NCBI RefSeq assembly: GCF_028689785.1
Contig: NZ_JAQVCN010000032.1
Span: 1-50,425, forward strand
Direction: 5' to 3'
Length of the DNA: 50,425 nt
Origin: Zoogloea sp.
GTDB taxonomy: Bacteria; Pseudomonadota; Gammaproteobacteria; Burkholderiales; Rhodocyclaceae
The stretch's first letter is position 1. Each line of letters begins with the position of its first letter. A program made the translations under genes and the position numbers. This document shows positions 1-50,425 of this stretch, piece after piece. The notes under the pieces were generated by a model. That model had not been told where the DNA came from. It made no database searches and saw only the letters and a program-made list of their open reading frames with translations.

Positions 1-107
1 ATCTCCTACGGCTCAATTCGACGGTCAAGGCCGGAATAAAGAACAAGCGCCTGCTCGCCTCCGCTTCCGATGAGTTCCGGGCGGAGGTGCTCGGGTTTAT
101 GACGTAA
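1..107 (+). CDS. 3' end of an unidentified gene (partial)
   Basis: An open frame enters from the left edge (codons in phase with base 3) and stops at TAA 105-107, giving 34 C-terminal residues that are basic and then helical-looking (ending EVLGFMT). The base composition fits coding DNA, but no family can be recognised from so short a tail. The frame could be fortuitous; no other frame on this strand stays open over the same bases. The following 123 bases, up to the next gene, show nothing recognisable. Confidence 0.35.
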   Translation, partial: LLRLNSTVKAGIKNKRLLASASDEFRAEVLGFMT

Positions 108-230
108 CGGTGCGATTGCCCTGCCTGGGTTATGGCCTCAAATACACCGCAGGATTCAAGTTTACCCACTTGGGTATCATTGGCCGGTAACGCCGACACT
201 TAACGTACAACAACCACCCAACCAAGCCCC

Positions 231-809
231 ATGCAGCGCTTTCTCTCTCCCAGCAAATACATTGACTTCGACGATCCCCAGGTTTCAGCCCTCGCACGTG
301 ATCTGGCACGGGGTGCCACCTCCGAGAGTGATCTGGTCAGGCGGTGCTTCGAGTTCGTCCGGGACGAAATCCGTCATAGCGTCGATTTCAAGCTCAACCC
401 GGTCACCTGCAAGGCTTCGGATGTTCTGCGCTACCGGACGGGCTATTGCTATGCCAAGAGCCATCTGCTCGCGGCACTGCTGAGGGCCAATCGTGTTCCG
501 GCTGGTCTCTGCTATCAGCGCCTCTCGGTTGGAGATGGGGGGCCGCCGTATTGCCTCCACGGCTTGAACGCCGTTCATCTCCAGGACCACGGGTGGTACA
601 GGATTGATGCCAGAGGCAACAAGCCCGGAGTCAATGCACGCTTCTGCCCACCGGACGAAGCCCTTGCTTTCTTCATCCACGAAGCGGAGGAGCGCGACTT
701 GCCCGAGATCTGGGCCGAACCCCTGGCTCCGGTCATCGAGGCGCTGGAGCGTCATGAGCGTTACGACGAAGTGCTTGCCAATCTCCCCGATGTCCTGCTC
801 GCCTACTGA
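231..809 (+). CDS. transglutaminase-like cysteine protease-fold protein
   Basis: A 192-residue protein with the bacterial transglutaminase-like fold. The catalytic triad can be placed: Cys73 in GYCYAKSHLL, His110 in the LHGLNAVHL strand (equivalent to the HAWNEVYL motif of the family) and Asp126 in YRIDARGN. There is no signal peptide, so it is probably cytoplasmic. Members of the family act as peptidases, amidases or isopeptide-forming enzymes, and the substrate here cannot be inferred. It is followed 43 bases later by a DUF2127 gene on the same strand, possibly co-transcribed. The fold assignment is firm; the reaction is not known. Confidence 0.8.
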   Translation: MQRFLSPSKYIDFDDPQVSALARDLARGATSESDLVRRCFEFVRDEIRHSVDFKLNPVTCKASDVLRYRTGYCYAKSHLLAALLRANRVPAGLCYQRLSVGDGGPPYCLHGLNAVHLQDHGWYRIDARGNKPGVNARFCPPDEALAFFIHEAEERDLPEIWAEPLAPVIEALERHERYDEVLANLPDVLLAY

Positions 810-852
810 CAAAGGGCAACGCCCACTCCAGGAAGACAGGCAGGACACCGCC

Positions 853-1296
853 ATGAACAGCACGATCAGGTTTGTTGCGCTGTTTGAAGCCCTCAAGGGG
901 CTGGTCGTTCTGCTTGCGGGGACAGGCCTGCTGAGCCTCGCACACCAGGATCTGCACGCACTGGCGCTGTCACTGGTCCAGCATGCCCATCTCAACCCGG
1001 CCGGAAAGTATCCGCAGATCTTTCTCGACGCCGCGAACAACATCCATGAATCCCGCCTGATCCTGCTCGCCTGCGGCGCCCTGGCCTATTCGGCCCTGCG
1101 CTTTGCCGAGGCCTTCGGACTGTATTACCAGCGCGCCTGGGCCGAAGTGCTCGCCGCAGCGAGTGGCGGTATCTACCTGCCCTTCGAGCTGCTGGCCTTC
1201 CTGCGGGAGAGCACCCTCCTCCACGCCACGCTGCTCATCGCCAATGCCGCTGTGGTGTGGGTAATGGTGGTCGCACTGATGCGCAGGCGTGGCTGA
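853..1296 (+). CDS. DUF2127 family membrane protein
   Basis: A 147-residue protein starting at ATG 853 (MNSTIRFVALFEALKG). It has the features of DUF2127: an N-terminal hydrophobic helix containing a FEALKG-type motif, a second hydrophobic block around residues 70-90 that includes the conserved R and E of LRFAEAFGLYYQRAWAEVL, and a final hydrophobic segment ending in an MRRRG basic tail (inner-membrane topology). No function is established for the family. An upstream in-frame ATG at 604 lies inside the previous gene, so the start after that gene was chosen. Confidence 0.8.
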   Translation: MNSTIRFVALFEALKGLVVLLAGTGLLSLAHQDLHALALSLVQHAHLNPAGKYPQIFLDAANNIHESRLILLACGALAYSALRFAEAFGLYYQRAWAEVLAAASGGIYLPFELLAFLRESTLLHATLLIANAAVVWVMVVALMRRRG

Positions 1297-1396
1297 GCCT
1301 TGCACGCCATGTCGTGGTGCTCTCGAATGGCCAGCGTTGTCCTTCGCCTGCGGCTAGTCAGTCGCTCTTTCCCGACCATCACCCCAGGACTCCCTC

Positions 1397-2041
1397 ATGC
1401 GTACCCCCAAGCTCTTGCCCCTGCCTTTCCTGGTCTGGACTGCATTCTTGTCGATGACAGCATTTGCGGGCCAGAGGCCCACATTTGACTGTGCCAAGGC
1501 GCAAGGGGCGGTCGAGAAGGCCGTCTGTGCCGATGCCACCCTTGCCGCCCTGGATGTAAGGCTGGCCGAGGTCTATCAAGCAGCCTACGCCAAGGCACAG
1601 GGCGAGTTTGCCAAGCGTCTGCGGGTCGAGCAGCGCGGATGGGTCAAGGGACGTGATGATTGCTGGAAAGCCAGGGGCGTCGAAACCTGGATCACCGCTA
1701 CCTGGACGGTCAGATCGGTGAGGGAATGCGTCGATGCCCGTTATCGGCTACGCATCTCGGAGTTGCAGTCAGTGTGGCGCCTGATGGAGCCCCGGACGGT
1801 CTCCTACATCTGCCAGGGCAAGCCCGCCAACGAGGTGGTCGCCCACTTTTTCGACACCCAGCCGGCTACCATCCGACTGGAGCGGGGCGACCGGACGATG
1901 ACGCTATGGCACGTAGGTCAGGCTGGCGGCACCTACGAGGGGCAGAATGTGAGCGTGGCGCACGAGGGAGGCAGCCTGAAGGTGAAGTGGTTCAACACCA
2001 ACACCGGCAAGGGCGAGGACTTGCAGTGCGTGGCAAGGTAA
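1397..2041 (+). CDS. LprI-MliC type lysozyme-inhibitor fusion, exported
   Basis: A 214-residue secreted protein with a cleavable signal peptide (hydrophobic core about residues 6-22, cleavage near TAFA-GQRP). Residues ~28-115 carry an LprI/DUF1311 domain with its cysteines (FDCAKAQGAVEKAVCADATLAALD, RDDCW, RECVDARY). Residues ~130-214 resemble MliC, the membrane-bound c-type lysozyme inhibitor fold, with a YICQGK start and a terminal LQCVAR cysteine that would close the barrel disulfide. The expected role is periplasmic protection of peptidoglycan from lysozyme. There is no lipobox, so it is probably soluble in the periplasm. The gene stands alone. Confidence 0.8.
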   Translation: MRTPKLLPLPFLVWTAFLSMTAFAGQRPTFDCAKAQGAVEKAVCADATLAALDVRLAEVYQAAYAKAQGEFAKRLRVEQRGWVKGRDDCWKARGVETWITATWTVRSVRECVDARYRLRISELQSVWRLMEPRTVSYICQGKPANEVVAHFFDTQPATIRLERGDRTMTLWHVGQAGGTYEGQNVSVAHEGGSLKVKWFNTNTGKGEDLQCVAR

Positions 2042-2144
2042 ATCACGAGGCCGGGGCTGACTGCCGCAATTCGTCGTTACTTCGCGAACCAACACCAAGC
2101 CCTGCATCACGGGCTGCAGCCAGCAAAAAACACCTTCCAAAAAG

Positions 2145-2624
2145 CTAATTGGGCTCGGTCGGACACTTCCAGCCAGCAATCCAGCGTCGCAACTCTTCGA
2201 CACTCACTTTTGGGGCGGCCTGCACACAGAGGCATACGCGCCCGGACTCCAGCAGACCCAGGGCAGCCCAGGAGCCTGCCTCAAGTTTGCGAGCTTCCAC
2301 CCCCGGAAGACGGACGGTGGCGATCTGCCCCGCGTTGTGCGCCCCCTGCTGATCAAAGATGACGCTGACGTCCGTCGCTTCGGGCAGCGCATTGGCCATT
2401 GAGGGCGAGGCGAGGATGCCAAAAAAACCTTTTGAAGCCGGTTTGATGGATTGCACTTTAACAAGTGCAGCCATATCACTGGCCCTGCCAGCAGGCCACT
2501 CCCATTTCAGTTCCAGATTACTGGATGCCATACAAGCACCTCCAACTAAAGCAAATACCACCACACCATTGCGTGGCCTGGCGATGGCAGAACAAGTTCT
2601 CAAGAACCGGCTCGGCAGGTTCAT
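2145..2624 (-). CDS. small exported protein, partner of the papain-like gene
   Basis: A 159-residue protein of no family I recognise. It begins with a basic stretch and a hydrophobic core (VVVFALVGGACMASS, ~residues 20-35) that reads as a Sec signal; the Cys is not in a good lipobox, so lipidation is uncertain. The mature part has paired cysteines (VCLCVQ, WKC) near the end. Its ATG overlaps the TGA of the upstream gene by the ATGA arrangement, which implies translational coupling. A tightly coupled exported partner of a papain-like protein could be an immunity or accessory protein; this is inference only. Confidence 0.65.
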   Translation of the reverse strand: MNLPSRFLRTCSAIARPRNGVVVFALVGGACMASSNLELKWEWPAGRASDMAALVKVQSIKPASKGFFGILASPSMANALPEATDVSVIFDQQGAHNAGQIATVRLPGVEARKLEAGSWAALGLLESGRVCLCVQAAPKVSVEELRRWIAGWKCPTEPN

Positions 2625-3253
2625 GGCGCAACCGGCTCAACGGTCAGCATATAGCCGGACCCGAAGCTGGAAAATCCGATATACCCCGACGCAACGGAGA
2701 GTTTCCCGCGCTTCTCCACACACAACTGTTTGTAAAGATTGTTCGGCGTATCCAGCCCGGGGATTCCCGCACTCAGAATGCCCGCCTTGCGAAAGGCCTG
2801 CGAGGCATGTGTCGAACAGTTCCACCCCAGAAGCTGGAAACTGCCGGGGTCTTTGGTCATGTCCTGCCATGCGCCATCAAACAAGGCCGCCTCTGCCGCC
2901 GAGACCTGAACAAGGAGCACCGTGGAGACCGTCTTGGTGGCCCTGGCCACCGCAAGATCCACATAGTTGGCGCGGTTTCGCGCCAGCCCGGCCTGGTCAT
3001 ACACCACGCCTGTCATACCCATGCCGGAAGAATTCGAGAAGCTGGCGCTCGATCTGCTTGACGCCCCTATCCCGGAGGAGCCACCACCGGAGCTGCCGGT
3101 ATTTCCGGCGCCAAAGAAACCCACTGGCGCCCCGGTGGAAAGAATGCAATCCGCATGTTGCGCAAACACGCTCGGGTCGTCTTCGTGGGACGATTTCCCC
3201 CGAACAATGAGACCCACGCGATCGCCTCCGGCGAAGACCACGTTGAGAGCCAT
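2621..3253 (-). CDS. putative permuted papain-like (LRAT/NlpC-P60 type) protein
   Basis: A 210-residue protein whose order of candidate catalytic residues fits a circularly permuted papain fold: His33 in AQHADCILSTG comes first and Cys146 in LGWNCSTHASQAF comes later, as in LRAT and permuted NlpC/P60 enzymes. A Gly/Ser-rich linker spans residues ~46-78. The LDTPNNLYKQL segment after the Cys is of a kind also seen in such enzymes. No signal peptide is visible. Such folds cleave peptidoglycan or lipid amide bonds, and some are interbacterial effectors. The ATGA overlap with the exported protein downstream is consistent with an effector and its partner, but no secretion genes lie nearby. Confidence 0.55.
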   Translation of the reverse strand: MALNVVFAGGDRVGLIVRGKSSHEDDPSVFAQHADCILSTGAPVGFFGAGNTGSSGGGSSGIGASSRSSASFSNSSGMGMTGVVYDQAGLARNRANYVDLAVARATKTVSTVLLVQVSAAEAALFDGAWQDMTKDPGSFQLLGWNCSTHASQAFRKAGILSAGIPGLDTPNNLYKQLCVEKRGKLSVASGYIGFSSFGSGYMLTVEPVAP

Positions 3254-3712
3254 TTCTTTCTTCCTTTACGAAAAAAAATGATCGGGCGATCAATGCCTCA
3301 TTGATCTTCGGACACGACGCACAATAGGGCTCGAAACAGGTTTCAGGACTCCGCTTGTTGCTGGCCCAGCCCAGGCCCGCGGTTCTCGATGCGTTCCCGC
3401 CGGCACAGCGTCACCGTCTGCGCCCATCTGCAGCTGAAAGCCGGCCTCAGCTACGCAAGACAGCGCCTGGAAAAGGCGGGAATCATCGATGAAACGTCCT
3501 CGTTGGCTTGCAGAATGATGACCCCGGCCCCGGATGGGTCCATCTTTCTGACAAGGGGCATATTCAAATGCTGCCGCTGATTTTGCAACATCATTTTTCA
3601 GATCCATCCCCTTGTATGCCCCTCCAAACCGACCCTTGTCAGCCCCGCCGACGGCCAACTAAGATTCATACGCCCTTGGCGGGCCGTCCTCCACACTCCC
3701 GGTAAGCCCTCG
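3254..3712. other. intergenic region between divergent genes
   Basis: 459 bases between the divergently oriented papain-like gene and the TPR/SLOG gene. Short open frames occur on both strands (for example 122 codons on the minus strand at 3290-3658), but none has a convincing ribosome site or a recognisable product. I see no clear promoter consensus. It may hold degraded coding sequence. Confidence 0.4.
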
Positions 3713-5698
3713 ATGAAACTCCACGCCTTCGTGGCCATGCCCTTCGGCACCAAGCCGAATGACAAGGGCGAGCAGATCGACTTCAACCGCATCTATGATG
3801 AACTGATCAAGCCGGCCCTGGAGGATGCCGGGTTGGAGGTGTTGCGGGCCGACGAGGAGCAACGGGCTGGGGACATCCGCCTGGACATGTTCCAGGAGTT
3901 GCTGATGGCCGACCTGGTGGTGGCCGATCTGAGCATCGACAATCCCAACGTGTGGTACGAGCTGGGCGTGCGCCATGCCCTGCGCGCCCACGGGGTGATC
4001 CTCGTCCAGGGGCCGCGCGGCAACAAGCCCTTCGACATCTACACCGACCGGATGCTGACCTACCACCTCAAGGGCGGCGCGCCTGACCCAGCCCATCTGG
4101 TCGACGACCGCAAGGCCATCGCCGACATGACCATCGCCACCCTCGCCGCCTGGCACGAAGGCCCGCTCAGCCCGGTGTATGCCCTGCTCCCCAACCTGCA
4201 GGAGCCCGACTGGAAGAGCCTGCGCATTGGCGCCGTGCGGGAGTACTGGCAACGTCACGATGCCTGGGCTGCGCTCATCGAACGAGCCTGCAAGGCCGGC
4301 CGACCCGAGGATGTGCTGGTGTTAGCCGACGAGGCGCCCGTCACCGCCCTGCGGGTCGCGGCCCGGCTCAAAGCTGGCACCGCCCTGCTCAAGGGCCAGC
4401 ACTACAACTACGCCCTGGAGCAGTTCGAACTGGCGCTCAGCTTCGACCCTGCCAACCCGGAGGCCGCCCGCCAACGCGGCATCTGCCTGCAACGCCTGAA
4501 GCGGACGGACGAGGCCCGCGAGGTCTACAACGCCATCCTGGCCAAACGCCCCGGCGACGTGGAAGCCCTGTCTCTCCTCGCCCGCCTCGACAAGGACGCG
4601 TGGACAGACGCCTGGAACCGCCCGGAGCACAGCCCGGCAAAGAAGCGTGAAGACGCAGCCTACGAGGAAGGCTTGCTGAAGGCCGCCATCACCGGCTACA
4701 CCCGCGCCTTCCGTACCGCACCGGGCCACTACTACTCGGGCATCAATGCGGTCACCCTGATGCATCTCCACCACCACCTCACTGGCAAGGACAGCTTCAA
4801 CGCCGAGACCCATGCCATGGCCGGCGGCGTGGGCTGGGCGGCCACCTGCGAGCAGGCACCGGCCCAACGCTTCTGGGCTGCGGCCACCCTGGGCGATCTG
4901 GCCGTGCTCAATGGAAGCGCCGCCGAAGTGACGGCCGCCTACCAGGCCGCTATCGCCCTGGCCGACAAGAACTGGTTTGCCCTGGATGCCTGCCTGGCCC
5001 AGCTCCGGCTACTGGCCAGCCTGGGCTTTCGGCCTGACGAGGTAGGTGCCGGCATCACCACCTTCGAGCGCGCGCTTACCCGGCTTGAGCCTCCCACCGA
5101 AAAGGGCTGGCAACCGCGCAAGGTGTTTCTGTTCTCCGGGCACATGATCGACGCACCCGGCCGCCCCACACCACGCTTCCCGGCCGACAAGGAGCCCATT
5201 GCCGCCCGGGCCATCGCCGACACCCTGGCCAGACTTGGCGCGGGCAAGGACGATCTGGCCATCACCCAGGGCGCATCGGGTGGCGACCTGCTTTTTGCCG
5301 AGGCCTGCATCGCCCTGGGCATGCACGTGCAGCTTCTGCTACCCCTGCCCGAGGCCGACTTCATTGAACAATCCATCCTCCCGGCCACCAATGGCGATGC
5401 CTGGCGCGAACGCTACCTTGCAGTCCGCGACCACGCCCTCACCCTGCCCAATCGGGTCATGCCGGAAGTCCTTGGCCCCTTGCCCAAAGACGCGTCTGGC
5501 AAACCAATGAGCCCTTTCGAGCGCTGCAACCACTGGCTGCTGCACAGCACCCTGTCCCTGGGCATCAAGCGCGGCTACATGATCTGCCTGTGGAACGGCA
5601 GTGGCGGTGATGGCCCCGGCGGCACCGAACACATGGTTCGTGATGTAAAGACACGCACAGGCCAAGTGGTCTGGCTGGACACCCGCAAGCTCTGGTAG
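3713..5698 (+). CDS. deoxyribosyltransferase-like / TPR / SLOG-like multidomain protein
   Basis: A 661-residue cytoplasmic protein with three parts. Residues ~1-150 form a nucleoside 2-deoxyribosyltransferase-like (TIR-related) domain: FVAMPFG at 6-12, then DLVVADLSIDNPNVWYELG with Asp72 and Glu83. Residues ~215-430 are TPR-like helices (ALEQFELALSFDPANPEAARQRG), of the type linked to TRAFs-binding domains. Residues ~468-661 form a Rossmann SLOG-like domain (KVFLFSGHMID, then ITQGASGGDLLFAEA at 517-531). These modules process or sense nucleotides such as NAD derivatives in conflict and signalling systems. No partner gene adjoins it. The architecture is clear by eye; activity is inferred. Confidence 0.7.
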   Translation: MKLHAFVAMPFGTKPNDKGEQIDFNRIYDELIKPALEDAGLEVLRADEEQRAGDIRLDMFQELLMADLVVADLSIDNPNVWYELGVRHALRAHGVILVQGPRGNKPFDIYTDRMLTYHLKGGAPDPAHLVDDRKAIADMTIATLAAWHEGPLSPVYALLPNLQEPDWKSLRIGAVREYWQRHDAWAALIERACKAGRPEDVLVLADEAPVTALRVAARLKAGTALLKGQHYNYALEQFELALSFDPANPEAARQRGICLQRLKRTDEAREVYNAILAKRPGDVEALSLLARLDKDAWTDAWNRPEHSPAKKREDAAYEEGLLKAAITGYTRAFRTAPGHYYSGINAVTLMHLHHHLTGKDSFNAETHAMAGGVGWAATCEQAPAQRFWAAATLGDLAVLNGSAAEVTAAYQAAIALADKNWFALDACLAQLRLLASLGFRPDEVGAGITTFERALTRLEPPTEKGWQPRKVFLFSGHMIDAPGRPTPRFPADKEPIAARAIADTLARLGAGKDDLAITQGASGGDLLFAEACIALGMHVQLLLPLPEADFIEQSILPATNGDAWRERYLAVRDHALTLPNRVMPEVLGPLPKDASGKPMSPFERCNHWLLHSTLSLGIKRGYMICLWNGSGGDGPGGTEHMVRDVKTRTGQVVWLDTRKLW

Positions 5699-5835
5699 GC
5701 CTTTTCTGCACAGAAACCCACCATACCCACCCTCGCGAGGCACACCAAGGCCACCAACACGCAGGCCTTAGAGTCGGCAGACTTCATCAAGAGACTCAGG
5801 AAGCGGGGATGGCCGGCACGGCCTCTGAATGGAAA

Positions 5836-5857
5836 CGGCCCCCTCGAAAGGGGGCCG
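5836..5857 (-). terminator. rho-independent-like terminator of the PQQ dehydrogenase gene
   Basis: A perfect 9-bp stem (CGGCCCCCT / AGGGGGCCG) with a CGAA loop lies 77 bases past the dehydrogenase stop. Read on the minus strand it is followed by a short TTTCC tract. The 235-base gap also serves the end of the convergent TPR/SLOG gene. Confidence 0.7.
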
Positions 5858-5933
5858 CTCATCCGCAGCAACAAAGCCACGGAGACCTCAGCCGGCACAG
5901 CCCGGAAAATCGGACTGTGCCCGGCAAACGCAA

Positions 5934-7700
5934 TTACTTGCTGTTGTGCAGCTTGAACACCCACACGGAACCGCCCTGCTCCAGGTAGTTCACGCGACGG
6001 GCCACGTCGCCGCCCCACAGGGGAACAGCACCACCCCAGCCGGACACCACGGCCACGTACTGCTCGCCGCCTTCCATCCAGGTAACCGGGGGAGCCACCA
6101 CGCCGGTGCCGGTCTGGAAGGACCAGACTTCCTTGCCGGTCTTGGCGTCCAGCGCCTTCAGGTAGCCCTCGGGGGTACCGTAGAAGGTCAGGTTGCCGCC
6201 GGTGGTCAGGACACCGCCCCACAGGGGAGCGAAGTTCTTGTTTTCCCAGACGATCTTGCCGGTGGTCGGATCCACGGCGCGCAGGGCGCCGATGTAGTCG
6301 TCGTGCAGGGCCTTGATGGTGAAGCCGGCGCCCAGGTAAGCGGCACCGCGCTTGTAGGAGACGGGCTCGTTCCAGATGTCCATGCCCCACTCGTTGGCCG
6401 GCACGTAGAACAGGCCGGTCTGCGGGTTGTAGGCGATCTGCTGCTGGTTCTTGCCGCCCAGGAAGGACGGTGCGGCGAAGACGTTCTTGCCCTTCTTGCC
6501 ATCGGCGCTGCCGGACGGGTCGCCCGGACGGTTCTCATCGACGTAGATGGGACGGCCGGTGGTCATGTCGAAACCCTTGGCCCAGGTGATGTCCTTGACG
6601 AAGGGGAAGATGTTCAGCGGCTTGCCGTTGGTACGGTCGAGCACGAAGAAGAAGCCGTTACGGTCAGCCTTGCCGCCCGCCTTGATGATCTTGCCGGTCT
6701 TCGGGTCCTTGTAGTCGAAGGACACGAATTCGTTCACACCGTCAAAGTCCCAGCCGTCGTGGGGGGTGGTCTGGTAGTGCCAGACGATCTTGCCGGTATC
6801 CGGGTCGATGGCCACAGTGGCGGAGGAGAACAGGTTGTCGCCAGGGCGCAGGTGGCTGTTCCAGGGAGCGGGGTTGCCGGTGCCGGCAAAGACCAGGTTG
6901 GTGTCGGGATCGTAGGTGGCGCCGTTCCAGGTGGCCGCGCCGCCGGTCTTCCAGAGGTCGCCGGTCCAGGTGGCGTTGAGGGTGCCGGAGATGCCGTTCT
7001 CGACCTTCTCGCCATTCACCCACTTGTAGCCCATGTGGCCTTCAACGGTCGGACGCACCCACACCATCTTGCCGGTCTTGGCATCGCGGGCTTCCATGCG
7101 GCCCTGCACGCCGAACTCGCCACCGGACACGCCGGTAATGACCAGGCCCTTGACGATCAGCGGAGCCGCCGTGGCAGAGTAGCCGGCAGCGTAGTCGTCG
7201 ATCTTCTCCTTCCACACCACCTTGCCGGTGTCCTTGTTCAGGGCCACGAGCTGGGCGTCGAGGGTGGCGAAGATCACCAGGTCGCCATACAGGGCGGCGC
7301 CGCGGTTGACCACGTCACAGCAGGGCATGATGCCCTCGGGCAGGCGGTGTTCGTACTTCCACAACTTCTTGCCGGTCTTGGCGTCCAGGGCAAAGATGCG
7401 GCTGTAGGAAGCCGTCACGAACATCTTGCCGTCATGGATCAGCGGCTGGGATTCCTGACCACGCTGCTTCTCACCACCAAAGGAGAAGGACCACACCGGA
7501 ACCAGGTTCTTGACGGTCTTGACGTTGACCTTGTCCAGCGGGCTGAAGCGCTGACCTTGCTGACCAAGGCCGAAGTGGGTGACGTCGCCGGTGGTCTTGG
7601 CGTCGTTGGCAATGTCAGCATCCGTAACTTCCTTGGCGTGGACCGAACCGGCCACCATCACGGCTGCCGCGATCAGGCTCAACGCAAACGGTTTTTTCAT
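5934..7700 (-). CDS. exaA: PQQ-dependent alcohol dehydrogenase, ExaA/PedH type
   Basis: A 588-residue periplasmic quinoprotein that oxidises primary alcohols such as ethanol and passes electrons to a cytochrome. Start ATG 7700 ([22 protein letters not shown], signal peptide) is preceded by AAAGGAG; an upstream in-frame ATG at 7721 lacks such a site. It has the eight-bladed propeller repeats ([23 protein letters not shown] and others), the vicinal disulfide Cys127-Cys128 and probable metal ligands Glu195, Asn276 and Asp318. Asp320, two residues after the catalytic Asp (WDFDGVNE), is the hallmark of lanthanide-using members such as PedH; calcium enzymes have Ala or Ser there. No cytochrome gene adjoins it. 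It is transcribed from a sigma-54 promoter. Confidence 0.93.
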
Positions 7701-7806
7701 TGTTTTGCTCCTTTGGATCATTGAATGTCTCCTTCGAGAAGGTGCTTAAGCGCAACCTGGGGCGACCACCTCCCGGCCCAACCAGGTCGTGCAGCGCTTT
7801 CCATGC

Positions 7807-7821
7807 GCAAGAGCTGTGCCA
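7807..7821 (-). promoter_or_regulatory. sigma-54 promoter of the PQQ dehydrogenase gene
   Basis: On the minus strand this reads TGGCACAGCTCTTGC, a complete match to the -24 (TGGCAC) and -12 (TTGC) consensus with the correct spacing. It predicts a start near 7795 and a leader of about 95 bases. The identical 15 bases occur on the other strand at 8141-8155. Confidence 0.88.
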
Positions 7822-7854
7822 AGGACTCGGCGCCGCGCCGGAAAATAGATCGGC

Positions 7855-7883
7855 CGGGAAAAATTCCCGATAGAAAACGGGAA
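7855..7883. repeat. palindrome CGGGAA-AAA-TTCCCG plus a third half-site
   Basis: CGGGAA at 7855-7860 and TTCCCG at 7864-7869 form an inverted repeat, and a second CGGGAA follows at 7878-7883. It lies 34 bases beyond the -24 element of the dehydrogenase promoter. It is a possible site for a regulator or bending protein; no regulator can be named. Confidence 0.45.
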
Positions 7884-7971
7884 GTTGGCTCTGGCTGAAA
7901 ACACGTTCGAATGGGAAAAATGCAGCCAATCTGGGCTATTCCGCCCAGCTTCTGCTTCATTCCACACCAAC

Positions 7972-7988
7972 TGCTCCAAGCTGGAGCA
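7972..7988. promoter_or_regulatory. central palindrome, candidate enhancer for the divergent sigma-54 promoters
   Basis: TGCTCCA-AGC-TGGAGCA, a perfect 7-3-7 inverted repeat centred at 7980. The midpoint between the two identical sigma-54 promoters is 7981, so it is about 185 bases upstream of both predicted starts. That is a normal distance for an enhancer-binding protein acting on both sides. No such activator gene is in the window. Confidence 0.55.
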
Positions 7989-8006
7989 CCCCGAAGCAGA
8001 ACAGGC

Positions 8007-8035
8007 GCGACAGCTGTACCACTTGCGACAGATGT
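8007..8035. repeat. direct repeat GCGACAGcTGT / GCGACAGaTGT
   Basis: Two 11-base near-identical copies at 8007-8017 and 8025-8035, 18 bases apart, on the side of the central palindrome nearer the SoxYZ-like operon. They may be additional regulator half-sites (for example for the response regulator encoded in the operon). This rests only on position and repetition. Confidence 0.4.
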
Positions 8036-8140
8036 CCGCAGCACAGAACAAGCGAGCCCGTGGCTCTCCGGTCCACGCAAACCCTTGCCCCCCGTGCCGA
8101 AGACCGTTTCCGGCTGACGGGCCGCCGACCTTTCGGGCCA

Positions 8141-8155
8141 TGGCACAGCTCTTGC
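8141..8155 (+). promoter_or_regulatory. sigma-54 promoter of the quinoprotein relay operon
   Basis: TGGCACAGCTCTTGC, followed by A: a complete -24/-12 match. The predicted start is near 8167, 48 bases before the first ATG (8215), which has an AGGAGA ribosome site. It is identical in all 15 bases to the promoter of the divergent dehydrogenase gene, which argues that both units are switched by the same activator. Confidence 0.9.
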
Positions 8156-8214
8156 AGCACCTTTCGCAGCAAACAGAGCGCGCCGCCACCGGCAGGCCGC
8201 CGTCAGGAGACAGA

Positions 8215-9003
8215 ATGAAGAAGCAAGCCCTCGCGGCCTTCGCGGCCCTGTGGATGGCCTGTGCCTGCACTACAGGCCATGCGGCCACCCCTGCCGAGCG
8301 CCGCACCGACCCCCTCGACTCGCCCCGCTGGGCCGACATGCGCAAGGAGATGTTCCCCGCGTCGTCTCAGGTCGTCTTTGACGACCGGGTCAAGGTCACC
8401 GCCCCCCTCACCGCCGAAAACGCCATGAACGTTCCGGTGAGCGTGGACGCCAGCGCCCTGCCGGGTGTGCGCGAGGTGCTGGTCTTCGCCGACTTCAACC
8501 CCATCGTGCGCATCGTCCGCTTCGAGCCCAGCGGCGCCCACGCGGCCCTGGGCTTCCGCATCAAGCTGCAGCAGTCCACCCCCGTCCGCGCCGCGGTGCG
8601 CACCGCCGACGGCACCTGGCACGTGGGTGGCACCTGGGTCAATACCGCCGGCGGCGGCTGTACCCTGCCGTCCACCAGCAGCGGCTCCCCCGAATGGCAG
8701 AAGCGTCTGGGCGAAGTGAGCAGCCGCGTGTGGGCCCGCAAGGAAGGCGGCGAGCGCATCCGTCTGCGCATCATCCACCCCATCGACACCGGCCTCGCCG
8801 CCGGCATTCCGGCCTTCTTCCTGCAGGACCTGGATCTCAGCGACGACCAGGGCAAGGCCCTGATGCACATCGAGGGCTTCGAGCCCATCGCCGAGAACCC
8901 GGTCTTCACCGTCGACATCCCTGCCGCCCGGGCCGCCGCCGGATATCGAGTCAGCGGCCGCGACAACAACGGCAACGCCATCTCGGCAGAGATCGAAAAA
9001 TGA
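8215..9003 (+). CDS. quinoprotein dehydrogenase-associated SoxYZ-like carrier
   Basis: A 262-residue exported protein. Start ATG 8215 (MKKQALAAFAALWMACACTTGHA) gives a signal peptide and follows an AGGAGA site; the open frame extends further upstream without one. It matches the SoxY-SoxZ fusion described beside PQQ dehydrogenases: an N-terminal SoxY-like beta-sandwich ending in AGGGCTLPS, where Cys149 may be the carrier thiol, and a C-terminal SoxZ-like domain (~residues 170-262). In sulfur oxidation SoxYZ carries substrate on a cysteine; here the role is presumably an analogous periplasmic carrier, unproven. First gene of the operon; its stop overlaps the next start. Confidence 0.85.
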   Translation: MKKQALAAFAALWMACACTTGHAATPAERRTDPLDSPRWADMRKEMFPASSQVVFDDRVKVTAPLTAENAMNVPVSVDASALPGVREVLVFADFNPIVRIVRFEPSGAHAALGFRIKLQQSTPVRAAVRTADGTWHVGGTWVNTAGGGCTLPSTSSGSPEWQKRLGEVSSRVWARKEGGERIRLRIIHPIDTGLAAGIPAFFLQDLDLSDDQGKALMHIEGFEPIAENPVFTVDIPAARAAAGYRVSGRDNNGNAISAEIEK

Positions 9004-9968
9004 CCGCCCTCCCGCGCCCCATCTCCTGCTTCGCCCGCGGCCTGATTACCGTCTTCGCCCTCGGCTGGACCCTGCTCCTGGCTGCCGCCGACCGGGACTA
9101 TGGCCTCGCCCCCGTGCGCATCGCCGAAGACACCTGGGTGCTGGTCGGGCGCAGCGAAGACTTCAGCTTTGCCAACGGCGGCAACATCGTTAACACGGCC
9201 TTCATCGTCACCCGTGCCGGCGTGGTGGTGATCGACAGTGGCCCGTCACGGGTCTATGGCGAGCAGCTCAAGCGCGCCATCGCCCGCATCACTGACAAGC
9301 CGGTGACTCTGGTGCTCAATACCCACCACCACCCGGACCACTTTCTGGGCAATCAGGCCTTTGCCCCCGACACCCTGGCGGCACTGCCTGCCACCATCAA
9401 GGGCATCCACAGTGAAGGCGGCAGCCTCAACGAGAACATGTACCGCCTGGCCGGTGACTGGATGGCCGGCACCGAGCCCGTCGCCCCGGCTCGCCCCCTC
9501 GCTGCCGGCCCCCTGGAGATGGGCGGGCACCGCTTCGAGCTGATCGCCCTTGCCGGCCACACCGTGGCCGACCTGGTCATCCTCGACCGCAGCACCGGGG
9601 TGCTCTTTGCCGGCGACCTGGTGTTCAACGACCGCACCCCCACTACGCCCCATGCCAACCTGCCGCGCTGGCAGGCTGCCCTCGACCAGCTCGAGAAGAC
9701 CCCCTTCACCACCCTTGTCCCCGGCCATGGCCCGGTGGCTGGCGATGCCGGCCCGATCCGCCAGACCCGTGCCTGGCTGGCCTGGCTGGACCGTCAGCTG
9801 CGCCAGGCGGCCAACGACGGTCTTGACATGACCGAAGTCCTGGCCCTGCCGCTGCCGGCGGAATTCCGCAGCCTGGCCGTGGTCGACGCGGAATACCGCC
9901 GCTCGGTCGGCCAGCTCTATCCGGCCTACGAGCAGGCGGCCCTTTCCGGCGACCGCCACAAGCCATGA
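9000..9968 (+). CDS. quinoprotein relay system zinc metallohydrolase (MBL fold)
   Basis: A 322-residue protein starting at ATG 9000, which overlaps the preceding TGA. It has an N-terminal hydrophobic export signal (~residues 11-30). The metallo-beta-lactamase signature is THHHPDH (His109, His111, Asp113, His114), with further ligands in the LAGHTVADLV and LFAGDLVFND segments and the late PGHGP. It belongs with the SoxH-related metallohydrolases that accompany PQQ dehydrogenases and SoxYZ-like carriers. It probably hydrolyses a thioester or similar intermediate on the carrier, which is inference from SoxH and gene pairing. Confidence 0.85.
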   Translation: MTALPRPISCFARGLITVFALGWTLLLAAADRDYGLAPVRIAEDTWVLVGRSEDFSFANGGNIVNTAFIVTRAGVVVIDSGPSRVYGEQLKRAIARITDKPVTLVLNTHHHPDHFLGNQAFAPDTLAALPATIKGIHSEGGSLNENMYRLAGDWMAGTEPVAPARPLAAGPLEMGGHRFELIALAGHTVADLVILDRSTGVLFAGDLVFNDRTPTTPHANLPRWQAALDQLEKTPFTTLVPGHGPVAGDAGPIRQTRAWLAWLDRQLRQAANDGLDMTEVLALPLPAEFRSLAVVDAEYRRSVGQLYPAYEQAALSGDRHKP

Positions 9969-10777
9969 ACACCGCCCTGCCGCTGCCCGCCATCGCCTGG
10001 CCACGCCCCGCAGCGCTGCCGCGCCCCCTGCGGCTGGCCATCGGCCTGTCGATCGGCATCCACGCGCTGGCCCTGCTGGTACAGGGCAAGGGCCTGACGC
10101 CTCCCCCGGCCCCACCGCCTACCCTCGAAATCGTGCTCCGCGCACCGCTACCCTTGCCACAACCCGTCCAGCTTGCGCCGGTCAGCCAGCCGTCTGTTGA
10201 AAGGCAGCCACCAGCACAACTGCCTCCCCGCATCGAAACCCGCGCGCGCGCGCCGCAGGCTGCGCCCCACCCGGCGCCCACCCTGCCCCGCCCGCTTGCC
10301 CAGCCCTCCAGCACTGCGCCGGCCCTGCGCTCCGACCCCAGCCCGACCACCTCAGCACTTGCCGCGCCTGTCATCGAAAACCCAGCCCCCCCTGCAGTCG
10401 CCATCGCCGCTCCGCGGCCGGTCCACGCCGAACCTGCCGTGGTCGCCGCCCCAACTGCCGATGAGCCCCTCGATCCGGCCCTGCTCGAACGCTACGGGCG
10501 CAGCCTCTCCAGCCTTTTCGCACGCCAGCAGAACTACCCTCGGCTGGCCGCCATGCGCGGCTGGGAGGGCGAAGTGCAGGTGCGCATCACCATCGCCCGC
10601 AAGGGCAACATCGTGGCCGCCCAGGTAGTGCGGTCAAGCGGCTTTGAAGTCCTCGACCAAAGCGCCATCCAACTGGTCTCGGGCGCAGGCCAACTGCCCC
10701 GACCGCCTGAAGCCCTGCAGAACCGCGAACTTCAGATCGTCGTCCCCGTGCTCTTCAAACTGGAGAAACCGGCATGA
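9965..10777 (+). CDS. TonB family energy transducer
   Basis: A 270-residue TonB-type protein. It has an N-terminal transmembrane anchor (~residues 20-40, RLAIGLSIGIHALALLV, with the His typical of TonB anchors), a long Pro/Ala-rich periplasmic spacer (~45-170) and a C-terminal TonB domain (~175-270: QNYPRLAAMRGWEGEVQVRI, then SGFEVLDQSAIQLV). It would transmit the ExbBD proton-motive signal to an outer-membrane receptor. No exbB/exbD genes are present here. ATGA overlap on both sides places it firmly in the operon. A likely client is the TonB-dependent receptor encoded at 15.6-17.8 kb. Confidence 0.88.
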   Translation: MNTALPLPAIAWPRPAALPRPLRLAIGLSIGIHALALLVQGKGLTPPPAPPPTLEIVLRAPLPLPQPVQLAPVSQPSVERQPPAQLPPRIETRARAPQAAPHPAPTLPRPLAQPSSTAPALRSDPSPTTSALAAPVIENPAPPAVAIAAPRPVHAEPAVVAAPTADEPLDPALLERYGRSLSSLFARQQNYPRLAAMRGWEGEVQVRITIARKGNIVAAQVVRSSGFEVLDQSAIQLVSGAGQLPRPPEALQNRELQIVVPVLFKLEKPA

Positions 10778-12225
10778 ACGCAGCCGCCGGCACCCTTCCC
10801 TCCGGTCCCGAAATCAACATCACGCCCAGCCCTGTGGGCAACAGCCAATCCCTGCGGCTGCGGGTTAGTCTGGTGCTCACTGCGCTCGCCGCCGCCTTTG
10901 TGATCGCCAGTGCCGCCCTGTGGGTACGCGACGCCCGCACCGCCATCACCGAAGAGATCACCGCCGCCCACCGGGTGGCCGCCCAATGGTTGTCCGTATC
11001 CGCACAGGGCACCGCTGCCGGTGATCCGGCCTGGACGGAGGCCCGACTGCTCGCCCACCTCAACGCCGTCGGCCGCATCCGCGCCCACCAGCTCGAAGCT
11101 CGCGACGAATCAGGCCGTCTGCTGTACACCTCTCCACCCTCCGCTTACAAGCCCGGGCGCGACGCCCCCGACTGGTTCACCCATTGGATGGAGCCCGGCA
11201 TCCCGGCCATGACCCTGCATGCCGGCAAACTCACCCTGCACCTGCAGCCCGACCCTTCGCGAGCCCTGGTGGACCTGTGGGACGACGTCAGCGCGGCGGC
11301 GGCCCGCGCCCTGCTGGCCCTGACCGGCCTGTTCATCGGCAGCTGGTTTGCCATCCACCATGCCCTCAAACCCCTTGAAGACGTGATGGCCGCCCTGGAC
11401 CGCACCGGCCAGGGCAAGTTCGACACCCGCCTGCCCACCGACGGCCCCGCCGAGCTGGCCCGCCTGGGCCACGCCTTCAACGGCATGGCCCGACGCCTAA
11501 ACGAAGCCGTGATCGAGAACGTCCGCCTGACCCACGAACAGGCCGTGGCCCGGGCCATCACCGAGCGCCTCGAAGCCGACCGCCTGGCCATCGCCCGGGA
11601 TCTCCATGACGAACTCGGCCAGAGCATCACCGCCGTCGCCGCCCTCGCCGGCGCCATCGTCCAGCGCAGCACCGACACACCCCAGATCCACCAGAGCGCC
11701 GAGGTCATCCGCGACGTGGCCTCACGCATGCAGGGCGATGTGCGCGCCCTGCTCACCCGCCTGCGCCCCCCTGGCAGCAGTGCCCAGCGCGAAACCCTGG
11801 ACGACGCGGTGCGCAGCTACCTCGCCAGCTGGAGCCGCCATCACGCCGACATCGAGCTGTCCACCGAGCTCTTCGCCGGCCCCCAGCCCCTGCCCGACGA
11901 CATCACCCTGGCCACCCTGCGCATCGTTCAGGAGTCGTGCACCAACATCGTCCGCCACGCCCTGGCCAGCCGGGCCCGGGTGCGCCTGCTGCGCGAGGGC
12001 GACACCCTGACCATCGAGATCAGCGACAACGGACGCGGTATCTTGCCCGCGCCGGGCCAGGCGGGCTTCGGCCTCGCCGGCATGCGCGAACGGGTCATCG
12101 GCCTGGCCGGCGACCTGGACATCAGCAGCCCGCCGGGCGGTGGCACGCGCATCCGCGCCCGCCTGCCCCTCACCCCGCTGGAGCCCCCTGCCCCTGCCCC
12201 CCTCCCGGAAGGCCGCCCCTCATGA
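10774..12225 (+). CDS. NarX/UhpB-type sensor histidine kinase
   Basis: A 483-residue membrane sensor. A first transmembrane helix (~residues 30-50), a periplasmic sensing segment (~50-170) and a second helix (~172-195) are followed by a HAMP region (FAIHHALKPLEDVMAALDRTGQG) and the HisKA_3 motif ARDLHDELGQ with phospho-acceptor His278. The HATPase part contains EISDNGRG and GFGLAGMRERV. This is the kinase class that pairs with LuxR-family regulators, and the response regulator gene overlaps its stop. It probably senses a periplasmic or membrane signal tied to alcohol oxidation; the ligand is unknown. Confidence 0.9.
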   Translation: MNAAAGTLPSGPEINITPSPVGNSQSLRLRVSLVLTALAAAFVIASAALWVRDARTAITEEITAAHRVAAQWLSVSAQGTAAGDPAWTEARLLAHLNAVGRIRAHQLEARDESGRLLYTSPPSAYKPGRDAPDWFTHWMEPGIPAMTLHAGKLTLHLQPDPSRALVDLWDDVSAAAARALLALTGLFIGSWFAIHHALKPLEDVMAALDRTGQGKFDTRLPTDGPAELARLGHAFNGMARRLNEAVIENVRLTHEQAVARAITERLEADRLAIARDLHDELGQSITAVAALAGAIVQRSTDTPQIHQSAEVIRDVASRMQGDVRALLTRLRPPGSSAQRETLDDAVRSYLASWSRHHADIELSTELFAGPQPLPDDITLATLRIVQESCTNIVRHALASRARVRLLREGDTLTIEISDNGRGILPAPGQAGFGLAGMRERVIGLAGDLDISSPPGGGTRIRARLPLTPLEPPAPAPLPEGRPS

Positions 12226-12869
12226 GCGCACCCGCCCCCATGTCCACCCTGTCACTGGTCCTTGCCGATGACCACGCCATCGTCCGCATGGGCTTCCGCC
12301 TGCTCCTGGAGGGCGTCGGCGCCCGGGTACTGGCCGAGGCCGACAGCGGCGAGGCCGCCCAGCAGCTGATGCACGAGCTCGACCCCGACGTGCTGGTGAT
12401 GGACCTCTCCATGCCCGGTTGCGGCGGCCTTGCCGCGCTGGAGCGCATCCTCGCCCGCAAGCCCGGCCAGAAGGTGCTGATCGCCTCGGCCCACGCCGAC
12501 GCCCTCACCGCCGAGCGGGCCCTCAAGGTGGGTGCCGCCGGCTATCTGTGCAAACGCAGCCCCCCCGACGAACTGCTCAAGGCGGTGAGTCTGGTGGCTG
12601 TCGGCCAACGCTACATTGACCCGGAGATCGCCGCAGCCCTGCGCCGTGCCGATCGCCCGGAACACCCCGCCGAGACCCTGACCGACAAAGAATTCAGCGT
12701 CTTCCTGCAACTGGCCCAGGGCCGCTCGGTAGCTGAAGTGGCCGAAACCTTCCACCTCAGCCCCAACACCGTCGGCACCCATCTCTATCACATCAAGCAG
12801 AAACTCGGCGTGCAGAACATGGCCGAACTGGCCATGGCTGCCGTGCGCTCCGGCCTGATCGAGGTTTAA
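12222..12869 (+). CDS. NarL/FixJ family response regulator
   Basis: A 215-residue regulator starting at ATG 12222, overlapping the kinase stop. The receiver domain has the acidic pair in LADDHAIVR, phospho-acceptor Asp61 in VLVMDLSMPG and the conserved Lys in GYLCKRS. The C-terminal LuxR-type helix-turn-helix (~residues 152-212) reads LTDKEFSVFLQLAQGRSVAEVAETFHLSPNTVGTH in segments. NarL-type regulators do not activate sigma-54, so it cannot by itself open the two sigma-54 promoters beside it. It probably controls other targets or modulates these. Confidence 0.9.
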   Translation: MSAPAPMSTLSLVLADDHAIVRMGFRLLLEGVGARVLAEADSGEAAQQLMHELDPDVLVMDLSMPGCGGLAALERILARKPGQKVLIASAHADALTAERALKVGAAGYLCKRSPPDELLKAVSLVAVGQRYIDPEIAAALRRADRPEHPAETLTDKEFSVFLQLAQGRSVAEVAETFHLSPNTVGTHLYHIKQKLGVQNMAELAMAAVRSGLIEV

Positions 12870-12916
12870 GCCACACGGCCTGCCGCCCCCCTCCTTTCCC
12901 CACCTGAGAGAGCTCC

Positions 12917-13435
12917 ATGAACAACAAAGCCGCAGTCCTCATTGCCACCCTCGCCCTGGCCGCAGCCACCCCAGCCCTGGCCGCCCGCCAGCCCCTCAAG
13001 GTTACCGAGCATATCGACATCTCCGCCCCGCCCGCCAAAGTGTGGGAAGTCGTGCGCGACTTCGGCAACCTGGCCTGGCATCCGGCCGTGGGCAGCACCA
13101 CCATCGACAAGGGCGTCAAGGACAAGCGCGGTGCCGTGCGCACCGTCACCACCAAGGACGGCGCCAAGCTGGTCGAAGAACTGCTCAGCCACCAGGACTC
13201 CACCCGCAGCCTCAAATACCGCATCATCGACTCGCCGCTGCCGGTAAGCGACTACGTGTCCACCCTCAAGGTCAAGGCCGCCAAGGGCGGCAGCCGCGTG
13301 GAGTGGTCGTCCACCTTCAAGCGCAAGGACGAAAAGCCCGCCGAAGGGGCTGACAACGCCGGCGCCAAGAAGGCGGTCACCGGCATCTACACCAGCGGTC
13401 TGGACGCCCTCAAGCAGCAGCTCGAAGCCAAGTAA
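12917..13435 (+). CDS. exported SRPBCC family protein, MxaD-like
   Basis: A 172-residue protein with a signal peptide (MNNKAAVLIATLALAAATPALAA) followed by a START/SRPBCC fold (VTEHIDISAPPAKVWEVVRDFGNLAWHPAV). The family includes MxaD, a periplasmic protein that aids electron transfer between methanol dehydrogenase and cytochrome cL, which suits its place beside a PQQ dehydrogenase operon. A GAGAG ribosome site precedes the start. It lies 47 bases after the response regulator and 15 before the next gene, so it is probably co-transcribed. Confidence 0.82.
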   Translation: MNNKAAVLIATLALAAATPALAARQPLKVTEHIDISAPPAKVWEVVRDFGNLAWHPAVGSTTIDKGVKDKRGAVRTVTTKDGAKLVEELLSHQDSTRSLKYRIIDSPLPVSDYVSTLKVKAAKGGSRVEWSSTFKRKDEKPAEGADNAGAKKAVTGIYTSGLDALKQQLEAK

Positions 13436-13450
13436 GCCCCAACGACGCCC

Positions 13451-15601
13451 ATGGATGCACGCCGCCTCCTGCGCCGCGCTGCATCCGGCGCCGCCCTGCT
13501 CCTCGCCAGCCTGGGTCTGCCGGCCCTGGCTGGCGACCTGAACCAGGCCGACATCGCCCGGCGCTTCCAGCCCCCCCTGCATGTGGGCGACAAGCTGCGC
13601 GATGTCCCAGCCTGGCCCATCACCAGCGAACTCGAACCCGAAGCTGGCCCGGTGGCCTACGCCTTCGAATCCATCGACCTGGCCCCCATCCCGGGTTTCG
13701 AGGGCACCCCCATGAACCTGCTGGTCAGTATCGACCGCAAGGGCAACTTCATGGACGTGGAGCTCTTGCGCCAGCACGAGCCGGTGTTCCTGTCCGGCCT
13801 GGGCGAAGGCCCCCTGCGCGACTTCCTGGCCCAGTACGCCAACAAGAGCCTCAAGCAGGAAATCACCGTCTCCAGCCTGTACGGCAACACCCGCGCCGGT
13901 GCCGGCGGCAACCGGGTGGTGCTGGACGGGGTGAGCAAGGCCACCGCCTCGGTGCGCATCGTCAACCAGACCATCCTCACCTCGGCCCTGGCCGTGGCCC
14001 GCGCCCGTCTGGGTTTTGCCGCGCCGGCAGAAAAGGGGCCACTGGCACGCGTCCGGGACGATCTTTACGAGGCCCGCAGCGTTGACGCGCTACTCAAGTC
14101 TGGCGCCATCGGTCGTCTGCACCTGAGCAATGCCGATGTGGAGCAGCGCTTCGCCGGCAGCGACGGCGCCGGCGTGGATGCAGAGGCCCTGGCCCGCCCC
14201 GGTGAGACCTTCATCGACCTGTACGTGGCCTACCTCAACGCCCCCACCATCGGCCGGGCCATTCTTGGCGACGCCGGCCACGCCGACCTGATGCGCCGGC
14301 TGGAGCCTGGCCAGCACGCCTGGTGGGTGGCCAGCGCCGGGCGCGACGCCTATATCGACGAGAACTTCACCCGCGGCACCGTACCCGCCCGCCTCGCCTT
14401 CAGTCAGGGCGGTGCGCCGGTCGAGCTGCGCGACCTGGACCTGTCACCCCGCCCACCCAGCGGCGCACCGCCCCTTAACGCCGCGCTGGTGCTGCGTGTC
14501 CCCCCCATGTCCGGCATCGACCCGGCCAGCCCGGTGCGCTTTGAGCTCACCCTGAGCCGGGCCAAGGGCTCCATGCTCCCGGTGATCACGCAACGCAGCG
14601 CCCACCTGGACTACCAGGCGCCGGAAGCGCTGTTCTACCGTCCCCCGCCCCCCCTGCCCGACTGGCTCATCGCCTGGAAAGACCGCCGCGTCGAGCTGGG
14701 CATCATCATCACCGCCCTGGCCCTGCTGTCGGTGGTGCTGGCCCGGCCCCGCTGGATCTCCGTATCGGCGCCCCGGCTGAAGGCCTTCCGCCTAGCCTTT
14801 CTGGCCTTCACCCTGGGCTACATCGGCTGGTATGCCCAGGGGCAGCTGTCCATCGTGCAGATCACCGGGGCGATCAAATCCCTGGTGGCCGGCGCCGGGC
14901 TGAAGAGCTTTCTCTACGACCCGGTGAGCCTGCTGCTGATCGCCTTCACCTTGATGAGTTTCGTGGTGTGGGGCCGCGGCACCTTCTGCGGCTGGCTGTG
15001 CCCCTTCGGCGCGCTGCAGGAGTTCGCTGCCCTGCTCGCGCGCGCCCTGCGTCTGCCCCAGCTCAAGCTGCCCACTCAGCTGGCTGGCCTGCTGGACCGG
15101 GGCCGCTTCGTCATTCTGGCTGCCCTCGCCGCGCTGGCCGCCATCGCCCCCCAGTGGGCCGAGAAGGGCGTCGAGGTGGAACCCTTCAAGACCGCCATCA
15201 CCGTGGGCTTTGACCGCAGCGCACCCTTCGTCGCCTATGCACTGATCCTGCTCGTGCTCGGGGGCCTATACTACAAGTTCTTCTGCCGCTACCTGTGCCC
15301 CCTGGGCGCCGCCATGGCTCTGGGCGGCAAACTACGCCTGCTCGACTGGTTGCCCCGCCGCAGCGAATGCGGCCAACCCTGTCAGACCTGCCGCCACCGC
15401 TGCGCCTACGACGCCATCGAGAAGAGCGGCGCCATTCGCTATGAGCGCTGCTTCCAGTGCCTCGACTGCGTCGGCATTTACCACGATGCCGGCCGATGTG
15501 CGCCAATCATGCTGATACACAAGAAGGACAAGGGCCGAAGCGATGGCCCCCGCCGTGGCGGGCGGCAACCTGAACCAGATCATCGAGCCGGGCAGGCATG
15601 A
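13451..15601 (+). CDS. NosR-like FMN-binding / iron-sulfur membrane protein
   Basis: A 716-residue protein with the NosR/NirI layout. It has a signal peptide, then a periplasmic FMN-binding domain (~residues 80-190) with a flavin-attachment-like site SKATAS. Transmembrane helices begin near residue 415 and carry the two polyferredoxin-like motifs GRGTFCGWLCPFGALQEF and FFCRYLCPLGAA. The C-terminal cysteine cluster (CGQPCQTCRHRC, CFQCLDC) can hold two 4Fe-4S clusters. NosR feeds electrons to periplasmic N2O reductase; no nos genes are near. Here it probably links the quinol pool or cytoplasm with the periplasmic relay. The last ~25 residues are atypically polar and another frame stays open past the stop, so the C-terminus is uncertain. 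Confidence 0.82.
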   Translation: MDARRLLRRAASGAALLLASLGLPALAGDLNQADIARRFQPPLHVGDKLRDVPAWPITSELEPEAGPVAYAFESIDLAPIPGFEGTPMNLLVSIDRKGNFMDVELLRQHEPVFLSGLGEGPLRDFLAQYANKSLKQEITVSSLYGNTRAGAGGNRVVLDGVSKATASVRIVNQTILTSALAVARARLGFAAPAEKGPLARVRDDLYEARSVDALLKSGAIGRLHLSNADVEQRFAGSDGAGVDAEALARPGETFIDLYVAYLNAPTIGRAILGDAGHADLMRRLEPGQHAWWVASAGRDAYIDENFTRGTVPARLAFSQGGAPVELRDLDLSPRPPSGAPPLNAALVLRVPPMSGIDPASPVRFELTLSRAKGSMLPVITQRSAHLDYQAPEALFYRPPPPLPDWLIAWKDRRVELGIIITALALLSVVLARPRWISVSAPRLKAFRLAFLAFTLGYIGWYAQGQLSIVQITGAIKSLVAGAGLKSFLYDPVSLLLIAFTLMSFVVWGRGTFCGWLCPFGALQEFAALLARALRLPQLKLPTQLAGLLDRGRFVILAALAALAAIAPQWAEKGVEVEPFKTAITVGFDRSAPFVAYALILLVLGGLYYKFFCRYLCPLGAAMALGGKLRLLDWLPRRSECGQPCQTCRHRCAYDAIEKSGAIRYERCFQCLDCVGIYHDAGRCAPIMLIHKKDKGRSDGPRRGGRQPEPDHRAGQA

Positions 15602-15646
15602 CGAGCTTGATGCGATCCCTACCCCCTGGCCCTGGCCATCCATCGC

Positions 15647-17794
15647 TCAGTAACGGGCCCGCACAGTCAGCACCACGTTTCGCGGATCGCCATAGAGGTT
15701 GTAGGTGTTGGTGCCACCCAGCCGGGTGTAGTAGTCGCTGTCGAAGACATTGTTGACGTCCAGGGTCGCCGACCAGTTGCGGTCGATGGCGTAGCCGACC
15801 TGCAGCTTGTACACCGTGTAGGCATTCTGGGTGCGGGCCGCCACCGTGGAGGTGGCGGCCCCGCTGGCACTCGTCCCCTGCCCCTGGAGGCCGAACCCGA
15901 TGCTGAAGCCGCGCAGGGGGCCGCTGTCCGCAAAGCGGTAGCGGGACCACAGCTTGATCAGTTCCTTCGGATACCAGAAGCTCACCGGCAAGCCGGTGCT
16001 GGCGCCATTGTTCACCCAACGTGTGTCCATCCAGGTGTAACCGGCGGAGACGTCCCAGCGAGGCATGATCTGCCCCACCAGCTCCAGCTCGCGGCCTTTG
16101 CTCTCCAGCTCGCCGGCGGTGGTGAAATAGCCGGGATTGGCCGTATCGGACTGGGCCCGGTTGGTGTCGCGGATGTTGAACACCGAGGCATTGACGGACA
16201 GGCGGTCATCCAGCAACCCGGCCTTGGCACCAATCTCGTACTGACGCCCGACTCGCGGATCGAGGATGCTGTTGTCCACCCGCTTCTGGGTCTGGGGTAC
16301 AAAGATGTCGGCGTAGCTGGCGTAGAGGGTGAGTTGACGGCTTACGTCCCAGGTGAGCCCTGCATAGGGGGTGAACTCGCCCTCAGCCCGTGCGCCGCGC
16401 GCCCATGCCGTGGGGGTGGGGTTGGGGGCTGTCGTGCGGGACTTGTAGGTGTAGTCCGAGAAGCGGCCCCCCAGGATGAGCTTCAGCGGGTCGGCCAGAT
16501 TGAGTGTCAGGCGGCCATACAAACCGGTCTGAGTGGTTACGCTGTGGCTGCCGGTGCGATACGTCACTTCCAGCTCCGGCACGGCCGGGGGGTCGGCGAG
16601 GAGCACGTTGGTGTAGGTCAGGCTGGAACTGCCCGGCGAGTTCGGATTGGCACCCCGGCCGCGGCTGTCGAAGCTGCTGAAGTTGGCCCCGACCAACACG
16701 TTGTGCTCACGTCCGAACAAACTGAACGGACCGCCAGCGTAGGCATCCACGGCTTCATGCACGTAGTCGTATATGAACTCCCGGCGGGCATAGCTGGCAA
16801 TCACGTTGGTCGCCGGGTTGACGCCGGCATTGGCATAGCCGTCCTTGAAGAACTGGCTCTGATCGCGCCGCTGCAGCTTCAGGGTGGCGGTCCAGCGATC
16901 ACCGAAGCGGTGGCTCAGGTCGGCGCCGATATCGGTGGTGTCCCACTCGATGCGGTTCCAGTCCGGATACGGGTTGAAAGAGCGGGGCACCGACAGCTGG
17001 CGTCCATCGGTGTAGGTCGGCAGACCGGAAAACCCGGTCGAGTCATTGGTGAGATTGGCCACGAAGAGATTGAGGGTGGTCGCCGGGGAGAAGTCATAGT
17101 CCACGGTCAGATAGCCCAGCCACTTGCGGTCATGGACGCGATTGAATACGTAATCCCGGTCCACCACCGACAGCACACCCCGGGCGCGCAGGCTGCGGGA
17201 CTCATTCACGACCGCGCTCACGTCTGCCTCAAGTCGGTTGTTGTTCCAGGTCCCCGTGGAGGCCAGCGCCGATGCGGCGAACACATCATTCGGACGCTTG
17301 CGCACCAGGTTGACTGCCCCCGAGAAGGAACCAGCCCCCTGGAGCAGGCCCGCCGGGCCACGCATCACCTCAACGCGGTCGTACAGGGCCAGGTCGAACT
17401 GCTGATAGCCGGAGAGGGGCAGGGTGGACGGCAGACCGTCCTGCTGGACTTCGAGGGCGCCACCCCGCGAATGGAACTGGCCCTGGGTGATGTCGTTGGC
17501 GATGGCCTGAACACCGGTGATCTGGGACAGGGCGTCCCAGGGGGTGACCATGTTCTGGTCGTCCATCTGCTGGCGGGTCAGCACCGATACCGAGTTGGGA
17601 ATCTCCCGAGGCGACTGGGGCAGCTTGCCGGCCACCGTAGCCGTCTCGGCCCCGTAGGACGACACCCTTGATGCCTCCACCCTGACTTCGGGCAGGATCG
17701 GAGCGGGCCCAGGCGCCCCCTCTGTCGGGGAGGCAATGGCGCCTCCGGAGTGAATGGCACCGATCAGCGCGGCAAATCGCAGCGGAATATGCAT
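15647..17794 (-). CDS. TonB-dependent siderophore-type outer-membrane receptor
   Basis: A 715-residue receptor with a signal peptide (to about residue 22), a plug domain (~35-165: VSVLTRQQMDDQN, TPWDALSQITGV, VEVMRGPAGLLQGAGSFSGAVN) and a 22-strand-type barrel ending in VVLTVRARY. It resembles the FpvA/FhuE group that import metal-siderophore complexes. The terminal residue is Tyr rather than the usual Phe, which is tolerated. It is convergent with the NosR-like gene (45-base gap) and so is not in that operon, but it sits next to the only TonB gene in view. The substrate cannot be read from sequence: iron is likely, a rare-earth chelate possible. Confidence 0.9.
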   Translation of the reverse strand: MHIPLRFAALIGAIHSGGAIASPTEGAPGPAPILPEVRVEASRVSSYGAETATVAGKLPQSPREIPNSVSVLTRQQMDDQNMVTPWDALSQITGVQAIANDITQGQFHSRGGALEVQQDGLPSTLPLSGYQQFDLALYDRVEVMRGPAGLLQGAGSFSGAVNLVRKRPNDVFAASALASTGTWNNNRLEADVSAVVNESRSLRARGVLSVVDRDYVFNRVHDRKWLGYLTVDYDFSPATTLNLFVANLTNDSTGFSGLPTYTDGRQLSVPRSFNPYPDWNRIEWDTTDIGADLSHRFGDRWTATLKLQRRDQSQFFKDGYANAGVNPATNVIASYARREFIYDYVHEAVDAYAGGPFSLFGREHNVLVGANFSSFDSRGRGANPNSPGSSSLTYTNVLLADPPAVPELEVTYRTGSHSVTTQTGLYGRLTLNLADPLKLILGGRFSDYTYKSRTTAPNPTPTAWARGARAEGEFTPYAGLTWDVSRQLTLYASYADIFVPQTQKRVDNSILDPRVGRQYEIGAKAGLLDDRLSVNASVFNIRDTNRAQSDTANPGYFTTAGELESKGRELELVGQIMPRWDVSAGYTWMDTRWVNNGASTGLPVSFWYPKELIKLWSRYRFADSGPLRGFSIGFGLQGQGTSASGAATSTVAARTQNAYTVYKLQVGYAIDRNWSATLDVNNVFDSDYYTRLGGTNTYNLYGDPRNVVLTVRARY

Positions 17795-17825
17795 GAAGAC
17801 AGTCTCTTTGAACGCAATCTGGATG

Positions 17826-17854
17826 GCAGGGCCGGCAACAGCCGCCGGCCCTGC
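17826..17854 (-). terminator. strong hairpin between pirin and receptor genes
   Basis: An 11-bp perfect stem (GCAGGGCCGGC / GCCGGCCCTGC) with a 7-base loop lies 76 bases past the pirin stop and 32 bases before the receptor start. There is no T-tract. It may end pirin transcription or shape the receptor mRNA leader. Confidence 0.5.
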
Positions 17855-17929
17855 GGAAGGTGCGATTCTAGAAACATGTCCGGCAACGGGTTTGCGGCCT
17901 ATTGCCGCAGCCGCTGGACGCGAAGCCCT

Positions 17930-18631
17930 TCAGGGTGCCAGATCAAAGACCAGAACCTCCGCATCGTGTCCGTCGGCCAGGCCCAGCACGGGCTCGTTGG
18001 CCAGCAGCAATGCATCCCCGGCCCGGAGGGGCTGGCCATTGACGGTCAGGGCACCACGAACCAGATATACATAGGCCTTGCGGGCAGGGTCGAGGGCCAG
18101 GTGGGCGGACTCGTCGCCATCGAACAGGCCAGCGTAAAGGGTTGCGTCCGCGTTCAGGGTCACCGCCCCGTCGGCGCCGTCGGGTGCCGCCACCCGACGC
18201 AGGCGACCCAGCTTCTCGGCTACCGGAAACAACTTTTGCTCGTAACCCGGGGCCATGCCCACCCGGCGAGGCTCTATCCAGATCTGCAGGAAGTGGGTGG
18301 TGGCGTCGGCCGCGTGGTTGAACTCGCTGTGGCGTACGCCCGTGCCGGCACTCATGCGCTGCACCTCGCCCGGCAGGATCACCGTGCCATTGCCTATGCT
18401 GTCCTTGTGGGCAAGGGCACCAGACAGCACGTAGCTGATGATCTCCATATCCCGATGCCCGTGAGTGCCGAAACCGCTGCCCGGGGCGATGCGGTCCTCG
18501 TTGATGACCAGCAGGTTGCCCCAGCCCATATGGGCTGGATCGTGGTAGCCGGCGAAGGAGAAGCTGTGACGGCTGAGCAGCCAGCCATGATCGGCAAGGC
18601 CGCGGTCTTCGGATTTACGCAGGGTAAGCAT
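17930..18631 (-). CDS. pirin family protein (YhhW-like, bicupin)
   Basis: A 233-residue cytoplasmic protein with the pirin signature: RHSFSFAGYHDPAHMGWGNLLVINEDRIAPGSGFGTHGHRDMEIISYVLSG, which includes the His/His/Glu metal site (GTHGHRDME). The C-terminal cupin half has the MSAGTGVRHSEFN motif. Bacterial YhhW-type pirins can act as quercetinases or stress-related regulators. It is transcribed away from a LysR gene whose operator lies between them, so it is probably controlled by that regulator. Confidence 0.92.
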   Translation of the reverse strand: MLTLRKSEDRGLADHGWLLSRHSFSFAGYHDPAHMGWGNLLVINEDRIAPGSGFGTHGHRDMEIISYVLSGALAHKDSIGNGTVILPGEVQRMSAGTGVRHSEFNHAADATTHFLQIWIEPRRVGMAPGYEQKLFPVAEKLGRLRRVAAPDGADGAVTLNADATLYAGLFDGDESAHLALDPARKAYVYLVRGALTVNGQPLRAGDALLLANEPVLGLADGHDAEVLVFDLAP

Positions 18632-18705
18632 GGTGTGACCTCCTGTAATGAAGCCCAGTGTAGCGTCCGTTCCAACCCCGATGATCCAGGGGCTTTGATG
18701 GCATC

Positions 18706-18722
18706 ATTCAATTAATTTGAAT
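18706..18722. promoter_or_regulatory. LysR-type operator between pirin and its regulator
   Basis: ATTCAA-TTAAT-TTGAAT, a perfect 6-5-6 inverted repeat that contains the T-N11-A core of LysR boxes. It ends 14 bases before the LysR start codon and 75 bases before the pirin start, the usual place for autorepression and divergent activation. Confidence 0.75.
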
Positions 18723-18736
18723 CAAAACAACTGTCG

Positions 18737-19690
18737 ATGTCCAAATTTCGTCTCTCGCCCCGGGATGTCCTCACCCCCGACGCCCTCGCCATGCTCCAGC
18801 GCATTGCCGAGGCGGGGAGCTTTGCAGCCGCGGCCCGGGCAGCGGGCATGGTGCCCAGCGCCCTCACCTACCGGGTCCGGCAGATCGAGGATGCGCTGGA
18901 TGTGCTGCTGTTTGACCGGAGTTCGCGCCATGCCCGGCTTACGTCGGCAGGGGCGGAACTGCTGCGGGAAGGTGCCCGCCTGCTGGACGAGCTCGACGCC
19001 GTGGCCAACCGGGTAAAGCGGATCGCCACGGGCTGGGAAGCCCAGTTCACGCTGGCGGTGGATGGCGTCATCAACCGGACAACCCTATTCGAATTGTGCG
19101 AGGCCTTTCTCGCCCTCGAACCGCCGACACGCCTGCGCCTGCGGGACGGGATCCTGTCGGGAACCCTGGAGGCCCTCACCTCCGGACAGGCCGATCTGGC
19201 CATTGGAGTGGTCGCCGAAACGGTGATGCCCGAGAACGTCGAGTCCCTGCCCCTCGGCAGTCAGCGCTTCATCTTCGCCGTCGCGCCCCACCATCCTCTG
19301 GCCACGGCCACCTCAGCGCTGGACGACGCGACCATCGGCCGCCATCGGGCGGTGGCCGTCGCCGACTCCACCACCCGGGGCAGCGGCATCACCATCGGCC
19401 TGCTGGGTGGTCAGGATGTATTCACCGTACCGGGGCTCGCCGAAAAGCTGGAAGCACAACTGCGAGGCATCGGCGTGGGCTTTCTGCCCGAATGCCTGGC
19501 GCGCCCCTATATCGAATCCGGCCGCCTGGTGGCCCCACCGGTGGCCCGCCAGGAACGTGTCGCCCACATCCGCTATGCCTGGCAACGGTCGTCCGGGCTA
19601 TCCGGCAAGGCGATGGTCTGGTGGCAGGCCCGCCTGGCCGATCCGGTGACGAGGGAAGCACTGCTGGAACGCCGCTCCCTCCCACGATGA
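18737..19690 (+). CDS. LysR family transcriptional regulator (pirin-linked)
   Basis: A 317-residue regulator. The N-terminal winged helix-turn-helix reads LAMLQRIAEAGSFAAAARAAGMVPSALTYRVRQIEDAL (~residues 17-54), followed by LFDRSSRHARLTSAG. The remainder (~95-300) is a periplasmic-binding-fold effector domain. It is divergent from the pirin gene across a 105-base gap holding the T-N11-A palindrome. The effector is unknown. LysR genes are often found beside pirin genes, which supports regulation of pirin. Confidence 0.92.
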   Translation: MSKFRLSPRDVLTPDALAMLQRIAEAGSFAAAARAAGMVPSALTYRVRQIEDALDVLLFDRSSRHARLTSAGAELLREGARLLDELDAVANRVKRIATGWEAQFTLAVDGVINRTTLFELCEAFLALEPPTRLRLRDGILSGTLEALTSGQADLAIGVVAETVMPENVESLPLGSQRFIFAVAPHHPLATATSALDDATIGRHRAVAVADSTTRGSGITIGLLGGQDVFTVPGLAEKLEAQLRGIGVGFLPECLARPYIESGRLVAPPVARQERVAHIRYAWQRSSGLSGKAMVWWQARLADPVTREALLERRSLPR

Positions 19691-19859
19691 AGCGTGGCCA
19701 GGATCAATCGCAGCGTGGAAGTAAGGCAGGCCACGTCTCAATGCCCTGATGGAAGGCACGGCTGCCCCGTGTATTCGGTGTCGACCATTTTTACACATGG
19801 ACAGGAAGGCCATGCCCAATACGCCCGGACAGCCGCGCCGGCGCTGGGAAATTCACAAA

Positions 19860-19875
19860 GGGTATGTAAATTGCA
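19860..19875 (+). promoter_or_regulatory. sigma-54 promoter of the PEP-CTERM gene
   Basis: GGGTATGTAAATTGCA has the -24 GG, the ten-base spacing and a full TTGCA -12 element, with A and R matches in between; the -24 box is otherwise imperfect. It predicts a start near 19886, 49 bases before ATG 19935. About 90 bases further upstream CCAT-N8-ATGG (19785-19800) could be an activator site. PEP-CTERM genes in some floc-forming betaproteobacteria are under PrsR and RpoN. Confidence 0.65.
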
Positions 19876-19934
19876 TCAATCCGGAACTGACGGGGTCGCA
19901 CCCCTTGCGACCGTCATTTTCAGGACAGGAAAGC

Positions 19935-20585
19935 ATGTTGAACCCGCTGCGCACCCTTAAGAACTCAAAATCCCGACTTGCAGGCGGCATCTGCAGCCTT
20001 CTCATCGCTTGCGCATCCCATCAGGCCCAGGCGAGCCTGATCCAGCTGGACGCCAGCCAGAGCCAGGTGACCTACAGCAGCACCTTCGTGATCTGCGACG
20101 CCTTCGGCTGTGCCCCTCCGGCTCCGCAAACCTTCACGCTGTCGGGCGCCCTGCAGGTGGACGTGCAGAGAAAGACATTCACCGTCGGCTTCCTCCCGAC
20201 CGACCCGACCATCGAGGTGGACCTGATTCAATTCACCCCTGTCGCACTCAACCTCAATGGCGCGGACGCCCTGGGTTTCTCCTTCCCGACCTTTGTCGGG
20301 ATCCTGAACGGCAATACCTACGTGGGCAAGGAAGACCCCTGCACCCTGATGCTCCTCCAGGGCGTGAGCTGCATGTCCATGGGCAGCTTCGGTGATTTCG
20401 AGGCCACCTATGACGGGCATACCCTGAGCGTGGAAGGCACCGACCCCAACAATGGCATCTTCGATTCGTTCCGCTATCGCTTTGTCGGTCAGAGCATCGC
20501 CAGCCAGACCGTGCCCGAACCCGGGGGCCTGGCACTCACGGCCCTGGCCGGACTCGCCGCAATCCGGCGGCGCCGGCAGCGCTGA
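19935..20585 (+). CDS. PEP-CTERM sorting domain protein
   Basis: A 216-residue secreted protein starting at ATG 19935, preceded by GGAAAG. It has a signal peptide to about residue 33 (SLLIACASHQAQA), a beta-rich body with four cysteines, and a classic C-terminal PEP-CTERM tripartite tail: VPEPGG, a hydrophobic helix (LALTALAGLAAI) and RRRRQR. The tail directs processing by exosortase and export to the envelope or extracellular matrix; no exosortase is in this window. The body matches no family I can name. It has its own promoter and a strong hairpin after the stop. Confidence 0.9.
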   Translation: MLNPLRTLKNSKSRLAGGICSLLIACASHQAQASLIQLDASQSQVTYSSTFVICDAFGCAPPAPQTFTLSGALQVDVQRKTFTVGFLPTDPTIEVDLIQFTPVALNLNGADALGFSFPTFVGILNGNTYVGKEDPCTLMLLQGVSCMSMGSFGDFEATYDGHTLSVEGTDPNNGIFDSFRYRFVGQSIASQTVPEPGGLALTALAGLAAIRRRRQR

Positions 20586-20619
20586 GCGGGCCTGGCGCAA
20601 AGCCTGATCCCATATGACA

Positions 20620-20643
20620 GGGGCCGATACGCATATCGGCCCC
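20620..20643. terminator. bidirectional hairpin between convergent genes
   Basis: A perfect 10-bp stem (GGGGCCGATA / TATCGGCCCC) with a CGCA loop, 34 bases past the PEP-CTERM stop and 25 bases past the end of the convergent MaoC gene. There is no T-tract, but the position between two gene ends supports a terminator for both. Confidence 0.7.
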
Positions 20644-20668
20644 CGCGGTCACACGATGTCGAAGACGC

Positions 20669-21115
20669 TCAGCGCTTCGGCACCATGATCTCCGCTTCGC
20701 CTTCCAGCACCACCTTGCCCTTCACCGTGCACACGGTGTCGAACTTGGCCTTGCGCTTTTCGGGGGTGAGTTCCTTGATGGTGCAGCGGGCCACCACGGT
20801 GTCGCCAATCTTGACCGGCGCCTTGAACTTGAGGGTCTGAGAAAGGTAGATGGAGCCCGGCCCGGGGAACTTGGTGCCGAACACGGTGGAGATGAAGCCG
20901 GCGGACAGCATGCCGTGGGCAATACGGCCCCCGAACATGCTGGCGGCGGCCAGCTCTTCATTGACGTGCACGGGGTTGAAGTCGCCGGTGACGCCGGCAA
21001 AGGCCAGGATGTCAGCCTCGGTCACGGTGCGTGCATAAACACCGCTCTGCCCCACCGCCAGGTCTTCGAACTTGGCGCCGTAAAACTCTTCGAAGTCGTT
21101 TGTCTGCTCGCTCAT
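20669..21115 (-). CDS. MaoC family dehydratase ((R)-specific enoyl-CoA hydratase-like)
   Basis: A 148-residue hotdog-fold protein. Start ATG 21115 (MSEQTNDFEEF) follows GGGAG; an in-frame ATG at 21166 is less likely. The catalytic segment reads AFAGVTGDFNPVHVNEELAAASMFGGRIAHGMLSAGF, with the Asp/His dyad (DFNPVH) of (R)-hydratases such as PhaJ. Such enzymes hydrate trans-2-enoyl-CoA to (R)-3-hydroxyacyl-CoA, often supplying polyhydroxyalkanoate synthesis. The gene stands alone upstream of no obvious partner, so the exact substrate is open. Confidence 0.9.
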   Translation of the reverse strand: MSEQTNDFEEFYGAKFEDLAVGQSGVYARTVTEADILAFAGVTGDFNPVHVNEELAAASMFGGRIAHGMLSAGFISTVFGTKFPGPGSIYLSQTLKFKAPVKIGDTVVARCTIKELTPEKRKAKFDTVCTVKGKVVLEGEAEIMVPKR

Positions 21116-21208
21116 TGCTGCTCCCTTTGCGCGTGTTATTGGATAGGGTGAAGCCGTGTGGCCCAAGGCACATCAACAGCCTGCCCGGGACACTTCCGCA
21201 GCATACCG

Positions 21209-21227
21209 CAAAGCCGTGACGGCTTTG
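21209..21227 (-). terminator. hairpin past ureG
   Basis: An 8-bp stem (CAAAGCCG / CGGCTTTG) with a TGA loop, 14 bases downstream of the ureG stop. There is no T-run on the minus strand. A plausible end of the urease transcript. Confidence 0.45.
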
Positions 21228-21240
21228 AGACGGCAAGCGC

Positions 21241-21855
<615 letters not shown>

Positions 21856-21896
21856 GGAATGTCCTTGTGAGGTCTTGTCTGTGGATTCGGGAGGGG

Positions 21897-23177
21897 TCAG
21901 CGGGTAACAAGGGCCTGCCACTGGCGGGCCAGCCCGGCATCGTCGAGCAGCCCTTCCAGGGCGGCCGGCGCGGGCCAGGCGGGGTTGGGATAGGAGAAGG
22001 CGCACACCTCGTTCATGCAGGCGTGGGGGCGGATCAGCTCGCCGGCCACAGCGGCCCGATGGGCAGCGGCAATGCCCTCGGCCATCAGGGCGTCGATGAA
22101 GTCCGGGTCCCGGTCGAGCTTGGAGGCGTAGTCGAGGCGGTACGGGGCCAGGGGACCTTCGTCCCGCTGGCCAAGGCGCACGAAGGAGACGGTCACCGGT
22201 TTGTAGTCGGCCAGCGGGCCCTCCAGCTTCGGCAGCTCGGCCAGCTCGAAGGCGATGCGATTGACCACGTCGATGGCGCGCAGCTCCTGGGCCAGGGACA
22301 GGTTGCCGGCCAGCTCGTTGCGCCGGTCGGCCTGCTCGTCGGGCGTCAGGGGGCCGGTGTCGGGCCCCTCATAGCGGTTCGGATTGATCTGGATGACCCA
22401 CAGCAGGTCGGGCTTGCAGTCCCGCGGGCGGCCGATGAAGAAGTCATTGATGGGCGGGTTCTGGGAATACAGGCCATCCCAGAAATAGCGGGCCTCCCGC
22501 CGGCCCGTACCGTCACGACTGTCCACAATGAGGGGCTGGGCCACGAAGAGCTCGGGGATGCAAGCGCTGGCCAGGAGTTCATCAAGACGCAGGCCATCGG
22601 CCGGCCGGTCGGGGAAAGTACGGAAGGCGGTCTGGGGTTCGCCATCGGGATTGACCACATCCACCGCCCCCACAAACAGATCCAGCCCCGGCCGGCCGGT
22701 GAAGCGGTCGGCGTGATCGGGCACGCCGGTCACGGCACGCAGGTCGTCCTTCATGCGCGACTGCACCAGGGATGACATGAACGGCGAAGGCGGCAGGCTC
22801 ACCGATGGCAGGTAGTCCTGCCAGGCCGCCAGGGCCCGGCTGGTGGCGTTGCTGAAATACTCGCCCCACCAGAAGGCCAGCTTGCCCCGGGGGTCCAGGC
22901 TGGCCTTGTTGCGGTTCCAGTAGCGCAATACCCGGCGCGCGCCTTCGGCCCAGCTGCCGTCCGGCGCCTCGCTCCAGGCCATGGCCGCGGTGATGGCGCC
23001 GCCCGAAGTGCCCGACAGGCCCACCAGCTCGAACCAGCGCCCCTCCTCACCCTGGCTGCGGAAATGCTCGAAGGACAGGAAGAGGTAGGCCAGCACGCCT
23101 GCCGTAAAGGCGGTGTGGGCACCGCCGCCTTGGCAGGCGATGGCGAGTCGGGGAACGCGGCGGCTTGCAGTTGGCAT
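21897..23177 (-). CDS. patatin-like phospholipase inside the urease cluster
   Basis: A 426-residue patatin-fold lipid acyl hydrolase. Start ATG 23177 ([19 protein letters not shown]) lies 4 bases after the ureF stop; a further upstream in-frame ATG overlaps ureF. The oxyanion-hole motif is GGGAHTAF (residues 17-24), the nucleophile elbow GLSGTSGG has Ser58, and the catalytic Asp lies in the [12 protein letters not shown] segment. There is no signal peptide, so it is cytoplasmic. Such enzymes release fatty acids from phospholipids or act on storage granules. Spacing to ureF (4 bases) and ureG (41 bases) indicates co-transcription with urease accessory genes; why is unknown. Confidence 0.9.
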
Positions 23178-23181
23178 GGTG

Positions 23182-23883
23182 TCAGGATCGGAAAAGCCGG
23201 GAATACTGGACCTCGTGCTGCGAACTGGCAATGGCCAGCCCGGGCTGAAAATTGCACCACGCCTCGGGCGGCAGGCTCAGCGCCTCGGCCACCCGCGCCG
23301 GCACCGCCTCGGCCAGCGTCGACAGCAGCCGCTGCCCGGCGGCCTGCCCCAGGGGCACGGCCTTGACCGCCGCCATCACCTGATTCTCGATCCACGCCCA
23401 GGCATAGCCGTTGAGGGCCGGCTCGGGCGCAACGCCCCAGGCCACCGCCGCCGCAGCCCACACGGTGGGAAAGACCGGCTCATGGAGGGCCCTCAGGCGC
23501 TCGACCCAGCCCGGCAGATCACGAAAGGCCGGCAGATCACGAAAGGCCGGCAGATCCACCAGCAGCCGCACCAGGGAATAGCCCATCTGCACGGTTTCGG
23601 CCCGCAACTCGGAAGTCTCCCGGCTGGCCAGGCACTGGGCGTTGAGTTCGCCCACGGCGGCCTTGTCCCCCTGCTGCCAGGCCACCATCAGGCGTGCGAG
23701 CAGCGGCAGTTCGTAACGGCCAAAGGCCCCGGCGAGAGCATCGCCGATCCACTCGCCCACCTGGGCTTCGGTCTTCACCGCCCCGGTATCCACCACCCAC
23801 TCCAGCCCCTGGGAATAGGTGTAGGCCCCCACCGGCAAGGCCGGGCTGACCAGCTGCATCAGGCGGATCAGCGGCAGGCTCAT
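23182..23883 (-). CDS. ureF: urease accessory protein UreF
   Basis: A 233-residue all-helical protein that joins UreD and UreG in the urease activation complex. The family opening is clear: RLMQLVSPALPVGAYTYSQGLEW, with the later GYSLVRLLVDLPAF and the C-terminal LASSQHEVQYSRLFRS-like ending (here AIASSQHEVQYSRLFRS), typical of UreF. An 18-base tandem repeat at 23513-23556 encodes a repeated LPAFRD and adds about six residues in a surface loop region. The translation stays in frame. Confidence 0.95.
   Translation of the reverse strand: MSLPLIRLMQLVSPALPVGAYTYSQGLEWVVDTGAVKTEAQVGEWIGDALAGAFGRYELPLLARLMVAWQQGDKAAVGELNAQCLASRETSELRAETVQMGYSLVRLLVDLPAFRDLPAFRDLPGWVERLRALHEPVFPTVWAAAAVAWGVAPEPALNGYAWAWIENQVMAAVKAVPLGQAAGQRLLSTLAEAVPARVAEALSLPPEAWCNFQPGLAIASSQHEVQYSRLFRS
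23513..23556. repeat. 18-bp tandem repeat inside ureF
   Basis: The unit GGCAGATCACGAAAGGCC occurs at 23513-23530 and 23531-23548, then 8 more bases at 23549-23556 (2.4 copies). On the coding strand it duplicates the hexapeptide LPAFRD. In-frame copy-number change would alter UreF length without breaking it. Confidence 0.9.
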
Positions 23884-23935
23884 GACTCACGCGCCCGCCT
23901 GAGTGGGGTCAGCCCCCGGCCTACCGCAGCTTCCC

Positions 23936-23949
23936 GTGGGGTCGAATGA
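23936..23949. repeat. half copy of the GTGGGGTCGAAT repeat
   Basis: GTGGGGTCGAATGA, the left arm start of the palindromic repeat found in full at 26843, 29956 and 44587. It lies in the 106-base gap between ureE and ureF. The second arm is absent. Confidence 0.6.
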
Positions 23950-23989
23950 TGCTGCCCCCATGAGGTGGGCTTTGAACTGGACTCACAGC

Positions 23990-24466
23990 TCATTTGTACT
24001 GGTGAATCTTCGCCTCGGTAGCGCCCCGCTCCGCATGGTGGTGACCATGGGCGTAAGCGCCTGCTTCAGGCTCGAAGGGTGCCGACAGGGCATGCACCTC
24101 AGCCCCCAGCCCCGTGAGCATGGTCTTCAGCACATGATCCGTCTGGATGCGCAGCCAGCCCTCACCCACCTGCACCGCCACATGGCGGTTGCCCAGGTGA
24201 TAGGCCACCCGGGCCAGGGCGAAGGCATCGGCACAGCGCGCCTCCAGCAGATCTTCCGGCGCCGACACCACCTCCACCACCCGCCCGTCCTGGGCCAGCA
24301 GGCGGTCACCGCCGCGCAGGATGGTGCCCCGGGGCAGGAACATTCCCACCTCCTCCCCGCCCACCAACTGGGTGCGCAGGCGGCTCTTGGTGCGGGCATC
24401 GAAGTTGAGTTCAAGACGCGCGGCCGGGGCCACGTCACCGGTGTAGAGGGATTCGATCAGGAGCAA
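23990..24466 (-). CDS. ureE: urease nickel metallochaperone UreE
   Basis: A 158-residue protein that binds nickel and hands it to UreG. The N-terminal domain (~residues 1-75) has the family pattern [38 protein letters not shown]. The C-terminal domain has [30 protein letters not shown], in which the His of the GNRH and DHVL segments are the conserved metal site. A modest His-rich tail (AHGHHHAE) follows. The start is 158 bases downstream of the inserted membrane-protein gene. Its length is typical. Confidence 0.95.
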
Positions 24467-24624
24467 GATTCAGCTTTCCTTGTTTAGTTTATTGAGGCCC
24501 CTGCTTTTACGGACAGCGGTGAAGGTCACTGCTGCACCCGCAAGGTGCGAGCCCCATGTGTGAGCCCGGATTGCAACACTGGCTGCGGTATTACCGTGAC
24601 ACAAGGGTTCTATCAGCAACACGG

Positions 24625-25089
24625 TCAACTCTCCGTACTGTCCAAGCGTGCCAGAAGCCGTCCGTTGCGACGCACCGAAAGCGCATTCAATATGCCGATA
24701 GAAAATAAGAGCGACACAATCCCGATTTCAATTGCGTTCATAGGGTCAGGAATCATCGCGGGTATTGCAAACAGTGCACCAACAAAAAACATCACCCATG
24801 CCTTGTTACGTGCTCGGCTTACCATGGAGACAAGCGAACCCGTCAGCTTTCCTCGCCCTTGGTCTCGCCAAGCAAGCAGCCCCTCCGGCTCACCTCGGGC
24901 AGACATTCGGACCAGCGCAGGCACATCCTGCCACTGCCCCTCCTCTGGCTTGTCGATCATCAAGAGGCTCCATTCCTTGCGCCCATCGTATTCCACCGAG
25001 AAAGCCCAAGCCTCATCTCTTCCAATAATGCTCCGTGAAACATCAAATACCCGGAGATAGCCCAACTTCAGAACAGTCACATTTGTCAT
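24625..25089 (-). CDS. hypothetical membrane protein between ureC and ureE
   Basis: A 154-residue protein that I do not recognise. Residues ~1-90 are soluble and mixed alpha/beta (VFDVSRSIIGRDEAWAFSVEYDGRKEWSLLMID). Two hydrophobic helices follow at ~97-112 (AWVMFFVGALFAIPAM) and ~118-140 (IEIGIVSLLFSIGILNAL), with a basic end. The gene starts 13 bases after the ureC stop, so it is probably co-transcribed, yet its base composition is visibly lower in G+C than its neighbours. It is not a known urease accessory protein; the usual nickel permeases are longer. Probably acquired. Confidence 0.6.
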   Translation of the reverse strand: MTNVTVLKLGYLRVFDVSRSIIGRDEAWAFSVEYDGRKEWSLLMIDKPEEGQWQDVPALVRMSARGEPEGLLAWRDQGRGKLTGSLVSMVSRARNKAWVMFFVGALFAIPAMIPDPMNAIEIGIVSLLFSIGILNALSVRRNGRLLARLDSTES

Positions 25090-25102
25090 AGTGACCGAAA
25101 GT

Positions 25103-26803
<1,701 letters not shown>

Positions 26804-26842
26804 GTCAGGCCTCCAGGTGGATTGAGGGGCGATGCCGATCCC

Positions 26843-26909
26843 GTGGGGTCGAATTCATTCGACCTCGGTGGTGGATCGACGTGTGCTGGTCGAATGAATT
26901 CGACCCCAC
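26843..26909. repeat. palindromic repeat, copy A (ureB-ureC gap)
   Basis: Two perfectly complementary 22-base arms (26843-26864 and 26888-26909), beginning GTGGGGTCGAATTC and ending GAATTCGACCCCAC, separated by a 23-base centre (TCGGTGGTGG...). RNA from either strand would form a long hairpin. Related copies are at 29956 and 44587, with half copies at 23936, 44078 and 44725. Confidence 0.9.
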
Positions 26910-26929
26910 AACAACTGCGTACCTGCCGC

Positions 26930-27235
26930 TCATAACGCCCCCATGACCTGCCCGTTGAAACCAAAGACCTTGCGGTCTCCCGCCAGGGCCACCAGCTCGA
27001 CCGTGCGGGTCTGGCCGGGCTCGAAGCGCACGGCGGTGCCGGCGGCGATGTTGAGCCGGTAGCCCCGCGCCGCGGCCCGGTCAAAATCCAGGGCCAGGTT
27101 GGTCTCGGCGAAGTGGTAGTGGGAGCCCACCTGGATCGGGCGGTCGCCGGTGTTGGCCACCGTGATGGTCAGGGTGGCGCGGCCGACGTTGAGCTCCAGC
27201 TCGCCGTCAAGGGTGTCGATTTCACCGGGGATCAT
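26930..27235 (-). CDS. ureB: urease beta subunit UreB
   Basis: A 101-residue structural subunit. It opens [19 protein letters not shown] and has the conserved [17 protein letters not shown] stretch and [29 protein letters not shown]. Length is typical of separate UreB. It lies 9 bases after ureA, so the two are translationally close. Confidence 0.97.
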
Positions 27236-27244
27236 GATTGCGCC

Positions 27245-27547
<303 letters not shown>

Positions 27548-27614
27548 AGTGAATCCTTCCTTTCGTGTCAGTGTGGGGCACCGGCCGGCAGCTGGCCATC
27601 CGCGCCCGTGAATA

Positions 27615-28505
27615 TCAGGTATGCCAGATCCGGGGCACCGCTGCCGGGCGCCCCACGATGGCCGGGCGCAGCACCGCCCAAAGGGCGACGAACCAGGCCC
27701 GGGCCGCCTCGGCCGACGGCCCCAGGTAGCGGGCCACCAGCAGGTCGGGCAGACGAGTCACGGCGCCCTCCCCCACCTGCGGCCGAATTGCCCGGCAGGC
27801 CTCCAGCAGGCTCCCATCGAGCGCTTCAGACGCCACCAGCAGGCTGCCGGTGACCGGCTGCCCGCACAGGCCCACCGGCGAATCCAGCAGGCGCGAGCCC
27901 CCTTCGATCAGCCCCTGCTCGCTCCAGATCAGCCGGCCATCCCGCTCGATGCGCGACGCCAGCCGCAGCTGCCCGCGGGTCAGGCGCTCGCCGGACGCGG
28001 TACGGCCGAGGCACAGCAGATCCAGCCCGATGAAGGTGGCGTCGCCGGCCAGACGCCCGACGGTCTCGGTGCGCCCATTCACCCGGGCGAAAACAATGCT
28101 CTCCTGGGGCAGCCACTCCAACACCCCGCCCGCCCCCACCTCGAAGTCCAGGCGCTGGGTGGCCAGCGGGCCATTGCTGCGATACCACTTGCCGGCCCCC
28201 GGCGTGGTGATCAGGGCCTTCGCCCCCTCGCCCACCCGCACCTGCACCGTCAACGCATCCCCCCCGGCGATCCCTGCCGGCGGGTGCAGCATCAGGGCGT
28301 GGCACACCTCCGGGCCCTCGGGATAGAGCGCCTTCTGCACCCTCAAGGGGCCTTCATGGCGCCTATGCACCAATACCGTGCCATGGCCAGCGCGAGCCTC
28401 GAAGCCAAGCTCCAGGCGGGCGCACCAATTGCGGGCGTTATTGTTTGATAAATCAGCGGCCTCGGAAGGCCTCACCCCGTCGGGGGAAGAAATTGTCACC
28501 AACAT
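27615..28505 (-). CDS. ureD: urease accessory protein UreD
   Basis: A 296-residue protein, the scaffold that binds apo-urease and UreF during nickel insertion. Family segments are present: [55 protein letters not shown] and [12 protein letters not shown], then [10 protein letters not shown]. It is the first gene of the ure run on the minus strand. The start ATG 28505 follows an AT-rich stretch that also holds the promoter region of the divergent gene at 28640. Confidence 0.95.
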
Positions 28506-28592
28506 GGAGCATCAGACAGCAAAAGGCATGCCGGGGACGGAGATGAAGCCTGGTACGACCGCAATAACAAGGAGTCTTTTCAGAATATTTAA

Positions 28593-28609
28593 ATTGAATA
28601 TAATTCAAT
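28593..28609. promoter_or_regulatory. palindrome overlapping a TATAAT box in the ureD upstream region
   Basis: ATTGAAT-ATA-ATTCAAT is a perfect 7-3-7 inverted repeat that includes TATAAT at 28599-28604. It would give a start near 28611 for the plus-strand gene at 28640. A -35 match at the right distance is weak (CTTTTC). The placement suggests a repressor site over a -10 box; it may also affect ureD on the other strand. Confidence 0.5.
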
Positions 28610-28639
28610 GGATCCAAAAACTGAATTTTCATACACTCC

Positions 28640-29221
28640 ATGGAACATATCCGGTCATACCTTCTCAGTGCCTTCCTCCTCGTACCCGGGCTCGCGGCAT
28701 CTCAAACCCCGGACGTCCGCGAGATCCCCATCCGGATCGCGGGCGGTCAGACTGTTCAGGTCAAAGTCGGGCCGCGAGGCGCCAAGCCTGCCGAAAACGA
28801 GCGCGTCAGGATCACAGCCGCCGCGATCATCATCACTCCGCCCGACACCCTCGACGGCCACCCGTCGCTGGTGTGGTCCTTTGGCCTCGAGGCCAAGACC
28901 TCCGACCCCATCACCCGGATTACCGTGGAAAACGTATTTCCCAGCGACCCGGCCGTGCTGTTGCACACCGATGAGGCCCCCCGCCTGAAAGACGGCAACT
29001 GGATCGGACAGGCGAACAATGGTGACCCCATGGCCAAACAGAATGGCTGGTTGCAGCAAAAGGGCCTGTCAGCCTTTGTCTTCCGCTTCACCCTCCGCTA
29101 CCAGGACGGCACCGAAGGCGTCCTCCATCAGCTCGCGGCCTTTGGCGACGACGACAAGCGCTTCTTTCTGGACGCCACCCGGCAGGCGTCAGAGCGCTTC
29201 ACCATCAAGAGCAGCCAATAA
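28640..29221 (+). CDS. exported hypothetical protein between ure and urt
   Basis: A 193-residue protein with a signal peptide (MEHIRSYLLSAFLLVPGLAASQ) and a beta-rich mature part that I cannot assign to a family (IPIRIAGGQTVQVKVGPRG, LVWSFGLEAKTSDPITRITVENVFPSDPAVLL). There are no cysteines or membrane segments after the signal, so it is probably periplasmic. It lies against the direction of the urea genes on both sides and ends 14 bases before the urtE stop, so it is probably an independent insertion. Confidence 0.65.
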   Translation: MEHIRSYLLSAFLLVPGLAASQTPDVREIPIRIAGGQTVQVKVGPRGAKPAENERVRITAAAIIITPPDTLDGHPSLVWSFGLEAKTSDPITRITVENVFPSDPAVLLHTDEAPRLKDGNWIGQANNGDPMAKQNGWLQQKGLSAFVFRFTLRYQDGTEGVLHQLAAFGDDDKRFFLDATRQASERFTIKSSQ

Positions 29222-29235
29222 GACAGCGCAGCCCC

Positions 29236-29928
29236 TCACACCGACAGCATCTCCCGCACCTGCTTGGCCTCCATCTCGTCGCCGCGGCCGGCGCTGATGA
29301 TCTCGCCGCGTTCCATCAGCAGGTAGTGGTCGGCCAGGGAGCGGGCGAAGTCGTAGTACTGCTCCACCAGCAGGATGGCCATCTCGCCGGTTTCGGCCAG
29401 GGCGCGGATGGCGCGTTCGATGTCCTTGATGATGGAGGGCTGGATGCCTTCGGTGGGCTCGTCGAGGATCAGCAGCCTGGGCCCCGGGGCCAGGGCGCGG
29501 CCGATGGCGAGCTGCTGCTGCTGGCCGCCCGACAGGTCGCCGCCGCGGCGCCGCATCATCTGTCTGAGCACCGGAAACATCTCGAAGATGCGGGCCGGCA
29601 CCTCGCTGCCGGCGGGCCGGGTGGCGAGGCCCATCAGCAGGTTCTCCTCCACCGTGAGGCGCGGGAAGATCTCGCGCCCCTGGGGCACGTAGCCGATGCC
29701 GGCGCGCACGCGGCCATAGCTGGGCGCCCGGGTGATGTCCTCGCCGCCCAGCTGGATGCTGCCGGTGGCGGCGGGCACCAGGCCCATCAGGGTCTTGAGC
29801 AGGGTCGTCTTGCCCACCCCGTTGCGCCCGAGCAGGGTGGTGACCTTACCCATGGGCACGTCAAAGCTGACATTACGCAGGATGTGGGAGCCGCCGTAGT
29901 ACTGGTTCAGGTTGGTGACGGTGAGCAT
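29236..29928 (-). CDS. urtE: urea ABC transporter ATP-binding protein UrtE
   Basis: A 230-residue LivF-type ATPase. Walker A is GRNGVGKTT, the signature LSGGQQQ, Walker B LLILDEP and the H-loop-like region ILLVEQYYDFA contains the Gln/Glu expected of this family. Start ATG 29928 (MLTVTNLNQYYGGSHILRNVSF); an open frame further upstream only runs through the palindromic repeat. With UrtD it powers urea import through UrtBC. It is separated from urtD by about 100 bases holding repeat copy B. Confidence 0.95.
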   Translation of the reverse strand: MLTVTNLNQYYGGSHILRNVSFDVPMGKVTTLLGRNGVGKTTLLKTLMGLVPAATGSIQLGGEDITRAPSYGRVRAGIGYVPQGREIFPRLTVEENLLMGLATRPAGSEVPARIFEMFPVLRQMMRRRGGDLSGGQQQQLAIGRALAPGPRLLILDEPTEGIQPSIIKDIERAIRALAETGEMAILLVEQYYDFARSLADHYLLMERGEIISAGRGDEMEAKQVREMLSV

Positions 29929-29955
29929 TGCGTGTTCCTCTTTCAATATTCCCTT

Positions 29956-30020
29956 TGGGGTCGAATTCAATCGACCTCGGTGGCTCATCGACGCATGCAG
30001 GTCGAATGAATTCGACCCCA
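29956..30020. repeat. palindromic repeat, copy B (urtD-urtE gap)
   Basis: 21-base arms (29956-29976, starting TGGGGTCGAATTC, and 30000-30020, ending GAATTCGACCCCA) with one mismatch and a 23-base centre close to that of copy A (TCGGTGG, ATCGACG and TGC shared). It follows directly on the urtD stop on the minus strand. Confidence 0.9.
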
Positions 30021-30029
30021 CAGGCCTCG

Positions 30030-30881
30030 TTATCGGCCCAGATACACCTCAATGACCCGTGGATCGGCCTGCACGGTGGCCAGGTCGCCTTCGGCGAGCA
30101 CCGAGCCTTCGCACAGCACCGTGACCTTGCCGCCCAGGGCTTCGACGAAAGCCATGTCGTGCTCGACGACCATCAGCGAGTGCTTGCCCTTGAGGCTCAC
30201 AAAGAGTTCGGCGGTGCGCTCGGTCTCGTCGTCGGTCATGCCGGCCACGGGTTCGTCCAGCAGCAGCAGTTTCGGGTCCTGCACCAGCAGCATGCCGATC
30301 TCCAGCCACTGCTTCTGGCCGTGGGAGAGCAGGCCGGCGGGCCGGTCGGCCTGGTCGGCAAGGCGGATCTGCTTAAGGGTGTCGGCGATCTTGTCCAGGT
30401 CGTCGCCAAACAGGCGGGCAAACAGGCTCTTCTTGACCCGCTTGTCGGTTTTCAGGGCCAGCTCCAGGTTCTCGAACACCGAGTGGTTCTCGAAGATGGT
30501 GGGCTTCTGGAACTTGCGGCCGATGCCGGCGTGGGCGATCTGCGGTTCGGTGAGGCGGGTCAGGTCGATGGTCTGGCCGAAGAAGGCCTTGCCCGAGTCA
30601 GGACGGGTCTTGCCGGTGATGACATCCATCATGGTCGTCTTGCCCGCGCCGTTGGGGCCGATGATGCAGCGCAGCTCACCGGCGTCAATTTGCAGCGACA
30701 GCTTGTTGAGGGCACGGAAGCCATCAAAGCTCACCGTGATGTCGTCCAGGTAGAGCATGACCCCGTGGGAGAGGTCGAGCTCGCCGGGCTTGAGCACGTG
30801 GCCGGTGTTGGCGGCCCCGTCCCAGTGTTCCTTCTGGCCGTCGGCCGGGGCATTGCGGGAGATGGAGGATTCGACGCGCAT
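30030..30881 (-). CDS. urtD: urea ABC transporter ATP-binding protein UrtD
   Basis: A 283-residue LivG-type ATPase. Start ATG 30881 gives an N-terminal extension of about 40 residues before the ATPase core (MLYLDDITVSFDGFRALNKLSL). Walker A is GPNGAGKTT, the signature LLSHGQKQWLEIG, Walker B LLLLDEPVAGM and the switch VVEHDM. It is adjacent to urtC with no real gap. The extension is somewhat longer than typical but in frame and with ordinary codon use. Confidence 0.95.
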   Translation of the reverse strand: MRVESSISRNAPADGQKEHWDGAANTGHVLKPGELDLSHGVMLYLDDITVSFDGFRALNKLSLQIDAGELRCIIGPNGAGKTTMMDVITGKTRPDSGKAFFGQTIDLTRLTEPQIAHAGIGRKFQKPTIFENHSVFENLELALKTDKRVKKSLFARLFGDDLDKIADTLKQIRLADQADRPAGLLSHGQKQWLEIGMLLVQDPKLLLLDEPVAGMTDDETERTAELFVSLKGKHSLMVVEHDMAFVEALGGKVTVLCEGSVLAEGDLATVQADPRVIEVYLGR

Positions 30882-30883
30882 GC

Positions 30884-32095
30884 TCAGGCTCCTTTGGCTG
30901 CGGTGCCGTTGGGTATTTTGGAATCGGCAGCCGGGGCGCGGGGCGCCGGTGCTGCCGCCACCTCGGCCCGGGACGCGGCGATGGCGGCCTTCTCGGCCCG
31001 GCGGGCCTTGATCTTGGCCCACAGCCCGACCACGCCCTGGGGCAGGTAGAGGGTGACGAGGATGAACAGGAGGCCCAGGAAGAACAGCCAGTATTCCGGG
31101 AAGCTGGTGGTGAACCAGGTTTTGGACAGGTTGACGATGCCCGCGCCCAGCACCGGCCCGACCAGGGTGCCGCGCCCGCCCACCGCCACCCAGATGGCGA
31201 TCTCGATGGAGTTGGCCACCGACATCTCGGAGGGGTTGATGATGCCCACCTGGGGCACGTAGAGCGCACCGGCCAGACCGCACAGCATGGCCGACAGGGT
31301 CCAGATGAAGAGCTTGTAATGCACCGGGTTGTAGCCGATGAACATGACGCGGTTCTCCGAATCGCGGATGGCGGTGAGCACCTTGCCGAACTTGGAGGCA
31401 ATGAGCACCTTGCCCAGGATGATTACCGCCAGCAGCAGGGCCACCGAAAGGCCGAACAGCACCAGCCGGGTTTCCGGCGCGGTGATCGAGTAGCCGAGGA
31501 TGCGCTTGAAGTCGGTGAAACCGTTGTTGCCGCCGAAGCCGGTCTCGTTGCGGAAGAAGAACAGCATGGCCGCGTAGGTCATGGCCTGGGTGATGATGGA
31601 GAAATACACCCCCTTGATGCGCGAGCGAAAGGCGAAGTAGCCAAAGATCCAGGCCACCACGCCGGGCACAGCAATGGCCAGGAACAGAGCCCACAGGAAG
31701 TGATCGGAGCCGGTCCAGTACCAGGGCAGCTCCTTCCAGTCCAGGAAGACCATGAAGTCCGGCAGGTCGCTCTGGTAGCTGCCCTCGCGGCCGATCTGGC
31801 GCATCAGGTACATGCCGAAGCTGTAGCCGCCCAGAGCAAAGAACAGCCCGTGGCCCAGGCTCAGGATGCCACCAAAGCCCCAGATCAGGTCCATGGCCAC
31901 CGCCACCACGGCGTAGCACAGGATCTTGCCGATCAGGGTGATGGCGTAGGTGGATACATGCAGCGGGTGGCTCTCCGGCAGCATCAGGTGGGCCACGGGG
32001 ACCAGCACCCAGGCGATGAAGGCGATGGCCGCCACGGCCAGCCAGCCCCGCGGGCCGAGGCCCGCGAAGAGTTTGACGGTCAAAGGTGTGCGCAT
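30884..32095 (-). CDS. urtC: urea ABC transporter permease UrtC
   Basis: A 403-residue LivM-type inner-membrane permease with about ten hydrophobic helices. Typical segments are AVAMDLIWGFGGILSLGHGLFFALGGYSFGMYLMRQ and AIRDSENRVMFIGYNPVHYKLFIWTLSAMLCGLAGALYVPQVGIINPSEMS. The C-terminal ~40 residues are Ala/Pro/Lys-rich and cytoplasmic. It pairs with UrtB. The start is 15 bases past the urtB stop, so coupling is probable. Confidence 0.95.
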   Translation of the reverse strand: MRTPLTVKLFAGLGPRGWLAVAAIAFIAWVLVPVAHLMLPESHPLHVSTYAITLIGKILCYAVVAVAMDLIWGFGGILSLGHGLFFALGGYSFGMYLMRQIGREGSYQSDLPDFMVFLDWKELPWYWTGSDHFLWALFLAIAVPGVVAWIFGYFAFRSRIKGVYFSIITQAMTYAAMLFFFRNETGFGGNNGFTDFKRILGYSITAPETRLVLFGLSVALLLAVIILGKVLIASKFGKVLTAIRDSENRVMFIGYNPVHYKLFIWTLSAMLCGLAGALYVPQVGIINPSEMSVANSIEIAIWVAVGGRGTLVGPVLGAGIVNLSKTWFTTSFPEYWLFFLGLLFILVTLYLPQGVVGLWAKIKARRAEKAAIAASRAEVAAAPAPRAPAADSKIPNGTAAKGA

Positions 32096-32110
32096 GGGCG
32101 TGCCCTCCGC

Positions 32111-33700
32111 TCAATCGACGAACCGGCCCTTGAGGGCAAACAGCCCCTGGGGTCGCTTCTGGATGAAGATGATGATGAAGACCAGCACCAGGATCTTGGC
32201 GATCACCGCCCCGGCCCAGCCTTCGAGGAACTTGGTGACGATGCCGAGGCCCAGGGCCGCCCACACCGCGCCGGCCAGCTGGCCCACGCCACCGAGCACG
32301 ACGACCATGAAGGAATCGACGATATAGCCCTGGCCCATGTCGGGGCCCACGTTGGCGATCTGTGACAGGGCCACCCCGCCCAGCCCGGCAATGCCGGAGC
32401 CGATGCCGAAGGCCAGGGTGTCGATGCGCGCCGTGGGCACGCCCACGCAACCGGCCATGGGGCGGTTCTGGGTGACGGCGCGGACGAACATGCCCAGGCG
32501 GGTCTTGTTCATCATCAGCCACACCAGCAGCAGCACGAAGCCGGAGAAGGCCACGATGACCAGGCGGTTCCAGGGCAGGGAGAGGTTCTCGGCCAGCTGC
32601 ACGCCGCCGGACATCCACGCCGGGTTGGCCACTTCCACGTTCTGGGCGCCAAAGAGCAGACGCGCCGCCTGGATCAGCACCAGGGACAGGCCCCAGGTGG
32701 CGAGCAGGGTTTCCAGCGGCCGGCCATACAGATGCCGGATCACCGTACGCTCCATCAGCATGCCCACGGCCGCCGCCACGAAGAAGGCCACCGGCACCGC
32801 CGCCAGGACGTAGTAATCGACGAACTCGGGAAACTTCGCCCGGAACAGGGCCTGCATGGCGTAGGCCGAGTAGGCCCCCACCATCAGCAGCTCGCCGTGG
32901 GCCATGTTGATGACGCCCATCACCCCGTAGGTGATGGCGAGCCCCAGGGCCGCCAGCAGCAGGATGGAACCCAGGGAGATGCCGGTGAAAATCTGGCCCG
33001 CCGTGTCGCTCCAGGCCAGACGTGCGTCAATGGCCTTGATGGCCGTGCCGGCCTCCAGGCGCAGCTTTTCTTCGGGTTCGTTCGCCGGGTCGAGCAGGGG
33101 CAGGAGCAGGGCTTTGACTGCCGGGCTGCCTGAGCCGGCCAGGTCACGCACGGCCTGAAGGCGGCGCGCCACGTCCGGGCTGCCGAGGGCGGCCTGGGCG
33201 GCAAGTTGCACCAGGATGGGCTTGATCTCACGGTCCTGCTCCTGGGCCAGGGCCTTGTCGAAGAGGGGCAGCAGGGGCGCGCCCTCACCCATGTCGGCCA
33301 GCAGGGCCCGCGCAGCGGTGAGGCGTTCGGCCCGGTCGGTGGATAGCAGGCGCACGGCGGCCAGAGCGCCATCCACCTGCTGGCGCAGGCTGTTGTTGAG
33401 ATTGATGGATTCAGGATTGGCCGGCGCGGGCTTGATCGCCGCGCCCGTGGCGGCGTCCAGCACCTGGTCACCGGCCACGATGACGAGCCGCTCACCGGCC
33501 ACCGCCACCGCATCCTCGGACAAGGCCTTGAGCAGGCGCTGGGCGTCGGTGTCGTCACCAGCGGCGGCCAAGGTGGCCACGGCGGCCTGCTTGACGTCGA
33601 AGTCGTCCGAGGCCAGGTCCTTGAGCCTGGCCGGGTCGAGAGCAGCGGCCACGCCGCCGGCCCACAGATACAGGCTGATCAAAAAGAGGAGTCGTTTCAT
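32111..33700 (-). CDS. urtB: urea ABC transporter permease UrtB
   Basis: A 529-residue permease of the type that carries a periplasmic N-terminal domain. It has a signal peptide (MKRLLFLISLYLWAGGVAAA), then a helical HEAT-like soluble part (~residues 22-225, ARLKDLASDDFDVKQAAVATLAAAGDD) and a LivH-like membrane domain (~230-529, GISLGSILLLAALGLAITYGVMGVINMAHGELLMVGAYSAY). This two-part form is specific to urea rather than amino-acid systems and supports the urea assignment of the cluster. Confidence 0.95.
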   Translation of the reverse strand: MKRLLFLISLYLWAGGVAAALDPARLKDLASDDFDVKQAAVATLAAAGDDTDAQRLLKALSEDAVAVAGERLVIVAGDQVLDAATGAAIKPAPANPESINLNNSLRQQVDGALAAVRLLSTDRAERLTAARALLADMGEGAPLLPLFDKALAQEQDREIKPILVQLAAQAALGSPDVARRLQAVRDLAGSGSPAVKALLLPLLDPANEPEEKLRLEAGTAIKAIDARLAWSDTAGQIFTGISLGSILLLAALGLAITYGVMGVINMAHGELLMVGAYSAYAMQALFRAKFPEFVDYYVLAAVPVAFFVAAAVGMLMERTVIRHLYGRPLETLLATWGLSLVLIQAARLLFGAQNVEVANPAWMSGGVQLAENLSLPWNRLVIVAFSGFVLLLVWLMMNKTRLGMFVRAVTQNRPMAGCVGVPTARIDTLAFGIGSGIAGLGGVALSQIANVGPDMGQGYIVDSFMVVVLGGVGQLAGAVWAALGLGIVTKFLEGWAGAVIAKILVLVFIIIFIQKRPQGLFALKGRFVD

Positions 33701-33724
33701 GGGTGTTCCCCGGATGCGGGTGGT

Positions 33725-33809
33725 GTAGGGGCGGCTTCAGCCGCCCGCCGACATCGATCAACGGACCGTGCCGGTTTGGCGGGTCGCGGGCGGCAGAAGC
33801 CGCCCCTAC
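33725..33809. repeat. large inverted repeat between urtA and urtB
   Basis: 23-base arms at 33725-33747 (starting GTAGGGGCGGCTTC) and 33787-33809 (ending GAAGCCGCCCCTAC), with a single mismatch and a 39-base centre. REP-like sequences of this kind are scattered in proteobacterial genomes. As an mRNA hairpin after urtA it could stabilise the binding-protein message relative to the permeases, which is inference. Confidence 0.85.
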
Positions 33810-33842
33810 AGGGCCCCCGCAGGGCCCCTGCAGGCCTGCCGC

Positions 33843-35102
33843 TTACAGTTTCTGCTTGCCTTCGTTGCCAGGGATGAAGGGGCTCCACGGCTGGGCGCGG
33901 ATCGGGCCCTTGGTCTTCCACACCACGTTGAACTGGCCGTCGGCCTTGATCTCGCCGATGAACACCGGCTTGTGCAGGTGATGATTGGTTTCGTCCATCT
34001 TCAGGGTGAAGCCGGACGGCGCCTTGAAGGTCTGCCCCGCCATGGCCGCAATGACCTTGTCGGTGTCGGTGGACTTGGCCTTCTCCACGGCCTGAGCCCA
34101 CATGTGGATGCCCACGTAGGTGGCTTCCATCGGGTCGTTGGTGACCACGGTATCGGCCTTGGGCAGCTTGGCCTTCTTGGCCCAGTCGCGATACATCTTG
34201 ATGAACTTGTCGTTCTCGGGGTTCTTCACCGACATGAAGTAGTTCCACGCGGCCAGGTGGCCGACCAGCGGCTTGGCATCCACGCCGCGCAGCTCTTCCT
34301 CACCCACCGAGAAGGCCACCACCGGCACGTCCTTGGCCTTCAGGCCGGCGTTGCCCAGTTCCTTGTAGAAGGGCACGTTGGAGTCGCCGTTGATGGTGGA
34401 GATCACCGCCGTCTTCTTGCCCTCGCCGGCAAACTTCTTGATCTTGGCGATGATGGTCTGGTAGTCGGAGTGGCCGAAGGGGGTGTATTCCTCCATGATG
34501 TCCGCATCCGCCACGCCCTTGCTCTTGAGGAAGGCCCGCAGGATCTTGTTGGTGGTGCGCGGATACACGTAGTCGGTGCCCAGCAGCACAAAGCGCTTGG
34601 CCGAACCACCTTCCTTGCTCATCAGGTATTCCACTGCCGGGATGGCCTGCTGGTTGGGGGCCGCACCGGTATAGAAGACGTTCTTCTCGAGCTCTTCACC
34701 CTCGTACTGCACCGGGTAGAACAGCAGGCCGTTGAGTTCCTTGTACACCGGCAGCACCGACTTGCGGGACACCGAGGTCCAACAGCCGAAGGTCACCGCC
34801 ACCTTGTCCTGGGACAGCAGCTGGCGAGCCTTCTCGGCGAACTTCGGCCAGTCGGAGGCCGGATCGACGACGACCGGCTCAAGCTTCTTGCCGAGCACGC
34901 CGCCCTTGGCGTTGATTTCCTCAATGGTCATCAGCGCGGTCTCCTTGAGCGCAGTCTCGGAGATGGCCATGGTGCCGGACAGGGAATGCAGGATGCCGAC
35001 CTTGATGGTGTCGGCAGCCCAGGCGCTGCTGGACAAACCACCGATGGCGGCGATGGAGGCGGAAAGAACGGCGGCCTTGACGAAGGAACGGCGGTTTTGC
35101 AT
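33843..35102 (-). CDS. urtA: urea ABC transporter substrate-binding protein UrtA
   Basis: A 419-residue periplasmic urea-binding protein. The signal peptide carries a Tat-like NRRSFVKAAVL motif before its hydrophobic core and the cleavage SSAWA-ADTIKVG. The mature part has the family landmarks GILHSLSGTMAISETALKETALMTIEEINAKGGVLGKKLEPVVVDPASDW in sequence, and YFMSVKNPENDKF later. A GAGGAG ribosome site lies about 7 bases upstream of the ATG. It is the first gene of the urt run, behind a sigma-54 promoter. Confidence 0.97.
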   Translation of the reverse strand: MQNRRSFVKAAVLSASIAAIGGLSSSAWAADTIKVGILHSLSGTMAISETALKETALMTIEEINAKGGVLGKKLEPVVVDPASDWPKFAEKARQLLSQDKVAVTFGCWTSVSRKSVLPVYKELNGLLFYPVQYEGEELEKNVFYTGAAPNQQAIPAVEYLMSKEGGSAKRFVLLGTDYVYPRTTNKILRAFLKSKGVADADIMEEYTPFGHSDYQTIIAKIKKFAGEGKKTAVISTINGDSNVPFYKELGNAGLKAKDVPVVAFSVGEEELRGVDAKPLVGHLAAWNYFMSVKNPENDKFIKMYRDWAKKAKLPKADTVVTNDPMEATYVGIHMWAQAVEKAKSTDTDKVIAAMAGQTFKAPSGFTLKMDETNHHLHKPVFIGEIKADGQFNVVWKTKGPIRAQPWSPFIPGNEGKQKL

Positions 35103-35143
35103 CGAAGACTCCTCGGTAGTTAAATTGAGTGTGTGTAATGCGG

Positions 35144-35159
35144 TGCAGCAATGGCGCCA
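35144..35159 (-). promoter_or_regulatory. sigma-54 promoter of urtA
   Basis: On the minus strand TGGCGCCATTGCTGCA: 13 positions fit the consensus, with GG and GC exactly ten bases apart; -24 is TGGCGC and -12 is CTGCA. The predicted start is near 35133, about 30 bases before the ATG. A GCTACGTAGC palindrome at 35207-35216 lies about 78 bases upstream of it; a good NtrC box is not obvious. Nitrogen control through NtrC fits urea uptake. Confidence 0.75.
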
Positions 35160-35374
35160 GATTACGGAGCCCCCTCTTCCGCCGAAATACGTCAGATTGC
35201 GTAGGTGCTACGTAGCCCTCCGCCTCGGCTAGAATCAAGGCGCTCCGTTCCGCGTGCGCACCAACGCCCACTCCCGTCCCTGTCGATGTCGAATGCCTTC
35301 GTTGGCCAAGGTGCGTTTCATGGCTGCGGAAAATGGCTTCGAACTAATGGAAGACATCTGAACTCCATACCAGC

Positions 35375-36880
35375 ATGCCTGTCCCGCCCATCTACCCTGT
35401 CGCAGCGATCCGCGCCATAGAAGCCCTGGCCCTGCCCGGCGCCGTACCGCCCCTGATGGAACGGGCCGGTACAGCCGCAGCGGCGCTGGCCATGGAGCTG
35501 CTACCCGACCAAGGCGCACCCGTTCTGGTGGCCTGCGGGCCTGGCAACAACGGTGGCGACGGCTTTGTCGTCGCCCGCCGCCTGCATGCCGCCGGCTACC
35601 GAGTAAGTGTGGCATTTGCCGCCGACCCCACCCGCCTGCCCGGCGACGCGGCGGCAGCCCACGCAGGCTGGTTGGCCTTCGGCGGCACCATCCACCCCAC
35701 CCTGCCGACGCCCCCCGAGGGGGGCTGGGCACTGGTCATCGATGCTCTGTTCGGCATCGGCTTGCAGCGCCCCATCGAGGGCCTTTACGGTGACTGGATC
35801 GCAGAGATGTCAGCCACTCCGGGTCTGCGTCTGGCCCTCGACATCCCCAGCGGCCTCGATGCCGACACCGGCCATTGCCCCGGCGCCTGTTTCCAGGCCG
35901 ATCACACCCTCACCTTCATCGCCCTCAAGCCCGGGCTGCTCACCCTCGACGGGCCCGACCAGTGCGGCACCCTCCACCTGGCAACCCTCGATCTGGACGC
36001 CGAAGCACTGGCCCCGGCCCCTGGCCACACGGTGCGCCCGGCCCTGTTTGCGGGGCATCTGCAGCCCCGCCAGCGCAACAGCCACAAGGGCAGCTATGGC
36101 GACGCCGCGATCATCGGCGGCGCTCCGGGCATGGTCGGTGCAGCGCTCCTGGCCGGGCGGGCAGCAGCCTACCTGGGGGCCGGCCGGGTGCTCGTCGGCC
36201 TGCTCGACCCGGCGGCCCTGGCCGTCGACCTGCTGCGCCCCGAGCTGATGTTCCGCAGCGCCGACGCGCTGCTCACCGAAGCCGGCCTCGGCGCTCTCGC
36301 CATGGGCCCAGGCCTTGGCCAGTGCCAGGCAGCCCGCGCCTTGGTGGCCACCGCCGTGGCAGCGGCAACGCCCGTGGTGCTCGATGCCGACGCCCTCAAC
36401 CTGGTGGCCCGCGATACCACTTTGCAGGCCGCCCTTGCCGGGCGGACCCTGCCGGCTGTGCTCACGCCCCATCCGGCCGAAGCTGCCCGCCTGCTGGCAT
36501 GCGCCACCGCCGACATCCAGGCTGACCGTATCGCTGCAGCCTGTGCCCTGGCCCGCCGCTACCAAGCCTGGGTGGTGCTTAAGGGCTGCGGCAGCGTGAT
36601 CGCCGGGCCCGATGGCGCCTGGTGGATCAACACCACGGGCAACCCGGCCATGGCCACGGCTGGCATGGGCGACGTACTCACCGGCATGGTCTGCGCCCTT
36701 CTCGCCCGCGGCTGGCCGCCCCGGGATGCCCTGCTGGCCGGCGTGCATCTCCACGGCCTGGCCGGCGACAGCCTGTGCGCCCAGCTGGGCCTGGACACCG
36801 GCCTGCTGGCCGACGACATGGCCGGCGCCGCCCGCGGGGTGCTGAACCAGTGGCTACGCCCCCCGGGCCGAGTGTCATGA
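35375..36880 (+). CDS. nnr: bifunctional NAD(P)H-hydrate epimerase/dehydratase
   Basis: A 501-residue fusion that repairs damaged NAD(P)H hydrates. The N-terminal YjeF domain (~1-205) epimerises R- and S-forms: GPGNNGGDGFVVARRL and DALFGIGLQRP, then DIPSGLDADTG. The C-terminal ribokinase-like domain (~215-500) dehydrates the S-form with ADP or ATP: KGSYGDAAIIGGAPGMVGAALLAGRAA, LTPHPAEAARLL and the catalytic NPAMATAGMGDVLTGM. Length is standard. Its stop overlaps the start of the sensor kinase. Confidence 0.95.
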   Translation: MPVPPIYPVAAIRAIEALALPGAVPPLMERAGTAAAALAMELLPDQGAPVLVACGPGNNGGDGFVVARRLHAAGYRVSVAFAADPTRLPGDAAAAHAGWLAFGGTIHPTLPTPPEGGWALVIDALFGIGLQRPIEGLYGDWIAEMSATPGLRLALDIPSGLDADTGHCPGACFQADHTLTFIALKPGLLTLDGPDQCGTLHLATLDLDAEALAPAPGHTVRPALFAGHLQPRQRNSHKGSYGDAAIIGGAPGMVGAALLAGRAAAYLGAGRVLVGLLDPAALAVDLLRPELMFRSADALLTEAGLGALAMGPGLGQCQAARALVATAVAAATPVVLDADALNLVARDTTLQAALAGRTLPAVLTPHPAEAARLLACATADIQADRIAAACALARRYQAWVVLKGCGSVIAGPDGAWWINTTGNPAMATAGMGDVLTGMVCALLARGWPPRDALLAGVHLHGLAGDSLCAQLGLDTGLLADDMAGAARGVLNQWLRPPGRVS

Positions 36881-38862
36881 CGCCGCCCTGGCAAGCCCCC
36901 CACTGCGGCACGCTAAAGGACATCCGCTCCCCCATCACCTTGCGCTTGCCGGCAGAGATGCCCCTGACCGAAGCCCTGAACACGCTGCTGCAGCATGGGG
37001 TCTCGGGGGCCATCGTGATGTGCGATGAAGGCTACGTGGGCATCATAACCGAACGCAGCGCAGCCCGTGCCTGCCTGGATGGCGACCCCGCCAGCCTGAT
37101 GCTCGGCGAGGCCTGCGACCCCAACCTGCCCGTCGGCCACCCCGACACCGATCTGCGCGAGGCCTATCGCCTGCTGGTGCGCCACGGCAGCCGGCATATC
37201 CGCATCGAGGACACCCCTGACGACCCCGGTGTACTGATCTCCGAAACCGAGCTGCTGGGCGCCCTGGGCGTGGAGCACTTCACCCACCTGGCCACCGTGG
37301 GCCATGTGATGAGCCCCCGCCTCCACACCATCCCCGCCACCTCGGGGGTCGATCAGGCCATTCGCCAGATGCGCCAGTACAACATCGGCTGTGTGGTGGC
37401 CGAGTCCGCCGGGCAGCCGGTGGGCGTCTTCACCTTTCACGACCTGACCTTGCTGCTGTCCCGCAACGCGCGGATCGCCGACATCACCTTGGCCCAGGTG
37501 ATGACCCCGAACCCGCTGAGCATCCAGACCTCCACCTCGGTCTGGTCTGCAGCCCGGACCATGCAGCAGGCCCGCATCCGCCACCTGCTGGTGATGCACG
37601 GCGGAAGTCTGGTGGGCATCCTCTCCGAGCACGACATCGTGACCAGCCTGGAGGGTCGCTACGTCGCCTTCCTGCGGGAAGTCATCGCCGAGCAGGAGCA
37701 GGAGCTCATCGACCAGCGCGTACGCCTGGCCCGGCGAGAAGGCGAGGAACGCCTGCACCGGATCATCGAATCCACACCTGACGTGATCCTTGTTAAAGAC
37801 GGGGAGAACCGCTGGCTCATCACAAACCGGGCCGGGCTAGAGTTCTTTGGGCTCACGGGCGTCAATTATGTCGGCCACACCGAAGAGGAGTTGGCCGGGC
37901 TTACCGAGCCCCCCCGGGCAGCCCCCCTGCTCAACTGTGCCGCCACCAACGAGCAGGCCTGGCTCACCCCGGAGGGCTGCCGCTACATCGACCGCCTGCC
38001 TGGGCCCGACGGCACCATGTGCCACCTGGACGTCATCAAGACCCCGGTCTTCAACCCGGACGGTAGCCGCCAGATGCTGGTCGTGGTGGGCCGGGACATC
38101 ACCGACCGAATGCAGATGGAAGAGCAGGTCCGGGCCCTCAACGCCACCCTCGAAGAACGGGTGGCCCGACGCACCGACGAACTCAGCGCCACCCTGGCCG
38201 AGCTTGAATCCTTCAGCTATTCCGTCTCCCACGACCTGCGCCCCCCCTTGCGGGCCATCGAGGGCTTCTCCAGCGTGGTCATGGATGAACACGCCGCCAC
38301 CCTCGGCCCCGAAGGCATGGACCACCTCAACCGGGTACGCGAGGCCGCCCGACGCATGGCCAGCCTGATCGACGACCTGCTTGATCTTTCACGCCATGTC
38401 CGCAAGCCTCTACAGCGCCGCGACACCGATCTCTCTGCCACGGCCAGCAGCATCGCCCGGGATTTTGCCGACGCGTCTCCCGAGCGCGATGTCTGTTTCG
38501 AAATCGAATCCGGTATCCATGCCGAATGCGATCCGGTGCTGCTGCGCACTGTGCTCGAGAACCTGATCGGCAACGCCTGGAAATTCACCCGCCCGGTGGC
38601 CCGGCCGTGCATCCGCTTCGGGCAGCGCCAGGAGCCGGAGGGCACGGCGTATTTCGTGGCCGACAACGGGGTGGGCTTCAACCGTGCCGACGCCACCAAG
38701 CTGTTCACACCCTTCCAGCGCTTTCACGCCGCCGCCGAGTTCGAGGGCAGCGGCATCGGCCTGGCCACCGTGCATCGCATCGTGCGCCGCCACGGCGGCT
38801 GGATCCGTGCCGAGAGCCGTCCCAACCAGGGCGCCCTCTTCATGTTTTCCCTCGGCGCGTGA
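36877..38862 (+). CDS. CBS-PAS sensor histidine kinase
   Basis: A 661-residue soluble kinase beginning at ATG 36877, overlapping the nnr TGA. Residues ~15-265 hold two CBS pairs (VMSPRLHTIPATSGVDQAIRQM, VMTPNPLSIQTSTSVWSAARTM), which bind adenine nucleotides in other proteins. A PAS domain follows (~285-410, IIESTPDVILVKDGENRWLITNRAGLEFFG), then a coiled coil (ALNATLEERVARRTDEL), HisKA with His452 (YSVSHDLRPPLRAIEGF) and a HATPase (NLIGNAWKFT, VADNGVGF, GSGIGLATV). There is no receiver domain and no response regulator nearby, so the partner is elsewhere. Confidence 0.92.
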   Translation: MTPPWQAPHCGTLKDIRSPITLRLPAEMPLTEALNTLLQHGVSGAIVMCDEGYVGIITERSAARACLDGDPASLMLGEACDPNLPVGHPDTDLREAYRLLVRHGSRHIRIEDTPDDPGVLISETELLGALGVEHFTHLATVGHVMSPRLHTIPATSGVDQAIRQMRQYNIGCVVAESAGQPVGVFTFHDLTLLLSRNARIADITLAQVMTPNPLSIQTSTSVWSAARTMQQARIRHLLVMHGGSLVGILSEHDIVTSLEGRYVAFLREVIAEQEQELIDQRVRLARREGEERLHRIIESTPDVILVKDGENRWLITNRAGLEFFGLTGVNYVGHTEEELAGLTEPPRAAPLLNCAATNEQAWLTPEGCRYIDRLPGPDGTMCHLDVIKTPVFNPDGSRQMLVVVGRDITDRMQMEEQVRALNATLEERVARRTDELSATLAELESFSYSVSHDLRPPLRAIEGFSSVVMDEHAATLGPEGMDHLNRVREAARRMASLIDDLLDLSRHVRKPLQRRDTDLSATASSIARDFADASPERDVCFEIESGIHAECDPVLLRTVLENLIGNAWKFTRPVARPCIRFGQRQEPEGTAYFVADNGVGFNRADATKLFTPFQRFHAAAEFEGSGIGLATVHRIVRRHGGWIRAESRPNQGALFMFSLGA

Positions 38863-39743
38863 ATCATACCCAGCGTCCGCTGCTCGGCATCGGCCTGGCC
38901 ATGGTCTCGCTGCTGCTCTTCGTCATGCTCGACGTCACCACCAAGCACCTGAGCACACGCTTCTCGGTGCCACTGCTGGTGTGGGCGCGCTACACCGTAC
39001 ACCTGCTACTCATGCTGGTGATGCTCGGCCCGGCCCTGCGCAGCCGGCTCTTCGCTACCCGGCGGCCGGGTATGCATCTGGTGCGTGGGCTGCTCCTGCT
39101 CGCCACCAGTCTGTGCGGCGTGGCAGCATTTCAGTGTATGCCCCTGGCCGAAGCTACCGCCATCATCTTCGCTTCGCCGGTCATTGTGGTGCTGCTGGCC
39201 CGCCCCCTCCTCGGCGAGAGGATCGGCGCCCTGCGCTGGCTGGCCGTCATCCTGGGCTTCGGCGGGGTACTGCTGGTGGCCCGGCCCGGAAGCGGCCTGG
39301 TGCCCGAAGGCATCGCCTTCGCCCTCTCCGCCGCCGTGGTGTATGCGCTGTACCAGATCCTCACCCGCAAAATGTCGAACACCGAAAGCCCGGTCACCCT
39401 GCTGTTCTACACCGCCCTCATCGGCAGCGCGCTGACCACCGCCGCCCTGCCCTGGATGAACCACGGTCCGGAACCCGCCCTCCCCGACTACCTGGCCATG
39501 GCAGCCATGGGCGTGCTGGCCGGCTGCGGGCACTTCCTGCTAACCCGCGCCTTCCGCGAAGCCCCCGCCTCCCTGCTCTCGCCGCTGCTCTACGTACAGC
39601 TGCTGTGGGCCACCTTGTTCGGCTGGCTGGTGTTCGGGCAGCTCCCCGACCGGATCGCCCTGGGCGGCATGCTGGTGATCGGAATGGCTGGCGTGCTCAT
39701 TGCCATCGACAGCCGTCGTGTGGCCCGGGCCGCTAGCGCTTGA
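38859..39743 (+). CDS. EamA/DMT family transporter
   Basis: A 294-residue protein of ten hydrophobic helices in two EamA halves. The start is GTG 38859 within GTGA, overlapping the kinase stop; no ATG fits as well before the first helix (LLGIGLAMVSLLLFVMLDVTTKH). Typical segments are PLAEATAIIFASPVIVVLLARPLLGE and the second-half PLLYVQLLWATLFGWLVFGQLPD. Such transporters export metabolites; the substrate is not predictable. It forms a coupled three-gene unit with nnr and the CBS kinase. Confidence 0.9.
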   Translation: MNHTQRPLLGIGLAMVSLLLFVMLDVTTKHLSTRFSVPLLVWARYTVHLLLMLVMLGPALRSRLFATRRPGMHLVRGLLLLATSLCGVAAFQCMPLAEATAIIFASPVIVVLLARPLLGERIGALRWLAVILGFGGVLLVARPGSGLVPEGIAFALSAAVVYALYQILTRKMSNTESPVTLLFYTALIGSALTTAALPWMNHGPEPALPDYLAMAAMGVLAGCGHFLLTRAFREAPASLLSPLLYVQLLWATLFGWLVFGQLPDRIALGGMLVIGMAGVLIAIDSRRVARAASA

Positions 39744-39847
39744 GCGGCGCTCTGCCGTCCGCGACGACCACCTCCGGCAGAGGCAATATCGACGCAGCGC
39801 TTGACAGCCTGCAAAGCGCTTACTACAATGCGCGCTCTTCACCTACC

Positions 39848-39922
39848 GGGCGGTTAACTCAGCGGTAGAGTGCCACCTTCACACGGTGGAAGCCACTGGT
39901 TCGATCCCAGTACCGCCCACCA
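39848..39922 (+). tRNA. tRNA-Val (anticodon CAC)
   Basis: A complete cloverleaf folds by hand. The acceptor stem is GGGCGGT / ACCGCCC, the D arm ACTC...GAGT, and the anticodon stem CCACC / GGTGG has the loop TTCACAC (CAC at 39880-39882, reads GTG). The T arm is CTGG TTCGATC CCAG. Discriminator A and an encoded CCA follow. 75 bases with CCA. Confidence 0.95.
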
Positions 39923-39965
39923 GATTCAGCGTAATTTTTTCAATTGTTTGGCAAAATTACGCAGC

Positions 39966-39993
39966 AAAAAAGGCACCTTCGGGTGCCTTTTTT
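39966..39993. terminator. bidirectional rho-independent terminator
   Basis: AAAAAAGGCACC, loop TTCG, GGTGCCTTTTTT: a 12-bp complementary stem with a UUCG-type tetraloop and T-runs on both strands. It ends the tRNA transcript on the plus strand and the yigZ gene, whose stop is at 40013, on the minus strand. Confidence 0.95.
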
Positions 39994-40012
39994 CATGTCC
40001 ACCTCCGGCCTT

Positions 40013-40597
40013 TCAGGCGTGCCAGCTCACCCGCCCCTGCCCGACTTCGTTCAAGCGGGCCACCAAGGCTTCCGCCTCCCCTTCAGCCACACTGAAGCTC
40101 AGCTCCACCTGCTCGCCGTGCTGCACGCCCTGCAGGCTGCCGCCGGCTGCGTCGATCTCGCGCCGGAACAAGCCCTCCTGGGCGTAGGGCACGGCGCACA
40201 GCAGGGTACGCAGCCGGACGAGGGGAATCTTGCGGGCGCTCTTCAGGGCCTGGGCGACGCTGTCGGTATAGGCGCGGACCAGGCCGCCGGCGCCCAGCCG
40301 GACGCCACCGTAATAGCGCACCACGGTGGCGAGCACCCCTTCGAGATCCTGGTGACGCAGCACGTCGAGCATCGGGCGGCCCGCGGTACCTCCGGGCTCG
40401 CCGTCGTCCACCGCGGCAGAATGCCCGCCGGCCAGCAGCGCCCAGCATACATGCGCGGCGCCCGGATGCTCGGCACGCAGGGCGGCCACGATGGCCTGAG
40501 CCGCCACCCGGTCGGGCACGGCCTGCACGCAGCCAATGAAGCGGCTCTTCTTGATGAGCAGTTCGCTGCAAACAGGTGCGGCAATGCTGAAAGCCAT
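40013..40597 (-). CDS. yigZ: YigZ/IMPACT family protein
   Basis: A 194-residue cytoplasmic protein. It has the UPF0029/IMPACT N-terminal pattern (KKSRFIGCVQAV, HVCWALLAGG, DDGEPGGTAGRPMLDVL, VVRYYGGVRLGAGGLVRAYTDSVAQAL) and a small C-terminal ferredoxin-like domain. The family may act in translation control or regulation; bacterial function is not well defined. Its end coincides with the terminator of the tRNA. Start ATG 40597. Confidence 0.93.
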   Translation of the reverse strand: MAFSIAAPVCSELLIKKSRFIGCVQAVPDRVAAQAIVAALRAEHPGAAHVCWALLAGGHSAAVDDGEPGGTAGRPMLDVLRHQDLEGVLATVVRYYGGVRLGAGGLVRAYTDSVAQALKSARKIPLVRLRTLLCAVPYAQEGLFRREIDAAGGSLQGVQHGEQVELSFSVAEGEAEALVARLNEVGQGRVSWHA

Positions 40598-40615
40598 GAA
40601 AGCACCGCTATCCGG

Positions 40616-41113
40616 TCAGAAAGCCAGCCGGCCAGTCCCGTCGTGCGGGGACGGGTTGGGTACGCCAAGCAGCTGCCGCGCCTGGATCAGCAGGCTCCGG
40701 CCCAACAGGAGCCGCCGCATGCTCGCCGCCAGACGCACCCCCAGGCTCACGTCGCTAGCCCAGGCGTACGCGTCCACCTCGGGCACCGACTCCCCCGTAC
40801 GGTAATGGGGAAAATAGCTCGTGCAGGTACATTGCTCCGGCCGGATCTCGGTGGAATCGACGCCCACCGCAAACAGATGCAGATCCTTGCCGCGATAGTA
40901 GGCGTGGCGCCCCAGGTTGATCAGGGAGGCCGGCTCGAAGGCCAGCCCGAACTCCTCGTGTGTTTCGCGCAGTGCGCAGTCGATCGGCGCCTCGCCAGGT
41001 TCGATCAGGCCCTTGGGCAGATCCCAGTGCTCGTTGCCCGTGGAATGCCCCACCAGCAGCTCGGCCCGCTCATTGATGATGAGCAGGCCGCAGGACAGAA
41101 ACTTGGCGCTCAC
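40616..41113 (-). CDS. Nudix hydrolase
   Basis: A 165-residue protein with a complete Nudix box, GLIEPGEAPIDCALRETHEE followed by FGL, matching GX5EX7REUXEEXGU. The chosen start is GTG 41113 (VSAKFLSCGLLIINERAELLVG) because the family fold begins there; an ATG at 41230 would add 39 poorly structured residues, and neither has a strong ribosome site. The HSTGNEHWDLPKG stretch is like that of diadenosine-polyphosphate or related hydrolases. The substrate is open. Confidence 0.85.
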   Translation of the reverse strand: MSAKFLSCGLLIINERAELLVGHSTGNEHWDLPKGLIEPGEAPIDCALRETHEEFGLAFEPASLINLGRHAYYRGKDLHLFAVGVDSTEIRPEQCTCTSYFPHYRTGESVPEVDAYAWASDVSLGVRLAASMRRLLLGRSLLIQARQLLGVPNPSPHDGTGRLAF

Positions 41114-41286
41114 CGGGCAAGGCCCCGATGACGGAATGGAGTGACGTGGATCATGGGAAGTCAGGGAGGCTGCGCGCACCGGCTTTGAGACACCCCGCGC
41201 AAGGCCCCGGATTCTCTCCTGTAAAGGCAATTCCCATTGACAGCTTTTGTCACACCTTGGTTCGGAGGACTCGATCCTTCACGCGA

Positions 41287-43050
41287 TTATTTCCCCAGCC
41301 TGTAAACCTGGAAGCGATCCCCGGTCTTGTAGCCGAAGATCTGGTTCCCGCCCGCGGCAACCGCCACATACTGGACGCCATCGATCTGGTAGGTGATCGG
41401 CGGGGCGTTCACCCCGGCGTCCAGCTGGTCGCTCCACAGCAACTCGCCCTTCGCAGCGTCGTAGGCATTGAAGCGCCCGCTGCCCTCGCCCATGAAGATC
41501 AGGTTGCCGGCGGTTGCCAGCAGGCCGCCCACCAGGGGCTGCTCGGTTCTCTTCTGCCACTTGATCCGGCCCGAGGCCAGGTCGATGGCCGACAGCACAC
41601 CCCAGCGCGGCACGTCCATCAGCGGCTCCAGGGTGGTGTACTCCACGGCCGGCTTGCTCGCCGTGGCGGGGATGAGCTGCTTGGTGTATTTCACCGGCCA
41701 GTGGATGGCCGGCACGTAGGCGGTCAGGCGCGCTTCGTCCACCGAGGTGGGCGACCAGTTGATGCCGCCCAGCACCCCGGGCAGGATCACCTGCCCCTCC
41801 GGCGTGGGCCGGGTGAAGGTATTGCGGTGCTCCACGAATTCGTCCGACTTGCGCAGCAGCTCGCCGGTCAGGCGGTTGTGGATGTAGTACCAGCCGATTT
41901 TGGCGGCCTGCCCCACGGCGGGCACCATCCTGCCCTGGTGGGGGTAGTCGAAGAGCACCGCCGGGCTGGCCACGTCGTAACCCCACTGGTCGTGGGGCAC
42001 CTGCTGGTAATGCCAGCGGATCTTGCCGGTGTCCACGTCCAGGCACACCAGGGACACGCTGTAGAGGTTGTCCCCGGGCCGCGAGGTGCCATCCATCTGG
42101 GGCGAGGGGTTGCCGGTGCCGAAGTAGAGCAGGCCGTGGCGGGCGTCGATGGCCGGGGTGGACCAGGCCGAGCCGCCACCGTAGCGGGCCGCGTCGGGGT
42201 ATTTGGCCAGATCGGCGCGCTCCCGGGCGATGTCCCGGTGCAGGGGCATACCGTCGGGGGTGGTGGCGCGGAACTCGCCCTCCCAGTTCACCGGGGCGAT
42301 GGTGTCGAACTGCCACACCCGCCGCCCGGTGTTCACATCAAAGGCCGCCAGAAAGCCCGAGCGGCCGTAGTTGCCCGCAAAGCCCACCACCGCCCCCAGG
42401 GGCGCGCCGTCCCGGTCTGAATCCAGATGCAGGCCGTAGCCCACGCCGGTCACGCCGATCAGCACCTTGCCCTTGTACACCACCGGCGCCATGGCAATAC
42501 CCACGCCCGAGGTGCCGGCAATGCTGGCCTTGCGCAGGGGGTCCGAGTCGGTGAGGGTGTTCACCGACTCGGCCGGGGCGCTGCCGGCATCCGCCACCTC
42601 GATATCCCACAGCAGCTTGCCGGTTCTGGCGTCCAGGGCCACCAGCCGGGCATCCACAGTGCCCATGAACACCTTGCCATCCGCCACCGCCACGCCCCGG
42701 TTGCCCGGGCCGCAACACAGGGGGTAATCCTTCTTGCGCGCGTGCTCGTAGCGCCACAGCTCCTTGCCGGTCACCGCATCCAGGGCCACCACGTGGTTGA
42801 AGGGCAGCGACAGGAAGATCGTTCGATCCACCATGATGGGGGTGGCCTGAAAGGTGGCCTTCACCCCGCTGCGGTAGGTCCAGGCCCGGACCAGCCGGGC
42901 CACGTTGCCGGTGTTGATCTGGTCGATGGCGGCATAGCGCCGGTTGCTGTGATCGAGGCCGTAGGTCGGCCAGTCGATGTCAGCGGCCCAGGCCGGTACG
43001 AGCGCGAGGGAGCCCACAAGGGCGAGCAGACAGCTGGGGAAACGCATCAT
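41287..43050 (-). CDS. divergent PQQ-dependent dehydrogenase
   Basis: A 587-residue exported quinoprotein of the methanol/ethanol dehydrogenase family. Start ATG 43050 (MMRFPSCLLALVGSLALVPAWA) follows AAAGGGA; an ATG at 43074 would overlap the upstream gene. It has propeller repeats (LDARTGKLLWDIE, VNTGRRVWQFD, VDTGKIRWHYQ) and the vicinal Cys112-Cys113. The segment HDQWGYDVASPAVLFDY aligns with [17 protein letters not shown] of the ExaA-type protein, so the usual catalytic Asp is Gly357, while Asp359 occupies the second position. The usual Glu ligand is also absent (GVTGVGYG). The substrate is probably not a simple primary alcohol. It follows a periplasmic binding protein gene. Confidence 0.85.
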   Translation of the reverse strand: MMRFPSCLLALVGSLALVPAWAADIDWPTYGLDHSNRRYAAIDQINTGNVARLVRAWTYRSGVKATFQATPIMVDRTIFLSLPFNHVVALDAVTGKELWRYEHARKKDYPLCCGPGNRGVAVADGKVFMGTVDARLVALDARTGKLLWDIEVADAGSAPAESVNTLTDSDPLRKASIAGTSGVGIAMAPVVYKGKVLIGVTGVGYGLHLDSDRDGAPLGAVVGFAGNYGRSGFLAAFDVNTGRRVWQFDTIAPVNWEGEFRATTPDGMPLHRDIARERADLAKYPDAARYGGGSAWSTPAIDARHGLLYFGTGNPSPQMDGTSRPGDNLYSVSLVCLDVDTGKIRWHYQQVPHDQWGYDVASPAVLFDYPHQGRMVPAVGQAAKIGWYYIHNRLTGELLRKSDEFVEHRNTFTRPTPEGQVILPGVLGGINWSPTSVDEARLTAYVPAIHWPVKYTKQLIPATASKPAVEYTTLEPLMDVPRWGVLSAIDLASGRIKWQKRTEQPLVGGLLATAGNLIFMGEGSGRFNAYDAAKGELLWSDQLDAGVNAPPITYQIDGVQYVAVAAGGNQIFGYKTGDRFQVYRLGK

Positions 43051-43070
43051 CAGTCCCTTTCGTGTCGCGC

Positions 43071-43919
43071 TCAACGGGCGGAGCGCAGGCTTACGCCATG
43101 GCGCTTGAAGATGGCCTCCACCGTGCCGTCCTGCTGCAGCGCCGCCAGGGCGGTGCTCAGGCTGCCGGCCAGTTCTTCCGACTCGGCCTTGACGGCCATG
43201 CCGATGGGCCAGCTCTTCTGGCTCAGTTCGCCCAGCTTCACCTCGTCGATGACAAAGCGGCGGTCGCCCTTGAGGGCCGCCTCCAGCTCGCCGATGGGTG
43301 CCATGATGGCCACGATGCCGTCCTCGCGCAGGGCCTTGGCAGCCTCCTCGATCGAGCGGTAATGCACCACATTGGAACGGATGCGCCCCTGCATCACGCC
43401 GCCCAGGAAGGAGTCGGCCAGGGTATCACCCTCTACACCCACCTTCTCCCGGGTGAACACCTCCAGCGCGATGGCTGCCGAGCCGCTGGGCACCGGCACG
43501 CGGCTGGCCACCCGGGCCATGCCCATCACCTCGCGCTGATAGGCGCCGAAGATGCGCGCCTTGTCGTTGGCCTCGGCAAACACGGGATCCACCGGCACCC
43601 GCATCATCACATCGGCCGGATCACCGCGCAGGTAGTGGCCCTTCCAGACCATGTTGCGCAGATCGTCGCCCATGTCCTCGCCACTCATGAAACTGATGAT
43701 CTCGGCCTCCACGCCGAGCCTTGCGGCCAGCGCCTGACCCAGCTCCACGTCGATGCCCTTGCCGGCATCGGAATACGGCGGAAAGCTGTTATAAACCGCC
43801 ACCTTCAGCCGCCCGCGCTTGCGGATGGTGTCCATCTGCTCATCGGCCTGGGCCGGCAGGCAACAGGTCAGCAAGGAGGCGGCAAGCGCCAGGGAGAAGT
43901 AACGTCGGGTGGGGCGCAT
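43071..43919 (-). CDS. quinoprotein-associated periplasmic solute-binding protein (family 3, XoxJ-like)
   Basis: A 282-residue protein with a signal peptide (MRPTRRYFSLALAASLLTCCLPAQA) and a family-3 solute-binding fold (RGRLKVAVYNSFPPYSD, GKGIDVELGQALAARLGVEAEIISF). Proteins of this kind, for example MoxJ/XoxJ, accompany PQQ dehydrogenases and help their maturation or activity rather than feed an ABC transporter. No permease gene adjoins. It lies 20 bases upstream of the divergent dehydrogenase, so the two are an operon behind the operator pair at 44010-44044. Confidence 0.85.
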   Translation of the reverse strand: MRPTRRYFSLALAASLLTCCLPAQADEQMDTIRKRGRLKVAVYNSFPPYSDAGKGIDVELGQALAARLGVEAEIISFMSGEDMGDDLRNMVWKGHYLRGDPADVMMRVPVDPVFAEANDKARIFGAYQREVMGMARVASRVPVPSGSAAIALEVFTREKVGVEGDTLADSFLGGVMQGRIRSNVVHYRSIEEAAKALREDGIVAIMAPIGELEAALKGDRRFVIDEVKLGELSQKSWPIGMAVKAESEELAGSLSTALAALQQDGTVEAIFKRHGVSLRSAR

Positions 43920-43964
43920 GGGGCTTGTCTCCGTGTATTGGACGGCGTTGTAGTGTTCTTCCAG

Positions 43965-43970
43965 ATTCTA
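43965..43970 (-). promoter_or_regulatory. candidate -10 box of the second dehydrogenase operon
   Basis: TAGAAT on the minus strand, with a start expected near 43958 and a 38-base leader. There is no recognisable -35 at 17 bases, which is what an activator-dependent promoter shows. The operator pair lies just upstream. Confidence 0.4.
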
Positions 43971-44009
43971 GACACCCCGCGCCAGGCCGATAGCCCCCGT
44001 CCCCACAAT

Positions 44010-44044
44010 GGGCAAAATCGCCCCCGACACCGGGCAAATTGCCC
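44010..44044. promoter_or_regulatory. tandem operator-like palindromes upstream of the second dehydrogenase operon
   Basis: GGGCAAAATCGCCC at 44010-44023 and GGGCAAATTGCCC at 44032-44044; the second is a perfect inverted repeat. Their starts are 22 bases apart, about two helical turns, so both face the same side. They are centred near -58 and -80 of the predicted start, typical positions for an activator dimer pair. The regulator is unknown and not obviously adjacent. Confidence 0.6.
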
Positions 44045-44077
44045 GCCCCAGGGCCTGAGCATGATCCTGCCAGCGAA

Positions 44078-44100
44078 GATCGAATGAACTCGACTCCATG
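44078..44100. repeat. degenerate half copy of the palindromic repeat
   Basis: GATCGAATGAACTCGACTCC resembles the right arm GGTCGAATGAATTCGACCCC with three changes. It is in the gap between the binding-protein gene and the thioesterase gene. Confidence 0.5.
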
Positions 44101-44112
44101 GGGCTGCCGCGC

Positions 44113-44544
44113 TCAGCTACGGGGCCACAGGATCATCTGAGTGCAGCGGAACAGGGCGATCTTCCGGCCAGTGCCTTCATCGGTGACCACGGCATCCCAC
44201 ACTTGGGTGTTGCGCCCCAGGTGCTGGGCTGTGGCATGGCAGGCGATGCTGCCCTCCTTCACCGTGCCCAGGTGGTTGCTCTTGAGCTCGATGGTGGTGA
44301 ACGACGTAGCCCCGGCCGGCAGATGGGCCACGGTGGCGTAGCCGCAGGTGGTGTCGGCGAGGGCCACCACGCTGGCGGCATGCAAGAAATCATTGGGGGC
44401 AAAGTGCAGCTTCTTCACCGGCATACGGCTCTTCAGGCTGCCTTCGCTCAACTCGACCATCTCGAGGCCCAGGGCCCCCGGCAGGTATTCCTGGCCGATT
44501 TCGTTGAGGTGGCCGATGGAGATGTCGTCTCGGAGTGTGCTCAC
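44113..44544 (-). CDS. PaaI-type hotdog thioesterase
   Basis: A 143-residue hotdog-fold protein. The helix-strand segment HFAPNDFLHAASVVALADTTCGYATVAHLP includes the Asn/His/Asp type residues (N and H before the central helix, D in ALADT) of PaaI/YbgC-like acyl-CoA thioesterases. The ending TSFTTIELKSNHLGTVKEGSIACHATAQHLGRNTQVWDAVV is also typical. It would hydrolyse acyl- or aryl-CoA to free acid in the cytoplasm. It stands alone; the substrate is unknown. Confidence 0.9.
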   Translation of the reverse strand: MSTLRDDISIGHLNEIGQEYLPGALGLEMVELSEGSLKSRMPVKKLHFAPNDFLHAASVVALADTTCGYATVAHLPAGATSFTTIELKSNHLGTVKEGSIACHATAQHLGRNTQVWDAVVTDEGTGRKIALFRCTQMILWPRS

Positions 44545-44586
44545 GGTGCGGTCTTTCCTTTGTGGTTGGGGGGGGGTACGAAAGGC

Positions 44587-44671
44587 GTGGGGTCGAATTC
44601 ATTCGACCTCGGCACCTTGATCATCGGCATGGCGCTCACCACCGTCCGCGGTCGAATAAATTCGACCCCAC
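44587..44671. repeat. palindromic repeat, copy C
   Basis: 22-base arms at 44587-44608 (identical to the left arm of copy A) and 44650-44671 (one mismatch), with a longer, 41-base centre that shares only TCGG and ATC..CGGCATGGCG-like bases with copies A and B. It lies between the thioesterase start and the MFS gene end. Confidence 0.9.
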
Positions 44672-44724
44672 GGGAAAGGCCATGGCGCCTTAGGTGGCAA
44701 ACGACTTCAAACTGAGGAAAGTAG

Positions 44725-44741
44725 GATGAATTCGACCCCAC
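44725..44741. repeat. right-arm fragment of the palindromic repeat
   Basis: GATGAATTCGACCCCAC, the outer 16 or so bases of a right arm, 54 bases beyond copy C and 11 bases past the MFS stop. No matching left arm is present. Confidence 0.7.
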
Positions 44742-44751
44742 GGGCTAGGGA

Positions 44752-45966
44752 TCAGGCGGGCTGGGCGGCGGGCTGCACCGGGGCTTCGCGGATGGGCAGA
44801 TTGGCCAGCGCGGCGAGAGCGGCCAGAGCCATGTCGGCGTACCACATCCACGAAAAATCGCCGAACTGCGTCACTGCCAGCCCGCCCAGCCAGGCCCCCA
44901 GGAAACCGCCGATCTGGTGCGACAGCAGGGTGAGCCCAAACAGGGTGCCCAGGTAGCGCGTGCCGAACAGCTTGCTCACCAGGGTCGCCGTGGGCGGCAC
45001 CGTGGCCAGCCAGGTAAAGCCCAGCCCGGCCGCAAACAGGTAGTAGGTCCATTCGGTGCGGGGCATCAGCAGATACAGCCCGATCAGCAGCGCCCGCGAC
45101 GCATACATGACGGCCAGCACATGCTTGCTCCGGTAGCGCGTCACGCAGGCCCCGGCATACAGGCTGCCCGCCACGTTGGCCAGCCCGATGATGGCAAGGG
45201 ACCAGCTCGCCACGCTGGGCGGCAGGCCGCACAGATCCACCTCGCCCGGCAGGTGCGTCACCAGAAACGCAATGTGGAAGCCGCAAGTGAAGAAGCCCGC
45301 GTGGAGCAGCAGATAGCTGCGGTCGCGCAGGCTGTCGCGCACCGCCTGCCCCAGGCCGCCCTGCCCGCCGGCATCGGCGGCCGGCACGGTCGCTGCGGTG
45401 GTAAGCCGCCCCACCAGGGGCAGGGTGGCCAAGGCCACCACCGCCATCGACCACAAAGCCCCCATCCAGCCAAACGACTGGATCAGGCGCTGCAGCAGCG
45501 GCGCAAACACAAACTGGCCAAACGACCCGCCTGCGTTGATGATGCCCGACGCCGTGCCCCGGGCCGTGGCCGGCAGGCGCTGGGCCGCAGCCCCGATGAG
45601 CACCGAGAAGGCACCGGCCCCCGACCCGATGGACGCCAGCAGCCCCAGCGTCACCGCCAGCCCGAAGCCGCTCTCCATGAAAGGCGTGAGCAGGCAGCCC
45701 AGGGCCAGCAGCACCAGCCCCGCCCGCAGCACAGGCGCCGGGCCGTGGCGATCGGCCACCGCGCCAGCAATGGGCTGGATCGCCCCCCAGGCAAACTGCC
45801 CGACGGCCAGGGCGAAGCTGATGGTGGCCACCCCCAGCCCCGTGGATGTATTGATGGGGCTGACGAACAGGCCGAAAGACTGCCGGATGCCCATGGTGAC
45901 CATCAGGATGCCAGCCGCCGCCAGGGTCACGGCCAGCACATCGGGACGACGCACGCTCTGAAACAC
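44752..45966 (-). CDS. MFS transporter
   Basis: A 404-residue protein with twelve hydrophobic helices. Segments include LAVTLAAAGILMVTMGIRQSFGLFVSPINTSTGLG and FALAVGQFAWGAIQPIAGAVADRHGPAPVLRAGLV, with the loop 2-3 GAVADRHG motif of the major facilitator superfamily; it is closest by eye to CynX/oxalate-formate-type antiporters. It is divergent from a LysR gene 90 bases away, so it is presumably the target of that regulator. The substrate is not predictable. Confidence 0.92.
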   Translation of the reverse strand: MFQSVRRPDVLAVTLAAAGILMVTMGIRQSFGLFVSPINTSTGLGVATISFALAVGQFAWGAIQPIAGAVADRHGPAPVLRAGLVLLALGCLLTPFMESGFGLAVTLGLLASIGSGAGAFSVLIGAAAQRLPATARGTASGIINAGGSFGQFVFAPLLQRLIQSFGWMGALWSMAVVALATLPLVGRLTTAATVPAADAGGQGGLGQAVRDSLRDRSYLLLHAGFFTCGFHIAFLVTHLPGEVDLCGLPPSVASWSLAIIGLANVAGSLYAGACVTRYRSKHVLAVMYASRALLIGLYLLMPRTEWTYYLFAAGLGFTWLATVPPTATLVSKLFGTRYLGTLFGLTLLSHQIGGFLGAWLGGLAVTQFGDFSWMWYADMALAALAALANLPIREAPVQPAAQPA

Positions 45967-46039
45967 GATTCACCTCCTTGTGAGCCCGATTGTGTCGCCC
46001 GCGCGCGCGCCGCCACAAATCATTTAAGATGCGCCATAC

Positions 46040-46054
46040 AATAGTTTTTCTATT
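46040..46054. promoter_or_regulatory. inverted repeat in the MFS-LysR gap
   Basis: AATAG-TTTTT-CTATT, a perfect 5-5-5 inverted repeat ending 2 bases before the LysR start codon. It contains ATAG-N5-CTAT of LysR-box type. Its position over the ribosome site region suggests autorepression. Confidence 0.5.
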
Positions 46055-46056
46055 CC

Positions 46057-46971
46057 ATGAACAGCTACCCACCCCTCAAATCGCTCGTTTTTCTTGATTC
46101 AGTGATGCGGAACAGCAGTTTTTCTGCAGCCGCGGCCGAACTCTGCGTCACCCCCGGCGCCGTCGGCCAGCAGATCCAGAAGCTCGAAGCCTGGCTCGGC
46201 CTGCCCCTCTTCGTGCGTCAGGTGCGGCAGCTCAGCCCCACCCCCGACGGCCTCGCCTACTGGCAGCAGATCCAGCCCGCCCTGGCCCGCATCGCCGACG
46301 CCAGCCGGCGGGTGCGCCACCAGCGCAGCCGCAGCGTGGCGCTGTCCATGCCACCCACCTTCGCCGCCAAGTGGTTTCCCCGGCGCATGGCCGGCTTCCT
46401 CACCCGCCACCCGGACATCGCCCTGCACCTCAACTCCACCACCACCCTGGTGGAGTTCGAGCGCGACGGCATCGACCTGGCCATCCGCTACTTCGACGGC
46501 CACGCCCCCGATCTGGAAACCACCCTGCTCCACAGCGACGAAGCACGGCTCTACTGCCAGCCCGGCTACGCCGCCGCCATCGGCCTCGCCCAGCCCGAGC
46601 ACATCGCCCGAGCCACCCTGCTCACCACCACCATGCACCCCCACTGGCCCACCTGGCTGGGGCGCTTCACCCCGCTGAGCGCAGCGCAGATCGATGCGCT
46701 CCCGCAGATCCGCTTCGACCAGGGCGTGATGGCCATCGAAGCGGCCAAGCAGGGGCAAGGCCTGATCCTCACCAGCCCCCTGCTGGTGGAAGAAGAACTC
46801 GCCCAGGGCAGCCTGTTTGCCCCCTTCGATCACGCCCTGCCCCTGGCCGCCGGCTACCATGTGATCCACCCCCGCGCCCTGCCCCTGCGCCCCGCCGCCC
46901 TTGCCCTCAAGAAGTGGCTCATCGAGGTGGCCGCCGAGCCCGGCCCGGCAGACCGAATGCATTTAGAATAA
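46057..46971 (+). CDS. LysR family transcriptional regulator (GcvA-like)
   Basis: A 304-residue regulator. The DNA-binding domain reads LKSLVFLDSVMRNSSFSAAAAELCVTPGAVGQQIQKLEAWLGLPLFVR in sequence, with the PGAVGQQI recognition helix of the GcvA-like group. The effector domain includes LSMPPTFAAKWFPRRMAGFLTRHPDIALHLN and GIDLAIRYFDG. It probably controls the divergent MFS gene. Start ATG 46057; no better start is seen. Confidence 0.92.
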   Translation: MNSYPPLKSLVFLDSVMRNSSFSAAAAELCVTPGAVGQQIQKLEAWLGLPLFVRQVRQLSPTPDGLAYWQQIQPALARIADASRRVRHQRSRSVALSMPPTFAAKWFPRRMAGFLTRHPDIALHLNSTTTLVEFERDGIDLAIRYFDGHAPDLETTLLHSDEARLYCQPGYAAAIGLAQPEHIARATLLTTTMHPHWPTWLGRFTPLSAAQIDALPQIRFDQGVMAIEAAKQGQGLILTSPLLVEEELAQGSLFAPFDHALPLAAGYHVIHPRALPLRPAALALKKWLIEVAAEPGPADRMHLE

Positions 46972-47007
46972 GCGCCATCGCGCCCCGCGGCGCACCACCG
47001 GTTTCCC

Positions 47008-47424
47008 ATGAGCACGCGACATCAACGCAAACCCAAGCGCCACGGCGGCGGCCCCCTTGCCGCGGTCTTCGCCGTCGTCTTCATCGCCGTACTGGCCGCC
47101 CTGGCCTTCAAAGGGCGCCTGTCCTATATCGTGCCGGCGGTGTATGCCGGCGTCAGCATCGTCACCTTCATCGCCTACGGCTTCGACAAGATCGCCGCCG
47201 AAAAGGGCGAGTGGCGCACACCCGAAAGCACCCTGCACTTCCTCGACCTGGCAGGCGGCTGGCCCGGTGGGCTGGCCGCCCAGCGCCTCCTCCGCCACAA
47301 ATCGTCCAAGTCGTCTTTCCAGGGCGTCTTCTGGACCACCGTCGCGCTAAACGGCGGCCTGCTGGCCTGGGGTATGTCGGCCCAGGGGCCGATGCTGCTC
47401 AAGTTCCTCCTCGGGGCGGCCTGA
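47008..47424 (+). CDS. DUF1294 family membrane protein
   Basis: A 138-residue protein. A basic N-terminus (STRHQRKPKRHGGG) is followed by a hydrophobic helix (~20-37), a second (~45-62, IVPAVYAGVSIVTFIAYGFDK) and the DUF1294 signature AYGFDKIAAEKGEWRTPESTLHFLDLAGGWPGGLAAQRLLRHKSSK in sequence. A last helix is near 110-130. In many proteins this domain is fused to a cold-shock domain; here it is alone. Function is unknown. Confidence 0.9.
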   Translation: MSTRHQRKPKRHGGGPLAAVFAVVFIAVLAALAFKGRLSYIVPAVYAGVSIVTFIAYGFDKIAAEKGEWRTPESTLHFLDLAGGWPGGLAAQRLLRHKSSKSSFQGVFWTTVALNGGLLAWGMSAQGPMLLKFLLGAA

Positions 47425-47556
47425 ACCCGAGCCGCACCAAGGAGCCGGGTGAAGATCTGGTAAGTTTGCGTCCGCCATCACCGGCATGGTCGCCATGGCC
47501 CGCGACCACCCGGCTGGTCAGACCTGAAACGACACCCTAGAATGGACCAGACTATC

Positions 47557-47568
47557 GATTCACGAATC
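47557..47568. promoter_or_regulatory. inverted repeat just upstream of the HipA-like gene
   Basis: GATTC-AC-GAATC, a 5-2-5 inverted repeat ending 12 bases before the ATG. YjjJ-type proteins carry an N-terminal helix-turn-helix, so this could be an autoregulatory operator. The evidence is position and symmetry only. Confidence 0.4.
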
Positions 47569-47579
47569 CATTCAAAAAC

Positions 47580-48923
47580 ATGGACACGCACGCCGACGCC
47601 GTCAGGCTGCGACTCACCCGCGGCCCCCAGACATCCCGCCAACTCACTGAAAAAATTGGCATAAGCCAGCCCAGCCTGTCCCGCCTGCTGGGCACAATGG
47701 CGGCAGAGGTGGTGCGCGTCGGCGCGGCAAGATCTATTCAATATGCCCTTCGCGACCCACGCCGCGGGCTCCCGGACATCCCCATTCACCGGGTCGACCC
47801 CGAGGGGCGTATCCAGCTGATCGGCACACTCATCCCCGTCTGCCCGGACGGCTTCGTCATGCAGCCTGTCGACGGCCCCCATCTGCACAGCCCCGGCCTC
47901 CCATGGTGGCTGTATGACATGCGCCCCCAGGGCTACCTCGGCCGGGCCTACGCCGCCCGCCACGGCCACGCCCTGGGCCTGCCCCCGCGCCTGGGCGACT
48001 GGACCGACACCCACGCCCTGCGCGCCCTGCTCGCCCACGGCCACGACCTCATCGGCAACCTGCTTACCGGCGACCAGGCCCGGGAGCACTTCATCGCCGC
48101 CCCCCAGCCCACCCCCATCCTTCCGGAAGACAAGGCCGAGGCCTACGTCCGACTCGCCCGCGAAGCCGCCCAGGGCGACCTACCCGGCTCCTCCGCCGGC
48201 GGCGAGCAGCCCAAGTTCACCGCCTGCGCCCAGACCCCCGACGGCCCCCGGCACGTCATCGTCAAGTTCTCCGAAGCCGAAGCCGGCCCCGTGCCCGAAC
48301 GCTGGCGCGACATCCTGCTCGCCGAACACCTCGCCCTCGAAACCCTGCGCCACGCCGGCATCCCCGCCGCCGCCAGCCGGATCATCGACCACCATGGCCA
48401 GCGCTTCCTCGAAGTCGAACGCTTCGACCGCATCGGCACCCTCGGCCGCCGTGCCATCCTCTCCCTCGCCGCCCTCGACGCCGAATTCCTTGGTGCCGGC
48501 CGCGGCCCCTGGCCAGAACTCGTCCAACGCCTCGCCACCAGCCGCCACATCCAGCCCGGCGCCGCCCACAACGCCGCCCGCCTGTGGGCCTTTGGCACCC
48601 TCATGGGCAACACCGACATGCACAGCGGCAACCTGAGCTTCATCACCGATCAAGGCCGCCCCTATGCCCTCGCCCCCGCCTACGACATGACCCCCATGGC
48701 CTTCGCCCCCCGCAACAGCGGCAGCCTGCCCGACACCCTGCCAGCGGCAAACATCCACGCCAGAGTAAGCAACGGGATCTGGCGGGAGGCGGAAGAGCTG
48801 GCGCGGGACTTCGTGGCGCGGGTCCGGGCGGCGGAGGGGTTTAGCGCGCGGTTTGTGGGGTGTGTTGATGCGCTGGTGGCGCATGGGGAAGCGGCGGGGG
48901 AGAGGATTGGGCGGTTGGGGTAA
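47580..48923 (+). CDS. yjjJ: HipA family kinase-like toxin YjjJ (HipH)
   Basis: A 447-residue protein of the YjjJ branch of HipA. An N-terminal winged-helix (~1-60, PQTSRQLTEKIGISQPSLSRLLGTM) replaces the separate HipB antitoxin. The kinase core has the Gly/Ser loop SSAGGEQPKFT, the IVKFSE lysine region, the catalytic loop NTDMHSGNLSF (Asp and Asn) and the metal motif AYDMTPM. HipA phosphorylates tRNA synthetases or similar targets; E. coli YjjJ (HipH) has been reported as a stand-alone toxin. No hipB-like gene adjoins it. Length is as expected. Confidence 0.9.
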   Translation: MDTHADAVRLRLTRGPQTSRQLTEKIGISQPSLSRLLGTMAAEVVRVGAARSIQYALRDPRRGLPDIPIHRVDPEGRIQLIGTLIPVCPDGFVMQPVDGPHLHSPGLPWWLYDMRPQGYLGRAYAARHGHALGLPPRLGDWTDTHALRALLAHGHDLIGNLLTGDQAREHFIAAPQPTPILPEDKAEAYVRLAREAAQGDLPGSSAGGEQPKFTACAQTPDGPRHVIVKFSEAEAGPVPERWRDILLAEHLALETLRHAGIPAAASRIIDHHGQRFLEVERFDRIGTLGRRAILSLAALDAEFLGAGRGPWPELVQRLATSRHIQPGAAHNAARLWAFGTLMGNTDMHSGNLSFITDQGRPYALAPAYDMTPMAFAPRNSGSLPDTLPAANIHARVSNGIWREAEELARDFVARVRAAEGFSARFVGCVDALVAHGEAAGERIGRLG

Positions 48924-49381
48924 GAACGCCCTCTTCTGGCGGCCGAGCAAGTGAACCACTTCACTGCCCCCCGCAGGCACAAGTGTCATGCTCTGTTCAT
49001 GACAGCCGGCGCTCACCATAACGACACCCTTGAGAGGCCGTATTCGTCGGGGGTAGCGCAGGAAGTTGTGGGGTGAATGAACGTCGTTCGGCCGATACGG
49101 ACGGTCATGCCGATGAGCCAAGATGACGGCTGTCGGCCATGAGCGGACCTTCAAGAAACTGCTCCATAGCTGCCATTCGCCAGAATATTCTTGCTGTTTG
49201 CCGGCAGGATTTTCGCCGGATCGTATTATCATCGCATATGCGGACAGTCTTTCAGAGCAGCCCGTAAATGAACCAATCAGCCCCATGAAAATATCATTTT
49301 TCGCGATTATCAACATGCGGAAAAGCTGGTTCGTTGAATAACTTTTAGCTGCCTCAAGTTTACGCAACTAGGCCATAAGCC
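48924..49381 (+). other. intergenic transition into lower-GC DNA
   Basis: 458 bases between the HipA-like gene and the abortive-infection gene. The first 200 look like mixed remnants of high-GC sequence (a stretch with TGACGGCTGTCGGCCATGAG is of a kind common in betaproteobacterial spacers). From about 49160 the composition turns A+T-rich. A 72-codon frame at 49123-49341 has no ribosome site or recognisable product. The promoter of the abi gene presumably lies near 49330. Confidence 0.5.
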
Positions 49382-50287
49382 ATGAAAATCAGTCAGCTCA
49401 CTCGTCGGGACATCATTGATTCAATCGCTGCGGAAAATGTCGAATGGAGCGGCCACCTAGAAGAGACTGAATTCCTTTCAAGAATCTTCGACTTAAGTAG
49501 CCTTCCCTCAACAGACTCACGCTTCAAGGATGCTGCAGGTGACATCTGGCAGCATCGAATGAACAACTATGACTGGGACGCTGACTGGGTTTTCCATGAC
49601 ATTCGATTTAACCTCATGAATGGTGACGATGAGGTCTTTCTTCGGTTTTTGGCAGAAATGCTCCACCCAGTCGTCCGCTCCGATGTCACTGAAGCAGAAA
49701 GGCTTGTGCAACTCTTCAACCAGTTCTTAAAATGCGATGGCTTTCAGTTGGTTGAACGCACAAGGCTTTCAGGAAAACCTGTCTATGTCGGGCGGTACGT
49801 TGGCCTTCAAACCACTCCTGGCCTAAATGCAGCGCGAGCAGCACTCGTTGGAACAGATCCGTCCTACGTATCACAGCAGATCACAAGAATTGAAGCCGCT
49901 ATTCAAAATGATCCTTCACTAGCAATTGGCACAGCAAAAGAGCTTGTAGAGACATGCTGTAAGACGATTCTGACAGAACGGGGCGTACAATTCTCAAAGA
50001 ATGCAGACATCCCAGAGTTAGTCAAATTAACCGCCAAAGAGTTGGAACTCACACCAGAAGACATCCCAGAGAAAGCCAAGGCATCTGACACGATCAAGCG
50101 CCTTCTAAGTAATTTGGCAACAATTACTCAAGGTGTCGCAGAACTTCGAAATCACTATGGCACAGGCCATGGGAAGGTCGCCACAGCCAAAGGTTTGCAG
50201 CCCCGCCACGCCAAGCTGGCCGCTGGTGCCGCATCAACATTAGCAGTGTTCCTCGCAGAAACACACAATGAACGGCCAAAGCAATAG
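49382..50287 (+). CDS. abortive infection protein (AbiJ-NTD3 / Abi C-terminal type)
   Basis: A 301-residue cytoplasmic protein. Residues ~1-115 resemble the AbiJ N-terminal domain 3 (RDIIDSIAAENVEWSGHLEETEFLSRIFDL, DWVFHDIRFNLMNGDDEVFLRFLAEMLHPVV in sequence). Residues ~160-295 carry the Abi C-terminal helical domain: ITRIEAAIQNDPSLAIGTAKELVETCCKTIL, then GVAELRNHYGTGHGK and the final LAAGAASTLAVFLAETH. The latter has the R-N-x-x-G-T-G-H-G motif of that domain, compatible with RNA cleavage. Codon use is clearly more A+T-rich than the rest of the window, indicating transfer. An IS5-like end follows 11 bases after the stop. Confidence 0.85.
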   Translation: MKISQLTRRDIIDSIAAENVEWSGHLEETEFLSRIFDLSSLPSTDSRFKDAAGDIWQHRMNNYDWDADWVFHDIRFNLMNGDDEVFLRFLAEMLHPVVRSDVTEAERLVQLFNQFLKCDGFQLVERTRLSGKPVYVGRYVGLQTTPGLNAARAALVGTDPSYVSQQITRIEAAIQNDPSLAIGTAKELVETCCKTILTERGVQFSKNADIPELVKLTAKELELTPEDIPEKAKASDTIKRLLSNLATITQGVAELRNHYGTGHGKVATAKGLQPRHAKLAAGAASTLAVFLAETHNERPKQ

Positions 50288-50298
50288 CCAACGGCTAA

Positions 50299-50425
50299 GG
50301 AATCTCTGATCAATTCGGAGCTGGTAAAATACTAAAGTCATAAAACGTGCTGACGCCATGAAGCAAGCCACCTTCGCCTCCCTGGCCTTCGAGCAAAAGA
50401 AGAAACAGACCCGCCGGGAACGCTT
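50299..50425 (+). mobile_element. left end of an IS5-family insertion sequence (truncated by the window)
   Basis: A candidate terminal inverted repeat GGAATCTCTGATCAATTC begins at 50299 directly after CTAA (50295-50298), which fits the YTAR target of IS5 elements. A transposase start follows at 50358. The other end is outside the window, so the repeat and target duplication cannot be confirmed. Confidence 0.7.
50358..50425 (+). CDS. IS5-family transposase, N-terminal fragment
   Basis: 22 codons from ATG 50358 to the window edge, MKQATFASLAFEQKKKQTRR onward. The opening (T-F-A-S-L-A-F, K-K-K-Q-T-R-R-E) is characteristic of IS5-group DDE transposases. The rest is cut off by the end of the window. 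A partial entry, not a pseudogene as far as can be seen. Confidence 0.75.
   Translation, partial: MKQATFASLAFEQKKKQTRRER

Follow-up and report, generated by a model that had tools for sequence, protein, structure and literature searches.

The window analysed here, a stretch of 50,425 nucleotides from a contig of Zoogloea sp., contains a seven-gene operon at positions 8215–15601 of the forward strand, divergent from the gene of a PedH-type, probably lanthanide-dependent alcohol dehydrogenase (Table 1). With moderate confidence, we read the locus as one for alcohol oxidation and for the metal supply of this enzyme, in which the TonB protein of the operon would serve a LutH-like receptor. In relatives, this receptor is encoded within the operon itself.

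The operon and the divergent dehydrogenase

The genes for the SoxYZ-like carrier, the MBL-fold hydrolase, TonB, the histidine kinase and the NarL-type regulator are linked by 4-nt overlaps at all four junctions, and are followed by the genes for an SRPBCC protein and a NosR-like protein. This agrees with a preliminary description of the DNA, in which the seven genes, the overlaps among the first five and a receptor gene converging on them had been noted; all parts are in place. No description of this operon was found among the literature matches listed, as far as their titles and abstract openings tell.

Table 1. Features of the locus, in order of position in the window
Feature	Position	Strand	Basis
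PedH-type PQQ-dependent alcohol dehydrogenase, D325-x-D327, vicinal C134-C135	5934..7721	-	TIGR03075, 778 bits
Sigma-54 type (-24/-12) promoter before dehydrogenase gene	7807..7821	-	perfect TGGCACN5TTGC
Palindrome TGCTCCA-N3-TGGAGCA, candidate activator site	7972..7988	.	midway between both promoters
Sigma-54 type (-24/-12) promoter before seven-gene operon	8141..8155	+	perfect TGGCACN5TTGC
SoxYZ-like carrier, fused	8215-9003	+	TIGR04557, 212.7 bits (cut-off 140)
Quinoprotein relay system zinc metallohydrolase 1 (MBL fold)	9000-9968	+	TIGR04558, 440.5 bits (cut-off 300)
TonB family protein	9965-10777	+	TonB_C, 65.9 bits
Sensor histidine kinase	10774-12225	+	HAMP, HisKA_3, HATPase_c
NarL/UvrY-type response regulator	12222-12869	+	Response_reg, GerE
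SRPBCC (START-like) protein	12917-13435	+	Polyketide_cyc2, PF10604, 122.9 bits
NosR-like membrane protein	13451-15601	+	NosR model, 532.6 bits (cut-off 1000)
TonB-dependent ferric-siderophore-type receptor	15647-17794	-	TIGR01783, 316 bits

In addition to their scores above the curated cut-offs, the SoxYZ-like protein has the carrier cysteine (Cys149, its single conserved one) and the hydrolase has the metal ligands H111, D113, H187 and H243, all conserved in 95% or more of 28 sequences. We know of no test of the function of either protein. The genome has four TonB_C matches, of which the operon TonB is one. The histidine kinase matches the LapD/MoxY periplasmic domain (LapD_MoxY_N) weakly, at E values of 0.047 and 0.019 that lie below the gathering score. 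The name MxaD-like, previously given to the SRPBCC protein, is valid in the broad sense of PF10604 and at fold level only, because NCBIfam gave no match for this protein. The NosR model (NF046105) covers residues 35–691 of the 716 of the NosR-like protein at about half of its curated cut-off. The protein has two CX3CP motifs and ferredoxin-like cysteines, and the cysteine set is conserved together with T165 in 12 sequences. Relatives of the protein adjoin ApbE in Variovorax (L090) and M. extorquens (L097).

The best solved relatives of the dehydrogenase are 6zcv (873 bits), 6zcw (859 bits), 1flg (705 bits) and the XoxF structure 6dam (386 bits). The motif WDFDGVNE, with its second aspartate (D327) two residues after the first (D325), is identical to that of 6zcv and 6zcw in the alignment, and both the D-x-D and the vicinal cysteines are conserved in 95% or more of the 27 sequences aligned. 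The lanthanide signature previously ascribed to the enzyme is thus present, and the closest solved structures are those of PedH. Judged by these sequence features, the enzyme is probably PedH-type and lanthanide-dependent. A paralog on contig C90 (54%) carries a serine at the second motif place, which we take to be the calcium form, and a further D-x-D enzyme of the superfamily is encoded on contig C57 (38%).

The two sigma-54 type sites are the only perfect matches to TGGCACN5TTGC in the window. With at most one mismatch, the site on the dehydrogenase side is found in all 38 loci with the dehydrogenase, and the site on the operon side, at no more than 150 nt from the SoxYZ start, in 37 of 39 loci. 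Since conserved sites stand on both sides of the divergent region, the dehydrogenase and the operon are probably co-expressed, which suggests that the enzyme and the uptake parts form one regulon. The palindrome between the promoters is the sole perfect copy in the window and is present in 7 of the 36 divergent regions examined (the window, L020, L024, L026, L039, L072 and L178).

The order SoxYZ-MBL-TonB-kinase-regulator, divergent from the dehydrogenase, recurs in Zoogloea, so the arrangement is not due to chance. Whether tonB or the convergent receptor is absent from the locus in relatives had been proposed as a check, and tonB is retained in Zoogloea: it adjoins the kinase gene in all 17 window-type genomes in which this junction is assembled, with the 4-nt overlap in all 14 of these that are gene-called. 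The seven genes do not always come as a set: those for the SRPBCC and NosR-like proteins are optional, and some relatives from other genera lack TonB. Four such loci (L187, L189–L191) keep SoxYZ, MBL, kinase and regulator in an operon with neither TonB nor receptor, and import is thus not obligatory for this core. At the family level, 20 chosen regions were inspected out of 79 genomes with SoxYZ. In a midpoint-rooted tree of the loci, the window-type clade (support 0.73 for its node) groups with a sister clade of seven loci, six of which have both TonB and a receptor.

The convergent receptor

The preliminary description had noted the convergent gene as the only TonB-dependent receptor in view and, as a hypothesis, made it the chelate partner of the operon. 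The first point agrees with our scan, which covered a subset of the window's open reading frames and gave no second such receptor. If the second were also true, the operon TonB would drive import of a rare-earth chelate through this receptor, which has the unbroken frame of a chelate receptor and lies 45 nt from the operon end. We consider this very improbable. The best solved relatives of the protein are the pyochelin (345 bits), pyoverdine (304 bits) and alcaligin (292 bits) receptors, which places it in the iron-siderophore group, outside the LutH-like sequence family and as a distant outgroup in the receptor tree. Among the 14 Zoogloea loci that extend at least about 3 kb past the NosR-like gene, it is absent from 12 and present in the window and in L017, where a chemoreceptor gene intervenes between it and the operon. 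Relatives at 65% or more occur in 4 of 23 genomes. In G006 and G020, the receptor and the operon are on different contigs. Moreover, the receptor found within the operon of relatives is a different, LutH-like one. A search for a Fur box (19-bp consensus, up to 3 mismatches) gave no match in the window, at a threshold that a real box in a high-GC genome may miss. We conclude that the convergent siderophore receptor lies next to the conserved operon by chance, without being part of it, and it was rejected as partner.

A LutH-like receptor in relatives and on a separate contig

A LutH-like receptor gene is located within the operon in L028, L029, L031, L033, L034, L069, L175–L181 and L183–L185 (judged by length, L182 is the same contig as L033, and L174 the same as L028). 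It directly follows tonB in nine of these (L028, L069, L175–L180 and L185), and in L070, where the contig begins at the receptor, it precedes the kinase and regulator genes. Overall, 9 genera of one family have the receptor no more than 2.5 kb from SoxYZ, and in 5 of the genera that were inspected tonB precedes it. The window lineage has kept tonB in an operon without a receptor, and its LutH-like paralog is unlinked, on contig C78. The two kinds share 41–48% identity and do not occur together in Zoogloea, with the in-operon kind in 2 genomes, the C78-like kind in 18 others and both in none; in L185, the receptor after tonB is of the C78 type (57%). Loci of Zoogloea were assigned to their genomes through the lengths of the contigs. 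The C78 receptor has its own TonB-ExbB-ExbD and kinase, as read from the surroundings in L067 and L083. Control of this receptor by the same type of sigma-54 promoter was considered, but no site with at most one mismatch precedes it in L067, L083 or L131.

The operon without a receptor in the window lineage, and the persistence of SoxYZ-MBL-kinase-regulator without TonB in other genera, would also fit an ordinary accessory set of a PQQ-dependent alcohol dehydrogenase, be it calcium- or lanthanide-dependent, in which TonB is a functionless leftover after receptor loss. This is unlikely in our view, as the invariable junction of tonB with the kinase gene is unexpected for a relic and 16 of the 17 genomes concerned have a LutH-like receptor elsewhere. 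The proposed coupling of alcohol oxidation with chelate uptake is supported as regards the tie of the operon to a PedH-type enzyme and the history of TonB with a LutH-like receptor, but not as regards the convergent receptor.

The in-operon and C78 receptors belong to the same sequence family as receptors beside lanM and Lut-type ABC genes. Members adjoin lanmodulin in L151, L152 and L156, which alignment A1 recovers at E values of 3e-186, 4e-186 and 4e-162, and on an M. nodulans plasmid (L095) a member stands beside an EF-hand protein with the loops DPDNDGT, DPDKDGT (twice) and NPDGDGT. This arrangement matches the lut cluster, in which lutH and lanM are neighbours (PMC7391723). The LutH identity of the lanM-adjacent receptors is based on sequence family and gene order; an exploratory tree joins them, but the clade that unites the receptor family has a support value of only 0.23. 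We infer from these sequence relationships that the receptor of relatives and of C78 is LutH-like and may transport a lanthanide chelate here. In Ideonella, a receptor relative (54%) is located close to genes of copper type.

Among solved structures, the PQQ importer PqqU/YncD comes nearest to the in-operon receptor, and some family members stand beside pqq genes, as would be expected if the receptor and TonB supplied cofactor instead of metal. Several observations make PQQ import improbable. The receptor scores 104 of the 1200 bits of the curated PqqU cut-off (NF041535), and PQQ is probably made in Zoogloea, since pqqE is present in 22 of 23 genomes. The same family occurs beside lanM and Lut/Ped ABC genes, and lutH, which adjoins lanM in M. 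extorquens AM1, is required for La3+ to be deposited in the cell according to the parts of PMC7391723 consulted.

The surroundings of 38 receptors of this family were compared. A Lut/Ped-type ABC permease (at least 55% identity) was found in 18, and at least one of permease, PQQ-dehydrogenase, SoxYZ, lanM and pqq genes in 26; the remaining 12 had none of these. Receptor and fused SoxYZ co-occurred in 28 of the 398 genomes of a phylum set (9 with receptor alone, 16 with SoxYZ alone and 345 with neither) and in 61 of the 249 genomes of a family set (17, 18 and 153, respectively; in total, 78 with receptor and 79 with SoxYZ). SoxYZ entries that scored under the cut-off or were interrupted by an in-frame stop (3 family-set and 38 phylum-set genomes) are left out of these tables, and receptors may be missed, as at most two or four candidates were scored per genome. 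Because species are not independent, a Fisher test was made at the genus level, where both genes were found in 22 of 68 genera (p = 8e-7).

Proposed function and comparison with known systems

The inner-membrane ABC importer of the lut and ped systems was not found in Zoogloea: the permease was detected in none of the 17 genomes tested (of 23), and in all six controls, which were genomes where the neighbourhood survey had already shown it. A search with TIGR03863 gave no match in the 23 Zoogloea genomes, nor in the controls, and is therefore uninformative. Judged by the undetected permease, the metal would not be carried into the cytoplasm by the Lut/Ped route, which suggests that it stays in the periplasm.

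In our favoured reading, the operon TonB would energise the LutH-like receptor, here the unlinked one on C78, which would bring a lanthanide chelate across the outer membrane, so that the dehydrogenase could take up the metal in the periplasm. The two-component system may report periplasmic metal or substrate, and the SoxYZ-like, MBL, SRPBCC and NosR-like proteins may assist enzyme assembly or electron handling. A bolder version, which we offer only tentatively, is a periplasm-only lanthanide economy in Zoogloea and its kin. It would join a sigma-54 regulon of PedH-type enzyme and TonB, periplasmic delivery by the LutH-like receptor, a periplasmic-sensing two-component system replacing cytoplasmic sensing, and a so far undescribed periplasmic redox relay of SoxYZ/MBL/NosR-like proteins for loading or servicing the enzyme.

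In P. putida, the model of PedH, the lanthanide route across the outer membrane is described as unresolved in the portion of PMC12997753 consulted. The PedH-associated operon with a LutH-like receptor in relatives offers a direct genetic test of this crossing, the undetected ABC permease leads us to predict that entry of the metal into the cytoplasm is dispensable, and the operon comparison gives the SoxYZ-like carrier and relay hydrolase a firm list of partners.

The P. putida ped cluster, as given in the same portion of PMC12997753, comprises PP_2677 (SoxYZ-like), PP_2678 (SoxH-like) and PP_2679 (pedH). As here, a PedH-type dehydrogenase adjoins a SoxYZ-like carrier and a metallohydrolase, with two-component systems. 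However, P. putida lacks a LutH homolog and relies on the PedA1A2BC importer, according to the sections of PMC12997753 and PMC6839425 used, whereas the Zoogloea operon contains tonB, its relatives' operon contains a LutH-like receptor, and the permease was not detected in the Zoogloea genomes tested.

The lut cluster of M. extorquens AM1 comprises lutA-lutH and lanM (PMC7391723, in the parts consulted) and likewise links a LutH-like TonB-dependent receptor to a lanthanide-dependent PQQ dehydrogenase system. In contrast to AM1, the relatives' receptor shares one operon with TonB, SoxYZ, MBL and the two-component system, the enzyme is PedH-type rather than XoxF-type, and Lut-type ABC genes and lanM were not seen at the locus. 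A TonB-dependent receptor and a TonB-like protein are also conserved with lanthanide methanol dehydrogenases (Keltjens 2014 and Wu 2015, as cited in the part of PMC6839425 used), a combination that recurs here, but the enzyme is PedH-type and is accompanied by SoxYZ/MBL and by divergent sigma-54 promoters.

Both NCBIfam quinoprotein relay families, TIGR04557 and TIGR04558, are represented above their cut-offs, although their names leave out TonB, the receptor, the NosR-like protein and sigma-54 control. The NosR-like protein resembles NosR of nitrous oxide respiration in its near full-length match, CX3CP and ferredoxin-like cysteines, but differs in its lower score and in its gene's location in quinoprotein loci, and elsewhere beside ApbE.

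The locus and its dehydrogenase

The window has a G+C content of 65.6% and derives from a genome of 5.08 Mb (G000 of the 23 Zoogloea genomes G000-G022; C-numbers denote its contigs and L-numbers the loci compared). Gene calls and family scans bore out all the parts named in the preliminary description. The overlaps at the SoxYZ/MBL, MBL/TonB, TonB/histidine kinase and kinase/regulator junctions are exactly 4 nt each, followed by gaps of 47 nt to the SRPBCC gene and 15 nt from there to the NosR-like gene. The NosR-like protein is 82-93% identical to records named Zoogloea. Since the presence of the NosR-like and SRPBCC genes varies among the loci inspected, we regard both as accessories.

Features of the window and of two other contigs of the same genome
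Feature	Position	Strand	Remark
PedH-type PQQ alcohol dehydrogenase	5934-7721	(-)	divergent from operon
Sigma-54 type promoter	7807-7821	(-)	perfect match
Sigma-54 type promoter	8141-8155	(+)	perfect match
Urease structural genes and ureD	25103-28505		
Branched-chain-type ABC transporter	29236-35102		after urease genes, perhaps for urea
Second, divergent PQQ-dehydrogenase-like protein	41287-43074	(-)	TIGR03075 score under cut-off; WGYD at motif
Solute-binding protein	43071-43919		adjoins the preceding gene
Receptor paralog	C78:27402-29861		within L067, G000:C78:27402-32172
Second fused SoxYZ carrier	G000:C116:18224-18871		L068; own MBL gene; ~55% to window's

Compared with solved structures, the dehydrogenase scored 873 bits with 6zcv, 859 with 6zcw, 705 with 1flg (ExaA, a calcium-type enzyme) and 386 with XoxF (6dam). 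PMC11996626 gives 6ZCW as PedH. The motif WDFDGVNE is common to the window enzyme and PedH, and at least 95% of 27 aligned relatives retain D325, D327 and C134-C135. Four further members of the PQQ-dehydrogenase superfamily are encoded in the genome (E <=1e-40). The closest (C90, 54%) carries serine in place of the second aspartate, and another (C57, 38%) has a separate D-x-D motif, WDWDEVS. A metal switch is thus possible, and there may be lanthanide users besides the window enzyme.

At L175, L176, L178, L181-L185 and L190, the PedH-type gene is accompanied by another PQQ-dehydrogenase gene, whose product is 54-56% identical to the Azospirillum enzyme, by a PedF-like cytochrome and, in most cases, by a further kinase-regulator pair; the two dehydrogenases are possibly a Ca/Ln pair at a single locus. 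Around the second SoxYZ carrier on C116, genes called over 20 kb included no window-type PQQ-dehydrogenase.

Paired sigma-54 type promoters

Both perfect sites lie in the 493-nt divergent region (7722-8214) and are near-identical; no other perfect site occurs in the 50 kb, with about 0.1 expected from base composition by hand estimate. When one mismatch was allowed, sites showed no excess over the whole window (4 versus 5.8 expected). Under the same limit of at most one mismatch, 37 of 39 loci have a site no more than 150 nt from the SoxYZ start, the exceptions being L026 and L192, and 38 of 38 have one ahead of the dehydrogenase. Outside this 39-locus set, L134, L142 and L186 have a site ahead of the dehydrogenase, and L186 alone ahead of SoxYZ; none was found ahead of either gene in L093 and L141, nor ahead of SoxYZ in L137 and L138.

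Of 36 divergent regions, 7 contain a central palindrome between the promoters, TGCTCCA-N3-TGGAGCA, a putative binding site for an activator. Because the operon regulator is of the NarL type rather than a sigma-54 activator, we expect another protein to fill that role; no such activator was found among the window proteins scanned.

The receptor associated with the operon

The preliminary description had proposed that the operon couples quinoprotein alcohol oxidation to uptake of a metal chelate, possibly a rare-earth one, with the convergent receptor as partner of TonB. The receptor-coupled rare-earth reading is partly supported, but the receptor chosen was the wrong one. By family scan and solved-structure comparison, the convergent receptor belongs to the pyochelin/pyoverdine/alcaligin group. 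It is present at 2 of the 14 Zoogloea loci that extend about 3 kb or more beyond the NosR-like gene (the window and L017, among these and L018, L020-L025, L027, L036, L038, L039 and L041), with L039 showing merely a 55-residue stretch of 50% identity. Relatives of at least 65% identity occur in 4 of 23 Zoogloea genomes, and the G006 and G020 copies lie on different contigs from the operon. A pirin-family gene lies upstream of it. We therefore rejected this receptor as operon partner and consider it a neighbour.

A different receptor is found inside the operon of relatives. It lies between TonB and the kinase in Cognatazoarcus (L028), and between MBL and the kinase, without TonB, in Denitromonas (L031, where it is shortened, L033 and L034) and Zoogloeaceae G21618-S1 (L029). 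Two Zoogloea genomes also have it, at 58-59% identity to the Cognatazoarcus protein: in G005 the order is SoxYZ-MBL-TonB-receptor-kinase-regulator, with genes overlapping from MBL onward, and in G019 the receptor is at a contig start. Another 18 of the 23 Zoogloea genomes encode a paralog elsewhere, mostly of 43-53% identity, which is absent from G005 and G019; neither kind was found in G003, G009 and G016 (genomes 80-86% complete). The own-genome paralog (C78) lies between a kinase gene and divergent TonB-ExbB-ExbD-type genes, as does that of G007 (L083), the two genomes in which surroundings were read. The in-operon receptor of L185 is of the C78 kind (57%), and thus both kinds can occupy the same place.

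In the 17 window-type genomes with an assembled TonB-kinase junction (G000-G004, G006, G007, G010, G011, G013-G015, G017, G018 and G020-G022), TonB was there in all and the receptor in none; 16 of them hold the paralog. Among the loci inspected, TonB and receptor occur together in L028, L069, L175-L180 and L185, the last of which is missing the kinase pair after them. The receptor occurs without TonB in L029, L031, L033, L034, L181, L183 and L184, whereas the window type and L026 have TonB but no receptor. Neither occurs in L187 and L189-L193, of which L192 and L193 lack the kinase pair too. In a tree built from dehydrogenase, SoxYZ, MBL and regulator sequences and rooted at the midpoint, the window type (node support 0.73) is sister to a seven-locus clade with TonB and receptor in all except L026 (joint clade 1.0). 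The simplest reading is that the window type lost the receptor from the operon and retained TonB.

Receptor and fused SoxYZ also co-occur across genomes (phylum draw, n=398: receptor 37, SoxYZ 44, both 28, neither 345; family draw, n=249: 78, 79, 61 and 153, odds ratio 30.5; by genus, n=68: receptor 30, SoxYZ 27, both 22, p 8e-7). The two genes are no more than 2.5 kb apart in 21 genomes (9 genera) and no more than 20 kb apart in 30 (15 genera), where two random places would be expected close together in about 1% of genomes.

No NCBIfam equivalog fits the in-operon receptor (PqqU model, 104 of 1200 bits); PqqU is also the nearest solved structure (52 bits). A 10-sequence alignment (E <=1e-90) identified family members at 39 places in 37 of the 398 phylum-wide genomes, and surroundings of 15-20 kb were read for all but C78 itself. 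Of these 38 neighbourhoods, 18 contain a Lut/Ped-type ABC permease (identity 55% or higher) and 12 a PQQ-dehydrogenase, which matches one of the reference sequences at 38-97%; a SoxYZ carrier occurs in 5, a lanmodulin-like protein in 3 and pqq genes in 3. At least one of these is present in 26 and none in 12. Plasmid records place the receptor beside MBL-SoxYZ (Sphingobium and Novosphingobium), with PQQ-dehydrogenase, HiPIP, ApbE and NosR-like genes (Variovorax), and with PQQ-dehydrogenase and pqqABCDE (B. multivorans). In Methylobacterium nodulans, a 31% relative is encoded on a plasmid, one gene away from a protein with four loops of the lanmodulin type. In M. extorquens AM1, according to PMC7391723, lutH (META1p1785) adjoins lanM (1786) and Lut ABC genes, and La3+ deposits are missing in lutH mutants. 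On sequence family and gene order we therefore group the operon receptor with LutH, although tree support for the entire family is only 0.23. Contrary cases are Methylocalor, where none of the linked genes is annotated near the relative, and an Ideonella plasmid (L089), where a 54% relative and a kinase pair have copper genes of the methanobactin type nearby and the stretch contains no PQQ-dehydrogenase. The copper-gene setting indicates that family members need not all be lanthanide receptors.

Metal supply and relation to known systems

A Lut/Ped-type permease was found in none of the 17 Zoogloea genomes searched (of 23), whereas 6 of 6 control genomes matched. PQQ is probably made in Zoogloea, with pqqE in 22 of 23 genomes. 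From these two points we infer a periplasm-only lanthanide supply.

We propose that the PedH-type enzyme, so classed by sequence, and the operon are expressed jointly via the observed sigma-54 type sites, the use of which is predicted. Judged by linkage, TonB would serve a LutH-like receptor, and the lanthanide would reach the periplasm and be sensed in that compartment. PMC12997753 describes SoxYZ-like carriers and metallohydrolases as accompanying dehydrogenases with adjacent cysteines; here the carrier, with its one conserved cysteine, and the metallohydrolase may act on the vicinal disulfide or cofactor of the dehydrogenase. The motifs of the NosR-like flavo-iron-sulfur protein suggest that it carries electrons across the membrane. 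We regard the locus as a variant of the PedH and Lut systems already described.
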